In this document: positions 1-33,519 of the stretch, piece by piece
Position numbering within the stretch: the stretch's first letter is position 1
Layout: each line of letters opens with the position of its first letter
Assembly: GCA_002685075.1 (NCBI GenBank)
Contig: NYWO01000065.1
Location: forward strand, 1 to 33,519
Source: Arcobacter sp.
GTDB taxonomy: Bacteria; Campylobacterota; Campylobacteria; Campylobacterales; Arcobacteraceae
Length of the DNA: 33,519 nt
Reading direction: 5' to 3'
The notes under the pieces: generated by a model
What the model saw: only the letters and a program-made list of their open reading frames with translations
The model's database searches: none
What the model was told of the DNA's origin: nothing
Position numbers and translations under genes: made by a program

Positions 1-1
1 A

Positions 2-238
2 AGTGCACCAGATATAGCAGGACAAGGGATAGCAAACCCAATAGCAACAATAGAGAGTGCAGCAATGATGCTAAGATATTCACTAGGAGAAGATAAAGCA
101 GCAGATATGATAGAAAAAGCAATTAGAAATGTATTAAAAGATGGATATAGAACAAAAGACTTAAGTGCATATGATGCAAAAGAAGTTTTATCTACTACTG
201 AAATGGGTGATGTTATAGCTGCTTACAGTATTAAATAG
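2..238 (+). CDS. leuB: 3-isopropylmalate dehydrogenase, C-terminal part
   Basis: This is the last 78 codons of a reading frame open to the left edge and ending in TAG. It reads [12 protein letters not shown], then [13 protein letters not shown], and ends [11 protein letters not shown]. The first stretch is the conserved C-terminal region of the isocitrate/isopropylmalate dehydrogenase family, and the A-P-D-I-A-G-x-G-x-A-N-P block is diagnostic. LeuB oxidises and decarboxylates 3-isopropylmalate in cytosolic leucine biosynthesis. It is core metabolism and marks the chromosomal side of the left boundary. The start lies outside the window. Isocitrate or tartrate dehydrogenases share the block, but the short tail with E-M-G-D fits LeuB best. 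Confidence 0.9.
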
Positions 239-270
239 TTTTTGATTAAGCTTTAAAATAGTAAAAACAT

Positions 271-316
271 TGGCGACCCCGAGAAGATTTGAACTTCTGT
301 CATTAGGAGGAAATCC
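271..316 (-). other. Degenerate 3' fragment of a tRNA-Glu gene (candidate attachment site)
   Basis: Read on the minus strand this segment resembles the 3' half of the tRNA-Glu at 28933-29008: the anticodon-loop TTTCCT, a T-arm with TTCAAAT, and an acceptor end CGGGGTC followed by GCCA. About 39 of 46 positions match. The T-stem differs but stays paired (AGAAG with CTTCT here, GTAAG with CTTGC in the intact gene), so it probably came from a divergent tRNA carried by an element. The 5' half is missing, so it is not a functional tRNA. It sits 146 bp before an integrase remnant, the normal arrangement of a tRNA-targeting integrative element. Confidence 0.75.
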
Positions 317-341
317 AACTCACATATCATTCCTTAAGGTT

Positions 342-369
342 TGTATTAATTCCAAATAGCTTTAATACA
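342..369. repeat. Inverted repeat beside the tRNA fragment
   Basis: TGTATTAA and TTAATACA form a perfect 8-bp inverted repeat around a 12-nt loop, between the tRNA fragment and the integrase. It could be an arm-type or accessory site of the attachment region, or a weak hairpin. It lacks the GC-rich stem and T-tract of an intrinsic terminator. The rest of 239-461 holds no gene that I can see. Confidence 0.35.
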
Positions 370-461
370 GGCTTTTATCTTTACTTTCAATTCCTATCAT
401 GTTATAATCAATTCAAATAAAAGTGTTACCTAGAGTGTTACCTTTTAAAAGAAGTTATATT

Positions 462-1469
462 ATGGCAATAAATAGAGATGAGTTTATTAATATTATTGAT
501 ACAGGATTAAAAGCTAATAAAACTTTTTTTAGATTTTTGACTACTCAGATAAAACATGGGATAAAAGAACAAGAATTAATAAAGCAAAATCTGACTCATT
601 CAATTATAAAGAAGATATAAAAAATAATGACAAAAAAATTGATGATAATATAAGTTTAGATAAATTTGCAACTAATTATTTCGAAACAATAGAAGATAGT
701 AACTCATATAGTAAAAACAAGTGGAGAAATACGATAAAAAATTTTTATACTACTTATATAAAAAATGAACTAGGTAATAAAGAAATTAAAATTAAGTCCT
801 AGAACACAAAAAATGACACTAGAAATATTAAATCCAATATTTAAAAGTGCAATAGCAAATAGAATTATATTATTTAACCCATGCACAGGAATTACGGTTA
901 CTAGACCAAAAACTAAAAAGAAAGTAGAAAGCGCATCAATTTTATTAAAAGAGATTCATAATGCAATTACAACTACATTTAAAGATAATCCATATTTTCA
1001 AGCTCTATATTTATTTGCTCTTCAAGGAAGAAGAAAATCTGAAATATTGACTTTGAAATGGGAGAATATTGATTTTAAAAATGGTTTATACACATTACCA
1101 AATACTAAAAATGGAGAAGAACAAACTTTTGTTTTACCTGATTCTATTGCCTTATTACTATTGACTATCCCATCAAATAGAAAGTATTATATATTTCAAT
1201 CTCCTATTAATCATAAAGAACATATTCAAAATATTAAAGCTCAGACAGATAAGTTAAAAAAATACTTAAATAATCCTAGTTTTGGAATTCACTATTTAAG
1301 AAATGTAGTAATTTCTGCAATGGCAGAGCAAGGACTTAATGCGACATACTTATCTGGGGCTTTGGGCCATTCAGATTTAAATACAATTAAAAAATATTTA
1401 TCAATGCCCTATAAAAGAGGTTCTTTAGAAGCAAATAAAACTATTGAGATGATTACTAATAGTAATTAA
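462..1469 (+). pseudogene. Tyrosine recombinase (integrase), frameshifted
   Basis: Three reading frames in series make one integrase. From ATG 462 the first frame gives MAINRDEFINIIDTGLKAN, a typical N-terminus. It is lost around the T runs at 524-538. A second frame continues FDYSDKTWDKRTRINKAK through the core-binding domain to TAG at 800-802. The third frame resumes at 795 with SPRTQKMTLEIL and contains the whole catalytic domain: Arg in GRRKSEIL, HYLRN (HxxR), LGHSD, and the candidate nucleophile Tyr in KKYLSM. Two frameshifts therefore inactivate an otherwise complete gene of about 335 codons. It lies next to the tRNA fragment and points inward, as expected for the integrase of an island inserted at tRNA-Glu. 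The ORF track starts at GTG 423, but the family N-terminus supports 462. Confidence 0.85.
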
Positions 1470-1548
1470 TCTTTTTTAAATCTTAATTCTAGTGTTTATA
1501 TAATTTTAGATTCAAAGGTTATTAGAATAGATTTAACTTTTATGGAAA

Positions 1549-1562
1549 CCTAATTAATTAGG
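1549..1562. repeat. Perfect 14-bp palindrome CCTAATTAATTAGG
   Basis: This fully self-complementary AT-rich palindrome lies in the 182-bp gap between the integrase remnant and the end of ftsI, where the two genes converge. No gene or clear terminator hairpin is visible in the gap. It may be a protein-binding site or chance in AT-rich DNA. Confidence 0.25.
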
Positions 1563-1651
1563 ATTAGTAATAATTTGATTTTGCAACTTAAATGGGACCA
1601 CAAAAATAATATTTTTTCTTCATTTTCTAATAGTGAGCACGAAGATATTAT

Positions 1652-3493
1652 CTATTTACTCAAATATCCAAGCTTTAATAAAATATTAGTAACTTCTTTA
1701 AATACAGGAACAGCAGATTTAGAAGCATAGTACTGATATCTTTTTTTACCTTTTGAATTTGGATTAAAAACTGTAACTCCAATTGTATAAGAATTCTGGG
1801 CATCATTTACAAATCCAAAAAATGAACTAATATACTCTTTTTGATATTTTCCTTTTCTTGCTATTTGAGCTGTTCCTGTTTTTCCACCAATTTCTAAACC
1901 TTCAATTCTTGCACTTCTTCCTGTTCCTTTATCAACTGTTTTTATTAGAAGTCTCTTTATCTCTTTTGCTGTATCTTTTGAAATAACTCTTTTTATATCA
2001 TTTTTATTGCTTAAATATTTAGTTGTATCATTTTGAATGTGAGAAACTAATTTTGGAGTAGTTACATAGCCTTCATTATTAAAAACTGTATATGCTTTTA
2101 GTACTTGCATAAATGTTGATGTCATTCCTTGTCCATAAGATACTGTTGCTTTAAATACATTATCACTGTTATTACGTTCACCAGCAGAGAATTGTTTTAA
2201 AGATGGAAGTATTCCTACTCTTTCATAAGGTAGCTCAATTCCTGTTTTTTTAGTAAATCCAAAATTATGCATTCCATCTAACATCTCTTTTCCACTTAAT
2301 CTTTGTGCCAATAGTAATGTTCCTATATTTGAAGAGAATATTACAATATCATCTAGTGTTAGATAATGTTTTTTAAATCTATGATCATCATGAATATAGT
2401 GTCTTCCTATTTTATATCTTCCTTTTGGATATAGACCTTTACTGTTGGAATTACCTTTTAAGTTATGCGCTGAAAAAAGTTCATTTTTTCTTATTCTTTT
2501 TTTATCTAAAACTAAAGCTATTGATATAGGTTTTATAATTGATCCTGGTTCAAATGGATACTCAACTGCTTTTACATTAAGAGATGGAATATCTTCTTGA
2601 AATATTCGTTCAGGATTAAATCTATTTGAGGATGCTAAAGATAATACTTTCCCTGTTTTACTTTCCATTATAGAAACTATAATCTCATCTGCTTTTAATT
2701 CCTTCTTATAAATATCTAAAACCATTTCAATATTTTTTTGAAGTCTTAGTGGAATATTTAAATAAATATTTGAACCATCTACTCTTTGTTTTAATATAGA
2801 GTTTTTATCAAAGCTAATATAAGAGTTTACATCTCTTTTCCCTTTTAGCATGCCATCTTCACTATTATTTAAAAGATTATCAAATTTCTTTTCTAAACCC
2901 TTTATTCCTTTTACTTTTGTAGTTCCTTTTTGGGATTCATATTTTCTGATATAACCTATAGTTGGAGTCAATACATCTTCATAAGAGTAAATTCTTTTTT
3001 CACCACTTTCAAGTACATCTAAGGCAGTTAATTTTTTACTTCCATTGATTTTTCTTGAAATAAAAACATCTAATTGTCTAAGTTTATAACTAAGTGCTTT
3101 TAGATTCTTTGCAGTTTTTGAATCTATATTGTAAGATAGTACTACAGTAGATGGTTTTAGTAATGATTTATCTATTTTTTTTAATATTTTTTCACTTGGG
3201 ATATTACTGTATATTGAAAATAGTTTTATAAACAACTCTTTTTTATTTATATCTAAATATCTTGTATCTATTGATGCTTTATATAGTTTTCTTGAAGTTG
3301 TAATTTTAAAGTTATCAGAGCTGTAAATATCTCCTCTAACTGCTAGTTCATTTTTTGTGATATTTAATGATGGAAGTTTTCTTATATTTTTTATTGTTGT
3401 AAAAACGGAATATATTAAGACAAGTAAACAAATTATTAGTGTTAAGGCTAAATAAAAGAATTTTTTTACTCTAGGATCTCTTTCTTGTGTCAT
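1652..3493 (-). CDS. ftsI: Class B penicillin-binding protein, FtsI-type transpeptidase
   Basis: This membrane-anchored D,D-transpeptidase cross-links septal peptidoglycan in the periplasm. The 613-residue protein has one N-terminal membrane segment (about residues 12-32), a class B dimerisation region starting near RGDIYSSD, and a transpeptidase domain with all three active-site motifs: EPGSIIKP (SxxK), SSNIGT (SxN) and GGKTGTAQ (KTG). There are no PASTA domains. The length and the lack of a PBP2-type hydrophobic loop favour FtsI over MrdA. It has no fliE or other division gene next to it. It is preceded by the TAGACA-N21-TATAAT promoter shared with the accessory genes, and it lies inside the tRNA-Glu repeats. 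It could be a second, accessory FtsI or the only copy; the window alone cannot say. Confidence 0.88.
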   Translation of the reverse strand: MTQERDPRVKKFFYLALTLIICLLVLIYSVFTTIKNIRKLPSLNITKNELAVRGDIYSSDNFKITTSRKLYKASIDTRYLDINKKELFIKLFSIYSNIPSEKILKKIDKSLLKPSTVVLSYNIDSKTAKNLKALSYKLRQLDVFISRKINGSKKLTALDVLESGEKRIYSYEDVLTPTIGYIRKYESQKGTTKVKGIKGLEKKFDNLLNNSEDGMLKGKRDVNSYISFDKNSILKQRVDGSNIYLNIPLRLQKNIEMVLDIYKKELKADEIIVSIMESKTGKVLSLASSNRFNPERIFQEDIPSLNVKAVEYPFEPGSIIKPISIALVLDKKRIRKNELFSAHNLKGNSNSKGLYPKGRYKIGRHYIHDDHRFKKHYLTLDDIVIFSSNIGTLLLAQRLSGKEMLDGMHNFGFTKKTGIELPYERVGILPSLKQFSAGERNNSDNVFKATVSYGQGMTSTFMQVLKAYTVFNNEGYVTTPKLVSHIQNDTTKYLSNKNDIKRVISKDTAKEIKRLLIKTVDKGTGRSARIEGLEIGGKTGTAQIARKGKYQKEYISSFFGFVNDAQNSYTIGVTVFNPNSKGKKRYQYYASKSAVPVFKEVTNILLKLGYLSK

Positions 3494-3532
3494 TTTTTCC
3501 CTGTATTATGTAGTTAGATTGAATTATTTTAA

Positions 3533-3565
3533 ATTATAGTGTTAGTGATGGACAGGTTATGTCTA
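3533..3565 (-). promoter_or_regulatory. Shared-type promoter of ftsI
   Basis: On the minus strand TAGACA is followed by TAACC and TGTC, so the GACA-N5-TGTC dyad is kept. After exactly 21 nt comes TATAAT, with 39 nt more to the ftsI ATG. The central bases differ from the other copies, but both half-sites and the -10 spacing match. Confidence 0.65.
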
Positions 3566-3607
3566 CAAGAAAGATTTTTTTATATTTAGTTTACATTAGT
3601 AATTATA

Positions 3608-4612
3608 TTATTCTTCCTTAATATTAGATTCTAATTTTTTAATCATATTCATTAAAAGATCACTTATATCTTTAGTGCTAGAGATTAAAACAAGTTTCTC
3701 TAAAGCATCAAGTTTAAAATGATCAACCTCTATAATACTCAAATATTCAAGTGCTTTTTTAATGCCTTCTTTTTTTGCAATACTATAAACTATATTAACA
3801 GATAAATCTAGAGTTTCAGCAGGAAGACTCCCTACTATAGGGTATGTCTCATTGATATTATCTAAAATATCTAATGATTTAAAAGGGAAATATTCAACTA
3901 TTGATATAGCTACTTCTAATATATCTTCGACATATGTATTATGATTTTCTGTAATCTCGTAATCTAGTTCAATAAAGTTTATTAAATCATTGATTTCTTT
4001 TTCATTGTTATCAATTGCATAAATAAATGCTTCGTATCCAAATTTATGTTTTTTATCTAAAAACTTTTTCATATATTTGGAGAACTCTTCATCTGTAGAA
4101 GCAATATGTTTAGATATAGAATACAAATCATCTTTTGATATACCAAAGTCTTTTGATGTAACATATAAATCATTCTTTTCTAAATAGTTTAGTATTTGCT
4201 CATCTTTTACTGTGTCTTTATATTGTATTCTTCGTTCAAGTGTATTGATCATAATATCTTTACAGCCATTATATATAAGTACTTTTAAATTCTTACTACT
4301 TATTTTATAATCACAATCAATACTTATATCAAGCTTTTTTAGATTTGGAAGATTAAATATCTCATTAGGTATATTCTTTACATTTCTTGCAATTATAGAA
4401 AGTTCATTTAAATTAGTTAAATCACCTATCTCTTTAGGTATATCTTTTTTATAAGTGTCTCCAAGAGGTAAAATGAGCTTTTTAATATTTAGGTAGTTTT
4501 CCTCATTAATAGGTAATCCTACCGAACCATCAAAATCTTTATAATAGCTATTTTTAAGGGATTCTAAATTCTTTATAGGATTTTCATCTCTCCATAGTTT
4601 TAATTTATTCAA
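3608..4612 (-). CDS. Leucine-rich repeat protein
   Basis: The 334-residue protein has no signal peptide, so it is probably cytosolic. Residues about 45-115 hold three or four LRR units such as IPKEIGDLTNLNELSI and IPNEIFNLPNLKKLDIS, of the same LPxEIxxLxxLxxL type as two other proteins in this region. The rest, from about residue 120, is an unrecognised helical domain without enzymatic motifs. It is the last gene of the ssb-LRR-protease-LRR operon and overlaps the upstream protease gene by 8 bp, which suggests translational coupling. LRRs are protein-binding modules, so sensing or partner binding is likely, but the partner is unknown. No terminator is obvious before ftsI. Confidence 0.7.
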   Translation of the reverse strand: MNKLKLWRDENPIKNLESLKNSYYKDFDGSVGLPINEENYLNIKKLILPLGDTYKKDIPKEIGDLTNLNELSIIARNVKNIPNEIFNLPNLKKLDISIDCDYKISSKNLKVLIYNGCKDIMINTLERRIQYKDTVKDEQILNYLEKNDLYVTSKDFGISKDDLYSISKHIASTDEEFSKYMKKFLDKKHKFGYEAFIYAIDNNEKEINDLINFIELDYEITENHNTYVEDILEVAISIVEYFPFKSLDILDNINETYPIVGSLPAETLDLSVNIVYSIAKKEGIKKALEYLSIIEVDHFKLDALEKLVLISSTKDISDLLMNMIKKLESNIKEE

Positions 4613-6011
4613 CTCTTCTATCGCTTTGAAGTCTATATATCGATTTTAACTCTTTAAAGCTTTCTCTGGCTTCTTTTACATCTAATACAATCTTTTGCTT
4701 TTCTAGTGTTTTTATTACTACGAATTCTGTATCCAAATTATCTATAAGAGTTACGAAGTGTTTGAAGTTTTTAACCTTGATATCATTTACTGTTTCAACT
4801 ACATATGCAGCTGAGCTATATCCTCTATTTATTTTATGAGGGAATATATCTTGCATCCAAATAACTGCTTCATTAAAATCTTCTGTTTGATCTTTATTAT
4901 AAAAAAGCATTTCAATTGAAGTTGTTTTTTTAGATATAGCAAACACATAGTTCTTTGTAAGTGGTGTAAAAGCTAAACCACCAAAGATAAGATATCTAGG
5001 TTCCTTGTTAAACTCTCTTTTTATCAATGGATTGATTCTTTTAATAGTTTGTTTAAAAGATATAATTTTTTTATCTCTCAATACTTTTATATCAAGTGTA
5101 TCACCTATTTGTTTTTGATGAATAATTAGATTACTATATACTCTTCCAAATTGAGATTTGATTGTTCCATCATTTGCAATTGTATTACCATCTATTTCAA
5201 TTATAATATCGTCTTCTTTATAGTTCTCTGCTCCATAAGCAACTTTTGTGACTAAAACTCCATCACCATTTTTTAGACCAAAGTATTTTTTTACACTATC
5301 ATTTCTAATATAGTTTATTGAAGTACCATCATCTCCAAAACCATTTACAACACCATCTTTTATATCTTCTAAAAAAGTGTTTACAATAATAGAAGGAACT
5401 ATATATGAGATATTACTAGCTTTTGTTAAACTCATCATAGCAACACCAATAATCTCTCCATCTTTATTAATTGCAGGACCACCACTATTTCCACTATTAA
5501 TTGCAGCATCCACTTGTACAGCTAATAGATATTCACCACTCCACGCATAGTTTGTATATTCTATTCTTGAAACAACACCTGTAGTAGTTGAAATAGTTTG
5601 ACCACCTACTGGATAACCTAATACTGTAACTTCATCTCTTGGTTTTACATTTGAGTTAAGCTTTAACTCTTTTATACCTTTAAAGAATGTTTTATCTTCA
5701 ACTTCAACAATAGCAAGATCTGCTTGATGAGATATATACTTAACATTGGCAATATACTTTTTAGGATCATTCTCTTTTTGCACTTCTAAAAATCTAGCAC
5801 CACTTACAACATGAGCTGATGTAAGAATCATATTATCTTTTATAATAGAACCTGAACCCTTGTATCTTAATATCTTACTTGTTTGCCAAGGGTATTTATA
5901 GTTTGGGCTAGAGATTGATGCAAATATCTTTACAATAGCTTCATTTGGTAAGCTTGAAGCGTATGTTATTGTGTTTAGTAATAATAGTAATACTAAGATT
6001 AGTTTCTTCAT
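4605..6011 (-). CDS. Secreted trypsin-like (HtrA/Deg family, S1C) serine protease
   Basis: This 468-residue protein is probably exported to the periplasm by an N-terminal signal peptide (MKKLILVLLLLLNTITYASS). The catalytic triad of a chymotrypsin-fold protease is visible: His in LTSAHVVSG, Asp in HQADLAIVEV, and Ser in NSGNSGGPAIN. The region after about residue 230 (GDGVLVTKVAYG, then a stretch resembling VIEIDG) looks like a PDZ domain, followed by a second, less clear C-terminal module. Housekeeping DegP usually stands alone. Here the gene lies between two LRR genes in a short-spaced operon that begins with ssb. A role in envelope stress or in processing a partner protein is inference. 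Confidence 0.85.
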   Translation of the reverse strand: MKKLILVLLLLLNTITYASSLPNEAIVKIFASISSPNYKYPWQTSKILRYKGSGSIIKDNMILTSAHVVSGARFLEVQKENDPKKYIANVKYISHQADLAIVEVEDKTFFKGIKELKLNSNVKPRDEVTVLGYPVGGQTISTTTGVVSRIEYTNYAWSGEYLLAVQVDAAINSGNSGGPAINKDGEIIGVAMMSLTKASNISYIVPSIIVNTFLEDIKDGVVNGFGDDGTSINYIRNDSVKKYFGLKNGDGVLVTKVAYGAENYKEDDIIIEIDGNTIANDGTIKSQFGRVYSNLIIHQKQIGDTLDIKVLRDKKIISFKQTIKRINPLIKREFNKEPRYLIFGGLAFTPLTKNYVFAISKKTTSIEMLFYNKDQTEDFNEAVIWMQDIFPHKINRGYSSAAYVVETVNDIKVKNFKHFVTLIDNLDTEFVVIKTLEKQKIVLDVKEARESFKELKSIYRLQSDRRVE

Positions 6012-6058
6012 TTTATGTATTTCCTTTTAAAATTTAATGTCTTATTACAATAAATATA

Positions 6059-7639
6059 TCATTCATTTGACAACTTAACACATCCATTTTCTCTTCTATC
6101 TTCTTCATCAACCCAATAAGCAGTTTCTTCAAAAGTAAAGGGTAAATTTTTAAGTATATTAGAACTGTCATCAAATAATTTAGAATGTGTAATGTTTAAA
6201 GTGTCCATATTCAATTTTTTAATGTCATCTATATTTGAATTAAAAAGATTATCATCAAAAGTTAATTGTTTTAAATTTGGTAATTTAAAAATATCCTTAT
6301 CCAAATTTTCAATAAGATTGTTTTCAAACTCTAGTTCTTCTAACTCTTTTAATTTTTGTAAATCTTTTGGAAAACTCTTTACATAGTTATTTGAAAAAGC
6401 AAGTCTTTTTAATTTATTTAAATTAACAATATCTTTTGGAATACTTTTTAATCTATTCCCATGTATACAAAAAGAGCTTAAGTTTTTTAATTTTGTTAAT
6501 TCATTTGGTATTTTATCTATATTATTACAACATAAACATAAACTATTTAATATTTTTAAATTCGATATATTAGATGGTATAGTTTTAATTTTGTTAGCTT
6601 TTAAAGATAAAAATATCAAATTCTTTTTATTTAAAATTACTTCAGGAATTTCAGGAATTTCATTTGATTCTAATATAATCATACATAAAGACCTAAGATT
6701 TTCAAACTCTTTTGGTACTTCTTTTATATTATTAAAAGCAGCATCTAAAACTACTAATTTTTCTAATAAAATAAGCTCTTTGGGTAACTCTTTTATACCT
6801 TTATTTGATATATTTAGTTCTACTAAATTAGTTAATTTTTCTAAATCTCTTGGAAAAGTTTCTTCATCTAAGTTATATTTATCAGCCCATTGAAATAAAC
6901 TTGATATGGAATCTTCTTTTAGTTCCTGTCTTTTAGTTATTTTTAAAACATCTTTTTGAATACAAAATTTCATTAAGCCATTTGACTCTTTATTAGGAGG
7001 ATAAAAACTGTATTTCATATCAGGATCTTGCATATTTCCTTCAGTTAAAAACTTAATAGTATTATCTGCTGTATCATATAATTCATCAGGAATATGCTCT
7101 ATATTTGTTGTTTCTACTTTTATTAGTCTGTCTTCAACAAAAGTTGCTTTTGTAAAACTATTTAAATCTTCAAATTCAAAGTGAATAACATTATCGCCGT
7201 CTGTATAATTTTTTTCTGCTTGAACCTTTTCTATAGAATAAAAAAGTAGTAAATTTAAATCATTTGCTATATCTGTACTTGGTGCTTTTGAAAGAATATT
7301 TAATATAGAAGTCTTTTTAACAACCTTATCATCACTTAGTAATTTAGCTACAGTTTTAATAAAGAAATTAATAAATTTAACATCAAACTTTTTATTTGAT
7401 TCTTTAATAATAAATTTTTCTAAACTATAAAGAGCATTGTATATATATTCATGAACTGTAAAAGTAAAATCACCTTCTTTAAGATTATCTTTTACATATT
7501 TATATTTTTCAAAAGAAAGAAGCATGTAGTTTAAAACAGCTTGTTCTGTATCTCTTAGTTTCTTTATATCTACAGTTGATGTTGCTTTAATTTTACTAAT
7601 TGAAATTTCTATACTTTTATTTTCTTTACTTTCTTTCAT
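6059..7639 (-). CDS. Leucine-rich repeat protein with a long unknown N-terminal domain
   Basis: The protein has 526 residues. Residues 1 to about 240 form a charged, mainly helical domain that I do not recognise. Residues about 255-490 carry roughly ten LRR units of about 23 residues, for example LPKELILLEKLVVLDAAFNNI and IPNELTKLKNLSSFCIHGNRL. There is no signal peptide or membrane segment. It lies between ssb (63 bp upstream) and the secreted protease (47 bp downstream) in one operon and has no promoter element of its own. The intact repeat register argues for a functional gene. Such repeats bind proteins, so a sensor or adaptor role is plausible, but the ligand is unknown. The plus-strand ORFs inside it are shadows. 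Confidence 0.75.
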   Translation of the reverse strand: MKESKENKSIEISISKIKATSTVDIKKLRDTEQAVLNYMLLSFEKYKYVKDNLKEGDFTFTVHEYIYNALYSLEKFIIKESNKKFDVKFINFFIKTVAKLLSDDKVVKKTSILNILSKAPSTDIANDLNLLLFYSIEKVQAEKNYTDGDNVIHFEFEDLNSFTKATFVEDRLIKVETTNIEHIPDELYDTADNTIKFLTEGNMQDPDMKYSFYPPNKESNGLMKFCIQKDVLKITKRQELKEDSISSLFQWADKYNLDEETFPRDLEKLTNLVELNISNKGIKELPKELILLEKLVVLDAAFNNIKEVPKEFENLRSLCMIILESNEIPEIPEVILNKKNLIFLSLKANKIKTIPSNISNLKILNSLCLCCNNIDKIPNELTKLKNLSSFCIHGNRLKSIPKDIVNLNKLKRLAFSNNYVKSFPKDLQKLKELEELEFENNLIENLDKDIFKLPNLKQLTFDDNLFNSNIDDIKKLNMDTLNITHSKLFDDSSNILKNLPFTFEETAYWVDEEDRRENGCVKLSNE

Positions 7640-7702
7640 TTTACTTCCTATATTTAATTTGTGTTATTTTTTATACTGATGATTAATAGTATTTACTTAT
7701 CT

Positions 7703-8134
7703 TTAAAAAGGTATATCATCTTCATCAATATCTACTTCAGGTATTTTCTCTGAAGCTTTTGCTTGATATGGTTCTGGTTTATGTTCAACTGCAGATGGTC
7801 TATTTTCATCTTTTGAGCCTAACATTTTCATAGTTTCAACTCTTAAAGAGTGTCTATTTCTATTTGTTCCATCTTGAGCAATCCATTGGTCAAAGATTAA
7901 TCTTCCTTCTAAAAGTACTTTTGAGCCTTTATGTAAGTACTGGTTAGCAACTTCAGCAGATCTTCCAAAAATTGTAAAATCTAAAAAACAAACCTCTTCT
8001 TTTTGTTCTGCATTTGATGATTTATATTTAAAAGTTGTTGCAATTGCAGATTTGGCTACTGCTGTACCATTTTTAATAAACTTTAATTCTATATCTCTTG
8101 TTAAGTTACCAACAAATATTACTTTGTTATACAT
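7703..8134 (-). CDS. ssb: Single-stranded DNA-binding protein
   Basis: SSB coats single-stranded DNA and recruits replication and repair enzymes through its C-terminal tail. The 143-residue frame begins MYNKVIFVGNLTRDIELKF, contains the OB-fold landmarks (FLDFTIFGRSAEVANQYL, KGSKVLLEGRL), and ends with the acidic tip DIDEDDIPF. Length and tail are complete. It is the first gene of an operon with two LRR genes and a protease, under the shared promoter at 8162-8194. An SSB under an accessory promoter and away from rpsF/rpsR is typical of plasmids, phages and islands, so this is probably an extra copy; the neighbours, not the sequence, support that. Confidence 0.92.
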   Translation of the reverse strand: MYNKVIFVGNLTRDIELKFIKNGTAVAKSAIATTFKYKSSNAEQKEEVCFLDFTIFGRSAEVANQYLHKGSKVLLEGRLIFDQWIAQDGTNRNRHSLRVETMKMLGSKDENRPSAVEHKPEPYQAKASEKIPEVDIDEDDIPF

Positions 8135-8161
8135 AGTTTTCCTTTTTGATTTTATAAAAAG

Positions 8162-8194
8162 AGTATAGAAAAAAATAAAGACATATTTTGTCTA
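8162..8194 (-). promoter_or_regulatory. Shared-type promoter of the ssb operon
   Basis: The minus strand reads TAGACAAAATATGTCTT, then after exactly 21 nt from TAGACA the -10 TATACT, 27 nt before the ssb start. The TAG of the element is also the stop codon of the upstream LRR gene. Confidence 0.8.
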
Positions 8195-8767
8195 GTCGTT
8201 ATATAAATCTTCAATATCTATATAACACTTCATTAAAAGCTTTTGTCCAACATCATTGTTTAAGATACTTCGCTGTGATAAAAGAACTAAATCTAGTTTA
8301 GGAAGCTTTAGTATCTCTTTTGGTAATTCTTTTAAATCTTCATTCCAAACAATTTTTAATACTTCAAGGTTTGTTAGTTTTTCAATATTTCTTGATAAAG
8401 AAGTAAGATTATTACCTCCACTTATTACATCACCTAGAATTAAAACTTTTAGATTTTTTAGATTATATATTTCTTCAGGTAATTCTTTTAGAGAATTTCC
8501 TGCTAAGTTCAATTCTTCTAAATTTTCAAGACAGCCTATTTCTTGAGGTATTTTATTTAAATTTAAAAAGCTTAAATCTAACACTTTTAAAAAATCTAAT
8601 TGTCTAGTATTCAATGATTTATAATCTCTTTCCGTCCATCTTTTGTAAATAAATGTACTATTGCTTTCCTCTGCAACATATTTAATTTCATCTTCTAAAA
8701 TATTAAAAAATGAAGTTAACATTAGATGTTTTATACTTTTGTGTTGATACTCACCTTCTTTTTCCAT
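8192..8767 (-). CDS. Short leucine-rich repeat protein
   Basis: The protein has 191 residues. After an N-terminal part of about 60 residues with no recognised motif come about four LRR units, for example IPQEIGCLENLEELNLAGN, LPEEIYNLKNLKVLIL and LPKEILKLPKLDLVLL. No signal peptide is visible. The repeats match the consensus of the two LRR proteins in the next operon, so the three probably arose by duplication or work together. The start is 4 bp after the end of the MYG1-like remnant, so it is transcribed from the promoter at 9403-9435. Its TAG stop is part of the next promoter element, which packs the two units with no spacer. Confidence 0.75.
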   Translation of the reverse strand: MEKEGEYQHKSIKHLMLTSFFNILEDEIKYVAEESNSTFIYKRWTERDYKSLNTRQLDFLKVLDLSFLNLNKIPQEIGCLENLEELNLAGNSLKELPEEIYNLKNLKVLILGDVISGGNNLTSLSRNIEKLTNLEVLKIVWNEDLKELPKEILKLPKLDLVLLSQRSILNNDVGQKLLMKCYIDIEDLYND

Positions 8768-8771
8768 CTTT

Positions 8772-9231
8772 TTAAATTCCTTTTAAAAACTTCTTCATTT
8801 GTTTTTCGTCTTTTGCAATAGCAAAGTGCCCTGCACTATGTACAAAAACCATTTCATTGTTTTGTTTAAAAGGTTTTGCATTTAATTAAAGATGAAAATT
8901 CAAATGGTTTTGCTTTTTGAACACCTGTATCATTTTTATCTATTAAATCAATTAGTTTAGATATTTTTGGATACTTATCATTTAAATCTAAATAATCCCA
9001 AATAAGACCTGCAGAACTTTTCCCACCTTTATACTGATGGTGATCAAAGTATTTAACACCATCAAACTTCTTTCCTATATCAATAACTAAATCACAGTTT
9101 GAGAAGTCTGTTGTATTATGATCAACTCTATTTACAATAATATTTTCATTTGTAAATACTTTTAGAAGTGCTACTGCTGCTACTTCATCTGCATGGAAAG
9201 TCTTATTATGTGTAATAATTAATTTACTCAT
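8772..9231 (-). pseudogene. MYG1-family (UPF0160) protein, short form with a frameshift
   Basis: The frame from 9231 reads THNKTFHADEVAAVALLKVF and YFDHHQYKGGKSSAGLIWDY, the start and DHH-like metal-site region of MYG1/UPF0160 hydrolases, which have been linked to exonuclease activity. It stops at 8866 after IKCKTF. One base away, another frame continues NAKPFKQNNEMVFVHSAGHFA to TAA at 8772. This matches the family's C-terminal V-H-x-A-G segment. A one-base change in the A run near 8880 therefore splits the gene. Even joined it would be about 150 residues, half the usual length, so the middle has also been lost or this is a compact subfamily. It lies between the small ORF and the LRR gene in one operon. 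Confidence 0.7.
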
Positions 9232-9236
9232 ATTAC

Positions 9237-9374
9237 TTAAATCTTTTCAATTAATTTATTGATTTTTTTCCTGTTATAAAGCTTTTTACTTGGTTTAACT
9301 CTACTAACAGGATTAAATCCCCATGTTACTCTTTGTTTTTGTTTTGGTATTTTTATTGTTTGTTTATTTTTCAT
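9237..9374 (-). CDS. Small basic protein, unrecognised
   Basis: This 45-codon frame, too short for the ORF track, has ATG at 9374 preceded by AAAGAG 7-12 nt upstream and TAA at 9237. The product (MKNKQTIKIPKQ, then TWGFNPVSRVKPSKKLYNRK) is strongly basic, with a central W-G-F-N-P-V-S-R-V-K-P-S-K-K motif that looks conserved rather than random. It begins 28 nt after the -10 of the shared promoter and ends 5 bp before the MYG1-like gene, so it would be the first gene of that operon. Its charge suggests nucleic-acid or ribosome contact, but that is speculation. Confidence 0.6.
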   Translation of the reverse strand: MKNKQTIKIPKQKQRVTWGFNPVSRVKPSKKLYNRKKINKLIEKI

Positions 9375-9402
9375 ACTTTATCTCTTTATATTTATTTAAA
9401 AG

Positions 9403-9435
9403 ATTTTACAAAAAGACTAGGACATATTTTGTCTA
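9403..9435 (-). promoter_or_regulatory. Shared-type promoter of the small-ORF/MYG1/LRR operon
   Basis: The minus strand has TAGACAAAATATGTCCTA, then after exactly 21 nt from TAGACA the -10 TAAAAT, 28 nt before the small ORF. On the opposite strand the dyad is followed by TATAGT 22 nt after GGACA, so a divergent promoter towards Fic is conceivable but weaker. Confidence 0.75.
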
Positions 9436-9484
9436 TTAGTATTTTTTATAGTTTGTATCATTTAAAATTGTTATATCTATGATA

Positions 9485-9503
9485 CGATTATAAGCTTTAA
9501 TCG
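9485..9503. promoter_or_regulatory. Inverted repeat upstream of Fic
   Basis: CGATTA and TAATCG flank an AAGCTT core about 50 bp before the Fic start, and TGATAC occurs on both sides of it. This dyad differs from the shared regulon site and could be the binding site of the Fic protein's own HTH domain or of another regulator. Confidence 0.4.
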
Positions 9504-9553
9504 ACTCATATTGTGATACTATTATATTTATTATTCGTTTCAAGGGTCAGAAT

Positions 9554-10696
9554 ATGAAAGAAGAAATTATCAAATGGATATGGCAACATAAAGAGTATCC
9601 AAACTTCAATTATGACAAATCAGAATTAACTGATATTATCAGTCAAATAGAGTATAACAGGGGAATACTTGATGGTATTTCAAAATTATTTAGTAGTGAA
9701 GATATTATAAATATTGAGATAGAAACATTAACAGATGAGGCTATTAATACTTCACTTATAGAAGGTGAAGTATTCAAAAGAGAGAGTATAAGATCATCTT
9801 TTAGAAAAAAACTAGATAAATATTTTGATGGAAGAAGTGACAAATACTCCACACGAGCTACTGATAATCTTGTAGAGATTCTTATTGATTCAAATCTAAA
9901 TAAAAGTGATTTAAAGTTAGATAGGCTTCATGGATGGCACAATTGTCTGTTTGAACATACCCAATATGACAGAATAAATAAGATTACAATTGCAAAGTTT
10001 AGAAACCATAGTGATATGGAAGTGGTTTCAGGAGCAATTGGTCATGAAAAAGTTCACTATAAAGCAGTGCCTGCAGAAAAAATAGATACAGATATTGAAA
10101 AGTTTTTAGATTATTGTAATACAAGCGATGAGAATATTTATATTAAATCTGCCATTGCACATCTTTGGTTTGTGCTAATTCACCCTTATGATGATGGAAA
10201 TGGAAGATTGGCTAGAGCCATTACTGATTATATATTATCTTCTAACAATTCAAATACACAGTTTAAACTCTATTCTATCTCAACGGCAATTAGTGGTAAT
10301 AGAAATGAATACTATGATATTTTAGACAGTACTACAAATCTCTTTTTAAATAAAGAGTTTGATTTAACACCTTGGTTAATCTGGCATCTAAATATTTTAA
10401 ACAAAGCAATGCAACAAGCACTTAAAAATATTGAATATCTAATACAAAAAACAAAGTTTTGGGATAAGCATAGAAAAAATGCTCTAAATGAACGGCAAAT
10501 AAAAGTATTAAATAAAATACTAGATATGGGTAGTGAAAACTTTGAAGGTGGCATAAATACCAAAAAATATATAGCTTTGACAAAAGTAAGTAAAGCAACT
10601 GCCGTAAGAGATATTGCTGAGTTATTAGATTTTGGATGTATTGAGCAAATCACTGGAACTGCAGGTAGAAATATTCGATATAAGGTTAAAATATAG
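9554..10696 (+). CDS. fic: Fic-domain AMP transferase with DUF4172-like N-terminus and C-terminal winged helix
   Basis: Fic enzymes transfer AMP (or another nucleotide moiety) to Ser, Thr or Tyr of target proteins. In this 380-residue protein the N-terminal W-Q-H-x-x-Y-P-N-F segment matches DUF4172. An inhibitory motif TSLIEGE (residues about 65-71, [S/T]xxxE[G/N]) precedes the catalytic HPYDDGNGR near residue 210, which fits HPFx[D/E]GNGR with Tyr for Phe. The last 60 or so residues look like a winged helix (TKVSKATAVRDIAELLDFGC), so it may regulate its own promoter. The intra-chain inhibitory helix means a separate antitoxin is not needed. It is the only plus-strand gene between ftsI and the WYL gene and has its own promoter region, suggesting an independent module. 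Confidence 0.88.
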   Translation: MKEEIIKWIWQHKEYPNFNYDKSELTDIISQIEYNRGILDGISKLFSSEDIINIEIETLTDEAINTSLIEGEVFKRESIRSSFRKKLDKYFDGRSDKYSTRATDNLVEILIDSNLNKSDLKLDRLHGWHNCLFEHTQYDRINKITIAKFRNHSDMEVVSGAIGHEKVHYKAVPAEKIDTDIEKFLDYCNTSDENIYIKSAIAHLWFVLIHPYDDGNGRLARAITDYILSSNNSNTQFKLYSISTAISGNRNEYYDILDSTTNLFLNKEFDLTPWLIWHLNILNKAMQQALKNIEYLIQKTKFWDKHRKNALNERQIKVLNKILDMGSENFEGGINTKKYIALTKVSKATAVRDIAELLDFGCIEQITGTAGRNIRYKVKI

Positions 10697-10786
10697 TGAC
10701 ATTTTTTTAATCAGTTACTATCTAAAATCCCATATCTATTTTCTAAAAAAAGATCTTCCAATATCAATCACAAGATCATATTTTGA

Positions 10787-12430
10787 CTAATTATTAAATT
10801 TATTTTGAAGGTTTCCTAGTAAATTAGTTCTATCATACACCCTTAGTTTTGGTGGGTTTTGAATAACTTCAAGAATATTATTAAGTTTTAAAAACCATTT
10901 AGGCATTTCTTTTTGTTCAAATTTTATGTTATCGTTTGCATGTAAGTATTTATTTCGATTATAAATTAATGTGTTAAGATTAGAATTTATAATATTTCTT
11001 GCTTTAGTTTCATTACCATCATCAAGTTTTTTTATAATCATTTGTAGCTGATTGTAAACTGAGCTTTTCTTACACTCCTCTCCATCCCAAAAAATTTGTT
11101 TTTTTTCATCAATAAATATAGTAAGAATAGCTTCTAAAAATCGTGCCATTGAAAGAGCTGCATAAGCTAGTCTATTGTTATTACTAGAATCTAATATATC
11201 AAAAATAAAAAAGTTTTCATTTTGCAATATATTTAAATATGATTGATTTTTTTCTGTATTTAATTTATATTGAGCAAAAATATTCTTTTGTAATATTAAA
11301 GAATTATTTTGTTGAATATTCCAAATTTCTTTTAAATATTTTTTTTCTAATCCATCATCTACTAAGTCCACAAGTTTATTTATATTCTCAACTGTATTAA
11401 TACTTACATCATCTGGGTGCTCTTTTTTGATATATCCTAATATTTTCTTTTCATAAAGTTTTTCTAAGATAGTACTTTTACTTGTAGCTGTAAGCATAAT
11501 AACTTGAATACCAGCATTTATTTCATGAATCTTTTTAAGTATCTTTATACCTGTATAGCTATCAATGTCATTTGTTTCATGATCTGATTGTAAAAACCTT
11601 AAATCTAAAATAACAACATCTGAATTTTCATTTGCTATTCTTTTATAAGTTAAGTCACTTAAGGAATTTCTATCTTTAAATGTTGTTATAAATGGTTTAA
11701 ACTCTATTTCACGATTTGATTGAAATATAACTTTTAAAATATCACTCCATCCCTTATCCCACTCATCATCTATAAGAAGTACTTTCCCTTTTTTTGAAGG
11801 TTTTTTTATCTCTATATTTTCATTATCATATTGTTTTTGTTTTACTTTTAGGTATTTAAAATAAAGTAGATTTTCTATTTTTTCTTTATTTGTTTGTGTA
11901 GCTTCACTTTTAACATCTAAAATATCACTCCATTTGTAAATACTCCACTCATTTGCAATACTATGATGAGATAGATAATCTTTAGGTTGTTCTACTCTAA
12001 TTTTGTCTAAAAACTCAGATTGATACTCTTCTTGAGTAAGATTTTTAAAATCTTTATTTTTTATTTTATTATATTCACTTTTTGTATTTTGTATCAAAAA
12101 TGTATTTTTAGTAAAAAGTATATTTGCACTAGCATCAAGTTTGTTTAGTATATAACCATCAAGGTCACTTATAACAACTATTGGTAAATATTTTAGGTTC
12201 TCTGTAAGTCTAATATGATAGGCCACTCTTAAACCTAAAAGTTCAAGGTAGTTTAGAGATAAATTATCTTTGATATATATTACATCTGGTTTTATCTCTA
12301 AAAGATCTGGTAGTATCTCTTGTGAAATGTATCTATCTATATCACTTTTATCATAATTATCAAAATAAATTTCATCTTCAAAATCCTCAAAAAAACTAAT
12401 ATTGTCTTTATGGATTATTACATTAGTCAT
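10787..12430 (-). CDS. Receiver-domain protein with C-terminal HEPN-like domain
   Basis: The protein has 547 residues. Residues 1 to about 200 form a degenerate receiver-like domain (KPDVIYIKDNLS, LPIVVISDLDG) plus a linker containing SHHSIANEWSIYKW. Residues about 212-350 are a proper receiver: acidic LLIDDE, candidate phospho-Asp in VVILDLRF, MLTATSKS and YIKKEH. The C-terminal 170 residues are helical and contain RNKYLH at about 492, an Rx4H pattern of HEPN ribonucleases and related folds. A reading is phosphorylation-controlled HEPN activity, but no histidine kinase is nearby. It overlaps the upstream receiver-like gene by 8 bp and ends convergently to Fic. It is not under the shared promoter. 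Function is unassigned; the receiver call is firm and the HEPN call moderate. Confidence 0.7.
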   Translation of the reverse strand: MTNVIIHKDNISFFEDFEDEIYFDNYDKSDIDRYISQEILPDLLEIKPDVIYIKDNLSLNYLELLGLRVAYHIRLTENLKYLPIVVISDLDGYILNKLDASANILFTKNTFLIQNTKSEYNKIKNKDFKNLTQEEYQSEFLDKIRVEQPKDYLSHHSIANEWSIYKWSDILDVKSEATQTNKEKIENLLYFKYLKVKQKQYDNENIEIKKPSKKGKVLLIDDEWDKGWSDILKVIFQSNREIEFKPFITTFKDRNSLSDLTYKRIANENSDVVILDLRFLQSDHETNDIDSYTGIKILKKIHEINAGIQVIMLTATSKSTILEKLYEKKILGYIKKEHPDDVSINTVENINKLVDLVDDGLEKKYLKEIWNIQQNNSLILQKNIFAQYKLNTEKNQSYLNILQNENFFIFDILDSSNNNRLAYAALSMARFLEAILTIFIDEKKQIFWDGEECKKSSVYNQLQMIIKKLDDGNETKARNIINSNLNTLIYNRNKYLHANDNIKFEQKEMPKWFLKLNNILEVIQNPPKLRVYDRTNLLGNLQNKFNN

Positions 12431-13097
12431 TTGTTGTCTCTTTTATAAATTGGTATATGCTATCTTTTAGCAGAAATATCTCATCCATACTTGTTCGATT
12501 ATTTTCTATTACTACTTCATGCAGTTTCATATCTAATATCTGAAGTTTTTCAATATCACAATCAGTTACAAACTCTGGATAATATATTTTATCATCATCG
12601 TTTTTTTCTAGTGAAAAGTTTATTTTTTCTAAAATATTTAATACAATATTTAGTTTCCACTTTCTCCCATAACATAACATTAAGATATTCTTATCTTCTG
12701 TTTTTGTGGCTTCTAAGAAAAGTTCTAAATTTTTACTATAAAAAGTTTTAGAATTTAATTCCATCACTTTATACTCTTCTTCATTGTAATATGTAGCACT
12801 GATACCACCTGAGAAAAATATTAATGGAGTATTTGTATCTTTACAGTGTTTTTTTAGTTTTTCTAAGGTTTGAGTATTTTTATCCCCATAAGCCGATTTA
12901 TGTGAGATGATAATATCATAAGGAGTTAAATCAAATGTATCATTTTGGAGTTGATAAAATACTTCATCATATGCTTCACCTGTGCAGTTAAAAAGTATAT
13001 CACTGTAACTATCAAGCTCTATATTTGTCTCTTCCATAAAAAGTTGTTGTCTTTTTATACGATCTTCTATTAAAAGTATTTTCATATTTAGTTCCAT
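12423..13097 (-). CDS. Receiver-like protein lacking the phospho-acceptor
   Basis: The protein has 224 residues; the ATG at 13085 (MKILLIEDRI) is an equally good start four codons in. It begins like a response regulator (KILLIEDR) and keeps the alternating strands of the fold (YDIIISHKSAYGD, TPLIFFSGG), but the phospho-Asp position reads IISHK, so it probably cannot be phosphorylated normally. The C-terminal 90 residues include a second strand-rich stretch (NILMLCYGRKW) and helices. It overlaps the receiver-HEPN gene by 8 bp, so the two products are probably made together and may form a complex. Upstream, 23 bp away, lies the broken hepT. Confidence 0.6.
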   Translation of the reverse strand: MELNMKILLIEDRIKRQQLFMEETNIELDSYSDILFNCTGEAYDEVFYQLQNDTFDLTPYDIIISHKSAYGDKNTQTLEKLKKHCKDTNTPLIFFSGGISATYYNEEEYKVMELNSKTFYSKNLELFLEATKTEDKNILMLCYGRKWKLNIVLNILEKINFSLEKNDDDKIYYPEFVTDCDIEKLQILDMKLHEVVIENNRTSMDEIFLLKDSIYQFIKETTND

Positions 13098-13120
13098 AAG
13101 CTTTGATTAAATAATCATTA

Positions 13121-13491
13121 TTATTTTAAATCTTTTAAAATTGTTTCTAAAGTTTTTTTAAGTTCTTCTATATTTTCACCTAATATACCAAATACTGTTT
13201 CTGCATTTAGATTAAAATAGTTATGTGAGAGTATATCTCTTATCCCTGCAATATTTCTCCAAGGAATATTTGAATAGTTTATAAGTAATTCTTTATTTGT
13301 TAATTTATCAACATCTTTTATACCCTGACCAATAGCTATAAGTTGCATACATATACTATCCAAAAGGATTAAGGAGTTTTCATTATATAAAAATCATCTG
13401 CATTTTTTATATTTTTTGATCTTGATATTATCTTATTTACAGATAATAAAATATCTTCAATTATATCTTGTGCTAGCGATTTATCATACAT
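13121..13491 (-). pseudogene. hepT: HepT-type HEPN toxin, split by a one-base frameshift
   Basis: From ATG 13491 the frame gives MYDKSLAQDIIEDILLSVNKI and runs to a stop after DDFYIMKTP. One base away the second frame reads NSLILLDSICMQLIAIGQG and continues to 13121. Together they match HepT (about 120 residues), including the ribonuclease motif RDILSHNY (Rx4HxY). Adding one A to the AAAA run at 13377-13380 restores the frame. The start overlaps the mntA stop by 8 bp, the classical MntA/HepT arrangement, in which MntA AMPylates and silences HepT. As written the toxin is dead, or the base is a sequencing error. The ORF-track entry of 80 aa is only the C-terminal part. Confidence 0.8.
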
Positions 13492-13777
13492 ATATTACAT
13501 CTTTGTTTATTCTATTTAATAGTTTTGGATTCATATGATTTGATAATGCTATTACATCTACATCTACATTAAATTTTTCTTTTAAATCCTCCATAATACC
13601 TGCTTGTACAAATAAGTTTGGTTTAGAAAATTCTACAACTATATCTAGATCACTATGTTTATTATTATCACCTCTTGCAATACTACCAAATAAACCTATT
13701 TTATTTAGATTATAGTCTTTAGTATGCTTTTTTTTATATTGCTTTAAATAATCAAGAACTAGATCTTTTGATATCAT
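13484..13777 (-). CDS. mntA: MntA-type minimal nucleotidyltransferase antitoxin
   Basis: MNT antitoxins transfer AMP to a tyrosine of HepT near its active site. The 97-residue protein has the nucleotidyltransferase signature GLFGSIARGDNNKHSDLDIVVEF (GSxARG, then SDxD), and later DVDVIALSNHM supplies the third acidic residue. Length is normal for the family. The minus strand carries AAGGAG before the start and an extended -10, TGGTATAAT, in the upstream gap. The shared TAGACA element is absent, so this pair is controlled independently. It overlaps hepT by 8 bp, and the receiver genes may be co-transcribed downstream. Confidence 0.9.
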   Translation of the reverse strand: MISKDLVLDYLKQYKKKHTKDYNLNKIGLFGSIARGDNNKHSDLDIVVEFSKPNLFVQAGIMEDLKEKFNVDVDVIALSNHMNPKLLNRINKDVIYV

Positions 13778-13820
13778 TTTTAAACTCCTTGCTATTTAAA
13801 ATATTATACCACAATCTATT

Positions 13821-16526
13821 TTACTTATAAAACCTCAAAACATGCGTAAAACCTTTTGGTTTGTTCTCTAGTTTTTCAATATCTTTTACATTGTTACTTT
13901 TTAAATAGTTGATTCTAAAGTTCTCATTCTCAAAGCTTCCTTCAACACTCCAATCACAAAGGTTTGTAAGATTATTCTTAATACCTGCAAAGTCACCTCT
14001 TTCTACCTTTTTGAATAGATCTTTACTATTTAGAGTAGATAGTGAGTCTATATGTATTATTTTTAGTTCAAAATATTCACTTTCTGGCATAGTTAATTTT
14101 ACTAATATATTTTTTAATTCTTTTCGTTTTTTTATAGGATCAAATATCTTATTTAATGCAATTGTAATCTTCTCTACATCTATATAAAATTCACCTTCAA
14201 TCTTAGATTTAGTTAATATCAAATCTTCAGGTAGATGTTTACCTATAGTGTTAAATATCTTTTCAAGAGTTTTGAAGTCACTTCTTACCTGTATCTCTTG
14301 TTTAAATAAATTTATGATGTCCTCAAACTTTCTAATTTTTGTACCATCACTTAAAGTTATAGCTTTTTTGAGTCTAAAATCAAAAGGATTTTTTCCACTA
14401 TCACAATACTCATTTAGTTCATCCAAACTTGACCATCCGATATTTATATCACCTTTACTACACCAGCTATAGTTTTCATCTGGATTAGTTTCTAATAAAA
14501 ATGTATATACTTTCTTATAAAGATTAGGAGACAACTCTTTAAGTTCATCTTTCATAGTTGCAAATTGAGATTTAACAGCACTCATATACCCATCAAAGTT
14601 TTTATACTCACTATTATTTAAACTGCCAAAATCCCAAGTGTGTGTAGTGTATTTTATAGGTTTATCTATAGTGAAGTTTGTGAGAAGTTTTACTAATTTT
14701 TGTGGGGTGTGGTTTGTAGTGCTTTTAATAAGATTTTTTATATCATCATTAGTAGCTAGATCAAAAGCAGTCATCTCTGACTTTACATTTATATCTGCAC
14801 CATTGTCTATCAAAATTTTAACAAGCCTATCTTCACCTTTTAAAGCATAGTGCATAAGTGGTGTCATACCCATATTGTTTTTGTGGTTTATATCTGCACC
14901 ATTTTGAAGAAGATAAATTAATATTTTTTCTGATGAATACTTAGGAAGTTCATGAGTATCAGTTATCATTTCACCATTTTCATTTTCATATTGATCAATA
15001 CTAAACTTATCTTGATAAGCATCTATTATATGAAATAAAATGTTATTTCCATTTTTATCTTTATAATGTATGTCTGCTCCATTTTCTATTAATAAGTTTA
15101 TAATTTTTAATTTTTTACGTCCCAATTTTTCAGATGAACATACTTCCATTAATAAATTTATTTGATTTTTATCAGAATTATAATTTATTTGATTCACACT
15201 AGAACCATTGTTAATTAACAATTTAATTAAATCAAGATTTTTAGTTGTAAATATAGATTTTTTTAATGGATTATATACATTCATATCAGCATTCATTTTG
15301 TAAAGATCGTTAATCAACTCAATAATAAGGTTTGTATTTTCCTTACTATAAAATAACTTAGCTTTTTTTGCAAAATCAATACAATCACTTACTGTTGCAT
15401 CATAATCTATGTTAATAGGTTTTGTTGATTCTTTATATTTTAATTCATTTGCATGTTTCATTACTTTTATATCACAAACAGAAAGAAGTTTTATTGAGCT
15501 ACAAATCTCTTTAATCTCTTTTTCTGGATCATTAAATATTGGTATGTTATGTCCGTCACCAATATCTTGGTAAATTTCTTTTTTTAATAATGGCGATATG
15601 TAATAACCTTTTGCATAAGGAATATTATTGTCTTTATGTTTTTGAATTACAAGTTTAATTAAAGAGTAATCTTGTAATTCAATAGCAACTTGTAAAAATC
15701 CTCTATCATCATTATCTAATCGTGATTCTTTATGCAACATTCTATGAAATAAATCATATTCTATATCAATATTTGCACCATTTTCAATTAAATATTTGCA
15801 GGTTTCAATATCTTTATTAGATGCTGCATAGAATAAAGACGTTGCATGATATATTTTCCCATCAAAAAACTCTACTTTTTCATATTCATTTATATCTGCT
15901 CCACATTCTAAAAATAATTTGATAAGTACTTTGCTTCTCATCAAAACAGCATATAAAAAAGTATTATTATCATTTTTGCATCTACTCTTTATATCTATTC
16001 CTTTTTTTAGTAGATATTTAATTGTATCGTATATCTTTTTACCTGGATCATATTCAGCATCATCTAAATCATTCCAATTGGCTCTGAGTTTAGGAGTTTC
16101 ATTATAAAAGTTTTTCATAACTTCAGCTAAATTGAGATTTTTTATATCACTATATTTACTTATTATAAAATCTACTAATTCAACATTATTAAGTAAAACG
16201 GCAATCATTAAAATACTTAAACCATTTTTTGATACTGACAACATATCCAAATCTTCATCATCTAAAAGATAGCTCATTAGCTCCATATTTACAGATTTTT
16301 TATTTTTATATAATTCATACAAATATTCAGCAAGATTAAAAGATTTGATTTCACCATAATTAGCATGAAAATTTTCTCTTAGTGTATCAAACCTTTCAGC
16401 TGCATTTTGTGTTGATACATACTCTTTTACTTGATCTTCTCTTTCTTCTTCTACATATATAGCAACTTTTTCATACTCACTAGGTAGTTTTGGTGCATTT
16501 TCAAATCTATTTTTAGTATTTTTCAT
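13821..16526 (-). CDS. Large ankyrin-repeat protein
   Basis: The protein has 901 residues and no signal peptide. Ankyrin units are spread over residues about 75-620: LIENGADIDIEYDLF, LLIENGADIHYKDKNGNNILF, LLQNGADINHKNNMGMTPLMHY and LIDNGADINVKSEMTAFDLA are clear, with several degenerate ones between. The C-terminal 280 residues (from about 620) form a domain I do not recognise, beginning after THTWDFGSLNNSEYKNFDGY; it has no evident catalytic motif. It has its own shared-type promoter and a 63-nt leader. Ankyrins bind proteins, so it may be a sensor or scaffold whose C-terminal domain is the effector. It is the largest gene in the window and is intact. Confidence 0.8.
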   Translation of the reverse strand: MKNTKNRFENAPKLPSEYEKVAIYVEEEREDQVKEYVSTQNAAERFDTLRENFHANYGEIKSFNLAEYLYELYKNKKSVNMELMSYLLDDEDLDMLSVSKNGLSILMIAVLLNNVELVDFIISKYSDIKNLNLAEVMKNFYNETPKLRANWNDLDDAEYDPGKKIYDTIKYLLKKGIDIKSRCKNDNNTFLYAVLMRSKVLIKLFLECGADINEYEKVEFFDGKIYHATSLFYAASNKDIETCKYLIENGANIDIEYDLFHRMLHKESRLDNDDRGFLQVAIELQDYSLIKLVIQKHKDNNIPYAKGYYISPLLKKEIYQDIGDGHNIPIFNDPEKEIKEICSSIKLLSVCDIKVMKHANELKYKESTKPINIDYDATVSDCIDFAKKAKLFYSKENTNLIIELINDLYKMNADMNVYNPLKKSIFTTKNLDLIKLLINNGSSVNQINYNSDKNQINLLMEVCSSEKLGRKKLKIINLLIENGADIHYKDKNGNNILFHIIDAYQDKFSIDQYENENGEMITDTHELPKYSSEKILIYLLQNGADINHKNNMGMTPLMHYALKGEDRLVKILIDNGADINVKSEMTAFDLATNDDIKNLIKSTTNHTPQKLVKLLTNFTIDKPIKYTTHTWDFGSLNNSEYKNFDGYMSAVKSQFATMKDELKELSPNLYKKVYTFLLETNPDENYSWCSKGDINIGWSSLDELNEYCDSGKNPFDFRLKKAITLSDGTKIRKFEDIINLFKQEIQVRSDFKTLEKIFNTIGKHLPEDLILTKSKIEGEFYIDVEKITIALNKIFDPIKKRKELKNILVKLTMPESEYFELKIIHIDSLSTLNSKDLFKKVERGDFAGIKNNLTNLCDWSVEGSFENENFRINYLKSNNVKDIEKLENKPKGFTHVLRFYK

Positions 16527-16589
16527 TTTCTATATTTCCTCGGTATATTCATTATCTTATCAAAATCTCTCTTTGACACTTATAGCAAT

Positions 16590-16622
16590 ATTATAAACTA
16601 AACTTTAGACATATATTGTCTA
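16590..16622 (-). promoter_or_regulatory. Shared-type promoter of the ankyrin gene
   Basis: The minus strand reads TAGACAATATATGTCTA (both 6-bp half-sites perfect), then after exactly 21 nt from TAGACA the -10 TATAAT, 63 nt before the ATG. It directly abuts the stop codon of the J-domain-like gene. Confidence 0.85.
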
Positions 16623-17096
16623 TTAAGTATTTAGTCTTTTCAATATCTGATACGCTTCATTTATATCTTTTGGTAAATCCTTACTTGCCAAGGTATCATA
16701 ATGGTATTGTCTAATTAATGTTTTATAATTTTTCTTTATAGTTAAAAGACTTGCATCGATACTACATTCAAGAACTTCATAATATTTTGTGAAACTACTA
16801 TACATAGCTGCTTCCTTATAATTATTCTCTTTTTCATAATATGTATTTTCATTACTTTCTATGAATGTCAATTTAGCATATTCCCTTTCACCACTAAAAT
16901 ATTGTTCTTTTATAACGGTACATACTAATCCTTCATATAAAGTCACATGAATCCAAGATGAATTTTTAGGTATTGAAATATAAAATCTTCTTCCATTAAT
17001 AGATACAACCATACTTAAACGATAAAGTTTATTTATTGTCATTGTATATTTTTTATTGTATGAAATTGGTAAATCTCTAAAGTTTGTTGTTTTCAC
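16623..17096 (-). CDS. J-domain-like protein with altered HPD motif
   Basis: The protein has 157 residues. Residues 1 to about 95 are a strand-rich domain I do not recognise (VSINGRRFYISIPKNSSWIH). Residues about 103-156 resemble a J-domain: YYEVLECSIDASLLTIKKNY, then a loop and DINEAYQILKRL. The catalytic HPD tripeptide is replaced by HYD, so stimulation of DnaK ATPase is doubtful and the fold may serve only for binding. It is a single-gene unit with its own shared-type promoter, between the helicase and ankyrin genes. The J-fold call rests on the spacing of the helices and the conserved Tyr-x-x-L start. Confidence 0.65.
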   Translation of the reverse strand: MKTTNFRDLPISYNKKYTMTINKLYRLSMVVSINGRRFYISIPKNSSWIHVTLYEGLVCTVIKEQYFSGEREYAKLTFIESNENTYYEKENNYKEAAMYSSFTKYYEVLECSIDASLLTIKKNYKTLIRQYHYDTLASKDLPKDINEAYQILKRLNT

Positions 17097-17129
17097 ATTA
17101 ATTCCTTATTCAAGTTGTTTTATAGATTA

Positions 17130-17162
17130 ATTATAGTAGATTGTATAGACATATATTGTCTA
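17130..17162 (-). promoter_or_regulatory. Shared-type promoter of the J-domain-like gene
   Basis: The minus strand reads TAGACAATATATGTCTA, then after exactly 21 nt from TAGACA the -10 TATAAT, 33 nt before the ATG. Confidence 0.85.
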
Positions 17163-17173
17163 TAAAAACAATT

Positions 17174-18589
17174 CTAAAAATCCAAATTCAACTTATCTAA
17201 TTCAAAGTCAATAGAATCTAAAACAGAAGCCTGATGCTCTTCAAGTATTTTATTTGCATTATTTGGCAATAATACTTTTATATCTTTAGAAGCTCTTGTA
17301 ATTGCAACATACAAAAGTCTATACATCATATCTTTATCATTCATCTTTTGTATTTCTGTCAAATCAATATAAACAGTTTCATATGTGCTACCTTGTAGTT
17401 TATGAATAGTAGATGCGTAGATATATTTTACATCTATAAACATATTTTTTATACTATAAAACAATCTCCATTTTGTACTTCTTTGCACATAATTCTTTTC
17501 AAATTTTGCACTTTTTGCAAGTTTATTTAAAACCATTTCAAATCGACCTTTTGAATTTGGATCTATTACTTTAAAAGGTCTTCCACTTAAATCTTTACAA
17601 TTCCAATATTCAACTTCTAATTTCTTATGAAAACATTTAATAGTTAAATCTATTTTTGCAATATCGCTATTTTGGTGTACGACTATTTCATCAATTACAT
17701 TTGCTTGTTGAAATATCACTTGATCACCTTTTAGAAATGTTTCAGGATTTAATACATTGTTTTCTTTCCAATATCTATTTCTAATAACCTTATTGTGTTG
17801 TTCAACACTATTATTAGTAAACCCAGCTATTACTTTATCTTTTTTAGCCCAAGTATCAGGCGTACAAAAATCTTCATAAAATTCATTTTTAGAATCAAAA
17901 AATTGAACTTTATTTTTAAATGACTCATCATTGAAGAACTCTTTTATAGAGAGATAGTTTTTGGATTTGATTATATTTCTAGCTTTTGTTGCTATATTTA
18001 TTATATAGCTATCTTGAGCTTGTCTAACAATTTTATTTAGTCTATATTTATGAGCTATTTCAAATACTTTATTATTTTGATTATCAACAGGAAGTAATTG
18101 ATTCTCATCTCCAACAAATAATACAGATTTAATTCTAGATTTTTCAATTGCTTTAACGATATATTCATAAATATCAGAACTAACCATAGAACTTTCATCA
18201 ACTATTAGAATATCTGTTTTTGTATCATCTTTTTCTTTTGATTTTATAGGCTCAAATTTTTGAATACCTTTATCAAAATCAGTTACAAGCTTAATATTTA
18301 AAAAGGATTGTATTGTTTTTGTATCTACATTTTCAACTTCATGGGCTAAAAGATTTACTCTTAATACTTGAAGTGCTTTATGTGTAGGCGCTGTTATTGT
18401 AATATGAAATTGCTCTTTTAACTTTTTTACTAGTTTTGTAGTTAGATAAGTTTTACCAGTACCCGCTGCACCACTTAGTGAAACTTCATTTTGCCATACC
18501 ATATCTGCTTTTATAATATCTTCTAACTTTTTTGATATTTCTTCAAAAGCTTGTTTTTGAGTTAATGAGTTTGTAATTGTAGTGTTCAT
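17174..18589 (-). CDS. SF1 DNA helicase, Dda/RecD-like
   Basis: This predicted 5'-3' ATP-dependent helicase has 471 residues. Motifs in order: Walker A GAAGTGKT (40-47), Ia TAPTHKAL (66-73), Walker B IVDESSM (129-135), motif III VGDENQLLPV (about 158), motif V STIHKLQGSTYETVYID and motif VI RLLYVAITRA near the C-terminus. The compact size with an SH3-like insertion region fits phage-type Dda and stand-alone RecD-like helicases rather than the RecBCD subunit. It is a single-gene unit under a shared-type promoter. With the accessory SSB it could act on single-stranded DNA during repair, conjugation or phage attack; which of these is not shown. Confidence 0.88.
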   Translation of the reverse strand: MNTTITNSLTQKQAFEEISKKLEDIIKADMVWQNEVSLSGAAGTGKTYLTTKLVKKLKEQFHITITAPTHKALQVLRVNLLAHEVENVDTKTIQSFLNIKLVTDFDKGIQKFEPIKSKEKDDTKTDILIVDESSMVSSDIYEYIVKAIEKSRIKSVLFVGDENQLLPVDNQNNKVFEIAHKYRLNKIVRQAQDSYIINIATKARNIIKSKNYLSIKEFFNDESFKNKVQFFDSKNEFYEDFCTPDTWAKKDKVIAGFTNNSVEQHNKVIRNRYWKENNVLNPETFLKGDQVIFQQANVIDEIVVHQNSDIAKIDLTIKCFHKKLEVEYWNCKDLSGRPFKVIDPNSKGRFEMVLNKLAKSAKFEKNYVQRSTKWRLFYSIKNMFIDVKYIYASTIHKLQGSTYETVYIDLTEIQKMNDKDMMYRLLYVAITRASKDIKVLLPNNANKILEEHQASVLDSIDFELDKLNLDF

Positions 18590-18617
18590 AGTATAATCCT
18601 TTTAAATTGTTAAAAGA

Positions 18618-18650
18618 ATTATGCTATATTAAGTGGTCATATATTGTCTA
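18618..18650 (-). promoter_or_regulatory. Shared-type promoter of the helicase gene
   Basis: The minus strand reads TAGACAATATATGACCA: the left half-site is perfect and the right one degenerate. Exactly 21 nt after TAGACA is CATAAT, 28 nt before the ATG. Confidence 0.75.
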
Positions 18651-18773
18651 GTATATTTATTTATTTTCATCTTATTAATGAGTTCTAAAACTCTACTTAT
18701 TTGTTAAGTGTTTTCAAAGTTAATATCTTAAAATCTTAAATGATATATGATTATTCTATTATTAAGAATCCTT

Positions 18774-19862
18774 TTAATTTTTTTTATTAACTATTCTCAA
18801 ACCTTTTCTTTGAGGAATATATATTTTTTCATTTTCATCATAAATTTTTACACTTCTTACTTTAGATAAATTTTCATATTCTTTCTGTAAACCCTTATCC
18901 CTATCAACAGTAGCTATTAAAGTATATATACTTGATCTCCTAAATTTATTTGAAACTTTTTCACCTTCTTCTTTTGGAGCTATTGTCCATGTAGAATCAG
19001 TCCATGAACTCTCATCACTTCCTTTTCCCATTGAAATAAAACATTGTGTTGTATCTATATACCTATCATGCCATTCATCCTCTTCTTTTTTTTCTTCCCA
19101 AATATAAACAGTAATTTTATGAGAGTACTTATTTTCAAAATAAGCTATTTGATCTTTCCAATTTTCTAAGTACTTCCATTTTAAAACTTTTTTACCTGGA
19201 CCTTCAGACTTAGATACTGCTTTTACGGAAGTATGAATCTCGATTTCGGCTTCCCTATTTATTCCATGTCTACTTGCCAAATACTCACATATTACTTCCA
19301 TTGGTCTAATATAGCGTTCTTCTGTAGATGATTTAGAAAAAAGTGGAAAAAAATTAAAATAAGGATCTATAACTTTTACTATTTCAGCATAAGATAAAAT
19401 GGGTGCTAGCATTTTTGTCATAAATTGAATAGTTTGTTTATCAATAATTGCACCCTTATTAATAAATTTTTCATCTGGGATATTTTCAGGTGTTTTAGAT
19501 AACTCAGCATTAACTGTACCAGAGATTAAATCAAATGCTCTGATTGAATTTAGTTTATCAATCTGATTTAGATACTCATCTTCACTTAAGAACTTTTTCT
19601 TATTTGGATAATTTACAACTCTTGACTCTAATAAGTTTAGAATATTGATAAAATCATCTTTATCTTCCTGATCGTATTGTTCAACTAATTTATAAACTTC
19701 ATTTAACCAATATATATTAGGAGCTACAATTAGTCCACTACAAATTAAATTTTGTAACATAGAACGAAAATTTGCATATCTCTGTTTTGGTTTTGAAAAA
19801 ATAAAAATTGCTTCAAAACATTGGGGAGTTAGAGTAACTTCTTTAATAATTGAACCAGACAT
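18774..19862 (-). CDS. PLD-like partner of the upstream ATPase (predicted nuclease or effector)
   Basis: The protein has 362 residues and no signal peptide. The N-terminal half is helical and unrecognised. From about residue 160, IVKVIDPYFNFFPLF and EIEIHTSVKA resemble the strand pattern of the phospholipase D superfamily. The later WHDRYIDTTQCFISMGKGSDES has the HDRY form of a PLD active-site motif seen in nuclease-like and defence-associated members. Its start overlaps the stop of the ATPase gene (TAATG), so the two are translationally coupled and very likely one two-component system. Cleavage of nucleic acid under control of the ATPase is the inferred activity. I cannot match it to a named system. 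Confidence 0.55.
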   Translation of the reverse strand: MSGSIIKEVTLTPQCFEAIFIFSKPKQRYANFRSMLQNLICSGLIVAPNIYWLNEVYKLVEQYDQEDKDDFINILNLLESRVVNYPNKKKFLSEDEYLNQIDKLNSIRAFDLISGTVNAELSKTPENIPDEKFINKGAIIDKQTIQFMTKMLAPILSYAEIVKVIDPYFNFFPLFSKSSTEERYIRPMEVICEYLASRHGINREAEIEIHTSVKAVSKSEGPGKKVLKWKYLENWKDQIAYFENKYSHKITVYIWEEKKEEDEWHDRYIDTTQCFISMGKGSDESSWTDSTWTIAPKEEGEKVSNKFRRSSIYTLIATVDRDKGLQKEYENLSKVRSVKIYDENEKIYIPQRKGLRIVNKKN

Positions 19863-22255
19863 TATGAAAACCTTTCTTTAAATCCTTCTTCAAAAAAGCC
19901 ATTTGGCCATCTATCTAACAACTTTCCTGTTTTACTCAACCTCAATTCTAAAATCTCTGTTTTTTCATTTTCACTATCAATATATAATATACATACATCA
20001 TCTGGAGTTAATTTTAAATTTTTGTCTTCAATTAATCCATCAGCAGTTTCTCTCAATCTTCTCATAATCCTGAGAAGTAAATGCTCACTATGTGTTTCAA
20101 TTAAAAATCTATTTTGATTTTCCTTAGCACTTCGTATAAATTCATCAGCAATTTCACACTGTACTGCTGGATGTAAATGAAGTTCAGGTTGTTCGACTGC
20201 AATAGTCATATTTTTTTGTCTATTAGTAGCGATTAAAATAGGTAAAATCTGACTAATCCCTAGCCCTAAGTCTCTATTACTTATTTGAGTACCGTTTCTA
20301 AGATCTTCAAATACTAATTCTTCTTTTGAATCAGACTGCTTCATTAACTTCTTTAATATTGCAGTAAACATTAAGCTTTTATCTTTCGGTACTATAGTGT
20401 TTCTCTCATCTACTTCGTAAGTATCTTCATCAATATCATTTAAATTGTCTATATTCTTATTTTGAATATATATGTTAAGATATTTATCAATTATTTCATT
20501 AAGACTCAATTTATTTGTTTTTTCAATCATTGAGGAAATATCGTAAAGTTCTCTATATTTAATTTCATAGGGAGTTTTTAGTTTATTTTCATCTTTAAGC
20601 CATTTATTAATATTTTCTCTCAGTTGTACATCCTCTTTTAAGTATGACCAACTAGTTTGTGAGTCTGGTATAATAGAAGTATTAGAATCTAGCTCTTTAA
20701 ATGAGGCATCTCTTTCAGGATAAAATCTTAGTGGTCCAATGTATTGCATTTCATTAAAACCAAGCATATCATTAAATGTTCCAATTAAATCGTCATATCC
20801 ATTTTTATATGATAAAAATAATATGCTTGTTTTGTCTTCGTGCATTTTATTAATAGGGTCTTTAAAATATTCCACTGTACTTCCTGATTCTTTTTGATCA
20901 TCTGATAAATATACCTTATCCTTTAAAAAATCAGGCATTGATTTAAAAATATTAGGAATAACTGCTTTACAATCCATAAGATCATAACTCATGGTATCGA
21001 TATAAATTCTTTCACTATATAAAGAATAACCTTCTCCATAATTATTCCACTCTAACTTATCAAATAATTGATTATCAAGATAATAACTTACACCTAAAAC
21101 ATCAACATTATCTGGAGTATTAACGAAATCTTTATATGGATACCCAATTTCCACAATTATCTTTAATGAAACATTTGTTGTTTTTAATTTATTAAGAAAC
21201 TCAAATTCATCTGATAGTTCTCGTATAAAATCAATTGTAAGCTCTGCAATCTTATTTATTTCTTGAGTTGTAAACTTTTTATCTTCCTTATACATTAATG
21301 CTTGATTTGATATTAGGTATTGAAGTTTTGCATTGTTTATATAATGGGGAATAATAATATCCGAGATAAATTTGTTTTTAATATAAGTATTACTTAAATC
21401 AAAATCTTCATCACTTTTTTTAGGCAAATCAATATCTGCATAATCATTATTAAAAATAGTATCATTAAATTCAAATGAATACACATAAGGTATGATTTTA
21501 TAATAATTTTCAATTAAATTTTTATTATCTCTAAAATCATCATCAATATTATCCAAATAGCCACATTCATTAGAGTAAGAGTTACATAAACTATTATTCT
21601 TTCGTTTAAATTGTAATTTTTCTATCTCTTCAGTGTCTCTTTCCCTAGCAATTCCAAATAATTCTTCTATTTTAGTATCAAATACTGTATGTATATATTG
21701 GTCAGAATTATTAATAATATCTTCTATTTCTTTTAAAGAAAATGATTTAAGAGCTTCAATTTTACTTTGAGAAATTTTTTTGATATTTAAGAAGTCAATA
21801 ATAGCATCAGAACAATCTTCAAATTGATACTCTAATTTTAAAGTATTGTTTTTATCTCTTTTATGGATAAATTTTGAAAAACCACCAAGATTGATATTGT
21901 CACCAAACATATCTGTATTTTTTAGATCTAAGTTTTTAGTTTTGTGGATATAGTTATTGTATGCCATCATATGAATCAAGCTTGATTTTCCAATACTATT
22001 TGGTCCATAAATCAATGTAATCGGTTTATTAGAAAATGGCTTAATGTCTTCGTATGGTTTAAAATTACTAAATCCAAATTTTTTAAATCTTGAATTATGA
22101 TAACCATTTTCTGGCATAGACTTTCCAACTTCCAAGCGTCTTTCATATTCTTTTTTAATAGCATTTTCTTTTTCAAAACTATTATCATATAAGCCCTCAT
22201 TTTCTAAGTCATCTAAAGTTGTACCTACTCCAAAAGTATCTTCCCAATCACCCAT
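19862..22255 (-). CDS. SMC/OLD-like AAA ATPase with DUF3696-type C-terminus
   Basis: The protein has 797 residues. Walker A is IYGPNSIGKSSL at about residues 84-95 (GxxxxGKS). The ABC-type second half is at the C-terminus: a signature-like DLGLGISQILPIL, Walker B TIAVEQPELHLHP, and a His switch IETHSEHLLLRIMRRL. The segment after it (DDVCILYIDS, ending LDRWPNGFFEEGF) is typical of DUF3696 ATPases. No TOPRIM domain is seen, so it is not an OLD nuclease by itself. The central 400 residues form a long insert. Such ATPases act as sensors in two-gene defence systems with a separate effector; here the effector would be the coupled PLD-like gene. It has a variant shared-type promoter. Confidence 0.8.
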   Translation of the reverse strand: MGDWEDTFGVGTTLDDLENEGLYDNSFEKENAIKKEYERRLEVGKSMPENGYHNSRFKKFGFSNFKPYEDIKPFSNKPITLIYGPNSIGKSSLIHMMAYNNYIHKTKNLDLKNTDMFGDNINLGGFSKFIHKRDKNNTLKLEYQFEDCSDAIIDFLNIKKISQSKIEALKSFSLKEIEDIINNSDQYIHTVFDTKIEELFGIARERDTEEIEKLQFKRKNNSLCNSYSNECGYLDNIDDDFRDNKNLIENYYKIIPYVYSFEFNDTIFNNDYADIDLPKKSDEDFDLSNTYIKNKFISDIIIPHYINNAKLQYLISNQALMYKEDKKFTTQEINKIAELTIDFIRELSDEFEFLNKLKTTNVSLKIIVEIGYPYKDFVNTPDNVDVLGVSYYLDNQLFDKLEWNNYGEGYSLYSERIYIDTMSYDLMDCKAVIPNIFKSMPDFLKDKVYLSDDQKESGSTVEYFKDPINKMHEDKTSILFLSYKNGYDDLIGTFNDMLGFNEMQYIGPLRFYPERDASFKELDSNTSIIPDSQTSWSYLKEDVQLRENINKWLKDENKLKTPYEIKYRELYDISSMIEKTNKLSLNEIIDKYLNIYIQNKNIDNLNDIDEDTYEVDERNTIVPKDKSLMFTAILKKLMKQSDSKEELVFEDLRNGTQISNRDLGLGISQILPILIATNRQKNMTIAVEQPELHLHPAVQCEIADEFIRSAKENQNRFLIETHSEHLLLRIMRRLRETADGLIEDKNLKLTPDDVCILYIDSENEKTEILELRLSKTGKLLDRWPNGFFEEGFKERFS

Positions 22256-22280
22256 AATTACCCTTTTAAATATTTTTTAG

Positions 22281-22313
22281 ATTATCTTGTTTAATGTATT
22301 AACATACTGTCTA
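22281..22313 (-). promoter_or_regulatory. Variant shared-type promoter of the ATPase/PLD pair
   Basis: The minus strand has TAGACA, then exactly 21 nt later GATAAT, 25 nt before the ATPase ATG. The right half-site TGTCTA is lost. Instead GTATTA and TAATAC form a dyad at 22296-22317 overlapping the TAGACA, so the regulation may differ. Confidence 0.55.
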
Positions 22314-22510
22314 ATACAAACTGAATTAGTAACATTCTATTTTTTACCACTAACTGCCATAAATAAATGTTTGTTTTGTGTTAATTATATTAATTTTATC
22401 ATATTCAATACTTGAATGAATTATTATATTATCAAAACTACATAAATAATTATTGAAATTAGAAAAGTTATTTGATTTTATACAAAAATATTTTCCCACA
22501 TACTATCTAT

Positions 22511-23185
22511 TTAAAATAACTGTAGCTGAACAGGTTCTATTTTATAAATAGTTTTTATAAAATCTTCTTTTGATTTCATTGCTATATCTATTAAATTTAG
22601 CCTTACAAGTGAAACCAATATTGCACAAGTTCTAGCTTGACAATTTATTGACCTTTTGGGATTAAATTCAATATCAGAAAAGTTATCGAATTTTATTAGT
22701 TCATCAATAATATCTGGATAATTTTTATATAAAGTATTTATATATAGCCAATCATAAAAAGAAGTTTTAGGTTCATTTTCCCAAAATATACCTTCATAAC
22801 AAAAACCTATTATATTCCCTGAATTTCTTAATCTTTCATCTTTTTTCGCTTTTATACTTTCAGTTAAATAAATATCTTTATATTGAACATCTCCTTCAAA
22901 TATTTTACTACCTTGAAATGCACATTCAAGAGATATTTGATGATCTATTTCAAAATCTACCATAAGATTAAATGCACTTAATTTCCAGCCCAGTTCATTA
23001 TCTGATTTAGTTGATACTTCTAGAATATTGTTGTATCCTATTTTTTTTGCACTTTCATGTAATGAAATAATACTTTTTGATTTTTGAGATACTGAAAAAC
23101 CATTGTAGAACTTAAACTCTATTCCAGTTTCTTTAAATAATTCTCTTTTATTGTTACTTACTGAAAATATTGGTCTATTTGCCAT
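22511..23185 (-). CDS. NADAR-family antitoxin of DarT (DarT1-associated type)
   Basis: This family removes ADP-ribose from guanine in DNA and so reverses DarT damage. The 224-residue protein begins MANRPIFSVSNN and has SVSQKSKSIISLHESAKKIG, the core ECAFQGSKIFE, EPKTSFYDWLYINTLYK and FNPKRSINCQARTCA, the set I associate with DarT-linked NADAR proteins. It overlaps the darT stop by 11 bp, so both are made from the promoter at 23716-23748, toxin first. There is no macrodomain. The assignment rests on remembered family motifs plus the position beside darT. Confidence 0.8.
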   Translation of the reverse strand: MANRPIFSVSNNKRELFKETGIEFKFYNGFSVSQKSKSIISLHESAKKIGYNNILEVSTKSDNELGWKLSAFNLMVDFEIDHQISLECAFQGSKIFEGDVQYKDIYLTESIKAKKDERLRNSGNIIGFCYEGIFWENEPKTSFYDWLYINTLYKNYPDIIDELIKFDNFSDIEFNPKRSINCQARTCAILVSLVRLNLIDIAMKSKEDFIKTIYKIEPVQLQLF

Positions 23186-23684
23186 TTGTAATCCCTTTTA
23201 TTTTATTTATATTAATTGAACTATAAGCCATTACTTCTGCTTTTCTTGCTTCAACTCTTGTCCAAAAATCTTTTTCATTCACTAAAGTATTAAAATCAAT
23301 ATATTCAAATAAATCCTCAATCGTAAATATATTTGAGTTAGTTTGATTTGCAACCTTGTCACAGAACAATGTATTTTCATCAAACAATATAGATATATCT
23401 AGTTCTATCCATACAGGAGAGATAATACTTCCTCTTTTTTTAGCAGAGTGATACATGGGATGATCTTTAATAAATGATAAATGAACAAACTTATCAAGTC
23501 CCCTTTTTTTATCAAGAGTATGACTTAAACTTTCTGCACCATATCGAGAAACATCAATTTGATTTGATTCAATATTTAACAATGATTGAATGCCATTTTG
23601 TTCTATAGATTTTAAATTTGCTCTATCTGTAAAGTGATAAATTGATTCAATTCCATAACTTGATAATGTTTCTCTAATACTCAT
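23175..23684 (-). CDS. darT: DarT-family DNA ADP-ribosyltransferase toxin
   Basis: DarT attaches ADP-ribose from NAD+ to bases in single-stranded DNA and blocks replication; DarTG systems abort phage infection. The 169-residue protein shows IYHFTDRANLKSIEQNGI (NAD-binding start of DUF4433), FVHLSFIKDHPMYHSA, and near the C-terminus RVEARKAEVMAYSSI, where the Glu of KAEV is the expected catalytic residue. Length is slightly under the usual 200. It is the first gene of a two-gene unit with the NADAR antitoxin. Toxin-first order with shared-type control means that both depend on the regulon promoter. Confidence 0.85.
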   Translation of the reverse strand: MSIRETLSSYGIESIYHFTDRANLKSIEQNGIQSLLNIESNQIDVSRYGAESLSHTLDKKRGLDKFVHLSFIKDHPMYHSAKKRGSIISPVWIELDISILFDENTLFCDKVANQTNSNIFTIEDLFEYIDFNTLVNEKDFWTRVEARKAEVMAYSSININKIKGITNGK

Positions 23685-23715
23685 TTTTACATCCTCTTAT
23701 TTGTTTGATAAGAGA

Positions 23716-23748
23716 ATTATATAAATTCAGATAGACATATATTGTCTA
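23716..23748 (-). promoter_or_regulatory. Shared-type promoter of darT-NADAR
   Basis: The minus strand reads TAGACAATATATGTCTA with perfect half-sites, then after exactly 21 nt from TAGACA the -10 TATAAT, 31 nt before the darT ATG. Confidence 0.85.
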
Positions 23749-23782
23749 TTTAACCATATACTTAATAAAAATGTATTTTGTA

Positions 23783-24994
23783 TTAAATTAAAAAAGATCC
23801 ACTAATATTTTTATAGCTACTTTGTGAAATTCCTAATTCTTTAGCATATTTTTTAAAGTTCTTCACACCATCTTGTACTTCAGATATTATATGATTACTA
23901 TTTTTTATATTATGTTTTTTTGCTAGTTTATGAATATGTTCTAGAGTAGGATTTTTCCCTTCACCTAGATAAGTTGTGCTATGTTCACCGTTTGGACCAA
24001 AGGAAAAGGTCAAGTCATAAGCAGGAGAGAGTTTCCAATTATTTTGCTTATCCAATAAAAATGAGAAGTTTTTAGCATGATCATCTCTATTATGAGTGAG
24101 TAGATTAAATACAGCTAATCTAAACATCATGCTTTGTTGTGATACATCTTTTGTAAGATGTAATGTCAAAGCTAAAAGGTCATCATAATCAACAGTTGGC
24201 ATTCTAAAATCAGTATGAGTAAGTCCAGCAACAGAATGAATATGCACTCTTTGATCTTGAACTCTATCAAATCTTTGAATAGCAAAATAACTATTTGTTT
24301 TAGTATGAAGTAGTTTTGTATTTGGAATATCTATTTTTGCATCTTTTGCCATCATTGAGTAGATATATTCTATTTTTCCGATATCTTTATCATCAAGAGA
24401 ATTTGGAAACTTCACTATATAGTGTTGATACCCTTTTTGTAGAGTTTGACTACCATGAATAATATTATTTTCATTATCTATTTGTATCATGGCTTTTGGT
24501 CTAGCACCTGCACTAGATCCTCCAATAGCCAAAAGAGTATCAAGAAGTTCTGTGCTTGTTCCTTGTAAGACTTTTTGAGAAGATTGTGCTATTTTTTCAA
24601 GGGATATTTCATCTTCATTAAATGCAATATTTTCAACTACAGGCTCATAGCTTAAAGCTCCAATACCAAACTCTCCAATATGACCCAGTCTGTCTAGTTG
24701 TGTAATATCTCTAAAGTTTATCCCTTTACTTAAAAGATATCTATCTAAAAGTAGTTTTCCCCAACCATCAGGTAAACTATCAGCAAATACTCCAAAAAGT
24801 CCGTCAAAAGTATTTTCTTGACATATATGTACACCATCTTTTTTTGGAAGTTTGTAAGGTGATAGCTCTATATTTGTTTTTAGAAACTCTTTATCATATT
24901 CAAAATATATCTTTTTAGATTTATATGCTAAAGTTCCAACTTTTATTTTTTTGTTATTTGTGTGTAGATGGACATTTATAGTTTGGATACTCAT
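23783..24994 (-). CDS. hipA: HipA-family serine/threonine kinase toxin
   Basis: HipA kinases phosphorylate targets such as glutamyl-tRNA synthetase and induce dormancy. The 403-residue protein has an N-terminal subdomain (VHLHTNNKKIKVGTLAY), the Gly-rich loop IGGSSAGARPKAM, ATP-site strand HYIVKFPN, the catalytic loop THNRDDHAKNFSF, and the metal-binding Asp in PAYDLTFSFGPNGEH. All key residues are present, so it looks active. Its ATG overlaps the hipB stop by 4 bp (ATGA), and the antitoxin precedes the toxin as usual. It is not under the shared promoter. Confidence 0.92.
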   Translation of the reverse strand: MSIQTINVHLHTNNKKIKVGTLAYKSKKIYFEYDKEFLKTNIELSPYKLPKKDGVHICQENTFDGLFGVFADSLPDGWGKLLLDRYLLSKGINFRDITQLDRLGHIGEFGIGALSYEPVVENIAFNEDEISLEKIAQSSQKVLQGTSTELLDTLLAIGGSSAGARPKAMIQIDNENNIIHGSQTLQKGYQHYIVKFPNSLDDKDIGKIEYIYSMMAKDAKIDIPNTKLLHTKTNSYFAIQRFDRVQDQRVHIHSVAGLTHTDFRMPTVDYDDLLALTLHLTKDVSQQSMMFRLAVFNLLTHNRDDHAKNFSFLLDKQNNWKLSPAYDLTFSFGPNGEHSTTYLGEGKNPTLEHIHKLAKKHNIKNSNHIISEVQDGVKNFKKYAKELGISQSSYKNISGSFLI

Positions 24995-25299
24995 TTTATA
25001 CTGCCTCTTTGTTTTTTAGGTTTCTCTTGCTTTAAGAGGTCATCCATTGAATGGATCTCATTTTTTATTGTTGCTATATTTTTAAACTCTTCTAAACACT
25101 CTAAAACTAAGGCAAGTTTTAAAAGTGATTCTAAAGATATTTGTCCACTATTCTCAAACCTTTTTAAACTCCCTAAACTCACACCACTTTTTTTACTAAG
25201 TCCCTCTTGAGTAAGGTTAAAACTTAGTCTTTTTTGTTTAAAATTATCCTTTAAGACTTCCAAGATTGAAGATGGTGTTTCTATATTAATATCTAACAT
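24991..25299 (-). CDS. hipB: HipB-type helix-turn-helix antitoxin and repressor
   Basis: The Xre-family HTH (LTQEGLSKKSGVSLGSLKRF) lies near residues 31-50 of a 102-residue protein that ends with a basic tail. I start at ATG 25299 (MLDINIETPSS) instead of the track's 25359. It has AAGGA 6 nt upstream, and the longer form would overlap the preceding gene and use untypical residues. HipB binds and neutralises HipA and represses the operon. A 16-bp dyad at 25325-25340 is the likely operator. Confidence 0.85.
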   Translation of the reverse strand: MLDINIETPSSILEVLKDNFKQKRLSFNLTQEGLSKKSGVSLGSLKRFENSGQISLESLLKLALVLECLEEFKNIATIKNEIHSMDDLLKQEKPKKQRGSIK

Positions 25300-25324
25300 A
25301 TTAATCCTTATTGATAAATATGTT

Positions 25325-25340
25325 ATATTATAGCTAATAT
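25325..25340. promoter_or_regulatory. Candidate hipBA operator
   Basis: ATATTA and TAATAT are separated by 4 nt (TAGC), a 6-bp perfect dyad 25 bp upstream of the hipB ATG, overlapping the expected promoter. It is unrelated to the TAGACA element, consistent with autoregulation by HipB. Confidence 0.5.
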
Positions 25341-25345
25341 ATTCT

Positions 25346-25702
25346 CTATTTATTAACAATAAAGATTTTGATATCTAACTTCTTAGCTAAAGTATTTAAT
25401 CTTCTAACATATCTTTCATCTTTTGAACCAACGATTAAAGCAATAGCAGGTTTCTTATTTGTCATTTGAGCATAGTACAATGATTGCCCTACACCCTCTG
25501 CCCATTTTTCTGCCCAATCAACTTCTATAGCATACTCTGAACTAAGGCAATCAACTCTAGTCTTATCTTTGAGAGTATATTCCATCAATCCATCTAGTTT
25601 ACTACATAGCTTCTCTTGATAATATCTTTCATTTTTTTTGACACTTGAACAAGCATTGAAAAAAACCGATAATAATATTATATATATAAAACTTTTTAAC
25701 AT
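25346..25702 (-). CDS. Lipoprotein with a PD-(D/E)xK nuclease-like domain
   Basis: The protein has 118 residues. A signal peptide ends in a lipobox (FFNACSS), so the mature part would be attached to a membrane on the periplasmic side. The mature domain has DKTRVDCLSSEYAIEVDWAE, WAEGVGQSLYYA and KPAIALIVG, then a helix and KIFIVNK. The D-x(n)-E-V-D spacing with the following W-A-E-K-W and G-Q-S-L-Y-Y resembles the core of PD-(D/E)xK endonuclease folds; the usual Lys is replaced or shifted. A membrane-attached nuclease could attack incoming DNA, but activity is not certain. It is the last gene of the small-protein operon. Confidence 0.6.
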   Translation of the reverse strand: MLKSFIYIILLSVFFNACSSVKKNERYYQEKLCSKLDGLMEYTLKDKTRVDCLSSEYAIEVDWAEKWAEGVGQSLYYAQMTNKKPAIALIVGSKDERYVRRLNTLAKKLDIKIFIVNK

Positions 25703-25731
25703 TTAATATTCCTATATTATTTATTTTTATT

Positions 25732-26100
25732 TTAGACTCTTTTTTCATATTTTTTTAAAATCAAATCACTGGTACTAAAAAGCTCACCTTTTTTCATAAT
25801 GATCTTTTCATTTTGTTTCTCGTTTGAGATATTGCTTAATTCAACTTCTTTTACATCAATTTTTGTTTTTCTTAATATATAAATATTAATAGCAATAATA
25901 ATCATAATAAGAAACCATTTAAAAAAGAGTAATGTACCAAGCATATCTTTATCTTTTACTTTCATAACTTGAAACAAATCATCATAAACTATTCCAATAA
26001 ATCCAATTAAAAATATAGAGCTTAAGATCAATAGAATATGCTTTTTAAATTTTTTCCAAATTACATAATATGCAGTAGTTTTAAATAATAAATTAAACAT
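25732..26100 (-). CDS. Small membrane protein, two transmembrane helices
   Basis: The protein has 122 residues. Two hydrophobic segments (about 20-40, ILLILSSIFLIGFIGIVY, and about 58-78, TLLFFKWFLIMIIIAINIYIL) are joined by a short charged loop. The C-terminal 45 residues are soluble and charged. I do not recognise the family. It lies 8 bp after the coiled protein gene and 29 bp before the lipoprotein, so it probably supplies the membrane part of whatever this operon builds. Confidence 0.65.
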   Translation of the reverse strand: MFNLLFKTTAYYVIWKKFKKHILLILSSIFLIGFIGIVYDDLFQVMKVKDKDMLGTLLFFKWFLIMIIIAINIYILRKTKIDVKEVELSNISNEKQNEKIIMKKGELFSTSDLILKKYEKRV

Positions 26101-26108
26101 TTAATCTC

Positions 26109-26384
26109 CTATAATCCAAATAACATATCAAGACCTATAAATGCTAATAAACCTTGAGAAGTTTTCTTTGCGTAATCTTCTTTTATATCTTTTGAAAGAT
26201 CAGAAATCATTGCTTCATAATCATCTTGTTCTATTTGCTCAACTTCAAGATTCTTTTCTTTTATTTTTGCATTTACTTTTTCAATAGCTTTTTCTCTAAT
26301 ATGCTCCTCATATTTATTAGAAATAGTTTCAGTTCCATCTTTTATAGATTTTATAGCATCATCAAGTATTGTTTCTGGACTCAT
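26109..26384 (-). CDS. Small charged helical protein
   Basis: The protein has 91 residues and is rich in Glu, Lys and Asp with heptad-like spacing (IREKAIEKVNAKIKEKNLEV). It ends in a short hydrophobic tail, GLLAFIGLDMLFGL. No family is recognised. It overlaps the preceding gene by 4 bp (ATGA). Size, order and coupling suggest that its product works with the neighbouring 94- and 76-residue proteins. Confidence 0.6.
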   Translation of the reverse strand: MSPETILDDAIKSIKDGTETISNKYEEHIREKAIEKVNAKIKEKNLEVEQIEQDDYEAMISDLSKDIKEDYAKKTSQGLLAFIGLDMLFGL

Positions 26385-26665
26385 CTACCTTCTCCTTTAT
26401 GTGTAAGCATTTTAATTCTTTCATCCATTTCTAGCTCTTTTTGTTCTTTTTTATATGATTGATACTCATCTACAATTACTTCATTTATCTCTTTTTTAAT
26501 CTCCCATGCAGCACCTAAAACAGTTGGGGTATTTTTAGCAATAAACTTTCCAGTAATCCAAGTTGCGGATGATAGAAGTTTTGTTATGGTCCAAACTTTT
26601 CCAGCAGTTGATTTTTTTGATGTACCATCTATAATCTTTTCTAATTCTTTTGTATTCATAATCAT
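26381..26665 (-). CDS. Small helical protein with amphipathic centre
   Basis: The protein has 94 residues. A central weakly hydrophobic, Thr/Ala-rich part (about 22-52, VWTITKLLSSATWITGKFIA) is followed by a charged coiled tail (KKEINEVIVDEYQSYKKEQ). If M3 is used, the frame starts MNTKELEKIIDG. No family is recognised. It lies 5 bp after the 76-residue gene and overlaps the next gene by 4 bp. Confidence 0.6.
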   Translation of the reverse strand: MIMNTKELEKIIDGTSKKSTAGKVWTITKLLSSATWITGKFIAKNTPTVLGAAWEIKKEINEVIVDEYQSYKKEQKELEMDERIKMLTHKGEGR

Positions 26666-26670
26666 TCCTT

Positions 26671-26901
26671 TTAAAATAATCCACCAGTAAGTATTGAAAT
26701 TCCAATACCTACAGCAACACCTGAACCAACTTTTTTACCATCAGATTTTATAATATCTATCTCTAGTTCTAAAAGCTCAGAAAACTTCTCTGTAGAGATA
26801 TCAGTTCTTTCAATTCCCTGTTTTCTTAGTTTTTTTAACAAACTATTTTCAGCTAAACTTTTTATACTTGTATCTAGTTCTTTTTGTAAGTCATTAAACA
26901 T
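26671..26901 (-). CDS. Small protein with glycine-rich hydrophobic C-terminus
   Basis: The protein has 76 residues. The first 58 are charged and helical, and the tail SGVAVGIGISILTGGLF is a short Gly-rich hydrophobic segment that could insert into or lie on a membrane, as in small holin-like or pore peptides. Function is unknown. It shares one base with the upstream gene (TAATG). Confidence 0.6.
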   Translation of the reverse strand: MFNDLQKELDTSIKSLAENSLLKKLRKQGIERTDISTEKFSELLELEIDIIKSDGKKVGSGVAVGIGISILTGGLF

Positions 26902-27140
26902 TATTTGTTCCTTCTTTTGTTTTTTGGAATTATTGTAACTATTGAATTTTCTTTATAGATTGCATAAAATTTATTCTCAAAACCTGGCAATGGTAAATAT
27001 CTGTTATAACTTGTTGGCAAAACATCTTTAAATACTCTTTCAAGATATTCAACTGTTCTATGTACTTCATATTTTGTAAAATCCACTTTATTTACAACTC
27101 TTTCTAAAAATCTTTGTCCAGCGTGATATGTAATATTCAT
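26901..27140 (-). CDS. Small protein resembling BECR/RelE-fold toxins
   Basis: The 79-residue protein begins YHAGQRFLERVV and ends YAIYKENSIVTIIPKNKRR. A starting His-x-x-x-R-F-x-E-R helix and a terminal strand leading to V-T-I-I-P-K are features of small RNase toxins of the BECR class and DUF4258-like proteins, though I cannot name the exact family. It is the first gene of the six-gene operon under the promoter at 27170-27202. If it is a toxin, its antitoxin is not obvious; the coupled 76-residue protein is the natural candidate. Confidence 0.55.
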   Translation of the reverse strand: MNITYHAGQRFLERVVNKVDFTKYEVHRTVEYLERVFKDVLPTSYNRYLPLPGFENKFYAIYKENSIVTIIPKNKRRNK

Positions 27141-27169
27141 TTTATGTCTCCTATTTTTTATATATTAAA

Positions 27170-27202
27170 ATTATAGAGAGTATCTTGGTCATATATTGTC
27201 TA
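27170..27202 (-). promoter_or_regulatory. Shared-type promoter of the small-protein operon
   Basis: The minus strand reads TAGACAATATATGACCA, then after exactly 21 nt from TAGACA the -10 TATAAT, 29 nt before the ATG. The right half-site is degenerate, as at the helicase promoter. It diverges from the WYL promoter 65 bp away. Confidence 0.8.
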
Positions 27203-27267
27203 ATAATTAAAAGTTGTGATATTTAAGATATGGAAGAAATTCAAAAGATTTTGATGTCTTTTTTCCT

Positions 27268-27300
27268 TAGACAATATATGTCTATAATACTAATTACAAT
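27268..27300 (+). promoter_or_regulatory. Shared-type promoter of the WYL regulator
   Basis: The plus strand reads TAGACAATATATGTCTA with perfect half-sites, then after exactly 21 nt from TAGACA the hexamer TACAAT, 29 nt before the ATG. A second possible -10, TATAAT, begins inside the right half-site at 27283. The copy in front of the regulator suggests autoregulation. Confidence 0.85.
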
Positions 27301-27329
27301 ATTATTAGATTTACTAAATAGGAAAATAA

Positions 27330-28337
27330 ATGGAATCAAACCAAACAACAAGAGTTTTAGAGTTATTAAAAAGATTTAATAACGGTGAAAAAGTATGCAT
27401 AGATAAAATTATTGAAGAAGCAGCTGCTGATGCTAAGGATTATGTCCCAAATATCTGGCTAAACTCTAAAAATAAGCCTGTATCAGATAAAACTATAAGA
27501 AGAGTACTAGATGTACTAAAACCTTACTTTAATTTTGAGCTTATTAGAGGTGGGAAAGATGAAAAAGGTTGCTATAAAGCAATAACTAAAAATGCCTTTG
27601 ATAACTTTATGAATCCAGAGGTTTTATCTTTAATGGTACACACCTTTAATCTTGCAAATAAAAGCGATTTATTTGATAACTTTGATTTAGATGACAATGA
27701 TAAAAATATTTTAGAAAGTAAGATAAAAGATACAAATAAGCTTTATGATTTTAAAAATAAGCCATTTGAAACAAAAAAAGATGATATGGTTATTTTTAAA
27801 GCATTAGAATACGCTATTAAACATCAAAAATATACAAAGATTAATTACGAAGTAAATGGTAAAAATGAACTATTTGAAGTTAAGCCTTATAAAATAGTAT
27901 TTATAAATGAAAACTTTTATATAGCATGTGAAATAGAACATGAAAAACTTGAGTTTACAATGTATAGAATCTCAAAAATTAAAAGTGTAGAAGATACTTC
28001 TAAAACATTTCATAAGAACTTAGAAATAATTGATTTTATAAAAGATATGCAAACACCATTTTCAGTATATAAAAGGGATTATAAAAAACATTTAATTGAT
28101 ATTATACTTGAAGTTGATGTATCGAAAGCCTTTTACTTTAATGCAAAGAAATATCTAAAATCACAAGAACTATTAGAAGTAAAAGAGAATGGAAATTTAT
28201 TAATAAAATTTAGAGTAACACAAACTTTAGAGGTAAAAGAATTAATTAAAAGATGGATTCCACATTTGAAAGTAATTGAACCTATTTCTCTAAAAAATGA
28301 CATTGAATTAGAAGTTAAAAAATTCTTATCATTTTAA
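27330..28337 (+). CDS. WYL-domain transcriptional regulator
   Basis: The protein has 335 residues. An N-terminal winged-helix region (about 1-90, containing VSDKTIRRVLDVLKPYF) precedes a linker. The WYL domain (about 155-225) has TKINYEVNGKNELFEVKPYKIV and ENFYIACEIE, with FYI in place of W-Y-L, and MYRISKIKSVE closes it. A WCX extension (about 250-335) ends with LIKFRVTQTLEVKELIKRW. WYL proteins regulate defence loci (for example BrxR and CapW) and are thought to sense nucleic-acid ligands. It is on the opposite strand to its neighbours, has the shared operator at its own promoter, and is the only broad-type DNA-binding regulator in the region besides HipB and the Fic HTH. It is therefore the best candidate to bind the eleven shared sites. 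Confidence 0.88.
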   Translation: MESNQTTRVLELLKRFNNGEKVCIDKIIEEAAADAKDYVPNIWLNSKNKPVSDKTIRRVLDVLKPYFNFELIRGGKDEKGCYKAITKNAFDNFMNPEVLSLMVHTFNLANKSDLFDNFDLDDNDKNILESKIKDTNKLYDFKNKPFETKKDDMVIFKALEYAIKHQKYTKINYEVNGKNELFEVKPYKIVFINENFYIACEIEHEKLEFTMYRISKIKSVEDTSKTFHKNLEIIDFIKDMQTPFSVYKRDYKKHLIDIILEVDVSKAFYFNAKKYLKSQELLEVKENGNLLIKFRVTQTLEVKELIKRWIPHLKVIEPISLKNDIELEVKKFLSF

Positions 28338-28357
28338 GTAGGCTATTTATCTACTCT

Positions 28358-28390
28358 TAGACAAAATATCACTATAAATAAGTTTATAAT
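28358..28390 (+). promoter_or_regulatory. Orphan shared-type promoter
   Basis: The plus strand has TAGACAAAATATCACTA and exactly 21 nt after TAGACA the -10 TATAAT. No intact gene follows; the IS3 remnant begins about 20 bp downstream. The original gene has probably been deleted or replaced. Confidence 0.65.
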
Positions 28391-28408
28391 TCTTCCAGAA
28401 CTATTTAG

Positions 28409-28870
28409 GGTAACCAGATCACTTTGTATCTAGCTACTGTAATTGATTTATACTCAAGAAAAGTAGTTGGTTGGAGTATGGATGATACCATGAAAACTAA
28501 ATTAGTAAATGATGCATTAATAATGGCAATTAAAAGAAGGAAGCCTGATAAAGGGCTTATCTGACATACCGATCGTGGAAGCCAATATGCTTCTGATTCT
28601 CATAAGAATTTATTAAAAGAACATGGAATTGTTCAAAGTATGAGTCGAAAAGGTGATTGCTGGGATAATGCAGTTTCTGAAAGTTTTTTTCATTCATTAA
28701 AAACAGAATTAGTTTATCATGAAACTTTCAAAACCAAAGCACAAGCTACTGAAATGATATTCGAATATATAGAAATATTCTATAATAGACAAAGGTTACA
28801 TTCTTATAACAATTATATGTCACCAGTAGAATTTGAAGAGAAAATGTTACGTTTAGAAATGGTTGCTTAA
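28409..28870 (+). pseudogene. IS3-family transposase (OrfB) remnant
   Basis: The frame reads [20 protein letters not shown], then [45 protein letters not shown], the C-terminal part of the IS3 DDE integrase domain. The first Asp (VID), the second Asp (HTDRGSQY) and the final Glu (AVSESFF) are present. It is dead for two reasons: the N-terminal half is missing, and the Trp codon expected before HTDRG is TGA (28562-28564). The track's 28640-28870 ORF is only its tail. The remnant lies between the orphan promoter and tRNA-Glu. Confidence 0.88.
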
Positions 28871-28882
28871 GTTATTATTATT

Positions 28883-28907
28883 CTGTCCTATTTGGGATTG
28901 ACAGATC
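28883..28907. mobile_element. Probable right end of the IS3-family remnant
   Basis: CTGTCCTATTTGGGATTGACAGATCA follows the transposase stop by 12 bp and resembles IS3-family terminal repeats (TGTCC ... GATCA type). No matching left end is visible near 28400, so the element is truncated. The rest of 28338-28932 holds the orphan promoter and transposase remnant and no other gene. Confidence 0.55.
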
Positions 28908-28932
28908 ACACTGATAATACGGTAGTTTAATA

Positions 28933-29008
28933 TGGCGACCCCGGCAAGATTTGAACTTACGTATTCAGGAGGAAATCCTGAGGTCCTTGGCCGCTAGACG
29001 ACGGGGTC
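28933..29008 (-). tRNA. tRNA-Glu (anticodon TTC)
   Basis: The minus strand folds as a full cloverleaf: acceptor GACCCCG paired with CGGGGTC, anticodon stem TCAGG/CCTGA with loop ATTTCCT (anticodon TTC), T-arm GTAAG-TTCAAAT-CTTGC, and an encoded 3' CCA after G. The length is 76 nt. Its 3' half is repeated imperfectly at 271-316, so it is the probable integration target of the island lying on its 3' side. Confidence 0.95.
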
Positions 29009-29021
29009 AATTAAGAAAAAG

Positions 29022-29027
29022 ATTATA
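29022..29027 (-). promoter_or_regulatory. -10 element of tRNA-Glu
   Basis: TATAAT on the minus strand lies 13 nt before the first base of the tRNA. There is no TAGACA 21 nt upstream, which serves as an internal control showing that the shared element is not a general promoter feature. Confidence 0.55.
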
Positions 29028-29045
29028 TAAGAAACTTGTTTGATT

Positions 29046-29990
29046 TTATCTTAAATTATTAAGTTTTAAAAAATTTGTGGCACGTTTATGACCTAAAGAT
29101 TCTGCTCTTTTCATCCATTCAATAGCTTTAACTTCATTTCTAGCTACACCTTGTCCATTAAAATAGAAAAAACCTATATAATACATTGCTTTAGTGTTAT
29201 TTTCTTTAGTAGCTTGCATATACAAATCAAATGCTTTTTTATAATCCACATTTATTATACTACCTTCTCTATATATATCTGCTAGTTTTATTTGTGCTAA
29301 TATCATTTCAGAACTTGAAGATTTTTCTAATAAAGATATGGCTTTTTTATGATCTGTTTTTATACCATCACCTGATAAATACATTAATGCAAGATTATAT
29401 TGAGCAATAGGATTATTCGCATCTGCTGATTTTTCATACCAATATGCTGCTTGTTTTAAATCTTTTTTAACACCTTTACCAAAATAGTACATAGATGCTA
29501 GATTATTCTGAGCTATTATTACACCTTGTAAAGCTGCTTCTTTATACCATTGAAAAGATTTACTTAAGTTTTCTTTATTAGTGCTTTTTTCATATATCAT
29601 TGCAATATTTAGTTGTGCAAGAGCATAACCTTGTTTTGCTGATTCTTCATAATAGTATTTAGCTTTATTAATATCTTTTTTAACAGTTTCACCCATATAA
29701 TACATATAAGCTAAGTTGTTTAAAGCTTGTTTATTTCCATTATTCGCTGCTTGCTCATACCAAAAAAATGCAAGTTTTTTATCAATACTAGTACCTAGAC
29801 CTTTATAATTCATAAGACCTAAATTATATTGAGCATTAACATTATCATCTAATGCTAATTGCGTAAATTGTGCTAAAGCTGTCTCGTAGTTTCCATCTTT
29901 TAAATTTTTTGCTGCTTCATTTATACTTAGTGCATTTAAAGTTGTAATATTAATAATAAGAAAAAAAAGTAAGTATAAGATTTTTATCAT
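29046..29990 (-). CDS. Secreted Sel1-like repeat protein
   Basis: The 314-residue protein has a signal peptide (MIKILYLLFFLIINITTLNA), so it is periplasmic or envelope-bound. Almost all the rest consists of about eight Sel1-like tetratricopeptide repeats of 36 residues, such as ALAQFTQLALDDNVNAQYNL, MYYMGETVKKDINKAKYYYE and MYLSGDGIKTDHKKAISLLE. Such proteins scaffold envelope complexes or signalling. It is the last gene of the right-hand operon and overlaps the lipoprotein gene by 4 bp (ATGA). Base use and operon style fit core genome beyond the tRNA boundary. Confidence 0.85.
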   Translation of the reverse strand: MIKILYLLFFLIINITTLNALSINEAAKNLKDGNYETALAQFTQLALDDNVNAQYNLGLMNYKGLGTSIDKKLAFFWYEQAANNGNKQALNNLAYMYYMGETVKKDINKAKYYYEESAKQGYALAQLNIAMIYEKSTNKENLSKSFQWYKEAALQGVIIAQNNLASMYYFGKGVKKDLKQAAYWYEKSADANNPIAQYNLALMYLSGDGIKTDHKKAISLLEKSSSSEMILAQIKLADIYREGSIINVDYKKAFDLYMQATKENNTKAMYYIGFFYFNGQGVARNEVKAIEWMKRAESLGHKRATNFLKLNNLR

Positions 29991-30787
29991 TGTTCGTCTT
30001 TTATATCATTTTTTATTCTATCTAATGTTTTATCAATATTAGAATTAACTTTTTTATCAAGCTCTTCAATCTCTTTATTTAATTCATCATCAAGTGTTTT
30101 TTCTTCATTTGTTTGATTATCACTTATATTTTCTTTACCTAAAAGATCATCTTTAGTTTCATCTAAAGCAAACTCAATATCTTCATTTAAAATATCATCA
30201 TTAATTTCATTTAAGTTTTTTGTTTTCTTTCTTTCTGAAATTAGGATATTTTTAACTATATCATCTTTTGTAGGAGTAGTTTTAGTATACATATCAATAC
30301 TATCACATAATGTTCCTCTTACATTTTTTACACTATCACAAATAAGCCATTTATCACTTAATCCTAATAAGTAATCAAGTCTACTCCAAAAAAGTTCATG
30401 GTTATACTTACTTAAATATTCTACATTATCTTCATTAAAATCAGTTATTCTAACTAACTCTAATTTTGCAAATGAAATATTGTCTTTTTCATCAACAGTT
30501 AAATTCCATCTATCTTCATGTGTTACTGGATAAAAAAAGAAATGTGACATTTTAGTTTTCGAAACTTCTAAATGATCTCTATATGAATCAATTCTAAACT
30601 GTTTTTTATCTGCAAATAAAAATAGCTTTTTAGATGCTTCAAAAATTGCATCCTTTGAAATATCTTTATATTCTTTTTTTGTAAAGTTTTCAACTTCTTT
30701 TACTTCTTTAATAGTTTCTTTATTAGGACTTGTTGTTGAACAAGCTGTAAAAAATATAATAAAAATTAAATAAATATATTTGCTCAT
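29987..30787 (-). CDS. Predicted lipoprotein
   Basis: The protein has 266 residues with a lipoprotein signal ending FFTACSTTS. Residues about 40-160 form a globular part (ISKDAIFEASKKLFLFADK, SHFFFYPVTHEDRWNLTVD). The C-terminal 80 residues are acidic and probably coiled (NEEKTLDDELNKEIEELDKK). The family is not recognised. It lies 16 bp after the LapD-like gene and is coupled to the Sel1 gene, suggesting a role in the same envelope process. Confidence 0.75.
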   Translation of the reverse strand: MSKYIYLIFIIFFTACSTTSPNKETIKEVKEVENFTKKEYKDISKDAIFEASKKLFLFADKKQFRIDSYRDHLEVSKTKMSHFFFYPVTHEDRWNLTVDEKDNISFAKLELVRITDFNEDNVEYLSKYNHELFWSRLDYLLGLSDKWLICDSVKNVRGTLCDSIDMYTKTTPTKDDIVKNILISERKKTKNLNEINDDILNEDIEFALDETKDDLLGKENISDNQTNEEKTLDDELNKEIEELDKKVNSNIDKTLDRIKNDIKDEQ

Positions 30788-30803
30788 TTATATCCTACCT
30801 ACC

Positions 30804-32987
30804 TTATCTTGTTGTTGCATAAGTACCAAATCTTTCTAATAAATCATAATCAGATTCAAGTTTTACACTATCTGCCATAATTTTAATACTATTTAATTCT
30901 CCAAAGATTACAATATTTTTAACTTTATGTTTTTTAACAACATCATTTGTAAAATTATTTGTATAATCTTTATCCATTCTAATATAATCTAGTTTTACTT
31001 CTTCTAATTTATTTAGAGGATACTCATCAGTTTTATATCTTTTAATAAGAATTTTTGCACCCATATTATGAACATCTGATACGAATTTTTCAAAAGATTT
31101 TCTATGTAAATATGCACTATATGAAGTAATACTAAATACAATATATTTTTTAATTGCTTCATTTTCTTCTAATATATCTCTTAACCAAATCATAAATTCA
31201 CTGTTTTCAACAGAACTAATTGAAAGATTAATTGATAGTTCATGATTTATTTGTTTTTCTTTTATAAGATTTATTGTTTTTTCAATTACTAATTTATCAA
31301 ACTTATCAGCTAATTTTAGTTTTTGAGAAACTGCTATAAAAGAACCTATTGAAAGCTTTTCATTATTATGATCATATAATTGAGGTGAAACTTCATTCAT
31401 AACTAAAATATCAGGATTATCAAAAAGATATGTATCTAGAACTAAATCAATTTCAAATTCTGCTTTAGTAATTACTTCAATTACATTATTATTAATAGAA
31501 GTATAATCTTTTTCAATATCTTTTTCACTGATAATATAATAAGAACTTATACCTTTTTCTTTTGACACTTTATAAGCACTATTAGCAGATGCTAGAACTG
31601 ACTCTAAACTACCATATAAATCAAAAGAAGTTCCACCAATATGAATTAAATCATCAGGTACATCATATATAAAAGGTATTCTATCACTTATTTCTTTGAT
31701 TATAGCCTCACACATTTGTTGTGATTCTTCAAAATTCATATCTTTAGCAACAATTGCAAATTCTGAACCATAAAATCTATACATTTTTAAATTTGTTTTA
31801 TTAATATTAAAGATAATGTTTTTAATAATATTTGAATATGTTTCTATAAAATTATTAATATATCCAGAATCATATTTTTTACTAAGCTCAACTAAACTAT
31901 CAATTCTTAATATAAAAACATATGCGCTTGTTGATGTTACAAACATACTTTTTATATCAAAATCAAAGATATATTTATTAGGAAGACCTGTTAACGTATC
32001 AGAATAAGTTTTCTTTTCTAAAGAATCTTTATTTACATTTATCTCATTTTTTAAAGTTGCTATTTTTGATGAAACTTTTGAAACTTTTGTTGTTAGTTCT
32101 TTAATTTCTTTAGTACCTTCAAATTGACTTTTATCTAAGGCTGCAAATTTGTTATCAAGGATATCATCAAGGTAATTATTTATATATAAAACTGGTTTTG
32201 TTACATATTTTCTAAAAATAAATTTATGATAAAAACCTAACATAAACAAGATAGGTAAATATATAATTAAATTAAATATTATGATATGGATAAGAAAAGA
32301 TTGCAGTTCTGCTTTTACTTTTTTACTATTTAAAGAGTATGAAATAGTTGCAATATTTATATTATCTATTACAATATCTTCGATTTTATTAGCAATATCT
32401 ATTGTAATTAAGGAATCAATCCATGAGAAAGAATCGTCTTTATTTTCTTTTTCTAGTTTAATATTTGAAAAATCTAATTTCGTAATAAAATTCTTAATTT
32501 CATTTTTTTTATAAACTTGATATCTAATATTAATCGGTTGTGATTTTTCATAATTTGAACTAGCCATAAATTCATATAAAGAGGTTTTATCTATTTTTTT
32601 TATAAATCCATATCTTGCATCAATTACAATTTCAGCTATTGCCCAAGACTTGTCATCAAAATTTGGAGTTGTATTTATTAATTTTTCTTTACTGAAAATG
32701 AATCTATCATGCTCAATTTCAATTAAATCAAATAATGTACTTTCTAAAACTTTATTTACTTCTAGTTCAATAATATTTTTATCTGACTTAAGAATATTAT
32801 TATGAACTTTTGAATTTAAATAGTTAATATTTAGTTGATAGTTATCCTTGGCATTTATTAATATTTTTTCTTTATAACTGTTAAAGTAATAATAGCTTGT
32901 AAATACTAAAGCTAAAAAAAGAAAAATTAATAATAAGATATTGTTTATAGAATTTGATTCTCTAAACTTATTTAATCTTTTTTTCAT
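30804..32987 (-). CDS. LapD-like c-di-GMP receptor with degenerate GGDEF and EAL domains
   Basis: The protein has 727 residues. A membrane helix (about 16-36), a periplasmic domain of about 190 residues, a second helix (about 233-255), a HAMP-like linker and coiled segment, a GGDEF domain (about 325-480) and an EAL domain (about 500-720) give the order of LapD proteins. The GGDEF signature is FYGSEFA and the EAL motif reads EVSPQLY, so both catalytic sites are degenerate and the protein is more likely a receptor than an enzyme. LapD proteins signal c-di-GMP across the inner membrane to control a protease acting on adhesins. No LapG is in the window. It overlaps the SPOR-like gene by 4 bp. Confidence 0.8.
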   Translation of the reverse strand: MKKRLNKFRESNSINNILLLIFLFLALVFTSYYYFNSYKEKILINAKDNYQLNINYLNSKVHNNILKSDKNIIELEVNKVLESTLFDLIEIEHDRFIFSKEKLINTTPNFDDKSWAIAEIVIDARYGFIKKIDKTSLYEFMASSNYEKSQPINIRYQVYKKNEIKNFITKLDFSNIKLEKENKDDSFSWIDSLITIDIANKIEDIVIDNINIATISYSLNSKKVKAELQSFLIHIIIFNLIIYLPILFMLGFYHKFIFRKYVTKPVLYINNYLDDILDNKFAALDKSQFEGTKEIKELTTKVSKVSSKIATLKNEINVNKDSLEKKTYSDTLTGLPNKYIFDFDIKSMFVTSTSAYVFILRIDSLVELSKKYDSGYINNFIETYSNIIKNIIFNINKTNLKMYRFYGSEFAIVAKDMNFEESQQMCEAIIKEISDRIPFIYDVPDDLIHIGGTSFDLYGSLESVLASANSAYKVSKEKGISSYYIISEKDIEKDYTSINNNVIEVITKAEFEIDLVLDTYLFDNPDILVMNEVSPQLYDHNNEKLSIGSFIAVSQKLKLADKFDKLVIEKTINLIKEKQINHELSINLSISSVENSEFMIWLRDILEENEAIKKYIVFSITSYSAYLHRKSFEKFVSDVHNMGAKILIKRYKTDEYPLNKLEEVKLDYIRMDKDYTNNFTNDVVKKHKVKNIVIFGELNSIKIMADSVKLESDYDLLERFGTYATTR

Positions 32988-33519
32988 CTAATAGATCCAA
33001 TTTTTTTAACTGGTGGCTTTGATTGAGATATTAAAGGATGTAATGAATCAGTCTTTGCTTTTGCATCTTTTACAGTATTAAAAACTCCATAGTAGATAGT
33101 ACTTTTATTACCATTTTTAATAACTGTATAATATGGATCCAATCCAAATCTATGTGTATACCATTTTACTTTACTATTTTTAATAGTTATTAATTTTAAA
33201 GTATAATTGTCTTTAGATGCTTTATTAAACTTGTTATTAAAACTTGCTAATTTTTTTGAATATGCTGTTTGTACTACTTTTTTTATCTCTACTTTTTGAT
33301 TTTTTTCTACTAACTTAACTTTTTCTTCTGCTATTTTCGCTTCTTTAGCAAGTTTCTCTTTTTCTAAGATTGAAGCATTTATGATTTCCTCTTTTTTTGA
33401 CTCATTTGAATTATCTATATTTAAATTGTTTTTTAAGTATGACTCTTGTGTTCTAAATATTTTTTGTAAGAATGGTTTATTTTTCTTTAATCTATTATCT
33501 AAATTTGATAGTCCTGATA
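32984..33519 (-). CDS. SPOR-like domain protein, 5' end outside the window
   Basis: The frame is open to the right edge and gives 177 residues ending PVKKIGSIR. An acidic and basic coiled region (ILEKEKLAKEAKIAEEKVKL) precedes a C-terminal segment of about 75 residues (YTLKLITIKNSKVKWYTHRF, YYGVFNTVKDAKAKTDSLHP) with the layout of SPOR-type peptidoglycan-binding modules. Its TGA overlaps the next ATG (ATGA), so it is the first visible gene of the four-gene right-hand operon. It is absent from the ORF track because its start is missing. Confidence 0.7.
   Translation of the reverse strand, partial: SGLSNLDNRLKKNKPFLQKIFRTQESYLKNNLNIDNSNESKKEEIINASILEKEKLAKEAKIAEEKVKLVEKNQKVEIKKVVQTAYSKKLASFNNKFNKASKDNYTLKLITIKNSKVKWYTHRFGLDPYYTVIKNGNKSTIYYGVFNTVKDAKAKTDSLHPLISQSKPPVKKIGSIR

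What the first reader, a model, noticed from the sequence alone, without database searches (positions are those of the whole stretch)
1652..3565. A cell-division transpeptidase gene carries the island's regulatory element and lies inside the tRNA repeats
ftsI has the GACA-N5-TGTC dyad and TATAAT 21 nt later, like the defence genes, and it sits between the tRNA-Glu fragment and the intact tRNA. Either it is an accessory PBP that changes septation when the regulon is induced, or the essential gene has come under regulon control. Linking division arrest or cell-wall change to a defence regulator would be unusual.
Basis: partly seen in the sequence, partly recalled or inferred. Interest (0 to 1): 0.72.

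Follow-up and report, generated by a model that had tools for sequence, protein, structure and literature searches.

The report
Mobile spare FtsI under WYL control
A defence-type mobile island in an Arcobacter relative carries its own second copy of the septum-building enzyme FtsI behind the same regulated promoter as the island's toxin and DNA-handling genes, and sister islands carry copies or fragments of other cell-division proteins, which suggests that such islands take hold of host cell division when triggered.

Summary
In detail: 1652-3493 (-) encodes a full-length FtsI whose promoter carries the island's dyad, and it lies between a tRNA-Glu fragment and the intact tRNA. It is not the housekeeping ftsI, which in relatives sits between ftsW and ppi; here that block falls in an assembly gap. 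Sister genome G001 has both copies, the second in a related island. The element is TAGACA-N5-TGTCTA, 10 nt, TATAAT; it occurs in 9 of 104 family genomes and, in this genome, only in the window. The ftsI site is the weakest of ten but far above background; chromosomal ftsI genes lack it. Related islands put other division proteins behind the same promoter: FtsA, FtsI, FtsZ and FtsW in G059; FtsA and an FtsZ GTPase domain in G014; a catalytically dead FtsI piece in a Sulfurimonas. FtsI was captured at least twice. Best reading: the island's WYL regulator, probably an activator of PafBC/DriD type, switches on an alternative septal transpeptidase that replaces or competes with the host enzyme. Regulon membership is well supported by sequence; whether the protein sustains or blocks division is open.

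The parts
1652..3493 (-). Accessory FtsI (class B PBP): cytoplasmic tail + TM, pedestal, transpeptidase with SxxK (GSIIKP), SxN (SSN), KTG (GGKTGT) intact
   Evidence: Pfam; alignment; only FtsI in the assembly; tree
3533..3565 (-). WYL-type operator + -10: TAGACATAACCTGTCCATCACTAACACTATAAT, 39 nt before the ftsI ATG
27330..28337 (+). Island WYL regulator (WYL + WCX domains), presumed controller
   Evidence: relatives in 12 Campylobacterota loci, most with the same operator
27268..27300 (+). Operator/-10 in front of the WYL gene itself (score 34.6)
27170..27202 (-). Operator/-10 for the small-gene operon 27140 down to 25346
23716..23748 (-). Operator/-10 for DarT (23175-23684) and NADAR antitoxin (22511-23185)
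18618..18650 (-). Operator/-10 for the PIF1/RecD-like helicase 17174-18589
17130..17162 (-). Operator/-10 for DnaJ-domain protein 16623-17096
16590..16622 (-). Operator/-10 for ankyrin-HisKin-conflict protein 13821-16526
9403..9435 (-). Operator/-10 upstream of MYG1-like fragment 8866-9231
8162..8194 (-). Operator/-10 for the operon SSB (7703-8134), DnaB-N/LRR (6059-7639), HtrA-like protease (4605-6011), LRR (3608-4612), which ends about 115 nt before ftsI
28358..28390 (+). Orphan operator/-10 (score 30) next to a transposase remnant
461..1469 (+). Integrase pseudogene (Phage_integrase domain in 813-1469; reading frame broken upstream); intact 379-aa homologue at the same tRNA site in G009
271..316 (-). 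tRNA-Glu 3' fragment (att-like repeat, 85% over 46 nt)
28933..29008 (-). Intact tRNA-Glu(TTC), right edge of the island

Best explanation
The gene is an island-borne, horizontally carried FtsI paralogue and a member of the island's WYL regulon. When the WYL protein is activated (inferred: by single-stranded DNA from damage, phage replication or element excision, as for PafBC and DriD), it binds the dyad that takes the place of a -35 box and recruits RNA polymerase to the -10 fixed 10 nt downstream. The cell then makes an alternative septal transpeptidase. Because pedestal and catalytic motifs are intact but the cytoplasmic/TM segment is strongly diverged, I infer that it enters the FtsW/FtsI complex in place of, or beside, the host enzyme and changes the control of septation, most likely so that septation no longer obeys the signals or inhibitors that act on the host FtsI. 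Shown by sequence: paralogy, island location, operator and its geometry, intact motifs, purifying selection, recurrence of division genes in sister islands. Inferred: activation rather than repression, ssDNA signal, replacement mode, benefit to the island.
For: Paralogy: chromosomal ftsI in the genus lies between ftsW and ppi and is only 63-66% identical to the window copy; G001 (complete) has it at C7 and an island copy at C16 that is 73% identical to the window's. In this 86.5%-complete assembly the whole ppi-ftsI-ftsW-murG-uppP block is absent: contig C122 stops inside glnA. Island: G001:C16 shares more than 15 genes with the window. Tree: window + G001 accessory FtsI form a clade (99/97) outside the genus' chromosomal copies. 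Operator. Same operator in front of accessory ftsI in G001 (8782, score 21.7, via a 57-aa ORF), of SSB-FtsA-FtsI (78972, 22.0) and FtsZ-FtsW (88397, 15.7) in G059, of FtsA (154698) and FtsZ-like (175888) in G014, of FtsZ-like (10647) in G033 and of an FtsI piece in Sulfurimonas L186 (10965). G059 also has its own chromosomal FtsZ, FtsA, FtsW and FtsI. Constraint: dN 0.19, dS 0.82 between the two accessory FtsIs. Cytoplasmic/TM segment 30-38% identical to two chromosomal copies against 58-68% among chromosomal ones. Geometry as at DriD promoters (site overlaps the -35 at constant distance from the -10, PMC12340889) and close to the PafBC -26 motif (PMC11804915). Precedents: FtsI and FtsW variants overcome the WYL-driven division block DidA (PMC4211646); PBP3SAL can run division under a special condition (PMC5736910).
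Against: No expression, binding or phenotype data. The ftsI operator is the weakest of ten (GC in the spacer, one arm base changed), so control may be weak. Several sister proteins look unable to replace the host part: the Sulfurimonas FtsI has lost the catalytic lysine (SVIE), G059 FtsI lacks the pedestal, the FtsZ-like proteins of G014/G033 lack the C-terminal domain; these favour a blocking or decoy role. The chromosomal ftsI of this very genome is not in the assembly. The island is decaying (integrase pseudogene, transposase remnant).
Confidence: 0.5

Rival explanations
1. Division brake or decoy: the island's division proteins are mimics that poison or occupy the host divisome, or trap phage-encoded division inhibitors, when the WYL regulon fires. 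The window FtsI would compete with host FtsI for FtsW and slow or stop septation during damage or infection, like DriD-DidA but with paralogues instead of a small inhibitor.
For: Sister proteins are truncated or dead: Sulfurimonas FtsI with SxxK changed to SVIE, G059 FtsI without pedestal and with SxN changed to SST, FtsZ GTPase domain only with a membrane anchor in G014/G033/G019, DnaB N-terminal domain without helicase. Twelve of 20 accessory FtsZ-domain genes in the family lie within 2 kb of a WYL gene, against no WYL gene in 370 kb of core loci. WYL activation of a division inhibitor is known (PMC4211646).
Against: The window and G001 FtsI keep all catalytic motifs and the pedestal and are under purifying selection; G059 FtsZ, FtsA and FtsW look complete.
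Confidence: 0.3
2. Low-affinity PBP: the accessory FtsI is a beta-lactam- or toxin-insensitive version carried as a resistance gene.
For: Mobile accessory class B PBPs with this role exist (my knowledge); divergence from the host copy.
Against: No known resistance genes were recognised beside it; it shares its promoter type with SSB, helicase and DarT rather than with cell-wall genes; sister islands carry FtsZ, FtsA and FtsW, which beta-lactams do not target.
Confidence: 0.08
3. Passive cargo: a stray ftsI copy caught in the island, the dyad being a decayed or accidental site.
For: Weakest site in the window; island edge; decaying element.
Against: Independent captures into WYL islands, conserved ORF, dN/dS about 0.23, site score far above 497 kb of background, exact -10 spacing.
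Confidence: 0.07
4. The essential housekeeping ftsI itself has been moved into the island and under its regulator.
For: It is the only ftsI found in this assembly.
Against: Only 63-66% identical to the genus' ftsI while the flanking core gene glnA is 92% identical; groups with the G001 island copy; the whole ftsW-murG block is missing too, so the gap is an assembly gap.
Confidence: 0.03

Closest known systems
DriD-DidA checkpoint of Caulobacter (PMC4211646, PMC12340889)
   Same: WYL-domain regulator, site overlapping the -35 at a constant distance from the -10, output acts on the FtsW/FtsI/FtsN step of division
   Different: Chromosomal; output is a small inhibitor (DidA), not a paralogue of FtsI; no mobile island
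PafBC of mycobacteria (PMC11804915)
   Same: WYL proteins; a motif near -26 at a fixed distance from the -10 in place of a normal -35
   Different: Heterodimer, non-palindromic motif, genome-wide DNA-damage regulon; ligand tested there, not here
PBP3SAL of Salmonella (PMC5736910)
   Same: Second, 63%-identical FtsI made only under a special condition and able to run division
   Different: Acid/host-induced, not in a WYL island, no accompanying FtsZ/A/W copies
BrxR-type WYL regulators of defence islands (PMC9122601)
   Same: WYL regulator in a defence island with inverted-repeat operators
   Different: BrxR is a repressor whose repeats lie downstream of the promoter; here the dyad is upstream of the -10; no division genes described

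Membership tests
FtsI / class B PBP | N-terminal TM, PBP dimerisation domain, transpeptidase with SxxK, SxN, KTG | tested here: met
Housekeeping ftsI of the genus | Synteny with ftsW and ppi; clusters with genus orthologues | tested here: not met
Accessory FtsI (PBP3SAL-like) | Present in addition to a housekeeping ftsI | tested here: inconclusive
   Met in G001 and G059; in the window's own genome the housekeeping copy falls in an assembly gap
Accessory FtsI (PBP3SAL-like) | Conditional expression and ability to drive division | not testable with these tools
   needs transcription and complementation data
WYL activator regulon (PafBC/DriD-like) | WYL + WCX regulator in the same element | tested here: met
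WYL activator regulon (PafBC/DriD-like) | Operator replacing the -35 at fixed spacing to the -10 | tested here: met
   exact TATAAT at offset 10 in 15 cases, at all other offsets 0-30 in four
WYL activator regulon (PafBC/DriD-like) | ssDNA ligand and activation of transcription | not testable with these tools
   only by analogy
BrxR-type repressor | Inverted repeat downstream of the promoter | tested here: not met
   dyad lies upstream of the -10 at all ten window sites (BrxR layout); repression itself not tested
Low-affinity beta-lactam-resistant PBP | Poor acylation by beta-lactams | not testable with these tools
   needs a binding assay

The most novel reading that the evidence does not exclude
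WYL-controlled mobile islands of Campylobacterota repeatedly capture host cell-division genes (FtsI, FtsZ, FtsA, FtsW, up to a core set of four) together with SSB and DnaB-N mimics, and use them on an ssDNA signal either to take over septation or to shut it; in bacteria thought to lack LexA/SulA this would be a mobile counterpart of the SOS division checkpoint.
Probability: 0.4. Interest if true: 0.88.

Novelty: new variant of a known kind. Interest (0 to 1): 0.76.

Why it matters
It ties a defence-type regulator to the septum-building machinery by sequence, with a clear test. If true, mobile islands do not only kill or arrest the cell with toxins but bring their own division parts. It also offers a candidate answer to how Campylobacterota, which lack classical LexA/SulA (my knowledge, not tested here), couple DNA damage or infection to division. 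Literature searches found no report of division paralogues in WYL islands, within an open-access library only.

Tried and rejected
Viral contigs gave no relative of the WYL or of FtsI. Plasmid and phage records gave only distant FtsIs; the best plasmid hit, Sulfurovum mangrovi, is an ordinary murG-ftsW-ftsI locus. WYL on plasmids: only weak relatives. Considered and dropped: ftsI next to fliE (it is next to ftsW here), leuB-ftsI ancestral adjacency (none found), recent duplication of the host ftsI (tree and identity against), dyad by chance. Operator hits in G031 and G054 are single sites in ordinary contexts; the G031 site is inside a gene and may be chance. The PafBC motif sequence could not be read directly (paper not held), so only the '-26 motif' statement is cited.

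Full report
What is there. The window is one whole contig (C133) of a draft genome, 2.68 Mb in 161 contigs and 86.5% complete. The family is Arcobacteraceae-like: the G033 contig has the same length as a record titled Aliarcobacter sp. (28446 bases). A 613-aa FtsI lies at 1652-3493 on the minus strand, between a tRNA-Glu fragment (271-316) and the intact tRNA-Glu (28933-29008), beside a broken integrase. In G009 the same tRNA-Glu, with the same right-hand neighbours (84-87% identical proteins), holds a different 5 kb insertion bounded by the same tRNA repeat and carrying a related, intact integrase; G002 and G006 have neither ftsI nor an island there. So tRNA-Glu is the attachment site and ftsI is inside the element.

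It is not the housekeeping gene. In all relatives examined ftsI lies between ftsW (divergent) and ppi. Those copies are 63-66% identical to the window's. In this assembly contig C122 (PBP1A, glnA; glnA 92% identical to its G003 relative) ends where the block would follow, and ppi, ftsW, murG and uppP are missing too, so the housekeeping ftsI falls in an assembly gap. G001, a complete genome of the same genus, has both: the housekeeping copy at C7 and, at C16, an island copy 73% identical to the window's. Among 104 genomes of the family a second FtsI was found only in G001 and G059, and by inference in this genome. The tree puts window and G001 island FtsI together (99/97) outside the genus' chromosomal clade, whereas G059's island FtsI groups with its own chromosomal copy (100/99), though on a long branch, so there were at least two captures. 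The catalytic motifs are intact; window against G001 gives dN 0.19 and dS 0.82 by NG86; dS is fairly high, so the ratio is approximate.

The regulatory element. GACA-N5-TGTC occurs 7 times in the window (0.12 expected) and 9 times in the rest of the genome. The extended element is TAGACA-N5-TGTCTA, then exactly 10 nt, then TATAAT. In five islands exact TATAAT boxes sit at offset 10 in 15 cases and at all other offsets 0-30 in four. With at most one mismatch the composite occurs in 9 of 104 genomes, 24 hits against 1 for the reversed control, and in this genome only in the window. A matrix from 35 sites that excludes the ftsI site scores it 14.6; nothing in 497 kb of non-island DNA exceeds 7.2, and the upstream regions of 29 chromosomal ftsI genes reach at most 0.9. 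All ten window sites face a downstream ORF with 27-63 nt between -10 and start, two of these ORFs being short. The ftsI site is the weakest, because of its spacer and one arm base. The targets are SSB with DnaB-N/LRR, HtrA and LRR; a helicase; a DnaJ-domain protein; the ankyrin-HisKin protein; DarT-NADAR; a small-gene operon; a MYG1-like gene; the WYL gene; and ftsI. The dyad lies where a -35 box would be, as at DriD promoters and similar to PafBC's -26 motif. By analogy I infer an activator; BrxR repressor sites lie downstream of the promoter instead.

Division genes recur in such islands. G001:C16 shares more than 15 genes and the operator with the window; its ftsI follows an operator and a 57-aa ORF, and an FtsZ remnant lies near its WYL gene. 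G059:C1 carries, between about 45 and 92 kb, the WYL gene, two SSBs, FtsA, FtsI, FtsZ and FtsW (Pfam: Tubulin 6.9e-44, FTSW 2.6e-80, Transpeptidase 5.8e-48; FtsA by 57% identity to the chromosomal copy), while its housekeeping FtsZ, FtsA, FtsW and FtsI lie on other contigs. G014 has a second FtsA and a membrane-anchored FtsZ GTPase domain, G033 the latter, each behind an operator. A Sulfurimonas contig (L186) has WYL, operator and a secreted transpeptidase piece whose SxxK lysine is replaced (SVIE), cut by the contig end. More widely, of 20 accessory FtsZ-domain genes seen in the family, 12 lie within 2 kb of a WYL gene, against no WYL gene in 370 kb of core loci; these counts are mine from listed hits, some loci are cut by contig ends, related genomes are not independent, and the core loci are not a random sample of the genome.

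How it most likely works. The WYL protein, once activated, turns on a set of genes for handling DNA (SSB, helicase), toxins (DarT) and septation. The window FtsI has everything needed to act in a divisome but a diverged cytoplasmic/TM segment (30-38% identical to two chromosomal copies against 58-68% among chromosomal ones), the part expected to contact FtsW and other partners (my knowledge). I therefore favour replacement or competition that changes septal control. The dead or truncated relatives make a brake or decoy the main rival. Known biology fits both: FtsI and FtsW variants overcome the WYL-driven DidA block, and PBP3SAL shows that a second FtsI can run division under one condition.

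Verdict. My estimates: paralogy about 0.95, regulon membership about 0.85, activation rather than repression about 0.65, replacement about 0.5 against brake or decoy about 0.3. The broader pattern is more interesting than the single gene and is testable.

Noticed in passing
L151:7214-12028 (G015:C1:1982213-1987027): A 1604-aa protein containing a complete FtsZ (GTPase and C-terminal domains) and a uracil-DNA glycosylase domain, beside a putative AAA ATPase; both domains are host proteins that phages are known to inhibit (my knowledge), suggesting integrated decoys.
   Followed up: partly
L154:6854-8206, L153:8169-9531, L121:4457-5799, L191, L192, L193: Recurrent gene pair in the family: a roughly 110-aa FtsZ C-terminal-domain-only protein next to a second type of WYL regulator; candidate WYL-controlled division inhibitor.
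   Followed up: partly
window 6059-7639; L090:10390-11790; L186:6432-7787: Proteins fusing a DnaB helicase N-terminal domain to leucine-rich repeats, without the helicase ATPase domain, recurrent in WYL islands.
   Followed up: partly
window 28358-28390 and 28400-28880: Strong orphan operator/-10 followed by a transposase remnant: a regulon gene seems to have been lost at the island's right end.
   Followed up: no
window 4605-6011: HtrA-like trypsin-fold protease with PDZ domains inside the SSB/DnaB-N/LRR operon; a 74% identical copy sits directly behind the WYL gene in Poseidonibacter ostreae (L178).
   Followed up: no
L171:5797-11146 (G009:C3): Same tRNA-Glu site occupied by a different 5 kb element with an intact related integrase.
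   Followed up: yes
window 1-238: LeuB C-terminus left of the island; in G009 the left flank of the same tRNA site is different, so the left junction is not conserved.
   Followed up: partly
L180 / G059:C1 (CAMCYD010000001.1): Record titled Helicobacter pylori PMSS1 MAG, but the contig belongs to a genome that the search tool places in the window's own (Arcobacter-like) family; the title looks wrong.
   Followed up: no
L181 (Sulfurospirillum MAG): A relative of the WYL regulator with its operators beside what looks like a type III CRISPR gene cluster.
   Followed up: no
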